NCBI GenBank assembly: GCA_016887505.1
Contig: CP069393.1
Coordinates: forward strand, 2,317,001-2,381,000
DNA from: Clostridia bacterium
GTDB taxonomy: Bacteria > Bacillota > TC1 > UBA5767
Direction: 5' to 3'
DNA: 64,000 nt
Shown here: piece after piece, positions 1 through 64,000 of the stretch
How the letters are laid out: each line of letters opens with the position of its first letter
How positions within the stretch are numbered: position 1 is the stretch's first letter
Translations under genes and position numbers: made by a program
The notes under the pieces: generated by a model
What the model was told of the DNA's origin: nothing
Databases searched by the model: none
Seen by the model: only the letters and a program-made list of their open reading frames with translations

Positions 1-571
1 TGCCGTTGGCCACTTGCGTGGCAGGCAGGGTGTAGGTTACCGTCGGGTCTAGTATTGAGAATTTCGGAAAGTTGAGTTCACAGAATACGGGGAACTTTCC
101 TTTGTCGTAGCTTATGACAGCAGTGCGGTTCATTTCTGAGCCTGTTGCTGGTAGGGTCAGGACTACTCCGATGGGTGTTGAGGTTTTTATGGAGTTTATT
201 GACTCTGGGTTTAAGAGTAAATCAACGGGGTCATCTCCTTCATAGTTGGCAGCCAGGTTGATAAATTTGGTGCCGTCGATGACGGAGCCACCGCCTACTG
301 CGAGTAGGAAGTCGACTTTTTCTTTTTTGATGATATCGAGTGATTTGATTAGATGATAGTAACTGGGATTTGCTTCTATACCTGAAAATTCAAGATATTT
401 GCGGTCTCCGAGTGCTTTGGTTACTTGGTCTAGTATTCCGTTCTTCTTGATGCTGCCGCCTCCGTAGAGTATGAGTACAGTTGCATCTTTGGGGATTTGC
501 GCGTCCAAATTCTTGATTTGGCCTTGTCCAAACAGGATACGGGTAGGGTTGTAAAATTCAAAATTTTGCAT
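1..571 (-). CDS. Iron-containing alcohol dehydrogenase, YqhD/BdhA-like (C-terminus cut by window edge)
   Basis: The reverse strand encodes the first 190 residues of a group III metal-dependent alcohol dehydrogenase. These enzymes reduce aldehydes to alcohols with NAD(P)H in the cytoplasm. The ATG lies at 569-571, and an AAGGAG ribosome site (reverse complement of 578-583) sits seven bases upstream. Visible motifs are the nucleotide-binding GGGSVIDGTK near residues 93-102 and the GSEM motif near 144-147. The N-terminus (NFEFYNPTRILFG) is typical of butanol dehydrogenase/YqhD proteins. The metal-binding histidines lie beyond the window, so intactness cannot be judged. The gene is divergent from everything to its right, so it belongs to another transcription unit. 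The family is clear; the substrate is not. Confidence 0.9.
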   Translation of the reverse strand, partial: MQNFEFYNPTRILFGQGQIKNLDAQIPKDATVLILYGGGSIKKNGILDQVTKALGDRKYLEFSGIEANPSYYHLIKSLDIIKKEKVDFLLAVGGGSVIDGTKFINLAANYEGDDPVDLLLNPESINSIKTSTPIGVVLTLPATGSEMNRTAVISYDKGKFPVFCELNFPKFSILDPTVTYTLPATQVANG

Positions 572-1300
572 AGTTTTCTCCTTAATAAAAAAGTTACAAT
601 GGCAAAAGAACTGAGTAGGGTAAATGAAACGACAGAAATGCGTTTAGATACAATCTCTTGTAGTGCATGTTAGATTTTTTAACTAGTATATTTTGCACAA
701 CCGGTGTCTGCCTTCGGTGTGGATGTTTCTGTTTTACGACTCAGACTTACTGCCTTCTGTTTATGCTAATAGTTGCGACTACTATAGTTTAAAGCATGTT
801 TGCCTTTAGGTCAAAGAATTGGAAAAGAGCTTTTTCTTTTCGGTGGAAATAGTTTGGTATTTTTTGTTTTCGTCTTGTGTGGAGGTGTGTTGGCCAAATT
901 GGTAGTGGTAATCTTGTGGCAATTTTGTGGCAATCTTGTGGTGGCTTGACGGGCAGTCTTGTATGAATGTTCGAAAGGATGGCGTTTTAGGGGCTAAATT
1001 TTTGAATTCTATCTATAGAAGAAGAGAGGTGCTCGGTCCATAATAGAGTATAGGGAAAAGTTTGTCGGATATATTGGTGATAAACGATTGGTGTGAATCT
1101 AGTTTGGATTGGGCCTAGGCGACTCGGGCCAGATGAGGGGCCGGGACGTTCGTTAGACGATTGAGGGTGCACCTCTAGGCAGGGCTAGCTTCATCTAGTG
1201 ATAGCGGGGTAAGGCAAGAAGGCTTGTACCGGTGATGCCGATGGGAAGTTTGTTTTGGTGTCGTGTTTTCGAAGAAATGATACAGATGGGGGACAGGATT
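572..1300. other. Intergenic region with a possible structured leader
   Basis: No credible gene is visible in these 729 bases between two divergent genes. At 900-950 there is a short imperfect repetition of TTGTGGCAAT. Bases 1111-1190 are more G+C-rich and hold complementary blocks, GCCTAG at 1113-1118 and CTAGGC at 1175-1180, with the palindrome GGTGCACC at 1166-1173 between them. This could be a structured 5' leader of the CobW-like gene, but it matches no riboswitch class I know. Confidence 0.35.
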
Positions 1301-2263
1301 ATGAAGGAAACGGTATATTTGTATTTTATTACGGGATTTCTAGGTAGTGGTAAGACGACTTTTTTGAAGGAAATTCTGAACATGCTTCCCAAGGAAAAGG
1401 TTGGCTTGATCGTGAATGAGTTTGGTCAAATCAATGTGGATGGGCAGATCATTACGACGGATTCGGGATATGAGGTTGTGGAGATTAATAATGGTCAGGT
1501 CTTTTGTGGCTGTGTGAGTGGTAATTTTGTGGATTCTATTTGTGAGTATTTGACGTTGCCGATTCGCCACTTGATTGTGGAAACGTCGGGTATGGCAAAT
1601 CCGCATAATATTCAAGATATTTTAGCCAATGTGGAAAATAGGGCGAGTGAGGACTATGAGTATAAGGGTATGATTTGTATTGTGGATCCGACCAAGGCCA
1701 TGATGTTGGTGGAGTCTTTGAATGCGGTACGTTCTCAGATTAGTAAGAGTGAGTTTTTGGTTATTAATAAGGCGGACTTGGTGACCAAGGAGGAACTAGA
1801 AGAGGTTCAGGGTATGGTTGCTGAGTTGAATCCGACGGCGCCGGTTCTTGTGACGTCTTTTGGAAAGATTGATGAAGAGATGTTTTTGTCTTTCCTTAAG
1901 GGTGAGGTGAGTCGCTTGAATGCCCAGGTTCAAAATATTGAGCAGAGTATTTTGCGTCCTCTTAACTATTTACTTGCGGGTAAGGAGCCGGTTCCTTACG
2001 AGAAGCTGGTGGAGTTTTCGAAGAGGGCGGCCAAGTTGTCCTACCGTTATAAGGGGTATGCCAATACGGATCGGGGTGTAATGCTGGTTTCTGGTTTGGA
2101 TACGGGGGTGAATTATACTCCGTCGGACTATAAGATTGAGGGATTTGATTTGGTGCTTATTTCTTCTGAGGGCGACATAAAGGACGAGATTGAGGCGCTT
2201 TGGCAGGCCTATGTGGGCACTGCGCTTCAGATTTCCGAGAAGGGTAAGGAGTATTGGGATTAA
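1301..2263 (+). CDS. CobW/COG0523-family GTP-binding protein
   Basis: A 320-residue P-loop GTPase of the CobW/HypB/UreG group (G3E GTPases), whose members act in metal trafficking or metallocofactor insertion in the cytoplasm. The Walker A motif GFLGSGKT lies near residues 11-18, a VVEINNG segment follows, and NKAD is the guanine-specificity motif. The start at 1301 is chosen because a G-rich ribosome site (GGGGGACAGG) precedes it; the upstream in-frame ATGs have no such site. The usual metal-binding CxCC of the family appears here as C-G-C-V (1505-1516), so one cysteine is missing. The C-terminal domain is present but divergent. No metal transporter lies nearby, so the cargo is unknown. Confidence 0.85.
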   Translation: MKETVYLYFITGFLGSGKTTFLKEILNMLPKEKVGLIVNEFGQINVDGQIITTDSGYEVVEINNGQVFCGCVSGNFVDSICEYLTLPIRHLIVETSGMANPHNIQDILANVENRASEDYEYKGMICIVDPTKAMMLVESLNAVRSQISKSEFLVINKADLVTKEELEEVQGMVAELNPTAPVLVTSFGKIDEEMFLSFLKGEVSRLNAQVQNIEQSILRPLNYLLAGKEPVPYEKLVEFSKRAAKLSYRYKGYANTDRGVMLVSGLDTGVNYTPSDYKIEGFDLVLISSEGDIKDEIEALWQAYVGTALQISEKGKEYWD

Positions 2264-2437
2264 GAGGGATGTGGGGCGCGTCTTGCCTAGGCGTGTGATC
2301 TCTTTTGCGTGGAGATGGCTGTTTTTAGAAGGATTAAGATAATATGTATTCCATGAGGGCAAATCACCAAAAAAAAGAGGTGAATTTGTCCTTTATTTAT
2401 GGTATTATTTGTTGGGAGTTTTAGGGGGGGATGGTCC

Positions 2438-3712
2438 ATGTTGGACGCAATAGTAGGAGGATACAGTCTCCTTGAACTATTTTGGTATTTCGTGGGTTAT
2501 TCTTTTTTGGGATGGCTGCTGGAAGTGGCTTATGCCTACGTAAAAGAAAAACGGTTTGTAAACCGTGGGTTCCTTTTTGGACCATTTTGTCCCATCTATG
2601 GGCTCGGTGTTACAAGTATAATTCTTGCAGCTTCTATGTTTGGGCTGCATTCGTTCGTTTACAATCTGAAGAACCTGCTTACCTTGTTTGTTTTGGTGGC
2701 TGTTTTGTCTACGGTGCTGGAATTTTTGGTGGGCGCGCTCTTGATGTTGTTTTTTCGCCAACGTTGGTGGGATTATTCGGACCGGCCTTTTAATGTGAAG
2801 GGATATATTTGCCTGCGATTTTCTTTTTACTGGGGAATCGGTGGTTCGCTTCTTTATTTGCTGCTAAGCTTTTTGGGTTGGAACAAGAATTTGGTTCTGG
2901 CAAGACCCTTGTTTGACTATTTGACGCTGGTGGTATTTCTGTACTTTGTTGTGGATGCTACGAAGAGTGTTGATTTGGCGATTCGTCTTAGACGCTTTGT
3001 GTTGGAGTTGGCTGAGGCGGCGAAAGAGCTTAGGGAACGGATTGAGTCCTTGCCTGAGTTGGGCTTAGACTATCTACGGGTTGAGACGGCGATTCGTCGT
3101 GGCAAGCTACATGAGGGTATGGAAGAATTTTCTGAACATATGTCTCAGGTGGGTGTTGAGAGCCGGGTTAAGTTGAAGCAGTCGATGAATCGGTATGAGG
3201 CCTTGTATGTGAGTGGACGGATTCGTCAGTTCCGTCACATTGTTCGTGCCTTTCCTAGTATCCGGGATATCCGCCATGCGGAGATCATGGAGATGGTTAA
3301 GGAACGGATTAATTTGCCTAAGGTTACGATACGTATTGAAAAGAGGGGGCAGAAGAGTATGGCAGTTCCTACTGTGGGACATATTGAGGATGTCGAGAAT
3401 GTTCAGGTGGATAGTGTTGAAGCGAAAGCTACTTGGATGCGTCGTTTGATTGGACCGGAGAATGGTTGGGATGGTTATGCGATGCGGCTCTTTACGGTTG
3501 AACCGGGTGGTCATACGCCTAGGCATGCCCATGATTGGCCACATATTAATTTGGTGCTTTCTGGTGAGGGTACCTTGTTTGTGAATGATAGGGAAGAAGC
3601 GATTGAAAAGGGCTCTTACGCCTATTTGCCTGGTGGTACTAAACATCAGTTTCGGAATACGGGAAGTGTGCCGTTGGAGTTTATGTGTATTGTTCCGGAA
3701 GAAGAGAAGTAA
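2438..3712 (+). CDS. CmpB-type (PF06541-like) membrane protein fused to a C-terminal cupin
   Basis: Residues 1 to about 190 form several hydrophobic segments with the GWLLE and NRGFLFGPFCPIYG signatures of the ABC_trans_CmpB family, membrane proteins of unknown role. A charged, helical cytoplasmic part follows to about 300. From about residue 308 there is a complete small cupin with metal ligands in HTPRHAHDWPH and a GSYAYLPGGTKH segment. The start at 2438 follows a run of G residues (2424-2430). The cupin begins at an in-frame ATG (3359) that has its own GAGGGGG site at 3343-3349, so a separate 118-residue cupin may also be made. I know of no standard protein with this fusion, and its function is not evident. 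Confidence 0.8.
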   Translation: MLDAIVGGYSLLELFWYFVGYSFLGWLLEVAYAYVKEKRFVNRGFLFGPFCPIYGLGVTSIILAASMFGLHSFVYNLKNLLTLFVLVAVLSTVLEFLVGALLMLFFRQRWWDYSDRPFNVKGYICLRFSFYWGIGGSLLYLLLSFLGWNKNLVLARPLFDYLTLVVFLYFVVDATKSVDLAIRLRRFVLELAEAAKELRERIESLPELGLDYLRVETAIRRGKLHEGMEEFSEHMSQVGVESRVKLKQSMNRYEALYVSGRIRQFRHIVRAFPSIRDIRHAEIMEMVKERINLPKVTIRIEKRGQKSMAVPTVGHIEDVENVQVDSVEAKATWMRRLIGPENGWDGYAMRLFTVEPGGHTPRHAHDWPHINLVLSGEGTLFVNDREEAIEKGSYAYLPGGTKHQFRNTGSVPLEFMCIVPEEEK

Positions 3713-3922
3713 GTTAGTAGTAGAGTAGGAAAAACTGAAATAGATAGATAGTCGAAAAAGGACGAGGACCCTTGTGGTATGTTCTTATGATATGAGTGGA
3801 TGCATTCATGATCTGATGCGACTGGTATTTGGGGAGGTACTGGTGGCGTGGCAGTTATTGCTGGTTGGATTGTTTGGGAAAGTTCTAGATAACTTTTTAT
3901 GTGCATACGGAAAGTACTGGTT

Positions 3923-3954
3923 AGGGGCAGTCTATTTTAGACTGCCCCTTTTTG
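3923..3954 (+). terminator. Rho-independent terminator
   Basis: A perfect 10-bp stem (GGGGCAGTCT / AGACTGCCCC) with an ATTTT loop is followed by a T-run. It ends the transcript of the CmpB-cupin gene, just before the next gene's leader. Confidence 0.9.
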
Positions 3955-4002
3955 TGGATAAAGGACATATCGGTTAAAATGGGATATGAATCGGGGGGAA
4001 GT

Positions 4003-5043
4003 ATGATGAAATTGCTAAAAATTATTTTTGCGTTTATCATTTTCTATTTTTTGGTGACGGCCTTTAATGGCATGGTGGCTTTTGCTAGAACCATTAGCTT
4101 CGGGAATTATTATTTGGAACTGGGTTTCTATGTTTTGGTGGCTTTTTTGGTCTTATATTATTTGGTGTGGCCTTTGCTTAAATATATGTATATTCCTTCT
4201 ACCAAAACCATTCAGAGGATGAATGAGGGGGAAGTGCAGGCGACCAATCAGTTGTATCGTCATTTGGTGGCTAAGACGGATCAGGCTAAAAAGGGTTTGA
4301 GTCAGGAAGCGAAGAAGGATTTGGTCATTGCTCATTTGAAAAAGCAGTTGGATGAGTTTGATGAGATTATTCGTAAGACGGCGATGAAGCTTACGGCGAC
4401 GGTGACGATTTCACCGAATTCTTTTATTGATGGTTTGACCATTCTTTTGGGAAATAGCCAGATGATTTACAGGCTGTCTAAAAAGGTGGGGGTTCGTTAT
4501 CCGGCGAAGGATTTGGCCCAGGTCTATTTTAATGTGTTTTCTGCTGCTTCCTTAACGGGTCTTTTGGAGGAGTTTGATGATGAGATTCGGGAAATTGTGG
4601 AGGAGTTTGCAGAGGTGATGTCTCAGAAGGGTTCGGAGTCTGCTAGTGGTTCTATTCCCTTCCTTAGTATTCTTTCTGGTGCGATTAGTCCTCTTATTCA
4701 GGCTAGTTCCAATTTTGCCTTTGTGATGTATAACGGCTATAAGTATAAGAAGAGGCTTCTTAATATTGTAGAGGATACCAATTATTCGGATAGTGTGATT
4801 GCAACGGTTGCTCGTAAGGAAGCTAGGCGTTCCCGTATGGCCTATGTGAAGTACATGACGCAGAAGATGGGGGCATCTGGAGCAAATAGTATTAAGAATG
4901 CCTTTGGTAAGGTTATGCCAGGCATGTCAAGCGAAGAGGCAACCGCTAGTATGGATTTTGGTACCGCTATGACTCCAACGAAAACGAAGAAGAGAAGGTC
5001 TCCTAGTGCCTTCCTAAGGCATGTTTTTAGGAGAGATCGGTAG
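4003..5043 (+). CDS. YcjF/DUF697-like membrane protein
   Basis: About 346 residues. Two N-terminal transmembrane helices (about residues 3-25 and 35-58) are followed by a charged linker. A second, more weakly hydrophobic region around 130-260 has the pattern of DUF697/YcjF-type proteins (PNSFIDGLTILLGNSQMI, then FFNVFSAASLTGLLEEF-like helices). The C-terminus is basic. ATGs at 4003 and 4006 are both possible; the GGGGGG ribosome site at 3993-3998 is better spaced for 4006. It is monocistronic, with a terminator upstream and a long gap downstream. Family assignment is by overall pattern and the function is unknown. Confidence 0.6.
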   Translation: MMKLLKIIFAFIIFYFLVTAFNGMVAFARTISFGNYYLELGFYVLVAFLVLYYLVWPLLKYMYIPSTKTIQRMNEGEVQATNQLYRHLVAKTDQAKKGLSQEAKKDLVIAHLKKQLDEFDEIIRKTAMKLTATVTISPNSFIDGLTILLGNSQMIYRLSKKVGVRYPAKDLAQVYFNVFSAASLTGLLEEFDDEIREIVEEFAEVMSQKGSESASGSIPFLSILSGAISPLIQASSNFAFVMYNGYKYKKRLLNIVEDTNYSDSVIATVARKEARRSRMAYVKYMTQKMGASGANSIKNAFGKVMPGMSSEEATASMDFGTAMTPTKTKKRRSPSAFLRHVFRRDR

Positions 5044-5463
5044 ATGCTAATCCTGCTTCTACCCTAGGAAGTAATTTAGATGTAGGGCTAGTTTTGATAG
5101 GGTATAGAAGTAAATACCATGGAATATGGCTAGTTATTTTATGCATAAAAAAATGAGGCAGATAATCCAGTAAGGAACTGGTTTTAGAGCTCTAGCCAGT
5201 ATGACATGATACCAATCTTTGAGCTTGGTAATTTCACTAGAATAGATGATAGAAGCTAACTTTTATCTTCTACTATCTGCATTTAAGAATGATATTTTGT
5301 TGCTGTTTTTGAATTCTTGCTGATAGGTAATGGGGTATGCTAAGAATATGTAAGGTCTATGCGTGAGTGGAATTGATGTCTAGAACAATCTGTTCAAAAT
5401 TTTCAAGAGTATATATGAGAGCGTTTCAAAGGCATAAAAATCTAATAGTAGGGGGATATTTGG
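5044..5463. other. Leader region of the polysaccharide locus
   Basis: These 420 bases carry no credible ORF. The composition is AT-rich, as expected for a promoter and long 5' leader in front of an exopolysaccharide operon. A TAGAAG / CTTCTA inverted repeat lies near 5248-5270. I see no clear terminator, ops/JUMPstart element or recognised riboswitch. Confidence 0.4.
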
Positions 5464-6087
5464 GTGTATTTTAGAATAAAGCGATTGATTGATATTGTAT
5501 TATCTTTTTTAGGCTTAGTAATTTTATCTCCCTTGTTCTTGCTGCTAGTATTGGCAATAAAAATTGATTCTAAAGGGCCTGTACTTTTTAGGCAAAAAAG
5601 GGTGGGTTTGCATAAGAAACATTTTAATATTTTGAAGTTTCGGACGATGAGGATAGATACTCCAAAGGATACGCCGACGCATCTTTTAGAGAATCCGGAT
5701 CAGTGGATTACTAAGGTGGGTAAATTTCTCCGTAAAACTTCTCTTGATGAGTTACCACAAATCATCAATATCTTTAAAGGTGAGATGAGTATAATTGGTC
5801 CTAGACCAGCTCTTTGGAATCAGTATGATCTGATTGCTGAAAGGGATAAGTATGGTGCGAATGATGTGCCTGTAGGTTTAACTGGCTGGGCTCAGATTAA
5901 TGGTAGGGATGAATTGCCAATCGATAGTAAGGCTAGGCTAGATGGAGAGTATGTTGAGAAGATTGGGTTCTGGATGGATACGAGATGCTTTTTTGGGACT
6001 GTAATTAGTGTACTAAAGACGGAAGGCGTTGTTGAAGGTGGGACTGGTCAAAGTTCAACTTCTGAAACTGAAAAGACGGTGAAGTAA
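5464..6087 (+). CDS. Undecaprenyl-phosphate sugar-1-phosphate transferase (PglC/WcaJ type)
   Basis: A 207-residue small polyprenyl-phosphate phosphoglycosyltransferase, probably the initiating enzyme that puts the first sugar-phosphate on undecaprenyl phosphate at the inner membrane face. It has the N-terminal reentrant hydrophobic helix (about 10-32), the basic RQKRVG segment, KFRTM, SLDELPQ (Asp-Glu catalytic dyad) and GPRPAL near 105-135. The start is GTG 5464, with GGGGG eight bases upstream. It is the first gene of the polysaccharide operon, and its stop overlaps the next start by one base (TAATG). The sugar is not certain; the UDP-FucNAc genes downstream or UDP-GlcNAc/GalNAc derivatives are candidates. 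Confidence 0.92.
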   Translation: MYFRIKRLIDIVLSFLGLVILSPLFLLLVLAIKIDSKGPVLFRQKRVGLHKKHFNILKFRTMRIDTPKDTPTHLLENPDQWITKVGKFLRKTSLDELPQIINIFKGEMSIIGPRPALWNQYDLIAERDKYGANDVPVGLTGWAQINGRDELPIDSKARLDGEYVEKIGFWMDTRCFFGTVISVLKTEGVVEGGTGQSSTSETEKTVK

Positions 6088-6944
6088 TGAAGAAAATATT
6101 GATCACTGGAAAGAACAGTTTTATAGGTACTTCTTTAGAGAGTTGGCTTGTGAGGAATCCTGAAAAATATAGAGTAGATACGGTTGATATGATAGATGAG
6201 TCATGGAAAGAGAAGGATTTTTCTCAGTATGATGTTGTGTTTCATGTGGCTGGTATTGCTCATGTTTCATCTGATCCTAAGATGGAAGACCTTTACTATA
6301 GAGTGAATAGGGACTTAACGATTGAAACTGCTGCAAAGGCAAAGGCAGAAGGTGTGAAGCAGTTCGTTTTTATGAGTAGCATCATTGTTTACGGTGATAG
6401 CAGTAGTAGTAAGAGAGTTATTGATAGAAATACGGTACCAACACCGAGTAACTTTTATGGGAATAGTAAGTTGCAGGCAGAGGAAGGTATCAAGGATTTG
6501 GAGTCTGATGATTTTAAAGTAGTAGTGCTTAGGCCGCCAATGATTTATGGGAAAGGGTCTAAAGGCAATTATCCTAGACTTGCAAATATGGCTAAGAAGA
6601 TACCAATATTTCCTGACTTTGAGAATGAGCGCAGTATGCTTCATATAGATAATCTATGTGAGTTTATTAAGTTGATGATTGATAATGAGGAAAGTGGCTT
6701 GTTCTTCCCGCAGAATGAAGAGTATGTGAAGACTAGTGAAATGGTTCGTGTGGTTGCTGAGGTTCATGGTAAGAAGATATGGATGACCAGAATATTCAAT
6801 CCTCTATTGAGCTTGATGTTTGGAATTGGAACAGTGAATAAGGTGTTTGGTAATTTGGTTTATGAGAAGTCTATGAGTGACTATGATAAGGCGAATTACC
6901 AAGTAAGAACATTTAGAGAAACTATTGAGTTGACGGAAAAATAA
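6087..6944 (+). CDS. NAD-dependent epimerase/dehydratase (extended SDR)
   Basis: A 285-residue Rossmann-fold sugar-nucleotide enzyme. The N-terminal glycine motif is present in degenerate form (ITGKNSFIG, residues 5-13), then HVAGIAHV, SSIIVYG and the catalytic YGNSK (Tyr-x-x-x-Lys) near residue 130, and LRPPMIYG. This is the pattern of UDP-hexose 4-epimerases or 4-reductases encoded next to PglC-type transferases. It probably adjusts the sugar that the upstream transferase loads onto the lipid carrier. It is translationally coupled to that gene. The exact reaction cannot be read from sequence. Confidence 0.85.
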   Translation: MKKILITGKNSFIGTSLESWLVRNPEKYRVDTVDMIDESWKEKDFSQYDVVFHVAGIAHVSSDPKMEDLYYRVNRDLTIETAAKAKAEGVKQFVFMSSIIVYGDSSSSKRVIDRNTVPTPSNFYGNSKLQAEEGIKDLESDDFKVVVLRPPMIYGKGSKGNYPRLANMAKKIPIFPDFENERSMLHIDNLCEFIKLMIDNEESGLFFPQNEEYVKTSEMVRVVAEVHGKKIWMTRIFNPLLSLMFGIGTVNKVFGNLVYEKSMSDYDKANYQVRTFRETIELTEK

Positions 6945-6953
6945 TTTGGAAGG

Positions 6954-8195
6954 GTGGATAAGAGTTTGAAAAAACACATATTAGTCATCGCGCAATATTT
7001 CTACCCTGAGCAGTTTCGTATTAATGATATTTGTACAGAGTGGGTTAAAAGAGGCTATAAAGTAACGGTAGTTACAGGTATTCCGAACTATCCTCAAGGT
7101 AAGTATTATAAAGGATATGGATTGTTTAAGAAGAGGAAAGATACCTATAACGGTATGGAGATTATTAGAATACCTCTCATCCCAAGGGGCAATAATGCAA
7201 TCATGCTTGCTCTTAATTATTTGTCATTTGTTGTGTCAGGTTTCTTCTGGAAAGCATTCACTAAGATTAAGGCTGATTATGTATTTATATTTGAGGTATC
7301 GCCTATGACACAAGCTCTTCCTGGCGTTTGGTATGCTAAGAAAAGGAAGATTCCTTGTTACTTGTATGTGCAGGATCTTTGGCCGGAGAATGTTGAAATA
7401 ATTACCGGAATTAAGAATAAGTATATTTTAGGTGCTATTGGGAAAATGGTTGATTATATATATTCTAAGTGTACTAGAATTTTTACTACTTCAAATAGCT
7501 TTGTTGAATCAATAAATGAACGTGGAGTACCGACAGAAAGAATTGAGTATTGGCCACAATATGCGGAAGATTTTTATATTCCACTAAAAGAATTAATAAT
7601 TCCAGAGATACCAAATACTGATGCTTTTAATATAATTTTTGCTGGTAATATTGGTAATGCTCAAGGGCTAGATATATTACCGAAAGCTGCTGCTTTAATT
7701 AAAGACAAGGATTTGAATTTTGAGATATGCTTTAATATTGTAGGGGATGGAAGATATAGGACAGAGTTGATAGAATTGGTAAAGTCAAATGGCGTAGAAA
7801 ATATGTTCAATTTTATTGAAAAACAGCCAGCACGGAAAATCCCGGAATTTATGGCTGCTAATAATGCTGCATTTTTGAGCCTGGTGGATAGCTCGCTGTT
7901 TGCGAAGACGATACCTGCTAAATTACAATCTTATATGGCGTGTGGTATTCCAATAATTGCTTCTGCTACAGGTGAAACTGAAAAAATCATAATTGAAGCA
8001 AGAGCAGGGATCTGCAGCAAGCCGGGCGACATTGAAGGCCTAGCAACTAGTATTATCTTGTTAGCTAGCAAATCACAAGAGCGTTTAATTCAATATGGTG
8101 CAAATGCAAAAAAATATTATGATGATAATTTTAACAAGGATAAGCTATTGAGGCGAATGGACAAATTCTTTATGGACAAAGGATATTGGAGGTAG
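6954..8195 (+). CDS. GT4 glycosyltransferase, WbuB-like
   Basis: A 413-residue family-4 glycosyltransferase with a GT-B fold. The N-terminus HILVIAQYFYPEQFRIND, the YVQDLWPEN motif and the C-terminal PAKLQSYMACGIPIIA donor-site region resemble WbuB, the L-fucosamine transferase of O-antigen loci. The three UDP-L-FucNAc genes directly downstream support FucNAc transfer at the cytoplasmic membrane face. GTG 6954 lies directly against its ribosome site; TTG 6966 is better spaced and may be the true start. It shares the operon with its neighbours. Confidence 0.85.
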   Translation: MDKSLKKHILVIAQYFYPEQFRINDICTEWVKRGYKVTVVTGIPNYPQGKYYKGYGLFKKRKDTYNGMEIIRIPLIPRGNNAIMLALNYLSFVVSGFFWKAFTKIKADYVFIFEVSPMTQALPGVWYAKKRKIPCYLYVQDLWPENVEIITGIKNKYILGAIGKMVDYIYSKCTRIFTTSNSFVESINERGVPTERIEYWPQYAEDFYIPLKELIIPEIPNTDAFNIIFAGNIGNAQGLDILPKAAALIKDKDLNFEICFNIVGDGRYRTELIELVKSNGVENMFNFIEKQPARKIPEFMAANNAAFLSLVDSSLFAKTIPAKLQSYMACGIPIIASATGETEKIIIEARAGICSKPGDIEGLATSIILLASKSQERLIQYGANAKKYYDDNFNKDKLLRRMDKFFMDKGYWR

Positions 8196-8201
8196 ACATA
8201 T

Positions 8202-9224
8202 ATGTTTAGAAATAAGACGCTATTAATAACAGGTGGGACAGGTTCTTTTGGTAATGCAGTCCTTGAAAGATTTCTGAATACAGAGATAAAAGAAATAAGA
8301 ATTTTTTCTAGGGATGAAAAAAAACAAGATGATATGCGCCACAAATATAATAATGACAAAATCAAGTACCATATTGGTGATGTAAGAGATATTGCTAGTA
8401 TAAAAAATGCTATGTATGGAGTTGATTATGTATTTCAAGCAGCGGCGTTGAAACAAGTACCCTCTTGTGAGTTTTTTCCAATGGAGGCAGTAAAGACTAA
8501 TGTTATGGGCACAGATAATGTTTTAACAGCTTGCATCGAAGCTGGTGTTAAGAAGGTTATTTGTTTGTCTACCGATAAAGCAGCATATCCTGTCAATGCT
8601 ATGGGAACCTCAAAAGCTATGATGGAAAAAGTGTTTGTTGCACGGGCTAGGACTGTTGACCCGAATAAAACATTAATCTGTGGGACTAGGTATGGTAATG
8701 TGATGTGTTCTAGGGGATCTGTTATACCATTATTCATTGAGCAAATAAAGGCCGGTAAGCCTTTGACCGTTACAGAGCCCAATATGACTCGTTTTATTAT
8801 GAGCCTAGAGGAAGCGGTGGAGTTAGTTATTTTTGCTTTTGAACATGCTGAAAGTGGAGATATCATGGTGCAAAAAGCTCCAGCAACTACTATTGAAGTA
8901 TTGGCTCAGGCAGTTAAAGAATTATTCCATGCAGATAATGAGATAAAAGTGATTGGCATACGTCACGGTGAAAAGATGTATGAAACACTACTTACAAATG
9001 AAGAATGCTCTCATGCAGTTGATATGGGTAACTTCTATAGGGTTCCAGCTGATAAAAGAGATTTAAATTATGATAAGTATTTTACGGATGGGGATCAAAA
9101 AAGAGAAGAATTATCTGAATTCAATTCAAATAATACAGAATTATTGACGGTAGAACAGACTAAAGAAAAGCTACTAACCTTATCTTATATTCGTAATGAG
9201 ATTAACGATTGGGAGAATAGGTAA
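8202..9224 (+). CDS. fnlA: UDP-GlcNAc 4,6-dehydratase/5-epimerase, FnlA/WbjB/Cap5E family
   Basis: A 340-residue SDR enzyme, the first step of UDP-N-acetyl-L-fucosamine synthesis (4,6-dehydration with C5 epimerisation of UDP-GlcNAc). TGGTGSFG (residues 10-17) binds NAD(P). QAAALKQVPSCE, LSTDKAAYPVNAMGTSKAMME (Met in place of the usual catalytic Tyr, as is normal in this FlaA1-like group) and RYGNVMCSRGSV are diagnostic. The ATG is preceded by GGAGG. It overlaps the next gene by one base and forms a complete pathway set with the two genes after it. Confidence 0.93.
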   Translation: MFRNKTLLITGGTGSFGNAVLERFLNTEIKEIRIFSRDEKKQDDMRHKYNNDKIKYHIGDVRDIASIKNAMYGVDYVFQAAALKQVPSCEFFPMEAVKTNVMGTDNVLTACIEAGVKKVICLSTDKAAYPVNAMGTSKAMMEKVFVARARTVDPNKTLICGTRYGNVMCSRGSVIPLFIEQIKAGKPLTVTEPNMTRFIMSLEEAVELVIFAFEHAESGDIMVQKAPATTIEVLAQAVKELFHADNEIKVIGIRHGEKMYETLLTNEECSHAVDMGNFYRVPADKRDLNYDKYFTDGDQKREELSEFNSNNTELLTVEQTKEKLLTLSYIRNEINDWENR

Positions 9225-10333
9225 TGAAAATACTAATTACTGGTTCAAAAGGATTTGTAGGTAAGAATCTAATTGCTGAGCTAAAAAATAAAGATTTCAC
9301 TGATATATTGGAATTTGATTTAGATACGGACCGCACTCTATTGGATGAGTATGCAAGAGAGTGCGAATTTGTATTTCATTTAGCTGGGGTGAATAGACCG
9401 AAAGAAGAAAAAGAGTTTATGGAAGGCAACTTCGGTTTTACTTCAGAATTGTTGGATTTACTTAAAAAGCACAACAATAAAGCCCCAATCCTTATTACTT
9501 CTTCTATTCAAGCGAAACTAGATAATCCTTATGGTAAAAGTAAAAAGGCAGGAGAAGATTTATTATTTGACTATAGTAAGGAAACAGGTGCTACTGTTTA
9601 CGTATATCGACTAGCTAATCTTTTTGGGAAATGGAGTAGACCAAACTATAATACGGTGGTAGCGACCTTCTGCCATAATATTGCTAGGGATATCGATATC
9701 CAAATCAATAATCCGGAAGCATGTCTAAATCTTTGTTATATAGACGATGTGTTAGTAGAGTTTTTAAATGTTTTAGATGGAAAACCAACGAGAGAAGGTA
9801 ATTACTGTATAGTTCCTGAAGGCTATCAAGTAAAGCTTGGAGAGTTGGCAGACCTTATTAAAGGATTTAGAAAAAGCAGAAGTGACTTAAGTATTCCAAA
9901 CATGAATGATGATCTGACGAAGAAACTATATAGCACCTATTTAAGCTTTCTACCAGAAGATGACTTTGCTTATGATTTAAAAATGAATACAGATAACAGG
10001 GGTTCTTTTACGGAAATGATTAGAACACTGGATAGAGGCCAAGTATCTATTAACGTATCTAAGCCGGGAATCACTAAGGGTAATCATTGGCACCATACTA
10101 AAAATGAAAAGTTTTTAGTTGTTAGCGGGGAAGGCCTAATCCGGTTTAGAAAGATAGATGAAGATGAAGTTATTGAGTATAAGGTGAGTGGGAATAAGCT
10201 CCAAGTAGTTGACATACCTACTGGATATACACATTCTATTGTTAATGTTGGAGAAACGGATCTTGTGACGGTTATGTGGGTTAATGAATGCTTTAATCCG
10301 GAGAAGCCAGATACTTATTATTTGGAGGTGTGA
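9224..10333 (+). CDS. fnlB: UDP-sugar 4-ketoreductase with cupin domain, FnlB/WbjC/Cap5F family
   Basis: A 369-residue two-domain enzyme. The N-terminal SDR domain (ITGSKGFVGKNL at residues 4-15; YGKSKKAGE as catalytic YxxxK) reduces the 4-keto sugar. The C-terminal cupin (about 255-369, GNHWHHTKNEKFLVVSGEG) catalyses C3 epimerisation in the characterised Cap5F/WbjC proteins. Domain order and length match the family. It lies between fnlA and fnlC in the usual order, with a one-base overlap upstream. Confidence 0.93.
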   Translation: MKILITGSKGFVGKNLIAELKNKDFTDILEFDLDTDRTLLDEYARECEFVFHLAGVNRPKEEKEFMEGNFGFTSELLDLLKKHNNKAPILITSSIQAKLDNPYGKSKKAGEDLLFDYSKETGATVYVYRLANLFGKWSRPNYNTVVATFCHNIARDIDIQINNPEACLNLCYIDDVLVEFLNVLDGKPTREGNYCIVPEGYQVKLGELADLIKGFRKSRSDLSIPNMNDDLTKKLYSTYLSFLPEDDFAYDLKMNTDNRGSFTEMIRTLDRGQVSINVSKPGITKGNHWHHTKNEKFLVVSGEGLIRFRKIDEDEVIEYKVSGNKLQVVDIPTGYTHSIVNVGETDLVTVMWVNECFNPEKPDTYYLEV

Positions 10334-10335
10334 AA

Positions 10336-11460
10336 ATGAAAAAACTGAAAGTAATGACGGTAGTTGGAACTAGACCAGAAATAATAAGATTATCTGCGGT
10401 TCTTAATAAACTGGAAGAATCGGAAGCAATTGAACATATCTTAGTTCATACTGGACAGAACTATGATTACGAATTAAATGAAGTCTTTTTCAAAGACTTT
10501 AATCTTAAAAAACCAGATTATTTCCTTAATGCTGCTACTGGAACAGCAGTGGAAACTATTGGAAATATTCTTGTTAAGATTGATCCCATTATGGAAGAAG
10601 TAAAACCGGATGCTTTCTTGGTGCTTGGAGATACGAATAGTTGTTTATGTGTTATTGCAGCTAAGAGAAGACATATCCCAATATTCCATATGGAAGCAGG
10701 GAATAGATGTTTTGATCAAAGGGTGCCAGAGGAAACCAATAGAAAGATTGTAGATCATACTTCAGACATCAATATGCCCTATAGCGATATTGCTAGAGAG
10801 TATCTTCTAAGAGAAGGCTTACCAGCAGATAGAATTATTAAGACTGGGAGTCCTATGTTTGAAGTGCTAAATTCAAGAAAAGAGGATATTGAAAAATCGG
10901 ATGTTCTCGAAAGGCTTGAGCTTAAAGAAGGACAATATTTTGTGGTATCAGCTCATAGGGAAGAAAACATTAGTTCAGAAGAAAACTTTATGAACCTAGT
11001 GGATAGCCTAAACACTGTGGCTGAAAAATATAAGATGCCGATAATTATGAGTACTCATCCTAGAACTAGAAAGATGATTGAAGCTAAAGGAATAGAGTTT
11101 GATCCATTGGTGATAACAATGAAACCACTCGGCTTTAATGACTATGTGAAGCTTCAACTTAAGGCGAAAGCAGTTCTAAGTGATAGCGGAACTATTAGTG
11201 AAGAGTCTTCAATCCTAGGCTTCAAGGCTCTCAATATAAGACAAGCTCATGAAAGACCAGAAGCAATGGAGGAAGCCTCAGTTATGATGGTTGGTCTTGA
11301 AAAAGAAAGAATAATGCAGGGGCTAGATGTATTGGAAGCCCAAGAGGAAAACACATTGAGAGTAGTTGGCGATTACAGCGTGCCCAATGTATCTGATAAA
11401 GTACTGAGGATAGTGCTATCTTATACAGATTATGTAAATAAAGTTGTTTGGGGTGATTGA
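10336..11460 (+). CDS. fnlC: UDP-N-acetylglucosamine 2-epimerase-like enzyme, FnlC/WbjD/Cap5G family
   Basis: About 374 residues. Performs the last C2-epimerisation giving UDP-N-acetyl-L-fucosamine. The motifs VGTRPEIIRLSAV, HTGQNYDYELNEVFF, LGDTNSCL, HMEAGNRCFD and DSGTISEESSILG are those of the nonhydrolysing 2-epimerase family in its WbjD branch. ATG 10336 is preferred over GTG 10330 because GGAGG (10324-10328) is better spaced for it. It directly follows fnlB. Confidence 0.93.
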   Translation: MKKLKVMTVVGTRPEIIRLSAVLNKLEESEAIEHILVHTGQNYDYELNEVFFKDFNLKKPDYFLNAATGTAVETIGNILVKIDPIMEEVKPDAFLVLGDTNSCLCVIAAKRRHIPIFHMEAGNRCFDQRVPEETNRKIVDHTSDINMPYSDIAREYLLREGLPADRIIKTGSPMFEVLNSRKEDIEKSDVLERLELKEGQYFVVSAHREENISSEENFMNLVDSLNTVAEKYKMPIIMSTHPRTRKMIEAKGIEFDPLVITMKPLGFNDYVKLQLKAKAVLSDSGTISEESSILGFKALNIRQAHERPEAMEEASVMMVGLEKERIMQGLDVLEAQEENTLRVVGDYSVPNVSDKVLRIVLSYTDYVNKVVWGD

Positions 11461-11461
11461 T

Positions 11462-12472
11462 ATGAAAACAATGGTTTTTGATGTTCCTGCAGAGCATGGC
11501 GGAGCATTAACAATATTAAAACAATATTATGAAGAAGCCGTGTTCGATATCGAGAAAGAATGGATTTTTGTAATTAGCACTCCGGACTTAAAAGAGACAA
11601 AAAATGTAAAGATTTTAAAATATCCATGGGTAAAAAAAAGCTGGTTTCATAGGTTGTATTTTGATAAGTTCATAGCAAAAAAAATTGTAGATAAATATAA
11701 AGTAGACGAAGTTTTATCTTTACAAAATGTAATTGTAAAAAAACTGAGTGTTCCACAAACACTTTATTTACATCAGTCTTTACCTTTTGTTGAGAAGCGC
11801 TATAAGATAGCCGAAAACTTTAAATTTTGGGTTTATCAGAACATAATTGGTAGAATGATACTTAAGTCAATAAAAGAAGCCGATAAAGTAATTGTTCAAA
11901 CGGAATGGTTAAGAGAAGAATGTTTAAAAAAAGTAAAAACAGCTCCAAGTAAGTTTGAATTAATACACCCCGATGTAAATATTAAAGTTAAGAAGTATTA
12001 TAAACAAGAAAACGAAAATTTGAAATTATTCTTTTATCCTGCAAGTGGTGCAGAGTATAAAAATCACAAAATAATTGTTGAGGTAACAAAAGAACTGATT
12101 GCTAGTGGAATTACAAATTTCAAAGTTATTTTTACATTAAATGGTAATGAAAGCAACCATATAAAAAATCTATACAAGTCAGTAAAAGAAGAAAATCTTC
12201 CAATAAATTTCATTGGACAAATAAGTATAGAAGAAGTTTATGATTATTATAGTAAATCGATACTGATATTTCCTTCATATATTGAAACATTTGGATTACC
12301 TATGCTTGAAGCAAAAATGCATAATTCTCCTGTATTTGCTTCGGATTGCCTGTTTTCACATGAGATATTGGATGGTTATGTGAATGCTTATTTTTTTGAT
12401 AGTTTTAATAGTGAAAAATTGGTAGAGTTAATGATAAGTATTATAGAAAATAAATTAAATATCCAACAGTGA
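11462..12472 (+). CDS. Glycosyltransferase, GT4-like
   Basis: About 336 residues. GT-B glycosyltransferase. The C-terminal half holds the donor-site pattern LIFPSYIETFGLPMLEAKM and a preceding FFYPASGAEYKNHK segment, typical of family 4/1 enzymes. The N-terminus is short and divergent. ATG 11462 is chosen over an upstream ATG at 11444 that lies inside fnlC. Probably adds a later sugar of the repeat unit. From here to about 18.5 kb the DNA is markedly more AT-rich than the FucNAc genes, as is common for strain-variable polysaccharide genes. Confidence 0.8.
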   Translation: MKTMVFDVPAEHGGALTILKQYYEEAVFDIEKEWIFVISTPDLKETKNVKILKYPWVKKSWFHRLYFDKFIAKKIVDKYKVDEVLSLQNVIVKKLSVPQTLYLHQSLPFVEKRYKIAENFKFWVYQNIIGRMILKSIKEADKVIVQTEWLREECLKKVKTAPSKFELIHPDVNIKVKKYYKQENENLKLFFYPASGAEYKNHKIIVEVTKELIASGITNFKVIFTLNGNESNHIKNLYKSVKEENLPINFIGQISIEEVYDYYSKSILIFPSYIETFGLPMLEAKMHNSPVFASDCLFSHEILDGYVNAYFFDSFNSEKLVELMISIIENKLNIQQ

Positions 12473-12530
12473 AATAATTTATGGGAAATATTATGTATTA
12501 AATGTAATTGCAGTAAGGAGCGTGCCGAAA

Positions 12531-13730
12531 TTGAAAGTTCTATATTTAGGAAGTGTTATCAAAACAGAAGATTGTACTAAATACCTGGGACCTTCTGTTG
12601 CTGGAAACAAGATGCAGATGGGTATACTTAAGGGACTGAAAAAGATATTAGTAGAAGATTTATACGTGTTAACTGAGACTCCAATTGCAGCATTTCCTAG
12701 AGAAAAAAAGAGCTATATTGGGTCTGGAAGTATTCGTTTAACGAATGATATAGATGCCCTAAAAGTGCCTTTTATAAACATTTTTATAATAAAGCAAATC
12801 TATTTAATAATAAATGCTTTTGTTATGATATGTAAATGGGCAAAAAAGAATGGTAACAAAAAAAAAGTTATTATTTGCTTTAATGCTTTTCCTTATGTTG
12901 CAATGCCTATAATTCTTGCTTCAAAACTATTCAGTATTAAGACTATCTGTATTTTTGCAGATCCACCCGTAGACGTAGTGAGGCGTAGCCTTATTGGAAG
13001 GGTTGCAAAGTATATCGAAGATAGATCTGTAGTGAAGAATATTAAAAAGTTTGATGGATTAATTGTTTTAAATGAGAAATCAATAGAAAAATATGCATCT
13101 AACTCAAAATATATTTTAGTAGATGGAGGCTTTGATTTAGATTGTACACCTAAGAACCAGCCAGGAGGCCAGTGGTTAAGCATACAAGAAAATGACATGG
13201 TCAAGATGGTTTTTAGTGGAGCACTATTTGAGTATAATGGTATTAAGAATTTGATTAAAGCAGTAAGACTTGTTGATAGTGATCGGTTATGTCTTGAAAT
13301 TTATGGTTCTGGTCCTCTTGAGCATTATATTGAGCAAGCTTCTAAAGAAGACAATAGAGTAAGGTTTATGGGGAATGTTCCTAATTCTGAAATGATTAGG
13401 ATTCAACAAGAAGCTGGTATTCTTATAAACCCCCGACATGTAAAGGATCCTATTAGTCTTTATACATTCCCATCAAAAATAATTGAGTATCTATTGAGTG
13501 GAACCCCAGTAATTACTACAAAACTGAATGGGCTTACCAAAGAGTATTTAGATAACGTATTTGTCACACTGGATGAAACACCAGCTGAGATTGCGAATAC
13601 TATAGATTTTGTGCTGAAGCAGGACAAAGATTGTTTGATTCAAAAAGCAACAGCAGCTCGTGAGTTCGTTATTCAGAATAAAAATTGGAATGTTTGGATT
13701 GATAAAATTATTGAATTTATATACGTATAG
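12531..13730 (+). CDS. Glycosyltransferase, GT4-like
   Basis: About 399 residues. GT-B glycosyltransferase with MVFSGALFEYNGIKNLI and the PSKIIEYLLSGTPVITTKL donor-binding region near the C-terminus. There is a hydrophobic stretch in the N-terminal half. TTG 12531 is preferred because AAGGAG (12515-12520) is ten bases upstream; GTG 12522 is in frame but touches that site. It is one of four or five transferases that set the order of sugars in the repeat unit; acceptor and donor are unknown. Confidence 0.82.
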   Translation: MKVLYLGSVIKTEDCTKYLGPSVAGNKMQMGILKGLKKILVEDLYVLTETPIAAFPREKKSYIGSGSIRLTNDIDALKVPFINIFIIKQIYLIINAFVMICKWAKKNGNKKKVIICFNAFPYVAMPIILASKLFSIKTICIFADPPVDVVRRSLIGRVAKYIEDRSVVKNIKKFDGLIVLNEKSIEKYASNSKYILVDGGFDLDCTPKNQPGGQWLSIQENDMVKMVFSGALFEYNGIKNLIKAVRLVDSDRLCLEIYGSGPLEHYIEQASKEDNRVRFMGNVPNSEMIRIQQEAGILINPRHVKDPISLYTFPSKIIEYLLSGTPVITTKLNGLTKEYLDNVFVTLDETPAEIANTIDFVLKQDKDCLIQKATAAREFVIQNKNWNVWIDKIIEFIYV

Positions 13731-13828
13731 AAATACAGTAAAGTATAATAAGAACCTTGGTTTAAATTATATTAATTCAAACAAGCTATTTCATGTAAAA
13801 TACGTTTTTTTAAGATAGAGGTGGTTGT

Positions 13829-14914
13829 ATGAGCTTTTATATTATCTTGACTATAGTATGTATGAGCATATCTTATACTGCGCATTTAGCCTATAAATAT
13901 AATATAGCAAATAAATATATTGTTAATATAATTGATTTTATACCATATTTAATTTTAATTATTATAACAGGGTTTAGATTTAATGTAGGAAATGATTATC
14001 AAGGGTATGCAAGAAATTTTCTATATTTGATGGATTATGATATTCCACGTATTGAGACTTCTTTTAAAATAATCGCAAATACGGCTCGTTTTTTTGGCTT
14101 CAATCAACAATTTATGTTTTTGACTTATTCAGCAATAACATATATTTTTATTTACTTAGGAGTTCGATATTTTGATAAACATGGCAGATATAGACATTAT
14201 GTAATTTTATTTATTGTAATTTTCTTCTTGTTTAATATTTTTAACACTATTAGACAGATGGTAGCTGCGGCAATATTCTTTTATGCATTGAAATTTATAG
14301 TTGAAAAAAAATTGTATAAATATATGTTTTTTATTTTATTAGCGATATTCTTTCACCGGTCAGCCATTATCTGTATTCCGTTATATTTTTTATTGAAATT
14401 AAGGATGAAAACCTTATTCCTTGGATTAGCTTTTTCACCAATTTTATTATTTTCGGATCTAGCCAATAAATTTATAGGACTCTATATTAGGTTCAGTGGC
14501 CAGAGTGTGTATGAAGTTTATTTAAATAATTATAATTACAGAGTACCAATATCTGGTGGTAAAGGACTTTTTCTATTTTTTATAACAGCTATGTTTTTGG
14601 CGTTAACAATAGGTAAGTTTAATTTTAATGATAGAGATAAAATAATTATTAAACTTTTTATAATATTTGTCATATTGACGTTTGCAACACTTTCTTCAGT
14701 TATTGCAACACGGCTAGTATATTATCCTATGTTCTCATTATTATTGATAATACCATTATTACAAAATTGTTTTAAAAATGAAAAGGAAAGAATATTAGGT
14801 AAATATCTAATAAATGTATTATCTGTATTATTGTTTATTAATATGTTATCAGTATATAGAAACTTGTTTATAAAAAACGAATTATTACACTATGTATTCA
14901 AAATATTTATATAG
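13829..14914 (+). CDS. EpsG/Wzy-type polysaccharide polymerase
   Basis: A 361-residue integral membrane protein with about ten hydrophobic helices. The conserved EpsG-family features are present: GFRFNVGNDYQGY near residues 50-62, NTIRQMVAAAIFFYAL near 130 and FHRSAIICIPLYF near 180. It probably joins lipid-linked repeat units on the outer face of the membrane. The start ATG is preceded by GAGGTGG. It is flanked by glycosyltransferases and the Wzx flippase, as expected for a Wzx/Wzy-dependent pathway. Confidence 0.85.
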   Translation: MSFYIILTIVCMSISYTAHLAYKYNIANKYIVNIIDFIPYLILIIITGFRFNVGNDYQGYARNFLYLMDYDIPRIETSFKIIANTARFFGFNQQFMFLTYSAITYIFIYLGVRYFDKHGRYRHYVILFIVIFFLFNIFNTIRQMVAAAIFFYALKFIVEKKLYKYMFFILLAIFFHRSAIICIPLYFLLKLRMKTLFLGLAFSPILLFSDLANKFIGLYIRFSGQSVYEVYLNNYNYRVPISGGKGLFLFFITAMFLALTIGKFNFNDRDKIIIKLFIIFVILTFATLSSVIATRLVYYPMFSLLLIIPLLQNCFKNEKERILGKYLINVLSVLLFINMLSVYRNLFIKNELLHYVFKIFI

Positions 14915-14963
14915 ATGATGTATGACTAAACATGTAAGTTTAGTATAAGGAGTAATAAATGAA

Positions 14964-16223
14964 ATGAAAATACTATGGCTAACAAACATACCATTACCCG
15001 AAGCTAGTTTATTGTTGAATGAAATACCATCGCCATTTGGAGGATGGCTTATAAATGCGTCTCGAGATTTATCTGATCAAAACGATATAGAGCTCTCAAT
15101 AGCATTTCCTAGAAATGATAATAATGATTTACAAATTCTAAAAGGAAAAAAGATTAACTATTATTCTTTTCCAAAGGTGGATAACGAAGATACTCCTTCT
15201 TTAGAAGGTAGTTTAAGGTTAAAAATGATACTTGATAAAGTTAAACCGAGTATAGTACATATTTTCGGAACAGAGTATGCCCATTCATTAGCGATGGTTA
15301 ATGCCTGTAATGATAAAGGAATAGAGACTGTTATTTCAATTCAGGGTTTAGTATCGATAATTGCAAAACACTATATGGCTTGTTTACCAGATAGGATTCA
15401 AAAAAGATTTACTTTCAGAGATTTTATAAGGCAAGATAATTTAAAACAGCAGCAGAAGAAATTTTCTGTTAGAGGTAAATCCGAAATTGAGGCTATTCAA
15501 AAGGTGAATCATGTTATAGGTCGTACTACCTGGGATAAAGCTTGTGTTACTCAGATTAATTCTAAAGTACAATATCATTTTTGTAATGAAACTTTGAGAG
15601 ATGAATTTTACAAACATATATGGGATATAGATAAATGTGAAAGATTTTCTATATTCCTGAGCCAAGTTTCATATCCAATAAAAGGCTTACACTTTATGCT
15701 TCAGGCAATGCCATTAATATTAAAAAGATTTCCCAATACAAAACTGTATATTGCAGGACATAACATTACAAAATCTGATACATTGAAAGAGAAACTTAAG
15801 AAAACATCTTATGCTAAATATATTACAGAACTTATAAAAAAATACAATTTAATGAAAAATGTAGTTTTTACAGGACTTTTGAATGAAAAAAAAATGTGTG
15901 AAAGATATTTGAAATCAAACGTATTTGTATGCCCTTCATCTATTGAAAACAGCCCAAATTCGTTAGGAGAAGCTATGATATTAGGAGTTCCATGTGTAGC
16001 TTCAGATGTAGGTGGTGTAGCAGATATGCTAAAACATAAAGAAGAAGGATTTGTTTATCAATCCGATGCCCCTTATATGCTGGCATACTATGTGTGTGAA
16101 TTGTTTCAAAATGAGAATTTAGCGTTAAATTTTTCTCGAAAAGCCAGTGACCATGCGTTGGAGACCCATGATAGAGAAAAAAACACTAAACGGTTGATAG
16201 AGATATATAGAAATATAGCATGA
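14964..16223 (+). CDS. Glycosyltransferase, GT4
   Basis: A 419-residue GT-B enzyme. The N-terminus has the GGWLINASRDL acceptor-side pattern; the C-terminal half has SQVSYPIKGLHFMLQAM, VFVCPSSIENSPNSLGEAMILGVPCVASDVGG (the E-x7-E donor motif region) and a closing helix. Cytoplasmic or membrane-associated. It overlaps the flippase start by four bases (ATGA), so the two are translationally coupled. Sugar specificity is unknown. Confidence 0.87.
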   Translation: MKILWLTNIPLPEASLLLNEIPSPFGGWLINASRDLSDQNDIELSIAFPRNDNNDLQILKGKKINYYSFPKVDNEDTPSLEGSLRLKMILDKVKPSIVHIFGTEYAHSLAMVNACNDKGIETVISIQGLVSIIAKHYMACLPDRIQKRFTFRDFIRQDNLKQQQKKFSVRGKSEIEAIQKVNHVIGRTTWDKACVTQINSKVQYHFCNETLRDEFYKHIWDIDKCERFSIFLSQVSYPIKGLHFMLQAMPLILKRFPNTKLYIAGHNITKSDTLKEKLKKTSYAKYITELIKKYNLMKNVVFTGLLNEKKMCERYLKSNVFVCPSSIENSPNSLGEAMILGVPCVASDVGGVADMLKHKEEGFVYQSDAPYMLAYYVCELFQNENLALNFSRKASDHALETHDREKNTKRLIEIYRNIA

Positions 16224-17584
16224 AGAAGGATTCAACATTGAAAACTCTAGAACAGTTTATAAAAACTAAAAATAAGATACTGAAGAGTGAAGTAGCAACT
16301 AAAGTAATCAAGAACTCCAGTTGGTTAGTGGGGGATAAAGCATTTACAATGTTAATTGGCGTATTTGTGATAGCTATAATTGCAAGATACTTTGGACCTG
16401 AGAAATTTGGACAATTCAACTACGCTTTATCATTTACAGCTTTATTTACAGCCTTATCAACTTTAGGTCTTGAAACACTAACAGTTAAGTCGATTGTAGA
16501 CGAAGACTATGATGAAGGTGCTATTCTATGCACTAGCTTAATATTAAGAGCTATTGGTGGAATATTACTGACAATAATTGCAGGGATAATTATAAGAATC
16601 ATTGAACCAAATGATACAAACCTACATATCCTTGTGCTGATTATGTCTTTTACTATGGTGCTCAAATCTCTTGAAGTTATCGAATACTGGATTCAGGCTT
16701 ATCAAAAAGCTAAGATTTCTTCAATAATCAGAATGAGTGCATACGTACTTTCTGCTATATTAAAAATATGTTTGGTGATTTTTAGGGGCGGTTTGATTCA
16801 ATATGCGCTTATTTATTCTATTGATGCTTTAATAATTGGAACTTCTTTAATAATCGCATATTACAAGTTTAGAGAAAATAAGGATAAGTGGAAAATTAAT
16901 ATTAACTATGCTAAATATATTATGTCACAAAGTTGGTATTTAATATTATCCGGTTTGATGATAACTTTATATATGAAAATAGACAATGTTATGTTGGGAT
17001 CAATGATGCCAAGTAGAACTGAGGTTGGAATATATTCGGCAGCAACTCAAGTAGCTAGTATGTGGTATTTTGTTCCCATGGCTGTTATAACTTCTTTAAA
17101 ACCAGTTATTATGGGTAAGAAAAAAATCGATGAAAAGAGCTATATTAAATCTTTACAGCTGCTATATACCATTGTTGCATGGATGGGAATAGGATTTGGA
17201 ATTTTCATTCTCGGATTTTCTAATATTATAATAGGCATACTTTATGGAGCTGAGTATGCTAATGCAGCCAGTATTTTATCGATTAGTGTATGGGCAGGTA
17301 CCTTTGCTATGCTTGGCTCTGCACGTTCAATATGGTTAATCTGTGAAGGTTTACAAAAATATACCTTGATATATACTTTTGTTGGATTGGTAGTCAACAT
17401 AAGTCTTAACTATATTTTGATTCCAATTATGGGTGGATATGGTGCAGCGATTGCAACACTATCTGCTCAATTTTCGGCTAATATATTAGCATTGGTGGTT
17501 TTTAAAGATACAAGAATATCAACTATTATGATTCTTAAATCATTTTCACCAAAAAGGTTATTATTAATATTGAAAAACAGTTAA
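16220..17584 (+). CDS. Wzx-type flippase (MOP superfamily)
   Basis: A 454-residue membrane protein with about twelve to fourteen helices. The opening SSWLVGDKAFTMLIGVFVIAIIARYFGPEKFGQFNYA is typical of RfbX/Wzx oligosaccharide flippases of the MATE/MOP superfamily. It moves undecaprenyl-linked repeat units across the membrane. The start overlaps the preceding transferase. With the EpsG-like polymerase it indicates a Wzx/Wzy assembly route. No Wzz/Wzc-type length regulator lies in the window. Confidence 0.9.
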   Translation: MKKDSTLKTLEQFIKTKNKILKSEVATKVIKNSSWLVGDKAFTMLIGVFVIAIIARYFGPEKFGQFNYALSFTALFTALSTLGLETLTVKSIVDEDYDEGAILCTSLILRAIGGILLTIIAGIIIRIIEPNDTNLHILVLIMSFTMVLKSLEVIEYWIQAYQKAKISSIIRMSAYVLSAILKICLVIFRGGLIQYALIYSIDALIIGTSLIIAYYKFRENKDKWKININYAKYIMSQSWYLILSGLMITLYMKIDNVMLGSMMPSRTEVGIYSAATQVASMWYFVPMAVITSLKPVIMGKKKIDEKSYIKSLQLLYTIVAWMGIGFGIFILGFSNIIIGILYGAEYANAASILSISVWAGTFAMLGSARSIWLICEGLQKYTLIYTFVGLVVNISLNYILIPIMGGYGAAIATLSAQFSANILALVVFKDTRISTIMILKSFSPKRLLLILKNS

Positions 17585-17614
17585 TAATGGATTTTGATAC
17601 AAAGGAGATCGTTT

Positions 17615-18526
17615 ATGCTAGCACCTGTTATTATATTTGTCTACAATCGTCCGGAACATACGAAAAAAACTGTTGAGGCTTTAGCAAACAATTTTTTGGC
17701 AAAAGAAACGGAAGTCTTTATTTACTCCGATTCAACAAAAAATGATTCAAATATTGAACTTGTAAATGAGACAAGAAATTATATCGATACATTACCTAAT
17801 CTAAACTATTTTAAAAATATAAAGATTATTAAGGCGGAAAAGAATAAAGGGTTGGCCAATTCAATAATTGGTGGAGTTTCTGAAATAATTGATAAATTCG
17901 GTAAAGTAATTGTAGTTGAAGATGATCTTATTTCATCAAATGATTTTCTGCGATATATGAACACTGCTTTAGATTTTTATAAAAGGAATAAATCTATTTG
18001 GTCTATTAGTGGATTCAATATTCCAATAGAAATTCCAAATAATTATAACCATGATGTTTATTTATCATATCGTGCTTGTAGTTGGGGTTGGGCAACATGG
18101 AAAGATAGATGGGCTAAAGTAGATTGGGATGTTTCGGATTATTGTGGATTTAAAAATGATAAGAAATTAAGGGAAAAAATGAATCGTGGCGGAAGAGATA
18201 TGGCTAATATGTTAGATGCACAAATGGAGGGGAAAATAGATTCTTGGGCAATAAGGTGGTGCTATTCTCAATCAAAGTTAGACATGGTAACCGTTTATCC
18301 TGTAAAATCAAGAATTAAAAATATCGGATTAGATGGAACGGGGACTCATAGTGGCACATCATCGCGCTATGATTTCGAAGTTAGTCAAGATAATGGAATA
18401 TGCAATTTTGAAAATGTCGAATTAAATAAACTTATTGTGAAGAGGTTTCAGGAACATTATATGAAACTACATGATTATTATATATTTAGATTCAAGAAGA
18501 TGGTAAAGAAGCTAATAGGAAGGTAA
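17615..18526 (+). CDS. Glycosyltransferase (GT-A fold, GT2-like)
   Basis: About 303 residues. The N-terminus [19 protein letters not shown] and the [17 protein letters not shown] segment (a D-x-D-like metal site) identify a nucleotide-sugar transferase of GT-A fold, and [10 protein letters not shown] is typical of this capsule-associated group. The start at 17615 is supported by AAAGGAG at 17600-17606; the earlier in-frame start at 17594 has no ribosome site. It is the last transferase of the first operon half. Donor and acceptor are unknown. Confidence 0.82.
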
Positions 18527-18533
18527 TTGGACT

Positions 18534-19700
18534 ATGAAAATTACAATAGCAGGAACCGGGTACGTAGGACTATCCAATGCAGTACTATTGGCACAACATA
18601 ATGAAGTAATAGCACTGGATGTCATTCAAGAAAAAGTAGACATGATCAATAATAGGAAATCGCCTATCATTGACAAAGAAATCGAAGAGTATTTAGCAAA
18701 TAAAGATTTAAATTTAACAGCAACCACAGATAGTTATTTAGCATTCAAAGATGCTGAATATGTTATCATCTCTACCCCAACCAACTATGATGTTGAAATG
18801 AATTATTTCAACACTAGAACAGTTGAAGCTGTTATTGCCAATGTCTTATCCATCAATCCAGAAGCAGTAATGGTCATTAAATCCACCGTACCAGTAGGAT
18901 ATGTTGAAAAAGTTAAAGAAATGTTCGACACAGATAACATTATCTTCTCACCTGAATTCTTAAGAGAAGGCAAGGCCCTATACGACAACCTATATCCATC
19001 CAGAATAATTGTAGGAGAACAATCTGAAAGAGCCAAAAAGTTTGCAGACTTACTAGTAGAAGGCGCAATCAAAGAAAACATTGATGTCCTCTTTACTAAT
19101 TCAACAGAAGCGGAAGCCGTAAAACTATTCTCAAATACATATCTGGCGTTAAGAGTAGCCTACTTTAACGAGCTAGATACCTATGCAGAAGTAAGAGGAT
19201 TAGACACAAAACAAATCATTGAAGGAGTATGTCTAGATCCTAGAATCGGAAGTCATTATAACAACCCATCCTTTGGCTATGGAGGCTATTGCTTGCCGAA
19301 AGACACTAAACAACTGCTTGCCAATTATTGTGATGTACCACAAAACATCATGACTGCCATTGTAGATGCCAACAGAACTAGAAAAGATCATGTGGCAGAT
19401 ATGATTATTAAAAAGAACCCAAAAACGGTAGGCATATATAGATTAACCATGAAGATGAACTCAGATAACTTTAGACAATCATCTATTCAGGGCGTTATGA
19501 AAAGAGTAAAGGCAAAAGGTATTGAAGTGGTTGTCTTTGAACCAGCTCTCATGGAAGACGAATTCTTTAATTCAAGAGTCGTTAAGGACTTGGGTGAGTT
19601 CAAAGAAGTCTGCGATATTATTGTAACCAACAGAATGACAGACGATATTATTGATGTTCAAGAAAAAGTATATACCAGGGACATTTATAGCAGAGACTAA
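18534..19700 (+). CDS. ugd: UDP-glucose 6-dehydrogenase
   Basis: A 388-residue nucleotide-sugar dehydrogenase that oxidises UDP-glucose to UDP-glucuronate with two NAD+. [11 protein letters not shown] (residues 6-16) binds NAD, STVPVGY follows, [21 protein letters not shown] is substrate-binding, and the catalytic Cys lies in [11 protein letters not shown] near residue 257. Length and motifs match the short Ugd form of Gram-positive bacteria. It is followed by a strong terminator, so it closes the first polysaccharide operon. It supplies uronic acid to the polymer. Confidence 0.92.
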
Positions 19701-19727
19701 TGAACTATGAATATAGTAGAGGTATCC

Positions 19728-19763
19728 ACAGACTGTCAAGAATCTTGACAGTCTGTGCTTTAA
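19728..19763 (+). terminator. Rho-independent terminator
   Basis: ACAGACTGTCAAGA pairs perfectly with TCTTGACAGTCTGT around a very short loop, followed by GCTTTAAT. It ends the polysaccharide operon after the UDP-glucose dehydrogenase. Confidence 0.88.
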
Positions 19764-19974
19764 TAATGGCAAATAAGAAACTATGCGGAAAACAAAGATA
19801 AGCTTGAACTATTGCCATGAACCTGTGCTACTAGAAGCGGAATTTTTTTAGGAAAGCGTAGCATGGATGATGTCTAAAAATAGCGTTTTGAAGAGTAGAT
19901 ACAAGTAGATGCTTAGAGCTTTGCTAACGTATGATTCTTAGCCTATTGGACTAGAAATTTTAAGAGGGACAAAG

Positions 19975-21348
19975 ATGGATAAATATATTGAAAAGTTTAA
20001 AAGAGGAACACAGTATGTAAATATTGTGTCAGCTGTAACAGAAAAAGAAATAACCAAAGTTAGCACTAGCAGTGATGACTACCTAAAATATAGTTGCCTT
20101 AAATTTATTCCAGCAAGCGGTGCAGCAACACGAATGTTCAAGGATCTGTACCAGTATCTAGACGATGAGGTAGAAACGGACTTCACTGCCCGTTTCTTTA
20201 ATGATTTAGAAGAGTTTCCATTCTATCGTGATATTCAAAAATTGATTCAAGACGGAAAAATCAGCAAGGAAACAGTAGAAGGCAGGACTACAATTATCCG
20301 AAACATCTTGGCTGATGGACTCAACTATGGGAATCTACCGAAAGCCTTAATTAAAATACATTCGTATGATGAAGGTGACGTAACACCAATAGATGAGCAT
20401 ATCTATGAGGCGGAAGAATACTTGAAAGGGGACACTATAGGTCTCCATTTCACCATATCGAAAGAATACGAAGAATTGTTCAACCAGTATGTGGAAAAGG
20501 CGATAGAAGGTAAGAAGCATGTTAATATCTCCTATTCTTTCCAAAAGGAAGAGACAAATACCTTGGCGGTAGATATGAAGAACAAACCATTTATTCTTGA
20601 AAATGGTGAAGTCTTGTACAGGGCTGGAGGACACGGTGCTCTGATTGAAAATCTAAATGATCTAGATGCAGATATCCTATTCATTAAGAATATTGACAAT
20701 GTATGCCATCGGGATTACCTGGGCGAAACCATTGAAGCAAAGAAAAAGCTGGCCTCGATTGGGCTGAAAACCAAAGAAAGAATCGACGAGTATATCCAGG
20801 ATATACTCATCGATGACTACGATATGGATGAGATCGAGAGCTTCATAAAAGAAAGCCTAAACATAAGCAATAAGAAACCATTCACGAAAGAAGGTGCTTT
20901 GGCCCTACTCAATAGACCCCTTAGGGTTTGTGGCATGGTTAGGAATCAGGGCGAACCAGGTGGTGGACCCTTTATTGTAGACAATGGAGAGTATCTGGAT
21001 CTGCAAATTTGTGAGAAGTCAGAAATTGATTTAGAAGATAAAGAAAAAAGACAGATAATGGAATCATCCAGATATTTCAATCCAGTGGATTTGGTTTGCT
21101 TTGTTAAGGACTATAAGGGTGATAAGTTTAACTTGTTGGACTACGTGAATGAGGATCGATACTTTATTAGCGAAAAGAGCTTTAAGGGTAGAAGGTTGAA
21201 AGCCCTAGAATATCCAGGGCTCTGGAATGGTGCAATGCACCATTGGAATACGCTTTTTGTAGAAGTTCCCCTGATTACCTTTAATCCTGTAAAGACAGTC
21301 AATGACATGTTGAGAGATGGTCATAAGGGGAAAGGACAGACCTTATAA
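19975..21348 (+). CDS. DUF4301-family protein
   Basis: A 457-residue protein. The segment FIPASGAATRMFKDLY near residues 44-59 and the later GGHGALIENLNDLDADILFIKNIDNV match the DUF4301 family as I recall it. The GSGxxTRM-like loop recalls the nucleotide-binding loop of sugar nucleotidyltransferases, so a sugar-nucleotide role would fit the neighbours, but that is inference. Start ATG 19975 follows AGAGGGAC. It stands alone between a terminator and a long gap. No signal peptide or membrane helix is visible. Confidence 0.7.
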   Translation: MDKYIEKFKRGTQYVNIVSAVTEKEITKVSTSSDDYLKYSCLKFIPASGAATRMFKDLYQYLDDEVETDFTARFFNDLEEFPFYRDIQKLIQDGKISKETVEGRTTIIRNILADGLNYGNLPKALIKIHSYDEGDVTPIDEHIYEAEEYLKGDTIGLHFTISKEYEELFNQYVEKAIEGKKHVNISYSFQKEETNTLAVDMKNKPFILENGEVLYRAGGHGALIENLNDLDADILFIKNIDNVCHRDYLGETIEAKKKLASIGLKTKERIDEYIQDILIDDYDMDEIESFIKESLNISNKKPFTKEGALALLNRPLRVCGMVRNQGEPGGGPFIVDNGEYLDLQICEKSEIDLEDKEKRQIMESSRYFNPVDLVCFVKDYKGDKFNLLDYVNEDRYFISEKSFKGRRLKALEYPGLWNGAMHHWNTLFVEVPLITFNPVKTVNDMLRDGHKGKGQTL

Positions 21349-21538
21349 GCTTTATTGGGATTAATAGTTTGAATATTAGGATGCAAACTAGGTAGCTGCA
21401 CTATGGACAATTGTATACGGGAGGGCTTGAATCAATTATTTTCTATAAACTATTAGCTGGATAAATAAACGTGTTTTTATAATTAGGGTAAAAAAATTGG
21501 GGATCTTAACTGCTGACACTTATATATGAGATTACCTA

Positions 21539-21567
21539 TTGCAATCTATAGATGTTAGATATACAAT
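21539..21567 (+). promoter_or_regulatory. Candidate sigma-A promoter of the helicase gene
   Basis: TTGCAA and TACAAT are separated by exactly 17 bases; the -10 box matches five of six consensus bases and the -35 box four of six. Transcription would start near 21574 and give a leader of about 155 bases that contains the hairpin at 21631-21662. Confidence 0.45.
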
Positions 21568-21630
21568 GATTTTAACTATTGAATATCAGGTGTGTATATG
21601 GGAAATATTGCATGTTTTACTTAATATTGT

Positions 21631-21662
21631 ACTAGGTGGGCTTATGCCTACCTAGTTTTTGT
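21631..21662 (+). terminator. Terminator or attenuator in the helicase leader
   Basis: ACTAGGTGGGC pairs with GCCTACCTAGT (11 bp, one G-U) around a TTAT loop and is followed by TTTTTG. It lies 280 bases after the DUF4301 stop and 68 bases before the helicase start, so it could terminate the upstream gene late or act as an attenuator of the helicase transcript. Confidence 0.75.
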
Positions 21663-21729
21663 GTGCATATTTAGTATTTTAAACGAAAGTTGAACTAATA
21701 TTTGTCGAGTTGTTAATAGGAGAAAAATT

Positions 21730-24700
21730 ATGCCGAAATGTGAATCGTGTGGCGCAGAAATGGTTAGGAGAACAGCCAGAAGGGGATCAAGAGCAGGACA
21801 TGAATTCTGGGGTTGCTCGAATTATCCTAAATGCAAGAAGACTGTCAACATCGAGGAAGATGAGGGTCAGATAGAGGCAAACAATGCTGGGACAGGCGAA
21901 TCATCTACTTGGTTACAACATACACATTTAAGAGCTAGAGCAATAAAAAGTGGATACCAGTCAGCATTTATGGATTCATTGTGTGTACCTGCTAGCCTGC
22001 TTGAATCGCTTAATATGGATTTAAAAGACTTGGATGCCTTCCGACATTACAGCAAATGGAGAATAGATTACCCGGTTTGTACGGATATCGATAGTGATGA
22101 CTTTTTGGCAAGTATCATTGCGGTTGCACAAAAAATATTGATGCGTGGCACGATTACAATTGGTTCTAGTTTGGCAGAAGAAAGGTACGCAAAACTATTT
22201 GGGGTTTACGATGTTAAAAGCATGAATCCATGGAAACTAGGAACCATATGTACCTCTGATGAAGGAACGAGGTTCAATTTTGATGGTGCTGGAACAGAAA
22301 AGCTATTTTATGAAAAGACGCTTAAAGAGTTCCTAGGTCCTTTTTATCGACAGCACGTTATCCCACAGGTATACATGGATAGCCTTCTTAATAAACAGGA
22401 TGTGGAGCATAACTATAGAGATGCTAGGGTTGACTTCCTAATTACGACCAAAGAACAGCAATTCATTGTAGAACTGGATGGAGAAGAACACGGAGCGCAT
22501 CTCCAACGGGATCAAGAACGCGATCGAGCTCTGGAAAAAGAAGGGCTTAAGGCTCTTAGAATCAAGAATGAAGAACTTGAAAATATGGCGGGTGAGGGAT
22601 TCGAAGAGTTAAAAGGATTACTCCTAGATAGCTATCTTGCCGAACCAGAAGAATATAGTGCCGAAGAGAAATACTGTATTGCTATTAAGATTCATCACCA
22701 AATTATGATTGCTTTAACAGAATTGTATTATTCGGGAGGATTAAACCTCACTGAGAAAACATCCTTGCGAGTAAATGAAGTAAGTCATATTTTCTCCCGT
22801 GATGAATTTTTGCTGATACTAAAAACTATTCAGGATGACTTTAATCAATTCATCAATCAGTTATTTAAGCTGTACCAGTCGAAAAAGTCAATCAATTTAA
22901 AAATTGAACGATTTGAACCGGAAAGTAAAGCAAATACTCCCGTAATTTGCTTTGGTGAGTCTACGAATTGCTATGAACAGGCTGTTGTAATCCAGGATAT
23001 GTATTTGAATGAGCCAATAAGCTATTCCATGAAATTGGAAAAACCAATTAGGATAGATGAAGCTTCTAAGAAAAATTTAGAATATTTTTTAAATCTAATA
23101 TTTAGGAAGCCATTCTTTTGGGAAGGACAATACGAGGCATTAAGCAGGGCTTTTGCTGGCAAGGACGCGATTGTTTTATTGCCAACCGGTTCCGGAAAAT
23201 CGATTGTCTTTCAGTTGGCATCTATATTGATGCCGGGTGTCACCATTGTTATTGATCCCATCATTGCTCTAATCAATGACCAAGTAGATAATTTGCGACG
23301 TGTTGGAATTGATCGCGTGGTTGGGATTTCCAGCGATATTACGAATTTCCGGGCTAAGATGAATATGATTAACGAGTTTTCTAAGGGTACATATATGTTC
23401 ACCTATGTCGCTCCCGAGCGTTTCCAGACGATATCATTTCGGGAGTCACTTAGAGCCTTGACGGTATCGCAACCAATTTCCCTGATTGTAATTGACGAAG
23501 CACATTGCGTATCTGAATGGGGACATGACTTTAGAACTTCTTATCTAAATATTGGACGTATTACTAGAGAATACTGTTCCAGCGATATGAGAACTCCACC
23601 CTTACTAGCATTGACAGGAACTGCATCTAATTCTGTATTAAGAGATGTACAACGGGAACTACAAATAGAAGACTATGATGCAATTATTACACCTACGACT
23701 TTTGATAGAAAAGAACTAAAATTCACTGTAAAAACAGTTGCTTCAGAAGAAAAAAATTTGGTATTGAAGGGTTTTCTACATTCTTATCTCCCGCAGCAAT
23801 TTAGGACGACCGCTGCGAGTTTCTATGCGGCCAATGGAAAGTCTTCTGCTTGTGGCCTCATATTTTGTCCTCATGTAAATGGCCAGTTTGGTATTGTAAA
23901 AATTTCTCGCTATGCAAGTGAGGAACTTGGGATTGATGCCAGAACCTATGCAGGGAAAGTACCCAAAGGATGGAACGAACAAAGTTGGAGAAAACATAAA
24001 CAGGAGGTCGCTACAGATTTTAAGAATAATAAATTTCAATTATTGGTTGCTACCAAATCGTTTGGTATGGGCATTGATAAGCCAAATATTCGCTATACTA
24101 TTCATTTAGGGATTCCAAATTCAATTGAATCCTTTTACCAAGAAGCGGGTCGTGCAGGTAGAGACCGTAGTACATCAAGGTGTATTGTATTAGTTTCAAA
24201 TGATAAAAAGGACAGAACCAGAAGGCTATTAGATATTAACACAACCCCGGAAGAGATTGATAGAATCATGAAAAATGAACGTTCGTGGGAATCGGATGAT
24301 GATATTACACGAGCCATGTTCTTTCATACAAAATCTTTCAGAGGGGTACAAAACGAAATCGCCGATATTATTGGTGTATTAGATCTTATTGGAGACGTGG
24401 GGAAAAAACGAAAGGTAAATATTTCCAACAGAGTGCTAGAAAGAAATTTGATGGAGAAGGCACTACATAGATTATTGTTAATCGGTATTGTAGCGGATTA
24501 TACGATTGACTATGCCAACAAAGAGTTTGAAGTATATTTGAACGACTGTGACAGGGAGCTCATTGTCCAATCATATACGGAGTATGTAGCCGGATATAAT
24601 AAAGGAAGAGTAGCCCAAGAACGACAGAAGTTACTCGCAATAGGAGATATTCCCTTAAAAGAATATATTGAAAAAACATGTGAGATATTATTGTCCTTTA

Positions 24701-25353
24701 TTTACGATACCATTGAAAAGGGGCGAAGACGTGCATTACGTGAGATGCTCGCAGCTTCTGAAGAAGCAGTTGAAAGTACTAACCAAGATGAAGTGTTTAG
24801 AAATCGGATTCTTAGATACCTTGAATCGAATTATTATGAAGAGGTTGAGTCAATAATCAACGATGAGGGAATCGGATTCAAGGAACTTAGATGCTTATGT
24901 GACGGTACTGAAACAGAGACTGGGGAAATCGTGGGTGGCATTCGGTCTCCTAAAGACGCTTTACAACTTAGAGGTCAGACGGCCAGGTATTTAGAGTCAT
25001 ATCCAGATCATCCTTCACTATTGTATCTTCGTGCCATATCGGAGGCGTATGCTTCAGAACCAAATAAGGACATCATACGTGAAAGTATTGAAGCAGCGGC
25101 AAAATTTTCAGTAGAACGTTATAGTGTTTCTGAAAAAGATTCCTATCATCATATTAGTTGGGTATTAAAGACGATTCTTTTCAGGGACTGGGAGTTATAT
25201 CTTGAACTATTTAATAGCTTAAGAGTAAAATATCCGAAAAAAGAATTTCTGAGGGCAATCATATGTGAAAACGATGTCGACCACGACATGCTATATGAAC
25301 CTGCCGTACATCTTTTTCGAGCAATTTCAAGTGAAGCAATTGACGTTTTGTAG
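21730..25353 (+). CDS. Zinc-ribbon / PD-(D/E)XK nuclease / RecQ-type helicase fusion
   Basis: A 1207-residue multidomain protein. Residues 1-40 form a topoisomerase-type zinc ribbon (CESC...GCSNYPKC). Residues about 188-300 look like a DUF559/DUF2726-type PD-(D/E)XK nuclease, with D235 in RVDFLI and E248 in FIVELDGEEHG. Residues about 460-830 are a RecQ helicase: LPTGSGKS (484-491), DEAH (589-592), LTGTAS (628-633), FGMGIDKPN and QEAGRAGRD (804-812). The roughly 375-residue C-terminal part is not recognised. The start has AGGAG upstream. It is followed at 20 bases by a coiled-coil membrane protein. Ordinary RecQ is much shorter and lacks the N-terminal nuclease, so a defence or mobile-DNA role is more likely than housekeeping repair; this is inference. 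Confidence 0.88.
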   Translation: MPKCESCGAEMVRRTARRGSRAGHEFWGCSNYPKCKKTVNIEEDEGQIEANNAGTGESSTWLQHTHLRARAIKSGYQSAFMDSLCVPASLLESLNMDLKDLDAFRHYSKWRIDYPVCTDIDSDDFLASIIAVAQKILMRGTITIGSSLAEERYAKLFGVYDVKSMNPWKLGTICTSDEGTRFNFDGAGTEKLFYEKTLKEFLGPFYRQHVIPQVYMDSLLNKQDVEHNYRDARVDFLITTKEQQFIVELDGEEHGAHLQRDQERDRALEKEGLKALRIKNEELENMAGEGFEELKGLLLDSYLAEPEEYSAEEKYCIAIKIHHQIMIALTELYYSGGLNLTEKTSLRVNEVSHIFSRDEFLLILKTIQDDFNQFINQLFKLYQSKKSINLKIERFEPESKANTPVICFGESTNCYEQAVVIQDMYLNEPISYSMKLEKPIRIDEASKKNLEYFLNLIFRKPFFWEGQYEALSRAFAGKDAIVLLPTGSGKSIVFQLASILMPGVTIVIDPIIALINDQVDNLRRVGIDRVVGISSDITNFRAKMNMINEFSKGTYMFTYVAPERFQTISFRESLRALTVSQPISLIVIDEAHCVSEWGHDFRTSYLNIGRITREYCSSDMRTPPLLALTGTASNSVLRDVQRELQIEDYDAIITPTTFDRKELKFTVKTVASEEKNLVLKGFLHSYLPQQFRTTAASFYAANGKSSACGLIFCPHVNGQFGIVKISRYASEELGIDARTYAGKVPKGWNEQSWRKHKQEVATDFKNNKFQLLVATKSFGMGIDKPNIRYTIHLGIPNSIESFYQEAGRAGRDRSTSRCIVLVSNDKKDRTRRLLDINTTPEEIDRIMKNERSWESDDDITRAMFFHTKSFRGVQNEIADIIGVLDLIGDVGKKRKVNISNRVLERNLMEKALHRLLLIGIVADYTIDYANKEFEVYLNDCDRELIVQSYTEYVAGYNKGRVAQERQKLLAIGDIPLKEYIEKTCEILLSFIYDTIEKGRRRALREMLAASEEAVESTNQDEVFRNRILRYLESNYYEEVESIINDEGIGFKELRCLCDGTETETGEIVGGIRSPKDALQLRGQTARYLESYPDHPSLLYLRAISEAYASEPNKDIIRESIEAAAKFSVERYSVSEKDSYHHISWVLKTILFRDWELYLELFNSLRVKYPKKEFLRAIICENDVDHDMLYEPAVHLFRAISSEAIDVL

Positions 25354-25373
25354 CCTAATCTGGGAGGAAGAAC

Positions 25374-26003
25374 ATGATAAATTATCAAGAAAGATTACAA
25401 CAACTAGACCAAGAAGCGGAAGAACTGGTGAAGAATCTTAAAGTGCTCTCTGAAAAAGCGGTAAATCTTGATCAAGCGCAACAATCATTAAGTCAGACAA
25501 GAGAACAGATTGGACAATTAATATCAGAAATCAAAGTATTAACCGAAGGAAGCCAGTCGCTAATTGGGAAATTAGATGACATTAATACTTCGACTATTTT
25601 AGAAAAAATAAGTAAGGTTGATGACGAACAAAAAAAGAGTGCAAAGGTATTGTCAGAAGTAAATACATTTATCGAGAGCAAGGCAGTAGAAAGTGAAAAA
25701 GAAAGCCAAGAGATTAATGAACAAATCTTGGCTTTACAAGATGCTGAAAAGGAAAGATATGAAACGACTAGCCGTATAGTGGAAGAAGTGAATGTTCTTG
25801 TAAAAGGTAGTGCAGAAGAAAGTGAAAAAGAAAGTCAGGAGATTAAAGAACAAATCTTGGCTTTACAAGATGCCGAAAAGGAAAGATATGAAGCGACGAA
25901 TAGTTTAGCCAAGGAAGAGTATTCCAAAATACACAAAGAAATTAAAATTGCCATTGCCTTTGGTGTAATCGCAGCCGTTGTTTCTATTATTGCGCTGATA
26001 TGA
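25374..26003 (+). CDS. Coiled-coil protein with C-terminal membrane anchor
   Basis: A 209-residue protein that is almost entirely heptad-rich coiled coil (about 1-185) ending in one hydrophobic helix (about 190-208, IAIAFGVIAAVVSIIALI), so it is predicted to be tail-anchored. A block of about 27 residues (ESEKESQEI to KERYE) occurs twice, 43 residues apart, reflecting an 81-bp DNA duplication (25689-25769 and 25818-25898). It starts 20 bases after the helicase stop behind GGAGGAAG, so the two form one operon. I do not recognise a family. It could tether the helicase or act as a membrane effector or sensor in the same system. Confidence 0.75.
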   Translation: MINYQERLQQLDQEAEELVKNLKVLSEKAVNLDQAQQSLSQTREQIGQLISEIKVLTEGSQSLIGKLDDINTSTILEKISKVDDEQKKSAKVLSEVNTFIESKAVESEKESQEINEQILALQDAEKERYETTSRIVEEVNVLVKGSAEESEKESQEIKEQILALQDAEKERYEATNSLAKEEYSKIHKEIKIAIAFGVIAAVVSIIALI

Positions 26004-26014
26004 TAATTTAAACC

Positions 26015-26027
26015 ATTTAAAATAAAT
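26015..26027. repeat. Left 13-bp direct repeat flanking the IS30 element
   Basis: ATTTAAAATAAAT is repeated exactly at 27233-27245 on the other side of the insertion sequence, consistent with a target-site duplication. It is long for the IS30 family, where 2-3 bp is usual. Confidence 0.7.
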
Positions 26028-27232
26028 GCTGAATTGTAAAATGAACTTGAACTAAATAAAGAATCCATAGTGGATCTAACTGTAATATAATTATTTCACC
26101 ACAAAATAACATTACAGGTAGGTGCACACTATGGAATATCCACATAATACACCATCAACACGTAAGAATAAACATCTAAGCTCTTATGAGCGTGGTCAAA
26201 TCAAACTTTTAAGCGACCAAGGGCAAACACCCTATGCAATCGGCAAGATACTAGGACGAGCGTCCAATACCATCAGGAACGAACTAGAACGTGGTACTGT
26301 GTGCCAAATCAAGCAGAAGAAAACCATCATGGTCTACTTGCCAGATGCCGGACAGATGGCTTATGAACGTAACCGGAAGTTCTGCTGCCCAAGGTTCAAG
26401 ATGCTTGAATGCAGCGAGTTCATTGACCACGCTATTCATCTAGTACGGGATAACAAATACTCTCTGGATGCCATCGTTGGCGCTGCTAGGCTACATGGGC
26501 TTTTCGACAAGACGGAGATGGTATGTACCAAGACCCTTTACAACTATGTCGATCAAGGATTGCTTTCCATCCGAAACATTGACTTACCTTTAAAGGTTAA
26601 ACGCTCATCAAAAAATGCACGTAACCGCAAGCATAAGAAGGTATTCGGGGCTAGCATCTCAGATCGTCCCGAACAGGCTAATGACAGAAGTGAGTTTGGC
26701 CATTGGGAAATTGATACTGTCATCGGCAAGAAGACCAAGGGCGAGGCTGTACTACTGACAATAACGGAACGAAAGACCAGAAAAGAAATCATCCGGAAGA
26801 TTGCCAGTAAATCATCGGATGCCGTTCTTACAGCCGTGAATCAGTTGGCAGAGGAAGCTGGTCCTTTGTTTACTCAAGCGTTCAAGAGCATTACCGCAGA
26901 TAATGGTTCTGAGTTCTCAGAGCTTGCTCTGCTAGAAAAGAATGTAGGTTCAAATATCTACTTTGCACACCCTTACACTTCATGTGAAAGAGGAACCAAC
27001 GAGGTTCATAATGGACTCATTCGTCGCTTCATCCCGAAGGGTAGGAGCATGAACAATTACTCTCATTCATCTATCGAACGAGTTCAGACCTGGTGTAATT
27101 CGTTACCCAGAAAGATCCTGGGATACCAAACTCCTGATGAAGCATTTGCTGCAGAAGTACAGTGTCTGATTGCATCATGAATAAAAAACTATGTTATAGG
27201 TACACTAGTTCAACTTGTTATTGCAATTCAGG
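26028..27232 (+). mobile_element. IS30-family insertion sequence, complete
   Basis: An element of about 1205 bp. The terminal inverted repeats are 26029-26054 and 27206-27231 (CTGAATTG at the outer end and TTGAACTA at the inner end are shared; about 20 of 26 positions match). It contains a single transposase gene and is flanked by a 13-bp perfect direct repeat. It sits immediately after the coiled-coil gene, inside the accessory block that interrupts the polysaccharide genes. Confidence 0.85.
26131..27180 (+). CDS. IS30-family transposase
   Basis: About 349 residues. The N-terminal helix-turn-helix region HLSSYERGQIKLLSDQGQ with IGKILGRASNTIRNELERG is typical of IS30. The DDE catalytic domain shows EIDTVIGKK (first Asp), ITADNGSEFS (second Asp) and NEVHNGLIRRFIPKG (Glu), as in IS30 integrase-core proteins. 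GTG 26122 is an alternative start three codons upstream. The frame is intact, so the element may be active. Confidence 0.92.
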   Translation: MEYPHNTPSTRKNKHLSSYERGQIKLLSDQGQTPYAIGKILGRASNTIRNELERGTVCQIKQKKTIMVYLPDAGQMAYERNRKFCCPRFKMLECSEFIDHAIHLVRDNKYSLDAIVGAARLHGLFDKTEMVCTKTLYNYVDQGLLSIRNIDLPLKVKRSSKNARNRKHKKVFGASISDRPEQANDRSEFGHWEIDTVIGKKTKGEAVLLTITERKTRKEIIRKIASKSSDAVLTAVNQLAEEAGPLFTQAFKSITADNGSEFSELALLEKNVGSNIYFAHPYTSCERGTNEVHNGLIRRFIPKGRSMNNYSHSSIERVQTWCNSLPRKILGYQTPDEAFAAEVQCLIAS

Positions 27233-27245
27233 ATTTAAAATAAAT
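27233..27245. repeat. Right 13-bp direct repeat flanking the IS30 element
   Basis: Exact copy of the left repeat at 26015-26027. Confidence 0.7.
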
Positions 27246-27762
27246 AGTACACTATGATTAAGTACATATAATGTTGTGAAAGAAAACTGAGCTAAAATGC
27301 ACACCATGGTCACAATCAATGTGCTAGCAAATACTAAACCGAGGCGAAACAATCAGGGCTTAGTTCAATATTGCCCTAACCGAAGAACACTTGCACGGAC
27401 TTTCGCAGACGGCACATGGATTGCCCAATCTATGGAGCAGGTCTGTGCAGCACCGTATGAGTGTACAAAACCGCGTATCGAAATGCTTTCCGAGATAGAC
27501 GACTTACCACAGGGGAGAAGAGCATGTTCCTAGGCCTGAAACGGTGACTTCGGTCACGAAATCTTTGAGCGGTTGAACCAAAATATTTGCCTTCGAGAGA
27601 GTTATCCGAATCCAAGAAATCTTCAAAAAAAGTTGCTGCCGCTTAATCTAGGCTACCGAGGAATTTACACACAAATGTGGAATTGACTTTAGGGTTGTGT
27701 TTATACAAGTGATTTATTTAATAGAGACGTGCTGAGTATCATAAGCTAATTGGAGAATGAAT
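27246..27762. other. Non-coding stretch, possibly a degraded accessory fragment
   Basis: About 517 bases between the insertion sequence and the next sugar gene. The middle part (27330-27650) is more G+C-rich than the flanks. A 78-codon frame at 27297-27533 has no ribosome site or recognisable motif. A small hairpin with a TTCG loop (GGTGAC / GTCAC) lies near 27544-27558. The last 100 bases are AT-rich and probably hold the promoter of the downstream gene. Confidence 0.4.
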
Positions 27763-29082
27763 ATGGGACTATACAAAGAACTTCTAGATAAGACAGAAAA
27801 GATTTCTGTAGTTGGACTAGGCTATGTAGGTATGCCGCTTGCAGTTGCATTTGCTAATAAAGTGGATGTAATCGGATTTGATTTGAATAAAAAGAAAATT
27901 GATTTATATATGGCTGGGATTGATCCAACAAATGAAGTTGGAAATGAGAAAATTAAGAATTCTAGTGTTGAATTTACGGCGGACGAAAGAAAACTTAAGG
28001 AAGCAAAATTCCATATTATCGCTGTGCCTACTCCCATTAATTCAGATAAAACGCCGGATCTTACACCGGTGGAAAAAGCCAGTAAAATTATTGGACGTAA
28101 TTTGACGAAAGGCTCGATCGTAGTGTATGAATCGACGGTTTATCCTGGTGTAACGGAAGACGTATGTATACCCATATTGGAAGAAGAGTCAGGGCTTAAA
28201 TGTGGAATAGATTTTAAGATTGGCTATTCACCCGAGCGAATTAATCCTGGAGATAAAGTACATACCCTCGAAACAATAAAAAAGATCGTTTCAGGCATAG
28301 ATGAAGAAAGTTTAGAAGAAATAGCAAAGGTATATGAATTGGTTATCGAAGCCGGCGTACATAAAGCCAGCTCCATTAAAGTAGCTGAAGCGGCCAAAGT
28401 TGTAGAAAATAGTCAAAGAGATATAAACATTGCTTTTATGAATGAACTTGCCATGGTGTTTGATAGAATGGGAATTGACACAAAAGAAGTTGTTGAAGCT
28501 ATGAATACAAAATGGAATGCATTGGGCTTTACCCCTGGCCTTGTTGGTGGCCATTGTATAGGCGTAGACCCATATTACTTTGTTTATGAGGCTGAAAAAC
28601 TAGGCTACCACAGTCAAATAATTCTATCTGGTAGAAAAATAAACGATGGTATGGGTAAATTCGTTGCAGATGCAATCATCAAGAAGCTAATTTTGGCAAA
28701 CAAAGTTGTAAGGCAAGCAAAAGTGGTAATTCTAGGGATAACCTTTAAAGAAAATACACCAGACACGAGAAATTCTAAAGTTATAGATATCGTTGATAGT
28801 TTAAGAGAATATGGAATAGAACCAATTATAGTTGATCCAGTAGCGGATGCAGATGAAGCTAAAAATGAATACGGTATCAACATAGTCGATTTGATGGAAA
28901 TTGATAATGCAGACTGTTTAGTACTAGCGGTAGCCCATGACATCTTTAAAAAAATGAGATTATGTGACCTAGATGCTTTGTATGGGGATATTGAAAACAG
29001 CGACAAGGTATTAATCGATGTTAAGAGTACTTTAGATAAAAAAGAGATGGAAGAAAAAGGATATAGCTATTGGCGATTGTAA
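27763..29082 (+). CDS. Nucleotide-sugar dehydrogenase, VipA/TviB/WbpO-like
   Basis: About 439 residues. An NAD-dependent UDP-sugar 6-dehydrogenase. VVGLGYVGMPLAVAFA (near residues 17-32) binds NAD, ESTVYPGVTED and SPERINPGDK are substrate-site segments, and the catalytic Cys is in GLVGGHCIGVDPYYF. The sequence is closer to the UDP-N-acetylhexosamine dehydrogenases (VipA/WbpO) than to the UDP-glucose enzyme at 18534, so it probably makes an N-acetylhexosaminuronate. ATG 27763 is better spaced from GGAGA than ATG 27757. It begins the second part of the split polysaccharide locus. Confidence 0.9.
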   Translation: MGLYKELLDKTEKISVVGLGYVGMPLAVAFANKVDVIGFDLNKKKIDLYMAGIDPTNEVGNEKIKNSSVEFTADERKLKEAKFHIIAVPTPINSDKTPDLTPVEKASKIIGRNLTKGSIVVYESTVYPGVTEDVCIPILEEESGLKCGIDFKIGYSPERINPGDKVHTLETIKKIVSGIDEESLEEIAKVYELVIEAGVHKASSIKVAEAAKVVENSQRDINIAFMNELAMVFDRMGIDTKEVVEAMNTKWNALGFTPGLVGGHCIGVDPYYFVYEAEKLGYHSQIILSGRKINDGMGKFVADAIIKKLILANKVVRQAKVVILGITFKENTPDTRNSKVIDIVDSLREYGIEPIIVDPVADADEAKNEYGINIVDLMEIDNADCLVLAVAHDIFKKMRLCDLDALYGDIENSDKVLIDVKSTLDKKEMEEKGYSYWRL

Positions 29083-29100
29083 TAAAAGAAAGAGGCAGGC

Positions 29101-30216
29101 ATGAAAATTCTCCATATTAATTCATATTATAATGGTAGTATATTTTATAAGAATTTATATGATCAACAAGAAAAAAATGGACTAGATATAAGTGTTTTTG
29201 TTCCTGTTGCGCATCCTTTTGAAAGTAGTGACGATTTCGGAAGGTATACAAGGGTAAGTGCAAATCATTCAAAGCGTGACAGGCTATTCTTTCATTTAAA
29301 GCATAATAAAATTTATAAAGATATTACTAAAAAATATGATATTGAAAAATACTCCATAATACATGCACATTCGCTGTTCTCCAATGGGTATATTGCCATG
29401 AAACTCAAACAGAATTTTGGTGTACCGTATATCGTTGCCGTTAGAAATACAGACGTTAATGTTTTCTTTAATCGTATGCTTCACTTGAGAAAAATGGGAA
29501 TAAACATATTAACAGAAGCAGAGAAGATAATTTTTCTGTCTAAACCGTATCGAGATCTGGTTATAGAAAAATATGTACCCAATAATCTAAAACAAGAAAT
29601 ATATAAGAAAGTATCCGTTATACCAAATGGAATAGATGACTTCTGGTTTCAGGAAAGCGGTATAAAAAAAACGGTTGTAGATAAAAATGACTTAAAACTT
29701 CTTTATGTTGGCACAATTGATAAAAATAAGAATATCGAAACTACCTTGAAGGCAATAGAGATTTTACAACAAAAGGATTATAAGATTGCATTTACGGTAG
29801 TTGGAAAAATAAAAGATGAAAACATTTATAATCTAATAAAGAACATACCATATGTGCATTACATTACCCCTAAACCAAAGGAAAAACTCATAGAAATATA
29901 TAGAAGTAATGATATATTTGTAATGCCATCCATTACAGAGACATTTGGTTTGGTTTACGCTGAAGCAATGAGTCAAGGATTGCCTGTAATATACAGTAGA
30001 GGACAGGGGTTTGATCAACAATTTAGTGAGGGACTGGTAGGGTATCCTGTGAATTGTTATGATGCGGAAGAAATAGCGGAAAAAATAGAGAAAATTATTT
30101 ATCATTACGAATCCATTAGAAATGCCTGCTTGGAAAAATATACTGAATTCAATTGGGAAAATATTACAAAAAAATATTTGCGATTGTACGACGAGACTAT
30201 ACATAAAAATTCATAA
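29101..30216 (+). CDS. Glycosyltransferase, GT4
   Basis: A 371-residue GT-B transferase. The N-terminus MKILHINSYYNGSIFYKNLY and VAVRNTDVNVFF acceptor-side segment are followed by LLYVGTIDKNKNIETTLKAI and FVMPSITETFGLVYAEAMSQGLPVIYS, which carries the conserved E-x7-E donor motif. It starts 18 bases after the dehydrogenase behind GAAAGAGG, so the two are in one operon. Sugar specificity is unknown. Confidence 0.88.
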   Translation: MKILHINSYYNGSIFYKNLYDQQEKNGLDISVFVPVAHPFESSDDFGRYTRVSANHSKRDRLFFHLKHNKIYKDITKKYDIEKYSIIHAHSLFSNGYIAMKLKQNFGVPYIVAVRNTDVNVFFNRMLHLRKMGINILTEAEKIIFLSKPYRDLVIEKYVPNNLKQEIYKKVSVIPNGIDDFWFQESGIKKTVVDKNDLKLLYVGTIDKNKNIETTLKAIEILQQKDYKIAFTVVGKIKDENIYNLIKNIPYVHYITPKPKEKLIEIYRSNDIFVMPSITETFGLVYAEAMSQGLPVIYSRGQGFDQQFSEGLVGYPVNCYDAEEIAEKIEKIIYHYESIRNACLEKYTEFNWENITKKYLRLYDETIHKNS

Positions 30217-30532
30217 GATTTATATAGGAATTCTTTCATGCTATTGACTTATTACTGGATTTTATAGAGGCCAATCTATTGGAAAATATGGATACATATA
30301 TTTACTATTTAGATTAATAATAAATATATACCTTACTTCGAGCTACTTAGGTGTTTGGGGATTATTCTTTTCGTTATTCCACTAGGGTTTTCCTTGCAGG
30401 GATAGATAACAAGGAAGAGAACAGTAGTTACTAGCAATACGGGTATGCTGATATGATAGCTGTGTTTATTTCGGCAAGCGTTAGACAGATAAAAACACTT
30501 CTATACCGATAAGATATAGTAGGAGGCGAGCT
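30217..30532. other. Intergenic region
   Basis: No gene and no strong terminator. The only structure I see is an imperfect CCTTG/CAAGG pair near 30390-30414. A promoter for the following glycosyltransferase is expected here but none stands out. Confidence 0.35.
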
Positions 30533-31468
30533 ATGCATTTTTCCATAATAACTCCAGCTTATAACGCAGAAAAATTTATTGTTCGAGGTATTGAAAGTGT
30601 GTTAAATCAAACCTTTGATGACTTTGAACTTATTGTTGTTGATGATGGTTCCAATGACCAGACATTAGAACGTTTAAAAACCATAAACGATGAACGACTT
30701 GTGGTCATTTCTCAAAGCAATAAAGGGGTTTCGGTTGCTAGAAACACAGGTATCAGTCATGCACGTGGAGAGTTTATTTGTTTTTTAGATGCGGATGATG
30801 AATACCGGCCCAATCATTTGGAACACTTGGCTGGGTTGATAACGAAAAATCCTTCAAGAAATTTTTTTGCAACCAGGTTCTGCGTTAGCTTGCGAACAAA
30901 TAGTAATGGTATTGTCATGCCCCATACTACAGGGGAGGTTACCTATTATGAGGATGCGGTCAGGTGGACGCTAAAAGATAATAAAAAGATATGGACAGGT
31001 TGCGTTTGTATAAGGCGTAAAATGTTTGAGAAATACGGTGTGTTTGAGCCGGGTGTTAAATTGGGCGAAGATATTGATATGTGGAGAAGGGTTTATGCGC
31101 ATACTGGAGTTGTATACAGCGATATGGTTACCGTTCAGCGTAACCGAGATGGTAGCGAAGCGACAAAAGATTATACACGAAAATACGAGGTTGACCCTTT
31201 AAATCGTATGCCGATGTTTTTGAGGGATGATACGATTTCAGACAACATAAAGGAAAGCTTAAAAACGAAATATGAATTTACGAAGCTTCAGGTTGTTCGG
31301 TCTTACTTAGTGGATGGTAAAAAGAAAAAAGCTAGGCAAAAAATGGGCGAAGTGGATATCAGTAGAATTCCTAGGAAAAGATTAATGATTACCTATTTTT
31401 GCTTTTGTATTCCATCCAGGACAATTCGATGGTATATAAATAGGAAAAATAGAGGAATATATGAATAG
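30533..31468 (+). CDS. Glycosyltransferase, GT2
   Basis: A 311-residue GT-A family-2 transferase. The hallmark N-terminus FSIITPAYNAEKFIVRGIESVLNQ with VVDDGSNDQT and the FLDADDE metal-binding motif near residues 82-88 are present, as is LGEDIDMWRRV (the ED catalytic pair). ATG 30533 has TAGGAGG upstream. It stands alone, with gaps on both sides. It may extend or decorate the surface glycan. Confidence 0.88.
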   Translation: MHFSIITPAYNAEKFIVRGIESVLNQTFDDFELIVVDDGSNDQTLERLKTINDERLVVISQSNKGVSVARNTGISHARGEFICFLDADDEYRPNHLEHLAGLITKNPSRNFFATRFCVSLRTNSNGIVMPHTTGEVTYYEDAVRWTLKDNKKIWTGCVCIRRKMFEKYGVFEPGVKLGEDIDMWRRVYAHTGVVYSDMVTVQRNRDGSEATKDYTRKYEVDPLNRMPMFLRDDTISDNIKESLKTKYEFTKLQVVRSYLVDGKKKKARQKMGEVDISRIPRKRLMITYFCFCIPSRTIRWYINRKNRGIYE

Positions 31469-31670
31469 GTGTTTTATGTCAGAATTAGAGTTAAGTCTAT
31501 TTTGAGTGTAAATTCCTTGGATTCGGATACTGTTTGCTAGTAGATACCCATCTCGAAGTACTTATAACCAGGCTAACGTTTTTCATTGTGTTCTATGAAC
31601 AAAGTTCAGATGAGACGGACGATGGAAGAACATTTGAGAAGCTTCGGATAACACTCTTATGACGGCAGGC

Positions 31671-31708
31671 CGTCCCCATTCCCTTTCGCAGGAAAGTAGA
31701 TGGGGACG
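31671..31708 (+). terminator. Strong hairpin, weak or no U-tract
   Basis: CGTCCCCAT pairs with ATGGGGACG, and inside it CTTTC pairs with GAAAG. It is followed by CTACCTCTTT rather than a T-run. It could end the glycosyltransferase transcript or be a leader structure of the ligase-like gene. Confidence 0.5.
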
Positions 31709-31764
31709 CTACCTCTTTGGCCGATTTACGTGTATATTAGACAGGTATTCTTAGTTTGCATCAT

Positions 31765-31782
31765 CGTCCCACCTAGTGGGAT
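31765..31782 (+). promoter_or_regulatory. Conserved leader hairpin before O-antigen-ligase-like gene, copy 1
   Basis: CGTCCCACCTAGTGGGAT contains a TCCCAC/GTGGGA stem with a CTA loop, 20 bases before the ATG and just upstream of the GGGAGG ribosome site. The same 18-mer with one change is found at the same place before the paralogue at 45611. Confidence 0.55.
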
Positions 31783-31802
31783 ACCTAGCGGGAGGAAGAA
31801 AC

Positions 31803-33071
31803 ATGAACGGGCAATCGGCTAAACTACGCTTAGAATGGATTTTGGTTGCGGCACTCACCATCCTGCCGTGTATCAACTACGCGGCGCAATATAGTAATTT
31901 GTTTCATTCAACCAGAACATTTGGTCTAAACATTGCAACAGTTTTTATTATGATTGTCGTTTTTCAGCAACGCCGGAATATAGGCGACTTGATTCAGTTG
32001 GATCGTATAAATATTCTGTTAGCAGTTTATTTTGGACTCTTGCTGGTATCGCTGTTTTTTACTGAAAATGTGCTTATTGCTATTGTTGGTAAGATATTAC
32101 GTGACGAAGGCCTCATCGCTATCCTTATGTACCTTCTGCTATTTCTCGTAGCCAGAAATATAGACAAGCCTGATGGGAAAATCTATAAGGCTCTGCTTAT
32201 CATAGCCACCATCTTTGCCTTTTATGGAATATTCCAATACGTTGGGATAGAGTTTTTTCGAGAAGGAACAATGGCCAGAACCAGAAGCGAATCCATCTTC
32301 GAGAATCCAAATTTTTACGGATCCTACCTCGTCTTAATGCTACCCCTTGCCATAGACCTATATCTACGGAAAAAAAGCAGATGGGGGTTAGTGGTGTACG
32401 CAATCCTGCTGTTTACCCTGCTTGCGACCATGACCAGGGGAAGCTGGATTGGTGGTTGTTTAGGTTTGGTATTCTATGGCCTACTTTGGATAAAAAAGAG
32501 GGGCGGACTTAAAGTAGACCTAAAACGATACCTCTGCATCGTGTTAGTGAGTCTTCTGGTCATGGGTGGTTTCAATGCCCTTTCTGGAGGACGCTTCCAA
32601 GAACGCTTCCAATCCATCAATGAGGAAAGCATGAAAGTTCTGGCTCCAGAAGGCGTCGAAACTAAGGATGTACCGGCGAGAGCCTTCATCTGGAAAGGCG
32701 TAATACAACTAATTAAAGAAAGACCACTAACTGGTTACGGCATAGAAAATCTAGCACCTGCATTTAGTAAAAAATTTGATGAAGAGATTATGGAGTATTT
32801 CGGTGGCCCTGACATCATTGACCGAGCCCACAACGAATATCTCCACATAGCCGTAAGCAGCGGAATACCCTCTCTACTGGTCTACCTGCTTTTCATAGGC
32901 CATATTTTGTGGGTGGCTGGACATAGAATCAGGAAAAGGCCCGATTTACTGCCCTTCTTTGCTGCGGTAGTTGGCTATCTCATACAAGCTTCCTTCAACA
33001 TCAGCGTGGTAACCGTAGCCTATGTATTTTGGATTTTCCTGGGATTTATCAGCTCTTACAAACGAGTATAA
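31803..33071 (+). CDS. O-antigen-ligase/Wzy-like membrane protein, copy 1
   Basis: About 422 residues with roughly twelve transmembrane helices. A large central extracytoplasmic loop ends in RPLTGYGIENLAP and IIDRAHNEYLHIAVSSGIPSLLVYL, the conserved WaaL/Wzy_C signature (the His in RAHNEYL is diagnostic). Such proteins join or polymerise lipid-linked glycans, or glycosylate pilins or other surface proteins, outside the membrane. The start at 31803 is supported by GGGAGG; an upstream in-frame ATG at 31776 is not. A close paralogue lies at 45611-46915. It stands alone in its transcript. Confidence 0.87.
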   Translation: MNGQSAKLRLEWILVAALTILPCINYAAQYSNLFHSTRTFGLNIATVFIMIVVFQQRRNIGDLIQLDRINILLAVYFGLLLVSLFFTENVLIAIVGKILRDEGLIAILMYLLLFLVARNIDKPDGKIYKALLIIATIFAFYGIFQYVGIEFFREGTMARTRSESIFENPNFYGSYLVLMLPLAIDLYLRKKSRWGLVVYAILLFTLLATMTRGSWIGGCLGLVFYGLLWIKKRGGLKVDLKRYLCIVLVSLLVMGGFNALSGGRFQERFQSINEESMKVLAPEGVETKDVPARAFIWKGVIQLIKERPLTGYGIENLAPAFSKKFDEEIMEYFGGPDIIDRAHNEYLHIAVSSGIPSLLVYLLFIGHILWVAGHRIRKRPDLLPFFAAVVGYLIQASFNISVVTVAYVFWIFLGFISSYKRV

Positions 33072-33251
33072 GGGGGGCAACCGTTTGCCAATCAGTGGAA
33101 AAGTCTTTGCCTGGAAGAAAAAAGTGTGAGAAAATGGACTTATGGATGGGAAATTATCCTAAATACCGGATGAATATAGTGTATATGAGATAAATAGGGG
33201 CTAAAATAGGTATATAAGTCGGTTTATATATCAAATATAGGATAGCCGCTA

Positions 33252-33279
33252 TTGACAAAATGACATTAAGTGATAATAT
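33252..33279 (+). promoter_or_regulatory. Candidate sigma-A promoter of the XRE-cupin regulator
   Basis: TTGACA at 33252-33257 and TAATAT at 33274-33279 with a 16-base spacer, about 20 bases before the ribosome site of the regulator. The -35 box is perfect and the -10 box moderate. Confidence 0.55.
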
Positions 33280-33297
33280 CGTAAGAAAGGAGAGATT

Positions 33298-33870
33298 GTG
33301 AAAAATAGCATTAATGTAGGTCGCAAATTGAAAATGTTGCGTTCACTTCACAAAATATCTCTAAAAAAACTGGCGGAAGAAACTGGCATGAGCTACTCCT
33401 ATTTATGGGGACTCGAAAATGATAAGCACTCCATTTCTGTAACCAACCTGCAACGGTTGTCGGAGTATTTTGATGTAGATCTAATCTACTTCTTGGGTAG
33501 CAGCCAAGACTCTAAATCCGTCTATATTGCTAAAGAAGACATAAATGAAGTTATTACGGAAGACAATGTATCGTTCAAATGCATCACTGACAATGTGAAA
33601 AGCCGCCTGCAAGTGACTTTAGTAGAACTTCCGAAAGATTCTCCTTCCGAAAGACATATCCATCATCATGATGAAGGAGAAGAATTTATAACAGTAATAT
33701 CTGGAGAGCTACATGTCATTTTAGGGGACGAGGAATATGAGTTGGGACCGGGGGATTCGGTATTGTTTGAATCCAAGACGGACCACGTAATCTTCACCAA
33801 AAGCAAAGCGGCCACTTTCTATCTGGTTGTGACGCCGCCATATGGGTCACATCTTTTGAATGGGATATAA
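33298..33870 (+). CDS. XRE-family transcriptional regulator with C-terminal cupin sensor
   Basis: A 190-residue protein. The N-terminal Cro/C1 helix-turn-helix (about 5-62, LKMLRSLHKISLKKLAEETGMSYSYLWGLEND) binds DNA; the cupin domain (about 85-185) has ERHIHHHDEGEEF metal ligands and GPGDSVLFESKTDHV, and presumably senses a small ligand. GTG 33298 has AAAGGAGA upstream. It is followed by a strong terminator and then the selenoprotein operon. Regulators of this type commonly control adjacent amine or amino-acid catabolic genes, so control of 34076-39441 is likely but inferred. Confidence 0.9.
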   Translation: MKNSINVGRKLKMLRSLHKISLKKLAEETGMSYSYLWGLENDKHSISVTNLQRLSEYFDVDLIYFLGSSQDSKSVYIAKEDINEVITEDNVSFKCITDNVKSRLQVTLVELPKDSPSERHIHHHDEGEEFITVISGELHVILGDEEYELGPGDSVLFESKTDHVIFTKSKAATFYLVVTPPYGSHLLNGI

Positions 33871-33882
33871 CATTGCATATTG

Positions 33883-33914
33883 GGCATGAGACGATTTTCG
33901 TCTCATGCCTTTTT
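33883..33914 (+). terminator. Rho-independent terminator
   Basis: GGCATGAGACG / CGTCTCATGCC with an ATTTT loop and TTTTT tail. It separates the regulator transcript from the reductase operon. Confidence 0.92.
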
Positions 33915-34075
33915 ATATGGGCCTAAGATAGGTCAATATTCAAGCGTGGATTTATTTGTTGTTGCACTGTGTTTGTTTTGGAAACGAGAAGCTATTGCAT
34001 GTCTGTGGGGGACTGTAATCTTCACGGTATTCTACTTGGAAAAGTAATAGTAAAAATTGTTTTTAGGAGGCACAT

Positions 34076-35410
34076 ATGAGTGAAAAAATAGCGCTCGCCT
34101 ACATAAACCAGTTCTATGCTGGTATAGGTGGCGAAGACAAGGCAGATGTGGGATTCATGGAATTCGACGGTGCCAAAGGACCAGGCATTGGCATGCAAGG
34201 CATGTGGAAAGACGAAATGTCCATTGCTGCCACAGTGGCTTGCGGTGACAACTTTGTCAACAACGAGGAAAAATTCCCCGAGGTTGCGGCCCAAATTGAT
34301 ACTGTAATTGAACGAGTAAAACCAGACGTATTCATATCCGGTCCGGCATTCAATGCTGGACGCTATGGGGTAGCCTGCGCTAGAGTGGCAGACTACGTTA
34401 GAACGAAGCATGGAATTCCTAGTGTAAGCGCCATGTACTACGAAAATCCTGCAGTGGCCATGTATGTAAAAGACAACTACATCGTAGCTACACCAGAAAC
34501 AGCAGCTGGTATGAGAAAAGTTTTACCGACTTTTGCAGCACTAGCCCTAAAGCTTGCCAAAAAAGAAAAGATAGGACCTGCACGTAAGGAAGGATATCTT
34601 CCAACCGGCCATCGCTACAACGAGTACCACGAAAAGACCGGTGCAGAGCGTGTGGTAGACATTCTCCTGAAGAAACTCAATGGTGAAGAATACGTGACGG
34701 AAGTACCACAACGCGCTTTCGAGATGATTCCTCCAAGCCCGGCAATTAAGGAATTGAATGAAACCAACATTGGTCTAATTACTTCCGGTGGCTTGGTTCC
34801 CAAGGGTAACCCGGACCATCTCAAACAAGCCTTCTCCGTAGACTATGGCTCTTACGATATCACCGGTATGGATAGCTTAGTAAAGGGTGAATTCATCTCC
34901 ATTCATGGCGGTTTCGATACGACGGTAGTAGACGATGACCCCAACCGAGTTGTGGCCTTGGATGCCATGCGTAGCTTGGAAAAAGAAGGAGTCTTCAACA
35001 AATTGCATAACCGATTCCTTTCTACGGCCGGTGTAGGCACCAATGTAGAAAGCGCCAAAGATATTGGCTCCAGGATGGCTAAGGAACTACTCGACAGTGG
35101 TGTCCAAGCGGCTATTCTAACTTCCACTTGAGGAACCTGTACTCGTTGCGTGTCAACGATTTCTAAGGAACTAGACAGGAAGAACATACCCAACGTAGTT
35201 ATTACGGCCTTTACTTCTATCGCGCAGAACGTAGGTGCAAACCGCATTGTATTTGGTGGCGACTTTACACACCCGGTGGGAGATCCTAGTTTACCCATCG
35301 AGCGTGAGAAAGCCTACCGCAAGCGGGTAATTGAAAAAGCCCTGTTTGCCCTGGGTGAAGATGTAGTCGGACCGACCATCTTCAACGTAGAAGAAAGTAA
35401 GGAGGCCTAG
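34076..35410 (+). CDS. Selenocysteine-containing GrdB-like reductase subunit (glycine/sarcosine/betaine reductase component B family)
   Basis: A 444-residue selenoprotein read through an in-frame UGA at 35129-35131 (Sec352). The text around it, ILTST-U-GTCTRC, is the U-x-x-C-x-x-C active site of GrdB/GrdF/GrdH. Downstream ANRIVFGGDFTHPVGDP also matches the family, so the two frames on either side of the UGA are one gene. In known enzymes this subunit reductively cleaves the C-N bond of glycine, sarcosine or betaine. ATG 34076 follows TTAGGAGG. The gene starts an operon with a GrdE-like subunit and two dehydrogenases. No grdA, grdC or grdD is seen, so the substrate is open and may be new. Confidence 0.9.
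35129..35159 (+). promoter_or_regulatory. UGA selenocysteine codon with SECIS-like hairpin
   Basis: UGA at 35129-35131 is followed after 11 bases by TCGTTG (35143-35148), loop CGTGT, and CAACGA (35154-35159), a perfect 6-bp hairpin. Bacterial SECIS elements lie just 3' of the UGA, with the loop roughly 15-35 bases away and G/U bases in a small loop; this one fits. It is evidence for SelB-dependent readthrough. Confidence 0.75.
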
Positions 35411-35411
35411 C

Positions 35412-36722
35412 ATGAAATTAACTAGAAGATATTACGATGTAACGGATGCAGCCTTCGGCGAGAAGAACAGTTTTAAAGACGGCAAGCTAGTTATAAACAA
35501 GGCTGCTCTACTGAGTGAACTAGAAGCATCCATGAAGAGCATCGAGTCCATCGACTTCGAACTCGTAAAACCTGGAGAAAATACCAGGATTATCCATGTA
35601 CTCGACGCCATTGCCCCCATGATCAAGGTTGAGGGACAAGGAAAACAGTATTCCGGATTTTTCGGACGTCCGAATACCTGTGGTGATGGCATAACCAATA
35701 TGTTGCGAGGCTTTGCCGTTATCGAAAGTGCGCCCCTGCCTTGGGACGACAGCAGCGCAAGCTCAGGCCTTTTGTATCCCCGGGATGCCATTATGGATAT
35801 GCAGGGACCCATTGCCGGATTTTCACCCTTCAGCGAGACTGTCAATCTAGTAATCAAGTATGAGCTCACCGATGGAAAGTCTTCCGCGGAATACGATGCA
35901 GATATCCGTTTGTGCGGACTTAAAGTGGCAGAAATTCTAGCCACTTTAACCTTAGGACTGGAACCGGTAGAAGAAGAGCTGTTCAGCATAGATGAAGTCA
36001 ATGAAGAACTGCCAGGTGTAGTACTGGTATGGCAATGCCAAAACCAGGGCGTTTATTCCAACACCTATCTCTATGGCAAGAGTATAGACAATCTAGTGCC
36101 CACGCTCCTGCATCCCAACGAAATGCTAGACGGATGTGTAGTCAGTGGAAACTATGTATGGCCAGCCTTCAAGGTACCGACCTATCTGCACGTTAATCAT
36201 CCTATTGTTTTGGAGCTATATAGGCAACACGGCAAGACCATCAATTTCAAGGGAGTTATTTTTGCCAGAAGCCACCAGCCGACCAACTGGGACAAGGAAC
36301 GTTGTGCCAACTTCAATGTTAAGATTGCGCACTACCTAGGTGCCAAAGGTTTGGTTATGGCTTGGGAAGGTGGCGGCAACGCAGCAGTGGATGGTATGCT
36401 AACCATTCAGGCTGCAGAAAAATCCGGCATCAAGGCCTCAACAATCACCTTCGAATTTGGTGGTGAAGACGGCACAGAAGGTATTTTATTAGTAGACGAC
36501 GTGCCAGAAGCAGACGCTGTTATCAGTGGCGGAAGCATTGAGAAGACCTACACACTGCCTAAGGTAGACCGGGTAGTTGGCGGTGACACACTTAGATTAA
36601 ACAAAGAGTCGGGCGGATTCTTCCCTCCGGCAGAGGATGAGATTACATTTGATACGACGACACAGCTCTATTGCTCAGGTAACCAAGCGGCACATAGCAA
36701 ACTGTTCGCGGAATCCTACTAG
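35412..36722 (+). CDS. GrdE-like reductase component B subunit with altered processing site
   Basis: A 436-residue partner of the selenoprotein. The family opening (GEKNSFKDGKLVINKAALL), KVEGQGKQYSGFFG, the DGCVVSGN segment near 240-247, and VNHPIVLELYRQHGKTINFKGVI follow known GrdE/GrdG/GrdI proteins. Those are made as proproteins cut at an Asn-Cys bond to leave a pyruvoyl group. Here Asn247 is followed by Tyr248, so the standard cysteine is absent; Cys242 lies nearby but not in an Asn-Cys pair. Starts two bases after the upstream stop behind AAGGAGG. If unprocessed, its chemistry must differ. Confidence 0.87.
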   Translation: MKLTRRYYDVTDAAFGEKNSFKDGKLVINKAALLSELEASMKSIESIDFELVKPGENTRIIHVLDAIAPMIKVEGQGKQYSGFFGRPNTCGDGITNMLRGFAVIESAPLPWDDSSASSGLLYPRDAIMDMQGPIAGFSPFSETVNLVIKYELTDGKSSAEYDADIRLCGLKVAEILATLTLGLEPVEEELFSIDEVNEELPGVVLVWQCQNQGVYSNTYLYGKSIDNLVPTLLHPNEMLDGCVVSGNYVWPAFKVPTYLHVNHPIVLELYRQHGKTINFKGVIFARSHQPTNWDKERCANFNVKIAHYLGAKGLVMAWEGGGNAAVDGMLTIQAAEKSGIKASTITFEFGGEDGTEGILLVDDVPEADAVISGGSIEKTYTLPKVDRVVGGDTLRLNKESGGFFPPAEDEITFDTTTQLYCSGNQAAHSKLFAESY

Positions 36723-36733
36723 GGGGTAATTAT

Positions 36734-38230
36734 ATGGATCCATATCAATATATTAAAAAAGAACCGTACAAGATGTATATCGACGGCCAATGGGTCGCCT
36801 CAGAAAGTAAAGAAACCTTTGATATTATTAACCCAGCGGTGAACGAGGTATTTGCAACAGCCTATAAGGGCTCCGAAAAAGATGCCCAAAAGGCCATTCT
36901 CGCAGCCAGGAAGGCCTACGATGAAGGACCTTGGGCTGGTATGACCCATCATGAACGTAGCGAACTGCTGTTCAAGGTTAGAGACTTGCTGGCCAAGAGA
37001 CAAGAAGAGTTTGCCTGCATAGAAACACTAGATTGTGGCAAACTCTATCCCAGCGTACTCTACTATGAAATCCAACAGGCCCTGGATGGATTTGCTTACA
37101 GTGCCGGAAACGCCAGACATCTAGAAGGCAAGGTGGTACCGGTAGACGGCGGTGGCAATAACTTCAACTACGTCACTTGGGAACCCTGCGGGGTAGTCGG
37201 CGAGATTCTCCCCTGGAATGGTCCCTTGATGATGGGAGCCCAGAAGATTTCAGCCATTTTGGCGGCCGGCAATACGGTCGTAGTGAAGCCGAGCTCATGG
37301 GCATCCCTATCCATGTTGGTCATTGCGGAAGTATTCCATGAAGCAGGATTTCCACCGGGCGTATTCAATGTGATTACCGGTTCCGGTCAGGTCGTGGGAG
37401 ATGCACTGGTTAAGAGCCCACTAGTGGACATGGTTTCCATGACAGGCGGTACAGAGACGGGAGAACAGATTATCCGTAGCTCTGCAGATACCATCAAGAA
37501 GATTGCTCTGGAATTGGGTGGCAAAAGCCCGCACATCATCTTCGACGACGTAGACCTTGATGATGCAGCCAAATGGGCTGTGTTCGGATTCACCTTGAAC
37601 TCAGGCCAGGTCTGCGTATCCGGCACCAGGGTCATCGTGCATGAAAACATCTATGAGGACTTGCTGGCACGCATGAAAACTGTTTGTGAGAACTTTGTAC
37701 CAGGCAACGGTTTCGACTATGAGAAGGGTGTAAACTTTTCTTCCCTGATTTCCAAGGAACATGCAGAGACGGTCAGAGGATTCATTGAGTCTGGAATTGA
37801 AGATAAGGCAAGACTAGTATGTGGCGGAACACACTTTGAAGGCTTAGAAGGCCAAGACAACAATTTTGTACCAGCAACCATCTTTGCCGATGTGACGCCA
37901 GACATGAAGATCTTCCAAGAAGAAATTTTTGGACCAGTAGGTTGCGTAACCAAATTCTCCACCGAGGAAGAGGCTGTGAAACTGGCCAATATGACCAAAT
38001 TCGGACTAGCAGGTGGTGTATTCACCAATAGCATCGCCAGAGCCCATAGGGTTGCTGGAAAAATCAAGGCAGGTCAGGTATACGTAAACAGCTACTTCAG
38101 TAAGGGAATGATGGAATCTCCGGGTACCGGTTGGAAACAAAGTGGTGTTGGTGTAGCTGGCATCCATAAGTATATGCATTCAAGAACGGTATTCGTATCC
38201 CTGGAAGATCATCCCCAGGCCCCGCTATAG
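36734..38230 (+). CDS. Aldehyde dehydrogenase, betaine-aldehyde-dehydrogenase-like
   Basis: A 498-residue NAD(P)-dependent aldehyde dehydrogenase. PWNGPLMMGAQKISAIL and KPSSWAS form the nucleotide site; ELGGKSPH holds the general base Glu and GQVCVSGTR the catalytic Cys (about residue 296). Full length and intact. It starts 11 bases after the GrdE-like gene, behind AGGGGG, so it is in the same operon. It may oxidise an aldehyde arising from the reductase substrate or act with the following alcohol dehydrogenase on an alcohol-aldehyde-acid series. The specific substrate is not visible. Confidence 0.9.
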   Translation: MDPYQYIKKEPYKMYIDGQWVASESKETFDIINPAVNEVFATAYKGSEKDAQKAILAARKAYDEGPWAGMTHHERSELLFKVRDLLAKRQEEFACIETLDCGKLYPSVLYYEIQQALDGFAYSAGNARHLEGKVVPVDGGGNNFNYVTWEPCGVVGEILPWNGPLMMGAQKISAILAAGNTVVVKPSSWASLSMLVIAEVFHEAGFPPGVFNVITGSGQVVGDALVKSPLVDMVSMTGGTETGEQIIRSSADTIKKIALELGGKSPHIIFDDVDLDDAAKWAVFGFTLNSGQVCVSGTRVIVHENIYEDLLARMKTVCENFVPGNGFDYEKGVNFSSLISKEHAETVRGFIESGIEDKARLVCGGTHFEGLEGQDNNFVPATIFADVTPDMKIFQEEIFGPVGCVTKFSTEEEAVKLANMTKFGLAGGVFTNSIARAHRVAGKIKAGQVYVNSYFSKGMMESPGTGWKQSGVGVAGIHKYMHSRTVFVSLEDHPQAPL

Positions 38231-38271
38231 AAAACTTCTTAAAATGTAAAGAATAGAAAGGACCAATTGTT

Positions 38272-39441
38272 ATGGAACGAAACTATGCAGCGTTGGTAAT
38301 GAGCAAGTTTGTCGTAGGCAGAGGTTCTTTGGATTATCTAGGAAGTTTTAAAAATAAGAGGGTGTCGGTGATTCATGGTGGTCCCAACATTTTGACAGAT
38401 CTTTTGAGATCAAGGATTGAATCCTTGATCTCAAAAAACAGTGGGACATGCATGTTTACCAAACCGGTACTCAGGGAACCATTTTTTAAGGATATTCTGA
38501 GTATTGAAAAAGAAATCCAAGACTACCAACCCGACTTAATCGTAGCCTTGGGTGGTGGAGCCGTCATGGATACGGCCAAGGTTGTCCAGATGTTATATGA
38601 AAATCCGGGCATTAGCCAAGAAGAGCTGGTGCGGCCCTACCAAATTCCCGATTTGGGCAAGAAGGCGATACTTCTTGCAATACCTACAACCAGTGGAACA
38701 GGCTCAGAAACGACCTCGGCGGCAGTATTCACGGACGATGAAACTAAGGAAAAAAGATTGATGCTAGGCAATGGTCTCATTCCCCAGTATGCAATTTTGG
38801 ATGCAGATTTTACGGATTCACTTCCTGCCTCCATTGCAGCCTATACTGGTATTGATGCCTTGACCCATGCTTTAGAAGCAGCAGTCTGTACCATCGCAAA
38901 CCCCATGGTCAAAACCATGGCCATCAGTGCAGCGGTAGATCTTTTCGAGAACCTCACAAATTCAGTATGCAAGGGTATTGCCCCAGAGCTGAAGGCAAAA
39001 GCCAGGGAGAAGTGCCACATTGCTGCTAGTATGGCCGGTGTAGCCATTACAAACTCCTGTACGGGATTGGCCCATGGCTTGGACCAGCCGGGCCCATATT
39101 TTTCCTTGCCTCACGGTCAAACTTGTGGTGTTCTCTTGCCTTATACGATGGCCTTCACAGGAGTAGATCCTTCGTATGTCACTATTGCTAGACGGTTGGG
39201 GCTGCCGGGAAGCAGCGATGAGGAGCTTTGCCTATCTTTGGTAAGCCATATAAGGAATTTAACAACAGATTTGGGAATTCCCAAGAGCTTTAAGGAGATG
39301 GAAATATCAGAACAAGAGTATATGGACCAGTTGGAACACTTTGCTAATTTGGCAGCTCCTGCAATGGCCACTAGGCTAGCTCCAAGAATTCCGAATCATC
39401 AAGAAACCAAGAAAATCCTAGAAATGGCATATTATGCCTAA
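38272..39441 (+). CDS. Iron-containing alcohol dehydrogenase
   Basis: A 389-residue group III alcohol dehydrogenase. ALGGGAVMDTAKVVQML (about residues 92-108) binds NAD(P); TTSGTGSETTSAAVF, GIDALTHALEA and GLAHGLDQPGPYFSLPHGQTCG give the metal ligands (Asp/His/His/His). ATG 38272 has AAAGGA upstream and follows the aldehyde dehydrogenase by 41 bases; a terminator follows, so it ends the selenoprotein operon. Its presence with the dehydrogenase suggests redox disposal of, or entry through, an alcohol/aldehyde intermediate. Confidence 0.9.
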   Translation: MERNYAALVMSKFVVGRGSLDYLGSFKNKRVSVIHGGPNILTDLLRSRIESLISKNSGTCMFTKPVLREPFFKDILSIEKEIQDYQPDLIVALGGGAVMDTAKVVQMLYENPGISQEELVRPYQIPDLGKKAILLAIPTTSGTGSETTSAAVFTDDETKEKRLMLGNGLIPQYAILDADFTDSLPASIAAYTGIDALTHALEAAVCTIANPMVKTMAISAAVDLFENLTNSVCKGIAPELKAKAREKCHIAASMAGVAITNSCTGLAHGLDQPGPYFSLPHGQTCGVLLPYTMAFTGVDPSYVTIARRLGLPGSSDEELCLSLVSHIRNLTTDLGIPKSFKEMEISEQEYMDQLEHFANLAAPAMATRLAPRIPNHQETKKILEMAYYA

Positions 39442-39789
39442 TCGGCGTATGTTTGTATAATGGATTGAAAAACATAAGAGACAGTGTGTAGGCAAAGGTC
39501 TACATGCTGTTTTTTGTTTTTGTTATAGAATAATGAGATTAAATCGAAAGAGCCGGTATTTTCATAAGGCTTGCTCATTCATTACATCAGGTGTTCGTAT
39601 TTATATAAAGAACTCACCAGGGTAGACGTAGGGACTTAAGCGGGACTCTTCGGTAATTCATTGCTGAGGAGTTCACGAAATTTCAAGAAATATTCCCCCG
39701 CGGTCTAGAAACATGGTAAAATTACCCTAGACAGACTACTGTGAAGAAGTAGATGATTCGTAGTATGTTCTATGCGGAGGAAAGAAAGC
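39442..39789. other. Intergenic region after the reductase operon
   Basis: A terminator (39482-39516) occupies the left end. The rest (39517-39789) is the leader of the SorC-family regulator and contains one weak inverted repeat (GGACTC / GAGTTC, near 39641-39674). No gene is seen. Confidence 0.5.
39482..39516 (+). terminator. Rho-independent terminator
   Basis: CAGTGTGTAG / CTACATGCTG, a 10-bp stem with two G-U pairs, 8-base loop and TTTTTTG tail. It ends the operon that starts at 34076. Confidence 0.85.
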
Positions 39790-40734
39790 ATGGTTGTTTC
39801 AACAGGAAAAAATGAATTTGTAAAGGTTGCCTATTATTATTACAAGGCAGGCATGACACAAAATGAGATTGCCAAAAAGATGTCCATGTCTAGGCAACGT
39901 GTGAACCGAATATTAAAAAAATGTCTGGAAACAGGCATTGTAAAGATAATGATTCAGGAGACTGAGGAACAAAACGTAGAATTTGAGGCAGAATTTGAGG
40001 CTTTGACTGGTTTAAAAGAGGTATTGATCATCAATACGGAAGCAGATGACGTAAATGATTCCCTTGGACCGGTGGCCGCATCCTATCTTGAGCGCATCAT
40101 AAGTGATGGAGATATCATCGGCTTTTCCAGAGGGCGTGCCCTCTCTTCCATGGTGAGCAGTCTAGAACCGACCAAAAAGAAGGATCTAACGGTCCTGCAA
40201 CTGGTTGGCGGACAGATTGAAGATGAATCCAACATCAATTCAGACAACATCGTACGGTATTCTTCGGAAATCTTAAATGCCAAATCCCAGTTTCTTTATG
40301 CGCCAATCATTGTGGAAAGCAGGAAGCTTAGAGATTCGATGCTCAATGAGACGGTCTTTGCACAGATGTACAACAGGATGAAGGACTGCACCGTTGCCGT
40401 AGTGGGTATCGGTGATATGTCCAAGGAGTCCGAGTTTGTAACCAGGAGCTTTTTGACAAAAGATGAGATTCAAACCCTGCAAAAAGAAAAGGCGGTAGGG
40501 GAGATTTGTACGCATTACTTTGATCAGGATGGCAAGATTATCAAGAGCGATATCAACGGCAGGGTCTTTGCGATTGACTGCAATAGCTTTAAGGAAATAC
40601 CCATTCGGATCGGTGTAAGTGGGGGAAATAAGAAGATTTCTGCCATTGTGGGTGCCATCAGAGGCGGTCTGATCAACGTGCTGGTAATTGACTACGATAC
40701 AGCACGAGCTGTGTTGGACAGACTAAAACCTTAA
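39790..40734 (+). CDS. SorC/DeoR-family (sugar-binding) transcriptional regulator
   Basis: About 314 residues. The N-terminal helix-turn-helix (about residues 12-50, YYYYKAGMTQNEIAKKMSMSRQRVNRILKKC) is followed by the sugar-phosphate-binding domain of SorC/CggR-type regulators: GLKEVLIINTE, GDIIGFSRGRAL, LQLVGGQ and the C-terminal GGNKKISAIVGAIRGGLINVLVIDYDTARAVL. ATG 39790 is selected because GGAGG lies nine bases upstream. It has its own terminator at 40755. A perfect inverted repeat (40894-40925) in front of the aldolase gene is its probable operator; the inducer may be a phosphorylated intermediate. Confidence 0.92.
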   Translation: MVVSTGKNEFVKVAYYYYKAGMTQNEIAKKMSMSRQRVNRILKKCLETGIVKIMIQETEEQNVEFEAEFEALTGLKEVLIINTEADDVNDSLGPVAASYLERIISDGDIIGFSRGRALSSMVSSLEPTKKKDLTVLQLVGGQIEDESNINSDNIVRYSSEILNAKSQFLYAPIIVESRKLRDSMLNETVFAQMYNRMKDCTVAVVGIGDMSKESEFVTRSFLTKDEIQTLQKEKAVGEICTHYFDQDGKIIKSDINGRVFAIDCNSFKEIPIRIGVSGGNKKISAIVGAIRGGLINVLVIDYDTARAVLDRLKP

Positions 40735-40754
40735 TACTGAAAACAGAACAATAT

Positions 40755-40786
40755 GAGCTGCTTATGTATAAGCAGCTCTTTTTTTA
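40755..40786 (+). terminator. Rho-independent terminator
   Basis: GAGCTGCTT / AAGCAGCTC with ATGTAT loop and a run of seven T. Ends the SorC-family regulator transcript. Confidence 0.93.
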
Positions 40787-40893
40787 TGCACTGAATCGAA
40801 TAGGAGGCCTTAACGGACTTTCTTTGTTGAGGGGCTGAAAATCAGTTTTATCTGTTTACAAAATTGGGGAAAGGTGGTATTATTTATCCAATA

Positions 40894-40925
40894 GTTACAT
40901 ATGTAATTGTAGTGAGCATATGTAA
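40894..40925 (+). promoter_or_regulatory. Inverted-repeat operator, probable SorC-regulator site
   Basis: GTTACATATG and CATATGTAAC are perfect inverted repeats separated by 12 bases, and each arm is itself part of a TTACATATGTAA-like palindrome. It lies 42-73 bases before the aldolase start and directly downstream of the SorC-family gene, the usual place for such an operator. Confidence 0.6.
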
Positions 40926-40966
40926 CATACACGAAGAAGTACAGAAAAGAAATGGAGATAAATACT

Positions 40967-41767
40967 ATGGCAAACAAAACACATCGTCTCAATCACATCT
41001 TTCGGGAAGACAGGAAGACCTTCATAATGGCAATGGACCATGGCAACATGTTCAACGTTCTTCCTGCTATGAAGTATCCTGGCAAAATTGTGAGTGAAGT
41101 GGCTCGTGCCGGCGCGGATGCCTTTTTGTCAACCGTTGGGATGGCGGATAAATTCGCCGACGAGTTTCACGGAAAGGGAATCATCTTAAGACTCGATGGT
41201 TCTTGCTCCTATCTAGGGTCAAAGAGTAAACCGCTGCAAACTGTCGTGAAGGTTGAAGACGCAGTAAGACTGGGTGCGGATGCCGTCATCAGCATGGGAT
41301 TCCCGGGCTCCAAATGGGAAGACCAAATCTTGGCAGATCTTTCGAGAAATATTTTGGATGCCAACCAATGGGGTATGCCCGTATTGGCAGAAATGTTGCC
41401 TCGTGGTTTTGAAGGTGGAGAGGATTCTAGAACACCAGAAAACATCACCTTCGCTTGTCGCATGGGTGCCGAAATGGGTGCTGACTTCATCAAGACGGAA
41501 TACACTGGTTCACCGGATACATTCCACGAACTGTGTGAAAGCGTATACGCACCGGTGGTAATTTTGGGTGGTGGCAAGAAGGTATCTGAGAAACAACTTC
41601 TCACCGATATCAAGGAAGCCATGAGCGCCGGCGGCGCTGGCGTTGCAATGGGTAGAAATATCTGGGGACATGAAGATCCCGCCAGATATGCAGGTGCAAT
41701 TGCAAAACTGATTCACGAGGATTGCAGCGTTGAAGTAGCTCTAAAAGAGCTGAACAAAAAGTTCTAG
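40967..41767 (+). CDS. DhnA/LsrF-type class I aldolase, copy 1
   Basis: A 266-residue TIM-barrel aldolase of the DhnA/DeoC-LacD superfamily. FIMAMDHG near residues 19-26 and the Schiff-base lysine K176 in GADFIKTEYTG identify the class; VVILGGGK and GGAGVAMGRNIW form the phosphate site. It probably cleaves a phosphorylated ketose or keto-polyol. ATG 40967 is preferred to the upstream ATG 40952. It heads an operon with a zinc alcohol dehydrogenase, and a paralogue pair lies at 62420-64000. LsrF-like thiolase activity is an alternative. Confidence 0.88.
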   Translation: MANKTHRLNHIFREDRKTFIMAMDHGNMFNVLPAMKYPGKIVSEVARAGADAFLSTVGMADKFADEFHGKGIILRLDGSCSYLGSKSKPLQTVVKVEDAVRLGADAVISMGFPGSKWEDQILADLSRNILDANQWGMPVLAEMLPRGFEGGEDSRTPENITFACRMGAEMGADFIKTEYTGSPDTFHELCESVYAPVVILGGGKKVSEKQLLTDIKEAMSAGGAGVAMGRNIWGHEDPARYAGAIAKLIHEDCSVEVALKELNKKF

Positions 41768-41781
41768 GAGGCGAGGTGATT

Positions 41782-42813
41782 ATGGAAAATTACAAGATTG
41801 CTGTTAACACAGGTGTTCACGAAATAAGCATAGAAGAAAGAGAAATCAAGGAGCCAATCGATCATCAGGTACTAGTTAAAGTACACAGTTGTGCAATTTG
41901 TACCTTGGAACAAAGGATGTATAGCGGTGTTATCAAACGCTATCCCTTTGCCGGTGGACATGAAGCGGCCGGAACGGTTGTAGCCGTCGGTGACAAGGTC
42001 AAGAATTTCAAGATAGGCGACAAGGTAGCCCCAAGGATGCTGACTAGCTGTGGAGAATGCTATTATTGCCGAAACGGTCATGAAAACAAATGCGTTTCCG
42101 CCTTTATTGCCAACATCCACGAAGGACTTGGCGGACCGGGCGGATTCTCCGAATACATGATGCTTGAAGCAAAGTCACTCTACAAATTAGCAGATGACTT
42201 GGATCTAAAATATGCTGCACTCACGGAGCCCTTGGCCTGTTGCATTCACAGCATTAACAATGCAAATATTCAACTGGGAGAAGACGTTGTGGTTGTTGGT
42301 AACGGAATCATGGGTTCCTTCCACATTCAGCTTGCTAAACTCAAGGGTGCACGCGTGATTGCCTGCGAAGTGGATGAAGGTCGGATGGCTATGGCCAAGA
42401 GAATTGGTGCAGATATCGTGATTGACTCTTCGAAAGTTGACCCTGTTGACAAGGTAAAAGAACTGACGGAAGGTAGAGGAGCCAATGTCGTATTTTGTAC
42501 GGCAGCATTTACCGCACTTGCCTCTCAAAGTATCGATATGGCAGGAAACCATGGACGCGTAGTCATGTATTCCTCCTTCCCCAATGGAAGCCCAATCGAA
42601 CTGGATGTAAACCGCTCACATTCTGCTGAAACCATCATCACTGGTGCGGTGAACTCCAATAAGAGCGAATTTCTGGCAGCCACGAGATTGCTTTCGAACA
42701 AGTTGATTGATGTATCTCCCTTTATATCGGAGGTCGTGCCTTTCGAAAGAATAGAGTATGCTTTTGAACGTGCCATCGATCCTAGCACCTATCGTATTTT
42801 GGTTGAAATGTAG
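41782..42813 (+). CDS. Zinc-dependent alcohol dehydrogenase (MDR family), copy 1
   Basis: A 343-residue medium-chain dehydrogenase. Catalytic zinc ligands are C40 in CAICTLEQR and H60-E61 in GGHEAAG; structural zinc ligands are C90, C93, C96 and C104. VVVVGNGIMGSFHIQLAK is the NAD-binding loop. In place of the usual C-G-T-D there is C-T-x-E-Q, a feature shared with copy 2 at 63206. ATG 41782 has GAGGTGATT before it. It likely oxidises a polyol or sugar hydroxyl before or after the aldol cleavage performed by the upstream enzyme. Confidence 0.9.
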   Translation: MENYKIAVNTGVHEISIEEREIKEPIDHQVLVKVHSCAICTLEQRMYSGVIKRYPFAGGHEAAGTVVAVGDKVKNFKIGDKVAPRMLTSCGECYYCRNGHENKCVSAFIANIHEGLGGPGGFSEYMMLEAKSLYKLADDLDLKYAALTEPLACCIHSINNANIQLGEDVVVVGNGIMGSFHIQLAKLKGARVIACEVDEGRMAMAKRIGADIVIDSSKVDPVDKVKELTEGRGANVVFCTAAFTALASQSIDMAGNHGRVVMYSSFPNGSPIELDVNRSHSAETIITGAVNSNKSEFLAATRLLSNKLIDVSPFISEVVPFERIEYAFERAIDPSTYRILVEM

Positions 42814-42970
42814 CACCCAATATGACATACTTAGTTTACCATTGAGCAATTCTAGCTGTATCCCCTTATTCCCCCACAGAATAACCATACAGTTAGATGC
42901 TCGTTACGGATATTGCAAACAACACCCTCACATCATGGAACCAACTTTATGTCTCACATAAGAATTGTAT

Positions 42971-42999
42971 TTGACAACTTGTACTGAATTATTTTTAAT
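42971..42999 (+). promoter_or_regulatory. Sigma-A promoter of the APC permease
   Basis: TTGACA (42971-42976), 17-base spacer, TTTAAT (42994-42999). The perfect palindrome CAAGCGCTTG (43001-43010) lies at the expected start of transcription and looks like a repressor operator. Confidence 0.7.
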
Positions 43000-43046
43000 C
43001 CAAGCGCTTGAATAACAAAAAACTAAGGGACGAGGTAAGAACGGTT

Positions 43047-44408
43047 ATGAAAGATACCCAGCAAGGAAAACTTGGTTTAGTTGGCAGTACATCAATACTA
43101 ATTGGTGGTATGATTGGAAGCGCAATTTTTTCGCTTTCAGGTGTTACCATTCTCAATGCAGGACCAGCAGCAATCTTATCCTGGATCATCGCCGCAATAA
43201 TTCTATATGCTTATGGTCTTCAAACTACAGAACTTTCTACGATCTACCCACATTCCGGTGGTATTTTCGTCTTCCCGGCGAAATCTCTCGGAAAAACGGA
43301 AAAGCAAGGTAAGCTATGGGGCTGGGTATCAGCCTGGGCATACCTGTTCGGTTGTGTGGCTGGTGCTGCTTTCTCGGCTATCTACGTAAGTATATATCTT
43401 GGCGTTAGCTTCCCAGCCTTAAATGGATACCAAGTACCCATCGCCATCGTGGCAGTACTCTTCTGCGGATGGTTAAACGTAATTAAAGTTGATTCCATGG
43501 GCAAGATTACTACTGGACTCACAGTAGGTTTAGCAGCTACCATGCTGATATTCATCTTCAGTGCCTTTGGCAGTGGTTCATGGGACTCAAGCATGATGAC
43601 CCCCTTCTTCACGCAAGGCGTGGAAGGCACCTTCGGTTTCATGGGCGCAATTCCAGTCGCTATGGTTGCCTTCGGCTCCATCGTTGCCATATCCTTCATG
43701 GTTGGAGAAATCAAAGACCCCAACAAAACAGTTCCGAAAGCAGTTTCTATCGCTATGTTTGTAGTGGTAGTCCTATACGTACTCATTCTTGTAGCAACTT
43801 TGGGACTAGTAGATTCTGGATTTTTGCAAGCCAATCCAGGTATGGCCTTTATTCCCTTGTATGCAGCGGCCTTTACAAAATTGTCGCACATTGCATGGCT
43901 AGTACCCTTGATTTCTGTTTCTGCAGTTCTGGCACTGCTCACCACCATTTTGGTTGTGATGGGTCTTTCAGCACAAGCTTTGAAAGCATCTGCAGAAAGT
44001 GGCATCCTGCCGAAATGGTTTGCTAAGACGAGCGAAAAGTCCAATATGCCAGTTAATGCCCAGATCATTGTAACCCTGGTAGTAGGTATTGTTTCCTCCT
44101 TCCCCGACTTCACAAACCTGATTGTGAATCTAGGTGCCTTGTGTAATGCAGTTGTCGTTGCCATTGTTTGCTTGACTGTTATTGCAGCACGTAAGAAGAA
44201 TCCAAGACGGGAAGGAACCTTCCGAGCACCAGGTGGCGATGCACTTCCGATTATCACTTTCATCGTAATAATTGCAGCCTACATTCCTGGAATCATTTCC
44301 GGTGGTGGACAGTTGTGGGCCTGGACCGCAGGCTACTATCTAATCGGTCTGGCCATCTATTTCATCGGCACCAAAAATGATGTGGATGAAGTTAGAAAAA
44401 TCGGTTAA
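43047..44408 (+). CDS. APC-superfamily amino acid/amine permease
   Basis: About 453 residues and twelve predicted transmembrane helices. The first helix carries the conserved GSTSILIGGMIGSAIFSLSG, and GAIPVAMVAFGSIVAISFMVGEIKDPNKTVPKAV is the APC signature region around helix 6. It imports an amino acid or related amine by cation symport or exchange. ATG 43047 is chosen over TTG 43008 because the promoter's predicted start site lies at about 43006 and GAGG precedes the ATG. It has its own promoter, so it can be expressed apart from the aldolase pair. It may supply the substrate of the Grd-like reductase. Confidence 0.88.
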   Translation: MKDTQQGKLGLVGSTSILIGGMIGSAIFSLSGVTILNAGPAAILSWIIAAIILYAYGLQTTELSTIYPHSGGIFVFPAKSLGKTEKQGKLWGWVSAWAYLFGCVAGAAFSAIYVSIYLGVSFPALNGYQVPIAIVAVLFCGWLNVIKVDSMGKITTGLTVGLAATMLIFIFSAFGSGSWDSSMMTPFFTQGVEGTFGFMGAIPVAMVAFGSIVAISFMVGEIKDPNKTVPKAVSIAMFVVVVLYVLILVATLGLVDSGFLQANPGMAFIPLYAAAFTKLSHIAWLVPLISVSAVLALLTTILVVMGLSAQALKASAESGILPKWFAKTSEKSNMPVNAQIIVTLVVGIVSSFPDFTNLIVNLGALCNAVVVAIVCLTVIAARKKNPRREGTFRAPGGDALPIITFIVIIAAYIPGIISGGGQLWAWTAGYYLIGLAIYFIGTKNDVDEVRKIG

Positions 44409-44430
44409 AGACCTTTTCAGAGATATGTAC

Positions 44431-44458
44431 CCGAGTCTACCCCAGAAGGTAGACTCGG
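44431..44458 (+). other. Strong hairpin without U-tract between permease and ribF-like genes
   Basis: CCGAGTCTACC pairs perfectly with GGTAGACTCGG around CCAGAA. The following bases (AGAACATCC) are not a U-tract, so it may be an RNA-stability or processing element rather than a terminator. Confidence 0.6.
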
Positions 44459-44499
44459 AGAACATCCTACCCTCACGTGAAAAGGAGTGAAATATCGAT

Positions 44500-45423
44500 A
44501 TGAAGTGTATTGATCAAAATGATTTCAGCCTAAAGAACACTTGTGTAGCTTTTGGCGACTTCGATGGACTCCATCTGGGGCACAAAGCGGTACTAGATAA
44601 AATGGCTGAGATATCGGGTCAGGACATGACTTCCGTCATGGTGACCTTTGACTATGATGAAGAATTGCTAAAAGACAAAAAGATCCTATGTACCCAATTG
44701 GAAAAACAGAAACTACTACAAGAAAATGGTCCTGATGTGTTATTTTCATACAAGATCAACAGCAAGAATAGGGACCTACAGATTGACGCTTTTATCCAAG
44801 ACGTTTTAGTAAAACAACTGGGTGCTATGGTGATCGTTGCAGGACGTGAAGACAAACATATTGACACCTTGCGTGCCTGCGCAAAAGAGTATGGCTACAC
44901 CCTGGTGGAATGCGAAACCGTTTGCCTTGACGGTACTCCAGTAACGACAGAACGCATCTGTAAGGAAATAGAAGAAGGTGCGCTTGCTACGGCAAACAAG
45001 CTTCTAGGACACCCCTACTTGCTGATTGGAGAAGTTATGCATGGCAAGGCCCTCGGAAGGACGGTGGGCATGCCTACGGCCAATCTAGGATATAAACCCT
45101 ACAAACAGCTTCCAGCGCATGGCGTCTATGGAACCATCTCGGATATTGATGATAGAGGTGTACAAGGTCTTACCAATATTGGGAAGAGACCGTCGGTGGA
45201 CGATTTCAACTATGTTACCATCGAGACCTTCTTGTTGGATTTCTCGGGAGACCTCTATGGCCGGATGATTGGCATAGAAATCCATGTTTTCATCCGAGGC
45301 GTTTGCAAATTCAGTTGCATAGAAGAAGTGAAAGCCCAAGTTAACAAGGATATCGAATCCATCAAGAACTATCTTGATGAAGTATGTCCCAACAGTAATA
45401 GTAGGGAACGTAAGGTTATGTAA
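44500..45423 (+). CDS. RibF-like bifunctional riboflavin kinase/FAD synthetase (paralogue in a catabolic cluster)
   Basis: A 307-residue protein with both RibF domains. The N-terminal nucleotidyltransferase part has FGDFDGLHLGHKAV (HxGH motif, residues 18-31), and the C-terminal kinase part has GKALGRTVGMPTANL, HGVYGT, NIGKRPSVDD and ETFLLDF. It converts riboflavin to FMN and FAD. ATG 44500 is preceded by AAAGGAGTGA. It follows the permease by 91 bases with no terminator that has a U-tract, and a strong terminator ends the unit. Sequence is divergent from a typical housekeeping RibF. The link to catabolism could be flavin supply for a neighbouring enzyme. Confidence 0.85.
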   Translation: MKCIDQNDFSLKNTCVAFGDFDGLHLGHKAVLDKMAEISGQDMTSVMVTFDYDEELLKDKKILCTQLEKQKLLQENGPDVLFSYKINSKNRDLQIDAFIQDVLVKQLGAMVIVAGREDKHIDTLRACAKEYGYTLVECETVCLDGTPVTTERICKEIEEGALATANKLLGHPYLLIGEVMHGKALGRTVGMPTANLGYKPYKQLPAHGVYGTISDIDDRGVQGLTNIGKRPSVDDFNYVTIETFLLDFSGDLYGRMIGIEIHVFIRGVCKFSCIEEVKAQVNKDIESIKNYLDEVCPNSNSRERKVM

Positions 45424-45475
45424 CGCTTTGTATGATAGGCAAAAATATAGACATCATGTGAAATCAACCAAACTA

Positions 45476-45530
45476 AATAAACACGCAGGTATGATATAAT
45501 TATGTTGTACCTGCGTGTTTATTTATTGTA
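45476..45530 (+). terminator. Rho-independent terminator
   Basis: AATAAACACGCAGGTA pairs perfectly with TACCTGCGTGTTTATT (16 bp), ending in TTTATTTATT. Because the stem is A/T-rich at the base it may act in both directions. It ends the permease-ribF unit. Confidence 0.85.
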
Positions 45531-45571
45531 TTGTAAATGTGGGTCACGCGGTAATCTTTGTTAACATAAAA

Positions 45572-45589
45572 CGTCCTACCTAGTGGGAT
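45572..45589 (+). promoter_or_regulatory. Conserved leader hairpin before O-antigen-ligase-like gene, copy 2
   Basis: CGTCCTACCTAGTGGGAT is identical to copy 1 (31765-31782) except for one C-to-T change, which turns a C-G pair into U-G and keeps the stem. It lies 21 bases before the ATG and just before AGGAGG. Confidence 0.55.
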
Positions 45590-45610
45590 GAAAATACCAG
45601 GAGGACGGAC

Positions 45611-46915
45611 ATGTACAACTTGCTAATCAAAAGGAGATTAGAATGGATTCTATTTGCGGTACTCACAATCTTACCACCTATCAATTATGTGGCCAGAGAG
45701 TATATGGGTTTCTTCTTTGTATCCAAAACCTTAATGCTTGGTTTAGCGACAGTCCTGATTATGCTTGTCGTTTTACGACAACGAAATAGGATTGGAGAAC
45801 TGATTCAAGCCGATAGCATCAATATTCTATTAGCAGTGTATTTGGGCTTGCTGGTGGTATCCCTCTTCTTTACAGATAACCTTATGACTGCAATAGCCGG
45901 TAAGATGTATCGTGAAGAAGGCCTTATCACCATTATGATGTATTTCCTTCTATTCTTAGTAGCTAGAAATATAGATGATCCAGACCAAAAGATCTATACG
46001 GGTTTATTGCTGGCAGCCACCCTGTTTGCCTTTTTTGGCATAGTCCAATATCTAGGCATAGATTTCTTTCGAGAAGGAACGATTGCCAGAACCAGAAGCG
46101 AATCCATCTTTGATAATCCCAATTTCTATGGTTCCTACCTCGTCTTGATGCTACCCCTTGCCATAGATAAATATATTCGGAAAAGAAGTAGATGGGGCCT
46201 TGTTGTTTATGCCATTCTCTTATTTACCCTATTTGCTACCATGACTAGAGGAAGCTGGATTGGTGCTGCCCTGGCATTGATCTTTTACGCACTGCTTTGG
46301 ATACGCCTGAGTCACAGATTTAAAGTAGACTTAAAACGCTACCTATGGATTGCGCTGGTGAGTATCCTAGTGATTGTGAGTTTCAACGTGGTATCTGGAG
46401 GACGCTTCCAGGAACGCTTCCAATCCATAGGTGGGGAAAGCATGAAGGTATTGGCGCCAGAAGGGGTTGAACAAAAAGATGTTCCAGCCAGAGCCTTCAT
46501 CTGGAAAAACGTAATCCAACTAGTTAAAGAAAGACCTCTTACCGGGTATGGCCTTGAAAATTTGGGACAAGTATTTACTGAAAACGTTGCTGAAGAAACA
46601 AGAGAATATGTTGGCTATTCTGTCATTATTGACCGAGCACACAATGAATATCTGCATATTGCCGTAAGCAGTGGCGTGCCCTCGCTACTAGTATACTTGT
46701 TGTTTATTGGCCGTATACTATGGGTGGCTGGAAGCAGAATACGAAGAAGACTAGACTTGCTACCTTTTTTTGCAGCCGTAATTGGATATCTCATACAGGC
46801 TTCATTTAATATCAGCGTCGTAACAGTGGCCTATGTTTTTTGGATTTTCCTTGGCTTCCTCAGCTCCTACAAACGGGTATACAAGGATAGGATTGCAAGA
46901 AGCAACTGGTTTTAG
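45611..46915 (+). CDS. O-antigen-ligase/Wzy-like membrane protein, copy 2
   Basis: A 434-residue polytopic protein, about twelve helices, closely similar to the copy at 31803 through its whole length, with long identical blocks such as ARTRSESIF and GGRFQERFQSI. The Wzy_C signature RPLTGYGLENL and RAHNEYLHIAVSSG is intact. Likely transfers or polymerises lipid-linked glycan at the outer membrane-face, or glycosylates a surface protein. ATG 45611 has AGGAGG upstream. The C-terminus is slightly longer than in copy 1. No glycan genes lie beside it. Confidence 0.87.
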   Translation: MYNLLIKRRLEWILFAVLTILPPINYVAREYMGFFFVSKTLMLGLATVLIMLVVLRQRNRIGELIQADSINILLAVYLGLLVVSLFFTDNLMTAIAGKMYREEGLITIMMYFLLFLVARNIDDPDQKIYTGLLLAATLFAFFGIVQYLGIDFFREGTIARTRSESIFDNPNFYGSYLVLMLPLAIDKYIRKRSRWGLVVYAILLFTLFATMTRGSWIGAALALIFYALLWIRLSHRFKVDLKRYLWIALVSILVIVSFNVVSGGRFQERFQSIGGESMKVLAPEGVEQKDVPARAFIWKNVIQLVKERPLTGYGLENLGQVFTENVAEETREYVGYSVIIDRAHNEYLHIAVSSGVPSLLVYLLFIGRILWVAGSRIRRRLDLLPFFAAVIGYLIQASFNISVVTVAYVFWIFLGFLSSYKRVYKDRIARSNWF

Positions 46916-47029
46916 GAGATTGTATCTGACGTAATATATGGAGCTTCTTAAACAGAGAAGAAAACCCTGGTTTGCGAGATCGGTGAGCTCGTGATAAGCT
47001 TTTTGTAGAGATAGAAGGGTTGTGAGCCG

Positions 47030-47650
47030 ATGCGGATAAGCAGTGATAAACTATTCAATAGAATCTCTCCTGTATATGGCCTATTCTACGCAAAACAAGG
47101 TAGATACTATTCGGGTGCAATGGAGTTACTCCAAAAAGAACTGGACCTGTCTCTTTTTGAAAGGGCACTGGACTTGGGGAGCGGCACCGGGGTACTCGCT
47201 TCTGTCTTAGAAGATACGGGGCTTTCAGTGATGGGAGTCGACTCAGCGGCTCGCATGGTTGAACTCGCAAGAAAGAAGGCTGCTAGTGATAGGGTACACT
47301 TCATGGAAGGAAACGTCTTGGAGGGGCTGCCCTTTGGGGATAAATTTTTCGATGTATCCTTTGCTTCCTACGTGGCCCATGGGCTAGTAGCAGAAGATAG
47401 AAAAAAACTGTATCAAGAAATGTCTCGCATCACCAAGCACTGGGTACTCTTTTTAGACTATAGCCAAGAACGTTCCTTGTTAACCAACATAGTGGAATGG
47501 CTTGAAGGTGGAGACTATTTCCATTTTATTCAAAACGCTGGTCGAGAGATGGAAGAATGTGCCCATCAAATGCAGACCTGCTTTACAGAAGTAAGAATAA
47601 TCCCAGTAGCACCACGAGCCAACTGGTATATGTGCAGGGTTGGTGAATGA
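47030..47650 (+). CDS. Class I SAM-dependent methyltransferase
   Basis: A 206-residue protein with the Methyltransf_11/25 fold. Motif I is ALDLGSGTGVLASVLE (about residues 44-59), followed by GVDSAARMVELAR (acidic residue that binds the ribose) and FDVSFASYVAHGL. Cytoplasmic. Its ribosome site is weak (GGGTTGTGAG). The substrate is unknown; ubiquinone/menaquinone-like or small-molecule methylation are possible from the fold alone. It precedes the DUF1456 gene by 48 bases and may form an operon with it. Confidence 0.85.
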   Translation: MRISSDKLFNRISPVYGLFYAKQGRYYSGAMELLQKELDLSLFERALDLGSGTGVLASVLEDTGLSVMGVDSAARMVELARKKAASDRVHFMEGNVLEGLPFGDKFFDVSFASYVAHGLVAEDRKKLYQEMSRITKHWVLFLDYSQERSLLTNIVEWLEGGDYFHFIQNAGREMEECAHQMQTCFTEVRIIPVAPRANWYMCRVGE

Positions 47651-47698
47651 CGAGTATTTGCTAAGCTTACTGGAAAGAAGACAAGAAAGAGGTAATAG

Positions 47699-48217
47699 AT
47701 GGACAACAATGATATATTGATTCGCCTACGATATGCGCTGGAAATTAAAGATAAGGATATGGTTCAGATTCTCCAACTGGGAGACATCACGATGAACCGG
47801 GAGGAAGTTGCAAAACTCTTGACCAAGACCCCGGTTAGTGAAGATGACAAGGTAATGGCCTACGATACGGAGGAACACCTCCATTGCACCAACTTTATAC
47901 TGGAATCCTTCCTCAATGGGATGATCGTCTGGAAACGAGGCAAACAGGAAGTAAAACCTGGGCAAAAACCTAGACCCCTCCATACCTTGAAAGAAGGAGA
48001 AAGTGCGACCAATGTAATGCTAAAGAAAGTTAAAATTGCCTTAAGCCTATCGAGTGAAGATATGTTGGATATCTTTACGAAAGCGGGCATAAAAGTGAGC
48101 AAGGCAGAACTGGGTGCTTTTTTTAGAAATCCTGAACATAAGCACTACCGGGTATGTCTCGACAAGTATGCTAGAAACTTTCTAAAGGGATTAGCCCTAG
48201 TCTACCGGGAAAAATAG
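47699..48217 (+). CDS. DUF1456 (YehS-like) protein
   Basis: A 172-residue protein with two similar repeats, each starting with an LRYALEIKDKDMVQI / VKIALSLSSEDMLDI segment and ending in a short FL-rich helix. This two-copy arrangement is typical of DUF1456/YehS. Function is unknown. The start is ATG 47699 with AAAGAGG upstream. It has no signal peptide or membrane segment. Confidence 0.85.
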   Translation: MDNNDILIRLRYALEIKDKDMVQILQLGDITMNREEVAKLLTKTPVSEDDKVMAYDTEEHLHCTNFILESFLNGMIVWKRGKQEVKPGQKPRPLHTLKEGESATNVMLKKVKIALSLSSEDMLDIFTKAGIKVSKAELGAFFRNPEHKHYRVCLDKYARNFLKGLALVYREK

Positions 48218-48281
48218 GAGAAAGACTGAGCAAGTAAAGGCATGGAAGGCAAGAAAATACGTTGAAAGGTAACCGAAGAGT

Positions 48282-48989
48282 ATGGGATTGAATCAAACAG
48301 CAATTCTAGTGGAATTCAACGGTCTTCCAGGTTGCGGGAAAACGACAATTGCAAATGAACTGCTAGAAGAACTTCGGAGCTTGGGATACGCTGTTGCAAC
48401 GCATAAAGAGTTGTTGCATCATCGAGTAAAAGTAAAAAAGCTAGACTTATTCAAAAGTTTACTAGATGCAAGGAATCGAAAGTTTTTCAATGCCAGCCTG
48501 CTTCTGTGCTTTTCAACCAGGCCATTTAAGCTTGGCCGTATTCAATATGCGAGAAATGCGTATGTGTATTACTATACGGTACACATTTGCAGAAAAGAAA
48601 GAAAAGAATATGACTTCATTATTTGTGACCAGGGATTGCTGCAGGTGATTTTGTCCATTATACACATGGACAAAATCAACAAGCCTAAAACTGTACAAAA
48701 GATGTTAGAGGACGCTTTCGCTGGTTTAGGCACAGTCATATTGGTCAATTGCAAGGTGAAGATTGATACCGCGAAAGAAAGAATCCGCTTGCGTAAATTG
48801 AAATGCGGTAGACTAGATTATATTACAGAAGACGAGAAACTGGTATCTGCCCTGACAAGACAAGAGTGCTGCCTAGAAACCATACGCAATATGGCTAGTA
48901 ATCTAGTTGAGGGGAATGTGCTGGAACTAGATATGCATCATGTGGTAGATAAGAATCTGCAAACAATACTGAAAAGACTTCAAGTATAG
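48282..48989 (+). CDS. P-loop nucleoside/nucleotide kinase-like protein (thymidylate-kinase-like)
   Basis: A 235-residue P-loop protein. Walker A is EFNGLPGCGKTTIANEL (about residues 11-27), and YDFIICDQGLLQ resembles the lid/DxxG side of dTMP kinase and related AAA/NMP kinases. A basic IRLRKLKCGRLD segment near 165-176 could be a lid. It lacks the complete dTMP-kinase DRY motif, so its substrate may not be dTMP. It follows the DUF1456 gene and may share its transcript. Function uncertain. Confidence 0.75.
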   Translation: MGLNQTAILVEFNGLPGCGKTTIANELLEELRSLGYAVATHKELLHHRVKVKKLDLFKSLLDARNRKFFNASLLLCFSTRPFKLGRIQYARNAYVYYYTVHICRKERKEYDFIICDQGLLQVILSIIHMDKINKPKTVQKMLEDAFAGLGTVILVNCKVKIDTAKERIRLRKLKCGRLDYITEDEKLVSALTRQECCLETIRNMASNLVEGNVLELDMHHVVDKNLQTILKRLQV

Positions 48990-49319
48990 CCCGCAACAGG
49001 TCTAGGGCTTGATATAGTGGTAACGGTATGAAAGAAGGGACTGAACGCTAGAAAGCAGCGCTCTGACCCTTCTTTCATTATGGGAGCGAGGACCTTAGGC
49101 GTTTACAAAAGGAAGCAAGATGGATATACTTAAGGGTAATTATTATTTTCTGCAAGTAGAGAATCGAATAGATTATTGAAAACCATAACCAATAAGCCCT
49201 TGGAAGAATAATGGGGTATTTTCCTGAGGGATCTTGCAGTACCAGGTTGGCAAATGGGGTGTAAGCGTGGTATTGATGGGGGTACTAGCATAGTAGGTAG
49301 TATGCAAGGGGGCACAACT
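48990..49319. other. Leader region of the LevR-like regulator with hairpin
   Basis: No gene reads forward. TGAAAGAAGGG (49029-49039) and CCCTTCTTTCA (49067-49077) form an 11-bp stem with a 27-base loop, followed by TTATGGG; it may be a terminator for the kinase gene without a clean U-tract. The rest is leader of the regulator gene. Confidence 0.5.
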
Positions 49320-52103
49320 ATGGGAAGAAAAAAACAGATAGAGCGGTTGGTACAGGAGTACTCTATGGCCTTGGACCCAGAAGGGTATGGCATGAGGGCA
49401 GGTCTGACCACCGAAGAAGTAGCCAAGGCTGTGGGGGCCTTGCGCAATAACGCAAGCAGAGATCTGAATGCCTTATGCAAGGAAGGCGTACTTCTAAAAC
49501 AAAAAGGCAAACCGGTGCGATTTTTACACCGGGAAACGATGCTCATGAAATTGGGAACAGATAAGATTAGCGCCCTAAGAGCAAGAACGATTGAAAATAC
49601 CAAAGAACGAGAGTGGTATGTCCATGCCAAGTCTCTAGACAGTGTCTTAGGGTCTAAAAACAGCCTTAAGAAACAGGTCGAGATGGCCAAAGCAGCCGTC
49701 ATGTATCCACCACAAGGATTAAATACCATCTTGATTGGACCGACAGGGGTTGGTAAAACCGTCTTTGCGGAAAAGATGTATGACTTTGCTCTTGAAACCG
49801 GCATCATTGATCCCGAAGGAGAATTCGTTGCCTTCAACTGTGCCGACTATGCAAGCAACCAACAGTTGCTGTTAAGTCAGCTCTTTGGATATGTAAAAGG
49901 TGCCTTTACGGGTGCAGACCATGACAAGCCCGGTGTGATTGACCGAGCCGATGGCGGAGTACTGCTATTGGATGAAGTACACCGTTTGCCTCATGAAGGC
50001 CAAGAAATGCTCTTTTACCTCCTAGACAAGGGGGTCTACAGGAGACTAGGCGAAAGCAATATGAACCGCAAGGCCAAGGTATTCATGATTGCCGCAACCA
50101 CGGAAAAACCGGAAGACTATCTGCTTCAGACCTTTTTACGCAGACTGCCGGTGGAAATTAGTATTCCGCCTATTTCCCAACGAACCATGGGCGAGAGGCT
50201 GGACATCGTGAGAGGATTCTTTCAAGATGAATCCAGAAAGACCGGACTGCCGATTCAGATTAGCAAAGAGGTGTTACAGGCTTTTCTAGCCTATCCCTGT
50301 CCGGGCAACATCGGTCAGCTAAAAGGCGACATCCAACTTTGCTGCGCCAAGGGCTATTTAGACCATCGCCGGCGCCGAACCAAGAACATCCAGATCCTCA
50401 TGGAGGATCTGCCAGACAACATGATAGCCAGTCTGGTAAGCCAAGACCGAGGTGAACTTGAAAAGGCGAAAGGCATCTTTGATACGACCTTGCTGGTCGA
50501 ACCAAGCCAAGAAATAAGCCACCTGCTTTCAAAATATGAGCAATCACTGGCCAAGGTATACGGACGCTTGGACCAATACTTTAAGAACCGCCAATTTAGT
50601 AGTGGCATAAGTGATACGGATGAGGATGCAGCAGAAAAAATCAGGGAAGTATTTTTGGACTTCTTTAGCCAGTTGAACTATGAAGGCTACAGCGAAAGTG
50701 ATTTGCAAAATATTTTTGCAACAGACCTGTTGCAGGCAGTAGAACTTAGTTTGGGTCTTGCCAAGGAAAAATTTGACCTTACCAATGCTTCTGAAATCCT
50801 ATTTGTACTGGGTGTACATTTGAGCTTTCTTCGACACGCCAACCTTCGGGATGAAAAACTGTATCCTTATTTGGAATCCATTATTTTCAGCGTGGAAGAA
50901 TTGGAAAAAGCCAGATTCATTATCTCTGTTTTAAACCAAAACTTACCAGAGCATGTGGAAGAAGAAAACATCAAGCTTCTTGCCATGATGCTTAAGTATG
51001 TCCACAAGGAAAAAGGCACTGAAGATAAATCTTCGGTGGGACTCGTGCTTTTGGCGCAAGGAGAGCATGTAGCAGATGAGACCCTAGACCAGGCGGCCAA
51101 GCATATCGGGGTTCACATGGGCGTGGCTTTTTGTGCTAGTGAATACGCCAATGAAAAGGAACTGCTGCTAGAACTAGAAAATGCCGTAAGAAAGGCCAAC
51201 CAGGGCCGAGGCGTCTTGCTTTTGGTAGACCAGGCGGAATTTGTAATCTTTGCTCAAATCATGACGGCACGAACGGGAATCTTGGTCAAAGCGGTAACCG
51301 GCATGGGAACGGGCATGGTGGTAGAAGCCATGCGTAGACTACTAATGATTCACCAAACACTAGACCAAACGGTGAAAGAACTAGAAACCATGAGCTGGCC
51401 CTTGAATGAAGACATCGTCTATGGAGTATCCGGAAAAGAAAGAGTACTCTTAATCGAAGCGGCGGGAGGCTTGCGGGAAGGCAGAAAACTTTGCCGTTGG
51501 TTTAATACACTCGATATCTTGAGAGCTTCAGACGTAAAAGCGGTAGCGGTCCGGCGGATTGATACCAGCATGGATCTAGGCTTTTCGCCAGAACTGATTC
51601 TAGGGGTGGTTAGCAGCCGGGAACTAAAATTAAAGGTACCCATCATTTCCTTTGAAGATATCGTCTATGGCAGCGGACTGAGTAAGCTGCAACGCCTATT
51701 AGATGGAGAAGAAGCCGGTACCGAGATGGTTGGAAGTCTCTTGTTCCGCGATGAGGTGGCGTTGGTAACCCTGCGACGTTTCCTCAGTTTTGCTGATCCC
51801 AGCAAGGTGTTTGAATTGCTGAAGTATATTGCAGATACCGTAACCAGGGCGTTTGGAATTCAACTAAGCGAGGGAACATACCTGCGTTTCATCATCCACT
51901 GCGGGTGTATGATTGAACGACTCTTTAAGGGGAACGAGCTACCCTGTAACGAAGTCGATGAGATTATCGGAAGAAACCAGAAGTTGTATGAAGAGCTGAA
52001 ACGAGCCATGGTGACCGTGGAAGACAACTACGGCCTGGAAGTACCCGACAATGAGCTGGCCTATATTTTGGAATTGTTGGAAACTGATATAGTTGCAGGC
52101 TAA
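49320..52103 (+). CDS. LevR/DgaR-type sigma-54-dependent PTS regulator
   Basis: A 927-residue activator. The N-terminal winged helix (about 15-60) is followed by a sigma-54 AAA+ domain with GPTGVGKT near residues 140-147, GAFTGA near 197-202 (the sigma-54 contact loop) and LLDEVHRLP. Then come a PRD domain (about 440-540), a mannose-family EIIA-like domain (about 555-690) and a second PRD (about 815-920). In the EIIA-like part the usual histidine of A-H-G is Gln580 (A-Q-G). ATG 49320 is chosen because of AAGGGGG at 49307-49313; an in-frame ATG at 49254 is less likely. Two -24/-12 promoters lie downstream, so it probably activates the kinase/transporter and PTS operons. Confidence 0.92.
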   Translation: MGRKKQIERLVQEYSMALDPEGYGMRAGLTTEEVAKAVGALRNNASRDLNALCKEGVLLKQKGKPVRFLHRETMLMKLGTDKISALRARTIENTKEREWYVHAKSLDSVLGSKNSLKKQVEMAKAAVMYPPQGLNTILIGPTGVGKTVFAEKMYDFALETGIIDPEGEFVAFNCADYASNQQLLLSQLFGYVKGAFTGADHDKPGVIDRADGGVLLLDEVHRLPHEGQEMLFYLLDKGVYRRLGESNMNRKAKVFMIAATTEKPEDYLLQTFLRRLPVEISIPPISQRTMGERLDIVRGFFQDESRKTGLPIQISKEVLQAFLAYPCPGNIGQLKGDIQLCCAKGYLDHRRRRTKNIQILMEDLPDNMIASLVSQDRGELEKAKGIFDTTLLVEPSQEISHLLSKYEQSLAKVYGRLDQYFKNRQFSSGISDTDEDAAEKIREVFLDFFSQLNYEGYSESDLQNIFATDLLQAVELSLGLAKEKFDLTNASEILFVLGVHLSFLRHANLRDEKLYPYLESIIFSVEELEKARFIISVLNQNLPEHVEEENIKLLAMMLKYVHKEKGTEDKSSVGLVLLAQGEHVADETLDQAAKHIGVHMGVAFCASEYANEKELLLELENAVRKANQGRGVLLLVDQAEFVIFAQIMTARTGILVKAVTGMGTGMVVEAMRRLLMIHQTLDQTVKELETMSWPLNEDIVYGVSGKERVLLIEAAGGLREGRKLCRWFNTLDILRASDVKAVAVRRIDTSMDLGFSPELILGVVSSRELKLKVPIISFEDIVYGSGLSKLQRLLDGEEAGTEMVGSLLFRDEVALVTLRRFLSFADPSKVFELLKYIADTVTRAFGIQLSEGTYLRFIIHCGCMIERLFKGNELPCNEVDEIIGRNQKLYEELKRAMVTVEDNYGLEVPDNELAYILELLETDIVAG

Positions 52104-52204
52104 TAAATGCTGATTTTCGTAAAGAAAAAAAGTAAAGACAAAATGTGTTGTAATGTGTGTTTTGGGTATGCTGAAACACCTAAAATTGAAACTAGTTGAC
52201 TTGG

Positions 52205-52240
52205 GGTCGCGGATTATTTTAATCCGTGACCTTTATTTAT
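52205..52240 (+). terminator. Rho-independent terminator
   Basis: GGTCGCGGATT pairs with AATCCGTGACC (one mismatch/wobble) around ATTTT, followed by TTTATTTATT. It ends the LevR-like gene. Confidence 0.85.
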
Positions 52241-52298
52241 TCCTAAAACCTTGTTTTCAGATATGCAATATGAGATACTTATTGTGATACAGATGGTG

Positions 52299-52316
52299 TT
52301 GGCACGCTTCTTGCAT
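52299..52316 (+). promoter_or_regulatory. Sigma-54 (-24/-12) promoter of the FGGY kinase/ABC operon
   Basis: TTGGCACGCTTCTTGCAT matches the consensus TTGGCAC-N5-TTGC exactly, with GG at 52301-52302 and GC at 52313-52314. It faces the kinase gene, about 230 bases upstream of its start. Confidence 0.92.
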
Positions 52317-52545
52317 TATATATGGTTACGACGATAAATATAGTCTATAGAGTGAATGTATAAAATCAATTGTTATACAAGATGAGATTGAGTACTTTGA
52401 CATCTAGATTCTTTCCTATCATTTTGCACTTTTGATTTTCGCAAGGCTTCCTTGATACACAAAAGCCTTGTGACCTATATTGGTTTGAATGATATTTGAG
52501 CAATACATTGACTATGGTGATAATGATAAGAAAGAGGTGATATCT

Positions 52546-53949
52546 TTGTATTTAGGAATTGATATAGGAACGAGTAGTGTAAAAGCAATTCTTACGGATG
52601 GGACGAAGAGATTTAAAGATAAGGAAGCATATTCTTTCATTGGCAATGATTGCCAACATCCGGTAGCAGCAGTAGAAACTGCGATTAAGAATTTAATAAA
52701 ACGAATTATTAAAAATACGGATAGCGAAATCAAAGGGATCGGCATTTGCGGTCATGGACCTAGCGTTGTCTTTATAGATAAAGACGGTAAGCCTTTGACC
52801 GATATTGTTACTTGGCAGGATAAAAGAGCAGATGAAGAGGCGCTTTTTTTACGTCAAAAATTTCCTGGATTCATTAAGGATGCTACCTCGTATGAAGCCA
52901 AGGTTCTTTGGTTCTTTAAAAATCATCCCTCCTTGTTTGCTGCAGGGAACACGGTGCTTTACCCCAAAGACTACCTAGTCTATCTCTTATGTAATCGTAG
53001 AGTGATTGACCGCTCGGCTGCCTCCACGATTCCATTCTTTAATAGAAAAGAAAACAGTTGGGAATTCGATCGGATGGGGCTACCGAACCAGGTATTTCCG
53101 GACGTTGTGGAATCCACAGAAGTCGTAAGCCATACGGCAACGAAGTTCAGCAAAGACTGCGAATTAGCAGATGGCATCCCCGTCTATGGTGGTGGCATTG
53201 ATGCTTTTTGTGAAATCGTTGGAGCTGGGGGAATTAACCCTGGAGACGTTGTTGAAGGCACGGGAACATCCACCTGCATTTCTTTTATGGTGGAAGAAGA
53301 TGACCATGAAAGTCTACATGTCATGAAGGGCTTGTCTTTAATGATGAGAAGCGTATCCTATAGTGGAGGGTCCGTTAAATGGTGGAGAACAATCTGTGCA
53401 GAGAATAATTTATGCGAAGAATTAGTTGCTGGAGGGAAGATCACCCCTAGTGGCGTTATCTTTTTGCCATATCTGATGGGCGAAAGAAGTCCTATTTGGG
53501 ATGAAAAAGCTTCGGGCGTATTCTTCGGCATGACGGATGAAACCGACCGCAGAGATATGTGGGTATCGGTTCTAGAGGGAGTCGCTTTTTCCTTAAGGCA
53601 GAATCTAGAAACCTTGAAAGACCGGCCGGTGGGCAATGAGATTCGCGCTGTCGGTGGTGGTGCCAACAACCTTGCTTGGCTACAAATTAAAGCGAATATT
53701 ACAGGGAAAACATATTTGAAAATGAAGGAGCTAGACGCCGGCGCCCTAGGTGCAGCCTTATTATGTGCTATGGCGGATTGGGAGGGAGACCGAGACGAAC
53801 TCGTTTCACAATGGATTGGTATTGACAAGGTAGTGAAACCGGATCTTTCTCTTCAGTCTCAGTACGACGGGCTATATGGAGTATACAAGAATTTATATCC
53901 AGTATTAAAAGAATCATTTCATACGCTAAAGAACATTCAAAAAGCATAA
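52546..53949 (+). CDS. FGGY-family carbohydrate kinase (xylulokinase-like)
   Basis: About 467 residues. Sugar/polyol kinase of the FGGY family. YLGIDIGTSSVKAIL is the first phosphate-binding segment, VTWQDKRADEEA the sugar-site region, and GGGANNLAWLQIKANITG the adenosine motif near residue 380. TTG 52546 is preferred because GAGGTGAT lies eight bases upstream; the upstream in-frame codons up to 52489 lack a site. It is the first gene after a sigma-54 promoter and precedes an ABC transporter. It would phosphorylate an imported sugar, ketose or polyol; the exact substrate is unknown, and LsrK-type kinases are an alternative. Confidence 0.87.
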   Translation: MYLGIDIGTSSVKAILTDGTKRFKDKEAYSFIGNDCQHPVAAVETAIKNLIKRIIKNTDSEIKGIGICGHGPSVVFIDKDGKPLTDIVTWQDKRADEEALFLRQKFPGFIKDATSYEAKVLWFFKNHPSLFAAGNTVLYPKDYLVYLLCNRRVIDRSAASTIPFFNRKENSWEFDRMGLPNQVFPDVVESTEVVSHTATKFSKDCELADGIPVYGGGIDAFCEIVGAGGINPGDVVEGTGTSTCISFMVEEDDHESLHVMKGLSLMMRSVSYSGGSVKWWRTICAENNLCEELVAGGKITPSGVIFLPYLMGERSPIWDEKASGVFFGMTDETDRRDMWVSVLEGVAFSLRQNLETLKDRPVGNEIRAVGGGANNLAWLQIKANITGKTYLKMKELDAGALGAALLCAMADWEGDRDELVSQWIGIDKVVKPDLSLQSQYDGLYGVYKNLYPVLKESFHTLKNIQKA

Positions 53950-54085
53950 GGTTCGGAATGTGACAAATTATTACCAGAGCGACGCACGGAAAAAATGAAC
54001 GGGAATATTTTAGCATGTTGGCAAAATACCCACCATGCTTTGATAGAGTTGTTTGCTTTTGCTTAATGGTTTAAGGAGGATGAGT

Positions 54086-55180
54086 ATGAAGAATACCGCA
54101 AAGAAAGTACTTGCTATGCTGCTAGTTGTTATGCTTGCATTTTCAGTAGTAGGTTGTAACACTGCTGAAGAGCCTGCAGAAGAACCTGCCGAAGAGCCTG
54201 CTGAAGAGCCGATGGAAATGATCGGTGAAGGTCGCACCTTGGTTGTTGGCGTATGGGGCGGTCCTCAAGAGGATTTGATCAGAAACAATATCATTGGTCA
54301 ATTTGAGGAAGAAACTGGCGCAACTGTAGAATTGGTACTCGGTGGAAGTAGTGACCGTTTTGCCAGACTCTACGCTGAAAAAGACAATCCAACTATGGAT
54401 ATTATGTATCTTGGTTTGGATCAAACCGTTCAGGCTGCAGCGGATGGCGTCATTACCGAGCCGAATCCAGAAACAGTTACTGAATATGCTAACTTGTATG
54501 AACAAGCAAAATCTCCGGGTGCTTACGGTGTTGCGTTCATGTCTATCGGTATCATGTACAACACTGAGATGGTAGAAACTGCTCCTACTGCATGGGCTGA
54601 CCTATGGAAGCCTGAGTATGCAGGTAAAGTAGCTCCCTTTGTTTTCCCAGGTACCCAAGGTACTGCATTCTTAGCTATGGCAGCAAGAATCAATGGCGGA
54701 GACGAAGCAAACATGGATCCAGGTTTCGAAGCTTTGAAAGCCTTAAAACCTTTCCCAATGATCTTATCTGGTGTTGATGAAACCAACCTTGCTTTCCAAG
54801 AAGGCGACATTTGGTTTGCACCACAAATTCATGGCTATGTTTACCAGTACCAAGACGAAGGTGGCAAAGTTGACTTTGTACTTCCAGAAGAAGGCGCTCC
54901 TTTGGCAGTAAACTCAGCAGTTATTCCTGTTAATTCAGAAAATGCTGATTTAGCAGAAATCTTTATCAATATCCACTTGGGACAAGCTACTCAAGAAGCG
55001 TATGCTAAAGAATTGTACTATGCTCCAACAAACAAAACAGTAGTTCTTGATGACGCGCTTGCAGCTAAAATGCCGTACGGCGAAGAAGAAGTAGGGCAGT
55101 TACTAATGCTTGACAGTAAAGCTATTAGTGAACAAGCTACAGACTTGGCTGATCGCTGGAATAGAGAAATCATTGAATAA
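54086..55180 (+). CDS. Polyamine-type ABC transporter solute-binding lipoprotein
   Basis: About 364 residues. A lipoprotein signal peptide ends in SVVGC, giving a membrane-anchored Cys at about residue 23. An acidic linker of repeated EEPA units (four to five) follows, then a PotD/PotF-like type-2 periplasmic-binding fold (VVGVWGGPQEDLIRNN, MDIMYLGLDQTV, GIMYNTEMVETAPTAWADLW). ATG 54086 is supported by AAGGAGG. It is the binding component for the fused permease and ATPase downstream. The ligand may be a polyamine, aminoethylphosphonate-type or iron-type compound; family alone cannot tell. Confidence 0.88.
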   Translation: MKNTAKKVLAMLLVVMLAFSVVGCNTAEEPAEEPAEEPAEEPMEMIGEGRTLVVGVWGGPQEDLIRNNIIGQFEEETGATVELVLGGSSDRFARLYAEKDNPTMDIMYLGLDQTVQAAADGVITEPNPETVTEYANLYEQAKSPGAYGVAFMSIGIMYNTEMVETAPTAWADLWKPEYAGKVAPFVFPGTQGTAFLAMAARINGGDEANMDPGFEALKALKPFPMILSGVDETNLAFQEGDIWFAPQIHGYVYQYQDEGGKVDFVLPEEGAPLAVNSAVIPVNSENADLAEIFINIHLGQATQEAYAKELYYAPTNKTVVLDDALAAKMPYGEEEVGQLLMLDSKAISEQATDLADRWNREIIE

Positions 55181-55205
55181 GTTTGATTCAGTGAAATACT
55201 ATATC

Positions 55206-55229
55206 GGAGGAAAGCGCAAGCTTTCCTCC
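55206..55229 (+). other. Hairpin between binding-protein and permease genes
   Basis: GGAGGAAAGC pairs with GCTTTCCTCC around a GCAA (GNRA-type) tetraloop, with only a weak T-rich tail (AATATCTTTCT). It probably lets the binding protein be made in excess over the permease by partial termination or mRNA protection. Confidence 0.7.
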
Positions 55230-55254
55230 AATATCTTTCTAGGAGGATGTGCTA

Positions 55255-57063
55255 TTGCTGTCAAAATTTTTTCACAATAAAAAGAATCTTATACCCGCAT
55301 TTCTAATGTCTCCGGGAATGATTATTCTAACGATTGGATTTTTCATTCCGCTGATTATGTTGTTTGTTGTCAGCTTCTACCAAGGCGTGTCTGGTAGTGG
55401 AATTATGCTGAAAGAGGCTACCCTCGACAACTACATCAACTTTATGGACCCGTATTATGCCACGATTATTTTCAGAACTTTTAAAATCGCTCTATTCACA
55501 AGTATTGCATCATTAATACTGGGCTATCCGGTCGCAATGATGATCTCCAAAAGTACTGAAAAAATGAAAACCATACTGCTGGCTGTTGTGCTAACCCCAC
55601 TTTTAACGAATGTGGTTGCCAGAACACTCGGACTGATGATTATTTTAGGAAAACACGGTCCCATCAATCAGCTGTTGGGACTATTCAATATAGCACCTGT
55701 CAAATTTATCCCTGGTGAGCTGGGTATTGTGGTCGGCCTGACCCAAGTATTTATGCCCTACATGATTCTTTCAATCAGTGGTATTTTGGGCAATATTGAT
55801 TTTTCATTAGAAGAAGCTGCAAGAGATTTGGGTTGCTCCAGGATGGGCGCTTTTTGGAAGGTAATCTTCCCTCTAAGTATGCCTGGTATTGTGGCTGGTA
55901 GTCTATTCGTTTTCTTGTTAAGTTTTAGTTCTTTCGTTACACCACGTTTGCTGGGTGGCGGCAAGGTAATGGTTATCACCATGCTTATTTACCAGCAGGC
56001 AATGCAACTGATTAACTGGCCGTTTGCGGCTGCTGCTTCATTTGTATTGCTATTCTTTAGCACTATCATGATTACGCTCTACTCAAAAGCAACAGCGAGC
56101 ACGAACGTAGTTGGCGTTGCTAAAAATATTGATAGTAAAAGTAGAACACACAAATTAAGAGCATTTAAAAGGAAAATAGGAGATGGAGTATACAATCGGA
56201 AAGCTAGTATTGCACGAAGCATTTCGAGTCATACACAAAAAATCGAATTCGCAGAATCATTTAAAACAATTGTACAATCTATTGGAAAAGTCCTTCTTAA
56301 GAGTTGGAAGGTTATCATAGTATTATTTATTGTTTTGCCTTTGCCTTTGGTTATTCTAAGCTCTTTTTCTGCAACAAGTATCATTACTTTTCCACCAACA
56401 GGCTTTTCGCTCCAATGGTATAAAGGACTTGTTGAAAGAACAGAATACGTAAAATCTTTCTTCCTAAGCTTGAGACTGGCCTTGCTTTCAGTGGTAATAT
56501 CCTTAAGCGTAGGAACCTTAGCATCGCTCGCCTTGGCGCGTTACGATTTTAAGGGAAAAGAATTTATTCGTTCCGTCTTTCTTTCACCCTTGTCACTGCC
56601 GGCTGTTATTGTTGGTATTGCCTTGTTGCGTTTTCTTGCTTACATCCAATGGGTGGCTACCTTCCAAGGACTTATGCTTGCGCATTTGGTTCTAACGACG
56701 GCCTATGTTGTAAGAACAGTTTCTGCAAGTCTGATTGGTTTTGATTTATCGATAGAAGAAGCCGCTAGAGATTTAGGGGCCAGCGCTTTTTACACCTTAC
56801 GAAAGATTACATTGCCCATCATTAAACCGGGACTGATTGTAGCAGGGATTTTCGCATTTATTGTTTCTTTTGATGAGACGACGGTAAGCATATTTATTAC
56901 TGGAGGTAGAACGATTACTCTGCCTGTACGCATCTTTTCCCAGTTGGAATATGGCCTAGACCCAACGGTCACAGCTGTTTCCAGTTTGCTTATATTGATG
57001 TCTGTCACTGCACTACTTCTCATCGGCAAAGTATTTGGATTGGAAAAATTCAGTATTAAATAG
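55255..57063 (+). CDS. ABC transporter permease, PotB-PotC fusion
   Basis: About 602 residues with two complete permease halves. The first (about 10-285) has the EAA loop EEAARDLGCSRMGAFWKVIFP; the second (about 345-600) has EEAARDLGASAFYTLRKITLP. They are joined by a basic cytoplasmic linker of about 60 residues. Each half resembles PotB and PotC respectively, normally two proteins. TTG 55255 is preferred because AGGAGG is eight bases upstream; GTG 55249 lies too close to it. It partners with the lipoprotein and ATPase on either side. Confidence 0.9.
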   Translation: MLSKFFHNKKNLIPAFLMSPGMIILTIGFFIPLIMLFVVSFYQGVSGSGIMLKEATLDNYINFMDPYYATIIFRTFKIALFTSIASLILGYPVAMMISKSTEKMKTILLAVVLTPLLTNVVARTLGLMIILGKHGPINQLLGLFNIAPVKFIPGELGIVVGLTQVFMPYMILSISGILGNIDFSLEEAARDLGCSRMGAFWKVIFPLSMPGIVAGSLFVFLLSFSSFVTPRLLGGGKVMVITMLIYQQAMQLINWPFAAAASFVLLFFSTIMITLYSKATASTNVVGVAKNIDSKSRTHKLRAFKRKIGDGVYNRKASIARSISSHTQKIEFAESFKTIVQSIGKVLLKSWKVIIVLFIVLPLPLVILSSFSATSIITFPPTGFSLQWYKGLVERTEYVKSFFLSLRLALLSVVISLSVGTLASLALARYDFKGKEFIRSVFLSPLSLPAVIVGIALLRFLAYIQWVATFQGLMLAHLVLTTAYVVRTVSASLIGFDLSIEEAARDLGASAFYTLRKITLPIIKPGLIVAGIFAFIVSFDETTVSIFITGGRTITLPVRIFSQLEYGLDPTVTAVSSLLILMSVTALLLIGKVFGLEKFSIK

Positions 57064-57089
57064 GAAAAGATAAGTTAGGGGGATAATAA

Positions 57090-58160
57090 ATGTCAAAGGT
57101 AGATATCAAGAATATAACAAAATACTATGGTGATGTATTGGCAGTAGACAATGTCTCCATAGAAATTGAAAAAGGTGAATTAATTGGTCTTCTAGGACCG
57201 AGTGGCTGTGGTAAAACGACCCTGCTGCGCGTCATGTCGGGTTTCTTGAAACCCAATGGCGGTTCAATCTTCATGGGTGGGAACGATGTTACGGAACTGC
57301 CGCCTGAAAAAAGACCTACTTCTTTGGTATTCCAAAACTATGCCTTGTTTCCGCATTTAACCGTTTTTGAAAACATTGCATTTGGACTAAAGGTTAAAAA
57401 AGTTCCGATGGAGCAAATCCGTAAGGATGTCAAAGAAATTCTAAAGGTGATCGACCTTGAAGGAATTGAAGACCGCTCCGTTAGCCAACTTTCCGGTGGA
57501 CAGCAACAAAGAATTGCCCTAGCCCGTGGCTTGGTGATGAAACCGGAAGTGCTCCTCTTGGATGAACCCTTGTGCAACTTGGACGCTAAACTTAGGGTTG
57601 AGACCAGGGACCATATTAAGAGAATTCAACAAAGCTTGGGCATTACATCTGTTTTTGTTACACACGACCAAGAGGAAGCGTTGAGTATTTGCGACCGCAT
57701 CGTCATCATGAAAGACGGCAAGGTACTTCAAATTGGTACTCCAGAAGAAATTTATGGAAAACCGACTTCGAAATTTGCAGCAGACTTCATTGGTAAATCC
57801 AACCTATTGAATGGTAAAATAGATCAAGACGAGAAAGATTTGAATGCTTTTGTTCTCGAATCGGGACAAAAAGTTCTTGTTGAGAATAAGGATGCCTATT
57901 CTGGTAATGGAAATGTACTGATTAGACCAGAAAACATCTCAATATCAAACGAAGCGAAAACGGATGCTTCCGTTAACTGTCTTGAAGGCGAGGTTGACTA
58001 CATTACCTATTTGGGCGAAGTAACCTACTACCGTGTTGCCATTTCCAAAGGGGTGCAAATCTTAACCTCGATATATGGCAAATGTGAACGATCTTGGAAG
58101 GTTGGCAGCAAGGTATTCATATCTTGGAACCCATCAGATGCCTTATTGATTAAAGAGTAG
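57090..58160 (+). CDS. ABC transporter ATP-binding protein, PotA-like
   Basis: A 356-residue ATPase. Walker A GPSGCGKTT (about 36-44), Q-loop FQNYALFPHLTVFENIAFGLK, signature LSGGQQQRIALARG (about 135-148), Walker B LLLDEPLCNLD and a C-terminal TOBE-like domain from about 240. It powers import by the fused permease. It ends the kinase/transporter operon, with a terminator at 58323. The ATG follows a GGGGGAT site. Confidence 0.92.
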   Translation: MSKVDIKNITKYYGDVLAVDNVSIEIEKGELIGLLGPSGCGKTTLLRVMSGFLKPNGGSIFMGGNDVTELPPEKRPTSLVFQNYALFPHLTVFENIAFGLKVKKVPMEQIRKDVKEILKVIDLEGIEDRSVSQLSGGQQQRIALARGLVMKPEVLLLDEPLCNLDAKLRVETRDHIKRIQQSLGITSVFVTHDQEEALSICDRIVIMKDGKVLQIGTPEEIYGKPTSKFAADFIGKSNLLNGKIDQDEKDLNAFVLESGQKVLVENKDAYSGNGNVLIRPENISISNEAKTDASVNCLEGEVDYITYLGEVTYYRVAISKGVQILTSIYGKCERSWKVGSKVFISWNPSDALLIKE

Positions 58161-58322
58161 AAAAATGCAAACGAGATGCAGGTTTGCTTGACAAGTTGGA
58201 ACTGATATAACTTTAGAGTAAGATGACATAAAGAAAAAGTCAGTTATTGGACTGCAAACTTGTGTATCAAAATGTGTGTAAATACTATCGCGAGATTACA
58301 AATGTATAGGACAAATGACCAA

Positions 58323-58358
58323 AATGACGCGACAAAATCCTTGTTGCGTCATTTATTT
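58323..58358 (+). terminator. Rho-independent terminator
   Basis: AATGACGC-G-ACAA pairs with TTGT-T-GCGTCATT around a short loop, followed by TATTTAAC. Ends the ABC transporter operon. Confidence 0.85.
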
Positions 58359-58412
58359 AACGATTCAATCTGCCAAAAGTTGTTGGTTGGATACATAAGA
58401 TGATACGAAAAA

Positions 58413-58430
58413 TTGGCACGAAACTTGCAT
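58413..58430 (+). promoter_or_regulatory. Sigma-54 (-24/-12) promoter of the PTS operon
   Basis: TTGGCACGAAACTTGCAT matches the consensus exactly with the correct 5-base core spacing. It shares flanks (TTGGCACG, CTTGCAT) with the promoter at 52299 and lies about 60 bases before the EIIA gene. Confidence 0.93.
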
Positions 58431-58490
58431 ATATATACTAGTGGAAGTTAATTTTTTTAAAAATCTAGGAAAGGAGGATGAATAGGACAT

Positions 58491-58892
58491 ATGATTGGTT
58501 TTCTAGTTGTTACTCATGGCAGATTCGGAAGCGCGCTCATCGAATCAGCAGAACTCATTCTAGGTAAGCAAGAAGCATATAAGAGCATAGGGATCGCCCT
58601 CGGAGATTCAGTGGACGAATTGAGAGAACAAATTGTTCTTTCGGCCAAAGAACTGGAACAGGGTCAAGGCGTCGTAGTATTCACTGATGTATTGGGCGGA
58701 TCCACTAGTACTTCAGCAGCCATGGCTCTTCGTGACCAGGACTGTGCCTGTATTACCGGGGTGAACTTGCCGATGCTCTTGGAAGCATTCATGGGGCAAG
58801 ACACAGATACTAAAGATGAATTAGTAGCGAAATGTGTCGAAGCTGGCAAAGAAGGCATATTGGATCTAAAGAAGCATTTGAACGAAGCTTGA
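58491..58892 (+). CDS. PTS system mannose/fructose/sorbose-family EIIA
   Basis: A 133-residue cytoplasmic phosphocarrier. The phospho-accepting histidine is His9 in VVTHGRFG; FTDVLGGSTSTSAAMAL is the conserved P-loop-like region near residues 62-78. The start ATG 58491 is preceded by AAAGGAGG. It is the first gene of a complete EIIA-EIIB-EIIC-EIID set, downstream of a sigma-54 promoter. It phosphorylates EIIB. Confidence 0.92.
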   Translation: MIGFLVVTHGRFGSALIESAELILGKQEAYKSIGIALGDSVDELREQIVLSAKELEQGQGVVVFTDVLGGSTSTSAAMALRDQDCACITGVNLPMLLEAFMGQDTDTKDELVAKCVEAGKEGILDLKKHLNEA

Positions 58893-58904
58893 TTGGAGGA
58901 AAAA

Positions 58905-59378
58905 ATGAATATTCAGTTATTTCGTATTGACGACCGGCTTATCCACGGGCAGGTCATGACCGCTTGGTCCAAAGTGACCAAGGCGGAACGCATTTTCATC
59001 GTGGACGACCTAGTGGTCAAAGACGAGTTTATGTGTAAAATCATGAAAATGGCTGCTCCCAAAGGTATGGATGTGGAGATTTACAACATTGAGGACGGTG
59101 CCAAAGCTATTCTAGACATCGCGGACGAGAAACCAAGTATCGTTCTGATGAAGGTTCCTCAAACAGCAAAAGAGCTGCTTGAGCGAGGCGTAGTCATGGA
59201 AGAACTGAACGTGGGCGGCATGGGAGCAGGTCCAGGTAGGAAGAAATTGTACAAGAACATCTCCGCTTCTGAAGAGGAGAAAGAGACTCTACGGTCTTTG
59301 TCCGAGAAGGGTGTAAAGATCGAATTTAGAATCGTACCTGATGATAAGGGAATTCCCTTATCTAAAGTGATTAAATAA
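58905..59378 (+). CDS. PTS system mannose/fructose/sorbose-family EIIB
   Basis: About 157 residues. The phosphorylated histidine is His14 in RIDDRLIHGQVMTAW. The remaining sequence follows the EIIB-sorbose fold. ATG 58905 has GGAGG five bases upstream; the earlier TTG at 58893 is not needed. It passes phosphate to the incoming sugar together with EIIC and EIID. Confidence 0.92.
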   Translation: MNIQLFRIDDRLIHGQVMTAWSKVTKAERIFIVDDLVVKDEFMCKIMKMAAPKGMDVEIYNIEDGAKAILDIADEKPSIVLMKVPQTAKELLERGVVMEELNVGGMGAGPGRKKLYKNISASEEEKETLRSLSEKGVKIEFRIVPDDKGIPLSKVIK

Positions 59379-59393
59379 TTTAGGAGGCAGAAT

Positions 59394-60152
59394 ATGGAAA
59401 TATGGCAAGCAGTATGTATCGCACTGTTGTACTACATCTCAGACAGCCCCTGGCCTGTCGGCGTAGGTTATTACGTTATACAAAGACCTTTGGTCGCAGG
59501 TTTTCTTACTGGTCTAGTTCTAGGCATGCCGGTTGAAGGAACAATCATCGGCGCAACCATGAACTTGATCTACCTTGGCCACATCACAGCTGGTGGAACC
59601 ATGCCTGGCGATATGGCTTTGGCTGGCTACCTTGGCACTGGACTTGCTCTTGCAGCAGGACTTGACGTGAATGCAGCCTTGGCATTGGCTGTTCCCCTAG
59701 GCCTTTTGGGCACCATCGTTTGGTTTACCAGAATGAGTGTTGACTCAATCTTCGTTCACTGGGCAGACAAATACGCTGAAGAAGGCGACATTGCAAAAGT
59801 AGGCTTAATGAACTGGGTTCCAGGTCAAACGCTATTATTAGTTATTAAGGTTCCTGCAGTTATTATCGCAGCTGTATACGGACCAGACCTAGTTTCTGCA
59901 GCAATCGCTTTTGTAGGTGACAACGTTCTTCACGCATTAATCGTTGCCGGTGGTATGTTGCCAGCACTAGGTATTGCGCTTAACTTACGTAGTATCTTGA
60001 AAAAAGCAACTATTCCTTACTTCATCGTTGGTTTCGCTTTGGTAGCTTACTTAGGTCTAGATATCATTGGCGTTGCTTTGTTTGGTGTTGTTATGGCAGC
60101 AGTTAGCATGCAGTTCATGAAAAAGAATGAAGGAGGAGAAGGCCTTGTCTAA
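59394..60152 (+). CDS. PTS system mannose/fructose/sorbose-family EIIC
   Basis: A 252-residue membrane component with about seven hydrophobic segments and the usual pattern of the mannose family (SDSPWPVG-type opening, GLVLGMPVEGTIIGATMNLIYLGH near 40-63, then NAALALAVPLGLLG). ATG 59394 has AGGAGG upstream. It forms the translocation channel with EIID. Its end overlaps the EIID start by eight bases. Confidence 0.92.
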   Translation: MEIWQAVCIALLYYISDSPWPVGVGYYVIQRPLVAGFLTGLVLGMPVEGTIIGATMNLIYLGHITAGGTMPGDMALAGYLGTGLALAAGLDVNAALALAVPLGLLGTIVWFTRMSVDSIFVHWADKYAEEGDIAKVGLMNWVPGQTLLLVIKVPAVIIAAVYGPDLVSAAIAFVGDNVLHALIVAGGMLPALGIALNLRSILKKATIPYFIVGFALVAYLGLDIIGVALFGVVMAAVSMQFMKKNEGGEGLV

Positions 60153-60963
60153 ACCAGAAAAACAACTAACGAAAAAAGATCTACGCAAAGCATTTTGGAC
60201 TTGGCAGTTCTTTTCACATGCCAACTACAACTATGAGCGTCTGCAAGCGGGTGCTTTTGCCCACGCTATGGGACCAATCATTAAAAAGCTTTATGACACA
60301 AAAGAAGATACTGTTGCAGCTTTGAAACGTCACTTGGTATTCTTTAACACTGCACCAAACTGGGGCGCAGTAATCCATGGTATCGTAATTGCTATGGAAG
60401 AAAAAAGAGCCAATGGCGCTGAAATTAGCGACGAAGCAATCAACTCTGTTAAGACTGGTCTTATGGGTCCCTTGGCTGGACTTGGTGACACCCTGACACA
60501 AGGTACGATTATTCCCTTGCTGTTGGCCATCGGTATCAGTTTTGGTGTTGAAGGTAGTGTATTCGGACCGTTGTTCTTCCTGATCGTCTGCCCAGCAGTT
60601 CTAGTATCTATTGCATACACCATGTGGATGCGCGGTTACTACTCTGGTAAAGACGCTGTAGAAAGCATGCTGAGCAGTGGACGTTTGAACGAGATTATCT
60701 CAGCCGCTGGTATACTTGGTTGTGCCGTAATCGGTGCCTTGATTGGTCAGTTCGTAACCTTCAGTACTGTATTCGTAGTGAATGTGGGACAAACTGCAAT
60801 TAACTTGCAAGCTGATGTATTTGACCCCATTATGCCTAAACTGTTACCTCTATTGTTAACAGTAGGCCTTTACAAACTACTGGATCGCGGTAAAAGCCCA
60901 ACCTTCCTTATGGTTGCTATTATCGTAGTTTCCTTTATCGGTACCTTCTTGGGTATCCTGTAG
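60145..60963 (+). CDS. PTS system mannose/fructose/sorbose-family EIID
   Basis: About 272 residues. The N-terminus (TKKDLRKAFWTWQFFSHANYNYERLQAGAFAHAMGPIIKKLY) and GLMGPLAGLGDTLTQGTIIP are hallmarks of EIID. TTG 60145 is chosen because GGAGG lies eight bases upstream; the frame continues up to an ATG at 60127 with no site. It completes the set; the transported sugar or polyol is unknown. Confidence 0.92.
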   Translation: MSKPEKQLTKKDLRKAFWTWQFFSHANYNYERLQAGAFAHAMGPIIKKLYDTKEDTVAALKRHLVFFNTAPNWGAVIHGIVIAMEEKRANGAEISDEAINSVKTGLMGPLAGLGDTLTQGTIIPLLLAIGISFGVEGSVFGPLFFLIVCPAVLVSIAYTMWMRGYYSGKDAVESMLSSGRLNEIISAAGILGCAVIGALIGQFVTFSTVFVVNVGQTAINLQADVFDPIMPKLLPLLLTVGLYKLLDRGKSPTFLMVAIIVVSFIGTFLGIL

Positions 60964-61495
60964 TTGTACTGATTCGAACCCGGTTCTGCCGGGTTCGAAT
61001 CACCCTTTTAACGTTAGCATAAAATGAATCATTCTATGGGAGTAGAAACCAGATAGTAACAAGATAAAATGGTACAGATGTGACAAGGACAAAACAAGGC
61101 TTTACTTGTTGCAAAAGATACACCAAGACGTGTGGCAGCTTCATATAATGGAAGCATACACTTTTTGGCTCGTTCAAAATTATGCCGTTGCTGTTCTAAA
61201 CGAAGGAATGGTATATCACTGGATGTGGTTGCAAAATGGCAAAAGCAGGCTCTGCCTGTGACATTCATACTGTATAAAAGATTAGTGCAAGATTGCCAAG
61301 TTCAAGCTAGCACCATGTAATATGCACAAGCAGTCTCTTGGACCGAGCAAAGGGTACTTGATTGGTCATTTTGTGAAATAAATGACAAAGGCCAAATTTT
61401 TGCCATCTGATCTTAGAATTACTTTGAGTGAAAAGAGTTTTAAAGCTCACTTATTTAGGCATATTTGTGCTTGAACTGAAGGTAGGGAGAAAACG
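60964..61495. other. Intergenic region after the PTS operon
   Basis: A long hairpin (60971-61001) lies at the left end. Bases 61029-61320 hold short frames on both strands with no ribosome site, family motif or expected codon pattern; I do not call them genes. The right end is the leader of the creatininase-family gene with no clear promoter. Confidence 0.4.
60971..61007 (+). terminator. Terminator-like hairpin, weak U-tract
   Basis: GATTCGAACCCGG pairs perfectly with CCGGGTTCGAATC around TTCTG, followed by ACCCTTTT. It ends the PTS operon or attenuates downstream transcription. GGTTCGAATC resembles a tRNA T-arm, but no tRNA is present. Confidence 0.75.
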
Positions 61496-62284
61496 ATGAA
61501 AATTCAATTCGTAAATAAGATGACATGGGAGCAAATTGATAAGGTTAATAAAGAGAAAGCAATTTGCATTCTACCCATCGGCTCACTAGAGCAACACGGG
61601 AAACATTTGCCAGTGGGAACCGATAATATAATTTTAGAAAAGTCACTTGAAAATCTTGGACCGATTGCCTCTCATCCAGACCGAGAAGTGCTGATTTATC
61701 CATATGTTGAGTATGGCAGCAGCGTTGAACATATGCGCTTTCCCGGAACTGTTTCTTTGAAACTGAAGACCTTGATGTCGATCGTAGAAGATATTGTAGA
61801 AGTAATCGTTAAAACTGGATTCAAGAATATTATGCTGATGAATTCTCATGGTGGTAATGCCTCTCTTTTACAGGCGATGACACAAGAATTTAGATACCAA
61901 TATGATATTAATATGTTCGATGCCCATTATTGGGGTTCCGACTTTTTCAAATTTGCGGACGAATATATTGATGCCAGCTTCAAAGATGAGTGCCATGCTG
62001 GCGAAGTTGAAACATCTCTGCTTATGCATTGGACACCCGAACTGGTTCATATGGAAAATGCTACTACGGAAGAGTTAAGTGAAACAGCAAAGTTCTTCCA
62101 CTACAATCACGGATGGTTGTCCAGCGATGTTTCAAAATCGGGCATCATTGGCAATGCAACAAAATCCACACCGGAAAAAGGCAAAGTGATTGCTGAAAAA
62201 ATGGAAGAGAAGCTGGCTGGTATATTAGAAGAGATTGCAGAAGTTTTGGATAAACAAGATAGTGCAGCTAAACAAAGTAGATAA
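61496..62284 (+). CDS. Creatininase-family hydrolase
   Basis: A 262-residue metal-dependent amidohydrolase-like enzyme. ILPIGSLEQHGKHLPVGTDN (about 26-45) and MNSHGGNA (about 114-121) carry His/Asp/Glu ligands, and DECHAGEVETSL (about 167-178) gives the third ligand set. The same family contains creatinine amidohydrolase and the IolN-type ring hydrolase of inositol pathways. In this place between a PTS, an aldolase and a zinc dehydrogenase, ring opening of a cyclic keto-polyol is plausible; a substrate is not proven. ATG 61496 has GGGAGAA upstream. Confidence 0.85.
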   Translation: MKIQFVNKMTWEQIDKVNKEKAICILPIGSLEQHGKHLPVGTDNIILEKSLENLGPIASHPDREVLIYPYVEYGSSVEHMRFPGTVSLKLKTLMSIVEDIVEVIVKTGFKNIMLMNSHGGNASLLQAMTQEFRYQYDINMFDAHYWGSDFFKFADEYIDASFKDECHAGEVETSLLMHWTPELVHMENATTEELSETAKFFHYNHGWLSSDVSKSGIIGNATKSTPEKGKVIAEKMEEKLAGILEEIAEVLDKQDSAAKQSR

Positions 62285-62419
62285 CATCGCTAGACTGGAA
62301 AGGAAGAGTATTCAATCCCAGTTTAACGGGTTAATTATCCCACATAGCCTATATGGATAATAAATTGCTTGGGTGAAATGCTATGTTTTCGCCTGATACA
62401 AACACAAGGAGAATAAATT

Positions 62420-63196
62420 ATGAAAACTAGAATGAACAGAATTTTCAGAGAAGATGGTAGAACTTTCATCTTAGCTATGGACCATGGTACTGGCTTGGAA
62501 GTACTTCCTGCATTGAACAACACTGGCGCCATCATCAAAGAAGCTAGAGAAAACGGCGTTGACGCTTTGATTTGTACTTATGGTATCCAAAAAAACTATT
62601 CCAAAGAAATCGGCAAAGTAGCAACCATCGTACGTGTTGATGGCGGCCCAACCAACTTGGGACCTGAAGGCGTTTACACGAGAGACTTGTTGGAAGTAAA
62701 AGAAGCTCTTCGCTTGGGTGCTGACGGCGTTGTATGCATGGGCTTCCCTGGCTCACCGGATGAAGTAAATTCTATGAAACAACTGGAAAGCTTTATTGCC
62801 CAAGGTGAAGAATGGAATGTTCCTGTAGTAGCTGAAATGTTGCCTATGGGTTGGAATGGTAGCGAATGGTCACCAGAACGTCTTACTTTCGTATCTCGCG
62901 TAGGTGCTGAATACGGCGCTGACATTGTTAAGACTCAATACACTGGCGACAAAGAAAGCTTTAAAAAATTAGTAGACGGTTGTTATGTACCAGTCGTTAT
63001 TTTAGGCGGCCCAGGAGGCGGAGCTGAGCGTGAGCTATTGACTGCCATTCGTGACAGCTTAGATGCAGGTGGTTCTGGTGTAGCAATCGGAAGATCTATC
63101 TGGAAACATGAAAATCCAGGCGCATACTGCAGAGCAATCGCTAAAGTAGTACACGAAGATGCATCTGTTGACGAAGCAATGAAAGAATTCGAGTAG
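62420..63196 (+). CDS. DhnA/LsrF-type class I aldolase, copy 2
   Basis: A 258-residue paralogue of the aldolase at 40967. FILAMDHGTG near 16-25 and the Schiff-base lysine K171 in ADIVKTQYTG are present; VVILGGPGG and GGSGVAIGRSIW form the phosphate site. ATG 62420 has AGGAGAAT upstream. It starts 135 bases after the creatininase-family gene and is followed at nine bases by a zinc dehydrogenase, so the three probably form one operon. It likely cleaves a phosphorylated product of the PTS substrate. Confidence 0.88.
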   Translation: MKTRMNRIFREDGRTFILAMDHGTGLEVLPALNNTGAIIKEARENGVDALICTYGIQKNYSKEIGKVATIVRVDGGPTNLGPEGVYTRDLLEVKEALRLGADGVVCMGFPGSPDEVNSMKQLESFIAQGEEWNVPVVAEMLPMGWNGSEWSPERLTFVSRVGAEYGADIVKTQYTGDKESFKKLVDGCYVPVVILGGPGGGAERELLTAIRDSLDAGGSGVAIGRSIWKHENPGAYCRAIAKVVHEDASVDEAMKEFE

Positions 63197-63205
63197 GAGG
63201 ATACT

Positions 63206-64000
63206 ATGGAAACAATGAAAGCTGGAGCCATCCTGGAAGTAAATAAAGCAGAAGTAGTCAATATTGAAAAACCTGTTCCAGGCAAAGGCGAAGTATTAGT
63301 AAAAATTAGAGCATGTGCTTTATGTACCTTTGAGCAACGTGCCTTTAACGGCGTAAAAGCATTCCCAATGCCTTATTTGGGCGGTCATGAATTAGCAGGA
63401 GAAATCGCTGAAGTTGGCGAAGGCGTACTGCCAAAATGGACTGTAGGCACAAAAGTGGCTGTAAGAACCATTACTTCATGTGGACAATGTGATTTCTGCC
63501 ACATGGGTGAAGACACCATGTGTACTGAAGTAGGTAAAGCTGGACGTCAAGTGAAGGAAATGGACGGTATTGGTGGATTGGCTGAGTACTTCTTGGCTAC
63601 TCCTGGCATGCTGTATCCTCTCAAAGAAGACCTGCCGTTTGAAATTGCTGCTTTAACGGAGCCTTTGGCTTGTGTTATCCACAGTATTGACCAAGCTGAC
63701 ATTGATCTTGGCGATACCGTTGTAATCATCGGTGCAGGTATCATGGGACTGTTACACTTACAACTGGCTCACCTGCAAGGTGCTAGAGCAGTCGTAGTTG
63801 AAGTAGATGAAGCTAGACGTAAAAAAGCTATGGACATGGGCGCAAGTGCTACCATCGATCCTTTGTCAACGGATATGGTCGAGTTTGTAAAAGACTATAC
63901 GGATGGCCGCGGCGCAGACGTAGTAATCTGTACTCCAGCTATTTCAAAATTGGCTGAAGATAGCGTAGCTATGGTATCTAAACTTGGACACGTTGTACTT
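63206..64000 (+). CDS. Zinc-dependent alcohol dehydrogenase (MDR family), copy 2, cut by window edge
   Basis: The first 265 residues of a paralogue of the enzyme at 41782. C-A-L-C-T-F-E-Q-R, GGHELAG, the four structural cysteines (CGQCDFCHMGEDTMC) and VVIIGAGIMGLLHLQLAH are visible. Shared C-T-x-E-Q replaces the common C-G-T-D. ATG 63206 has TAGGAGG upstream. It presumably oxidises a sugar or polyol in the same route as the aldolase just upstream. In the inositol pathway of Thermotoga a zinc dehydrogenase (IolM) works with a creatininase-like hydrolase (IolN); that pairing resembles this one. Confidence 0.88.
   Translation, partial: METMKAGAILEVNKAEVVNIEKPVPGKGEVLVKIRACALCTFEQRAFNGVKAFPMPYLGGHELAGEIAEVGEGVLPKWTVGTKVAVRTITSCGQCDFCHMGEDTMCTEVGKAGRQVKEMDGIGGLAEYFLATPGMLYPLKEDLPFEIAALTEPLACVIHSIDQADIDLGDTVVIIGAGIMGLLHLQLAHLQGARAVVVEVDEARRKKAMDMGASATIDPLSTDMVEFVKDYTDGRGADVVICTPAISKLAEDSVAMVSKLGHVVL

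Follow-up and report, generated by a model that had tools for sequence, protein, structure and literature searches.

The segment from 33298 to 45423 of the window, the entire 64 kb stretch of DNA analysed here, probably ferments the side chain of riboflavin (vitamin B2) without oxygen. We consider it likely that this is a fin-type cluster and that it takes riboflavin through FMN and 4'-keto-FMN to DHAP and formylmethylflavin, and then through carboxymethylflavin to lumichrome and acetyl-phosphate, with GrdA, GrdC and GrdD acting in trans. The initial annotation had described five genes between 33298 and 39441, and all five were found at those positions and in the order XRE-cupin regulator, GrdB-like subunit, GrdE-like subunit, aldehyde dehydrogenase (ALDH) and iron-containing alcohol dehydrogenase (Fe-ADH). 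The conserved unit is about twice as long (Table 1).

Table 1. Features of the cluster, with positions numbered within the window
Feature	Position	Strand	Basis
XRE-cupin transcriptional regulator (PuuR-like architecture)	33298..33870	+	Pfam HTH_3 and Cupin_2
GrdB-like selenoprotein (FinH-type), Sec352	34076..35410	+	PF07355, 448 bits; read-through TGA; own tree branch
In-frame TGA, selenocysteine codon	35129..35131	+	Residue 352, context ILTST-U-GTCTRC
SECIS-like stem-loop (CGTTG..CAACG)	35132..35169	+	RF01990 (SECIS_4), 26.9 bits, below gathering
GrdE-like subunit (FinI-type), Tyr248 replacing pyruvoyl-forming Cys	35412..36722	+	PF09338, 423 bits; site survey
Non-acylating aldehyde dehydrogenase	36734..38230	+	PF00171; motifs ELGG at 260, GQVC at 291
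Iron-containing alcohol dehydrogenase (Fe-ADH)	38272..39441	+	PF00465/PF25137
SorC-type regulator, sugar-phosphate-binding domain	39772..40734	+	PF04198, 228 bits
Class I DhnA-type aldolase (DHAP-type)	40952..41767	+	PF01791; class I FBP aldolase model; conserved GAD-x-x-K
Zinc-dependent dehydrogenase	41776..42813	+	PF08240/PF00107; best models IolM and Tdh
APC-family permease	43008..44408	+	PF13520
Second RibF, retaining the riboflavin kinase domain but with degenerate FAD-synthetase motifs	44500..45423	+	TIGR00083, PF01687, motif alignment

The GrdB-like reading frame is open apart from a single TGA, and TGA occupies the same position in all 30 of the 30 members of the GrdB-like branch. As this conservation rules out a chance TGA or a sequencing error, the codon specifies selenocysteine (Sec). 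SECIS_4 was found at the same place after the TGA, above the Rfam gathering threshold, in six relatives. Unlike the Rfam model, simple folding of the window's own sequence in search of a closed SECIS hairpin was uninformative (z-score 0.20). The genome contains selB, the single gene by which its Sec machinery was judged, and its grdA likewise contains a TGA.

The pair has the hallmarks of a component B, namely the PF07355 and PF09338 domains and Sec in a UxxC motif, and as the initial annotation supposed it belongs to none of the three established types. The GrdB-like protein fell below every curated cut-off, scoring 439.7 bits against the GrdB model TIGR01917 (cut-off 602.2), 481.8 bits against GrdF (cut-off 800) and 412.5 bits against the GrdH model NF040795 (cut-off 775). 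For sarcosine reductase (GrdF/GrdG; models NF040794/NF040793), the two scores of the pair were thus 481.8 and 267.1 bits, against cut-offs of 800 and 780. In the tree it lies in a branch of its own outside GrdB, GrdF and GrdH, the last of which forms its own branch with a support of 100. Neither subunit had a sequence match among solved structures. We propose that this FinH-type protein is the subunit that cleaves carboxymethylflavin.

The GrdE-like subunit has lost the pyruvoyl-forming Cys, as its Tyr248 aligns with Cys244 of the genome's own GrdE, and it scored 137.8 bits against the FarE model NF053623 (cut-off 675). A survey of this site found that alpha subunits of the glycine and sarcosine types retain the Cys, whereas the betaine-type GrdI and the FinI branch have both lost it, consistent with a substrate whose nitrogen is unable to form a Schiff base. 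In C. difficile GrdE, the Cys-derived pyruvoyl lies near residue 242 (PMC9908766). Against this reading, PMC9908766 cites Andreesen (2004) for the suggestion that the pyruvoyl group serves to protect GrdB and not to bind substrate.

The RibF encoded at the end of the cluster scored 184.5 bits against TIGR00083 (cut-off 184.35) and 118 bits against PF01687, and is 32% identical to the product of a housekeeping ribF located elsewhere in the genome. A motif alignment showed that the RibF proteins of the fin clade retain an intact kinase domain and have lost the FAD-synthetase motifs TFxxHP and SSTxIR. Judged by these motifs, the cluster RibF is a second, dedicated riboflavin kinase. The best model for the ALDH was betaine-aldehyde dehydrogenase (BADH; 468.6 bits, below its cut-off). 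APC permeases are, to our knowledge, not among the known flavin transporter families, which counts against the flavin pathway. No FMN riboswitch was detected at the gathering threshold in the window or in six related loci.

Fourteen loci, that of the window and 13 others, join FinH/FinI with RibF, the DhnA aldolase and the Zn-dehydrogenase, and they span Clostridia to Treponema (Alkaliphilus, Lutispora, Lachnospiraceae and Treponema putidum). As one or two ribF genes are usual for a genome of 3 Mb, linkage within 10 kb would arise by chance at approximately 1% per locus. The APC permease is present in 13 of these 14, and across the branch the XRE-cupin regulator is a neighbour in 11 loci and the Fe-ADH in eight. 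Either ALDH or an aldehyde:ferredoxin oxidoreductase (AOR) was found in every locus with enough flanking DNA; AOR takes the place of ALDH in three (L067, L083 and L098), which we count as support for the pathway. Thus, the prediction of a separate branch whose members share a gene neighbourhood was borne out.

A 2026 preprint reported that Clostridium scindens converts riboflavin to lumichrome, and that riboflavin induces its RibF, class I aldolase, alcohol dehydrogenase, ALDH and two glycine/betaine/sarcosine reductase homologues (PMC12934955). These genes are clustered in a neighbourhood named fin, for flavin-induced, which was surveyed in Lachnospiraceae only; induction and lumichrome production were shown in C. 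scindens only, and the preprint assigns no chemistry to the fin genes and mentions neither selenium nor GrdA (PMC12934955). Matched by gene type, the window cluster contains the complete fin set. It differs in coming from another Clostridia lineage and in that its uninterrupted series of genes includes the Fe-ADH and the cupin regulator. Three Lachnospiraceae members of the branch (L089, L195 and L196) have a GrdE-like subunit 68–70% identical to that of the window. Our pathway scheme was set down before we found this preprint.

We infer each single enzyme step in the window organism. The second RibF would convert riboflavin to FMN, the Zn-dehydrogenase would oxidise the ribityl phosphate at its 4'-hydroxyl, leaving a ketone, and the DhnA aldolase would cleave 4'-keto-FMN between C2' and C3', giving DHAP and 10-formylmethylflavin. 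The latter would be converted to 10-carboxymethylflavin by the ALDH, with the Fe-ADH interconverting formylmethylflavin and hydroxyethylflavin. The selenocysteine of the GrdB-like protein, with the GrdE-like subunit, would then attack the N10-CH2-COO- carbon, the flavin nitrogen would be the leaving group, and tautomerisation would yield lumichrome. The resulting carboxymethyl-selenoether would pass to GrdA and then to GrdC/D, encoded 1.16 Mb away, to form acetyl-phosphate. In favour of the pathway, F. fissicatena, in which the reductase pair is missing, produces hydroxyethylflavin, the predicted two-carbon stub (PMC12934955); that it does so although it also has an ALDH orthologue counts against it.

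That the pair instead releases its product directly, as a GrdA-independent enzyme, was suggested by the D-proline reductase proteins PrdA and PrdB, which function without components A and C, and by the confirmed absence of grdA, grdC and grdD from the window. However, the description of an operon lacking these genes holds for the window and fails for the genome, which contains a complete grd operon including all three. In two close relatives (L082 and L091), where the GrdE-like subunit is 73–76% identical to that of the window, trxB-grdA-grdC-grdD lies directly behind the pair, an arrangement that the initial annotation had itself named as evidence against its reading, and grdA also adjoins the pair in L067 and L098. 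Among the 26 genomes carrying the pair, grdA was found in 23, and the three without it are MAGs. Similarity to proline reductase is distant (91.6 bits against the PrdB model TIGR04483, cut-off 300; PrdA, 44 bits). We therefore reject GrdA independence as very improbable, and the other suggestion of the initial annotation, a GrdA borrowed from elsewhere, is supported. A component B pair distant from grdA is ordinary; in many bacteria, several substrate-specific B complexes feed one common reductase system (PMC10838667).

The pair could also reduce another N-, O- or S-carboxymethyl compound, derived from an oxidised small amino-alcohol or polyol conjugate, with the RibF module a neighbour that has some other role. 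Five branch members have no RibF nearby (L066, L068, L069, L087 and L100), and PTS or ABC sugar-type modules lie near the pair in L067, L079 and L081. Where RibF is absent, the pair is accompanied either by no more than ALDH, APC permease, cupin regulator and Fe-ADH, or by PTS/ABC modules together with a class II aldolase. The BADH-like ALDH points the same way, but 14 loci link the pair to RibF, aldolase and Zn-dehydrogenase, the same gene types are induced by riboflavin in C. scindens (PMC12934955), and RibF-type and RibF-free members are intermixed in the tree, so we regard this alternative as unlikely. A choline to betaine aldehyde to betaine operon, also suggested by the ALDH, was rejected, since the branch is distinct from GrdH and its neighbouring genes encode polyol-phosphate enzymes and RibF. 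Less likely again is that the cluster deals with flavin that is reduced or in excess, with FinB an FADH2 pyrophosphorylase and lumichrome a product of overflow or non-enzymatic damage, as proposed in the preprint, where ribose, ribitol and lumichrome did not enhance growth and the lumichrome formed may be reduced (PMC12934955). Against this, the RibF proteins of the fin clade have degenerate FAD-synthetase motifs, and a DHAP aldolase, an ALDH/AOR and a reductase that forms acetyl-phosphate would be superfluous for overflow alone. The lack of growth stimulation by ribose and ribitol is also explained if the products are DHAP and acetyl-phosphate.

Returning to side-chain fermentation, the RibF-free and PTS/ABC-linked members count against flavin as the only substrate, and other X-CH2-COO- compounds may also be accepted by the reductase. 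We find it moderately likely that the branch constitutes a new carboxymethylflavin reductase that depends on selenium and with which anaerobes ferment the B2 side chain to DHAP and acetyl-phosphate with release of lumichrome, and that other polyol conjugates are processed by the same output module (ALDH or AOR, reductase and GrdA/C/D) coupled to interchangeable inputs (RibF, or import by PTS or ABC; aldolase of class I or II). The scheme gives each gene a step, whereas the preprint names genes without reactions (PMC12934955). If true, it offers a testable mechanism for the gut-bacterial lumichrome formation reported in 2026, predicts that this depends on selenium and GrdA, brings an aromatic tertiary nitrogen within the range of component B enzymes, and suggests what loss of the pyruvoyl cysteine means. 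The preprint cites reported anti-inflammatory effects of lumichrome (PMC12934955), and PMC12650265 includes a report that flavin catabolites bind MR1.

Among known systems, the component B pairs of glycine, sarcosine and betaine reductases (GrdB-GrdE, GrdF-GrdG and GrdH-GrdI) share with the window pair their domains, Sec in U-GTCTRC, a two-gene layout and, as proposed here, common use of GrdA/C/D, and differ in branch and in score. The likeness to betaine-type GrdI is limited to the absence of the Cys, the pyruvoyl site of the window subunit being occupied by Tyr. The sole characterised route from riboflavin to lumichrome that we know of requires oxygen. Aerobic riboflavin catabolism in Microbacterium and Devosia has the same end product, but RcaE is an oxygen-dependent monooxygenase that releases ribose (PMC12934955), and no RcaE-type gene was found among the annotated genes of the cluster. 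The fluoroacetate reductase FarB/FarE of Cloacibacillus differs from the window pair, which has no radical-SAM or MFS antiporter gene among its neighbours, and resembles it in being a GrdB/E pair adapted to a substrate that is not an amine. The product of FarB/FarE is thought to go to the common protein A and C.

Gene clustering of the neighbourhoods of 29 fetched loci, later widened to 33, placed the GrdB-like and GrdE-like pair (FinH and FinI) in a conserved unit longer than the operon of the initial annotation. All five genes of that operon, encoding an XRE-cupin regulator, FinH, FinI, an aldehyde dehydrogenase (ALDH) and an iron alcohol dehydrogenase (Fe-ADH), were confirmed in place. The unit continues through a SorC regulator, a DhnA-type class I aldolase, a Zn-dehydrogenase, an APC permease and RibF, and is here called fin. 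FinH/FinI, RibF, the aldolase and the Zn-dehydrogenase occur together in 14 loci: the window, L078, L080 (Lutispora saccharofermentans), L083 (Alkaliphilus peptidifermentans), L084, L085, L088, L089, L090, L097 (Treponema putidum), L195, L196, L197 and L199. In the window, surface-polysaccharide type genes (UDP-sugar dehydrogenase-like protein, glycosyltransferases, O-antigen-ligase-like protein) lie on both sides, as if fin had been inserted between them.

Coordinates of features in the window, the contig and relative loci
Feature	Location	Position
fin cluster	window	33298-45423
FinH (GrdB-like)	window	34076-35410 (+)
In-frame TGA of finH	window	35129-35131
FinI (GrdE-like)	window	35412-36722 (+)
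Flanking group (judged from translations only)	window	27757-33071
Flanking group	window	45611-46915
PTS and second aldolase set	window	58491-63196
grdX-grdE-grdA-grdB-grdC-grdD	CP069393.1	~1187.5-1194 kb
AOR	L067	12723-14588
AOR	L083	11643-13601
AOR	L098	15112-16923
grdA fragment	L080	11559-11738
Rare pyruvoyl-site residue	L206	10772-12148
Rare pyruvoyl-site residue	L199	9374-10765

The FinH frame is interrupted only by a TGA at residue 352 (ILTST-U-GTCTRC), which is retained in 30/30 branch members. In the window, the SECIS_4 (Rfam) match just 3' of it is weak, at 26.9 bits (E 0.009); six relatives have one above the Rfam threshold at the equivalent place. A plain RNA fold of this stretch was not informative (z 0.20); selB is present in the genome. 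FinI relatives share 62-83% identity; a few more lie at 44-56%, and all others at or below 42%. The window proteins missed the curated cut-offs for GrdB, GrdF, GrdH, PrdB and FarE. In a 78-row GrdB-family tree (IQ-TREE quick search, SH-aLRT support only), the separate branch that had been anticipated was recovered: 25 of 26 members, the window among them, group together with support 97, and L067 and the L193/L199 pair fall just outside but within the next group (support 98). Glycine/sarcosine-type GrdB/F (support 95) and betaine GrdH (support 100) are placed elsewhere.

The suggestion that the pair works without GrdA did not survive. GrdA is absent from its surroundings but not from the genome, where a complete grd operon, its grdC and grdD assigned by position and similarity to annotated C subunits, lies 1.16 Mb away on the same single 2.56 Mb contig. 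Among 26 genomes holding the pair, 23 have grdA and the other three are MAGs; for comparison, 105/399 genomes of the phylum encode a GrdB-family protein (E <= 1e-150). In relatives grdA/C/D adjoin the pair, which by the terms of the initial annotation itself counts against a GrdA-free mechanism: the order is FinH-FinI-TrxB-GrdA-GrdC-GrdD in L082 (GrdA at 256 bits, C-beta at 800.6 and C-alpha at 536.4, each above its cut-off), FinI-TrxB-GrdA-GrdC-GrdD in L091 and FinH-FinI-GrdA-GrdC-GrdD in L098, and grdA directly follows the pair in L067. In L080, a 60-residue C-terminal grdA fragment between FinI and Fe-ADH is perhaps the remnant of a once-adjoining grdA.

The fin RibF is a second copy, 32% identical to the housekeeping RibF, and just reaches the TIGR00083 cut-off (184.5 vs 184.35). 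In 12 fin RibFs compared, the kinase motifs GRTVGMPTANL and TNIGxRPSVD are intact, whereas TFxxHP and SSTxIR, the FAD-synthetase motifs seen in housekeeping copies, have disappeared or changed, and fin RibF is thus predicted to make FMN but not FAD. With RibF, aldolase and Zn-dehydrogenase in one run, the window probably encodes a flavin side-chain pathway, a scheme drawn up ahead of any literature comparison, its steps based on general enzyme chemistry. The FMN side chain is N10-CH2-(CHOH)3-CH2-O-P. Oxidation at C4' would create a ketone with the C2' hydroxyl in the beta position, and a DHAP-type aldolase could then release DHAP and N10-CH2-CHO (formylmethylflavin). ALDH would convert the latter to N10-CH2-COO- (carboxymethylflavin), an N-substituted glycine. 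Attack by the component-B enzyme on its alpha carbon would release the flavin nitrogen, giving lumichrome after tautomerisation, and form a carboxymethyl-selenoether that GrdA and GrdC/D would take to acetyl-phosphate.

Aldehyde:ferredoxin oxidoreductase (AOR) replaces ALDH beside the pair in L067, L083 and L098, so an aldehyde-oxidising enzyme of one family or the other is retained next to the pair. A GrdE Cys, near residue 242 in C. difficile, is turned into a pyruvoyl group (PMC9908766); it is Cys244 in GrdE of the window's genome. Among the alpha subunits surveyed, those of glycine and sarcosine type have Cys at this site and betaine-type GrdI has Phe or Tyr; members of the fin branch have Tyr, or Leu in two cases. 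Betaine and carboxymethylflavin share a nitrogen unable to form a Schiff base. The lost Cys fits carboxymethylflavin as substrate, which is supportive but not decisive, given the dispute over what the pyruvoyl group does. Rare residues (L206, L199) are Tyr in one betaine-type GrdI and Leu in one branch member and L095; the former pyruvoyl site drifts freely after Cys loss.

The reductase may take more than one X-CH2-COO- substrate. RibF is missing nearby in L066, L068, L069, L087 and L100. Some genomes with RibF-free loci (G403, G413, G414) encode a fin aldolase, alone or together with RibF, on a separate contig. In L067, L079 and L081 the pair lies beside mannose-type PTS, ABC sugar transporters and a class I or II aldolase. 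These loci and the sister locus L071 have the same kind of reductase together with a PTS or an ABC sugar importer, a Zn-dehydrogenase and such an aldolase in place of RibF, and their substrates are probably non-flavin polyol conjugates. Elsewhere in the window, genes for a mannose-family PTS (IIA, IIB, IIC, IID), for a creatininase-like protein and for a second aldolase of the DhnA type (46% to the one in fin), with ABC transporter genes of the polyamine type and one for a xylulokinase-like kinase upstream, constitute a further catabolic set, polyol or aminosugar-like. Broken or fragmentary GrdB-like stretches (matches of 73-105 residues) in both same-genus genomes (G002:C54, G001:C15) suggest extra component-B copies, decayed or split.

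A 'fin' neighbourhood induced by riboflavin was described in C. scindens, which converts riboflavin to lumichrome anaerobically (PMC12934955, bioRxiv, February 2026). That report proposes no reaction sequence, and the searched words selenium and grd are absent from it; growth was not enhanced by ribose or ribitol. The gene types correspond to those in the window: two homologues of glycine/betaine/sarcosine reductase alongside a RibF homologue, a class I aldolase, an ADH and an ALDH. F. fissicatena, whose neighbourhood is without the reductase pair, makes hydroxyethylflavin (PMC12934955). Hydroxyethylflavin is exactly the aldolase product in reduced form, and lumichrome is what remains once the two-carbon stub has gone. 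Comparing the two producers thus assigns the reductase pair to the step that removes the stub, with the wrinkle that F. fissicatena retains an ALDH orthologue (PMC12934955).
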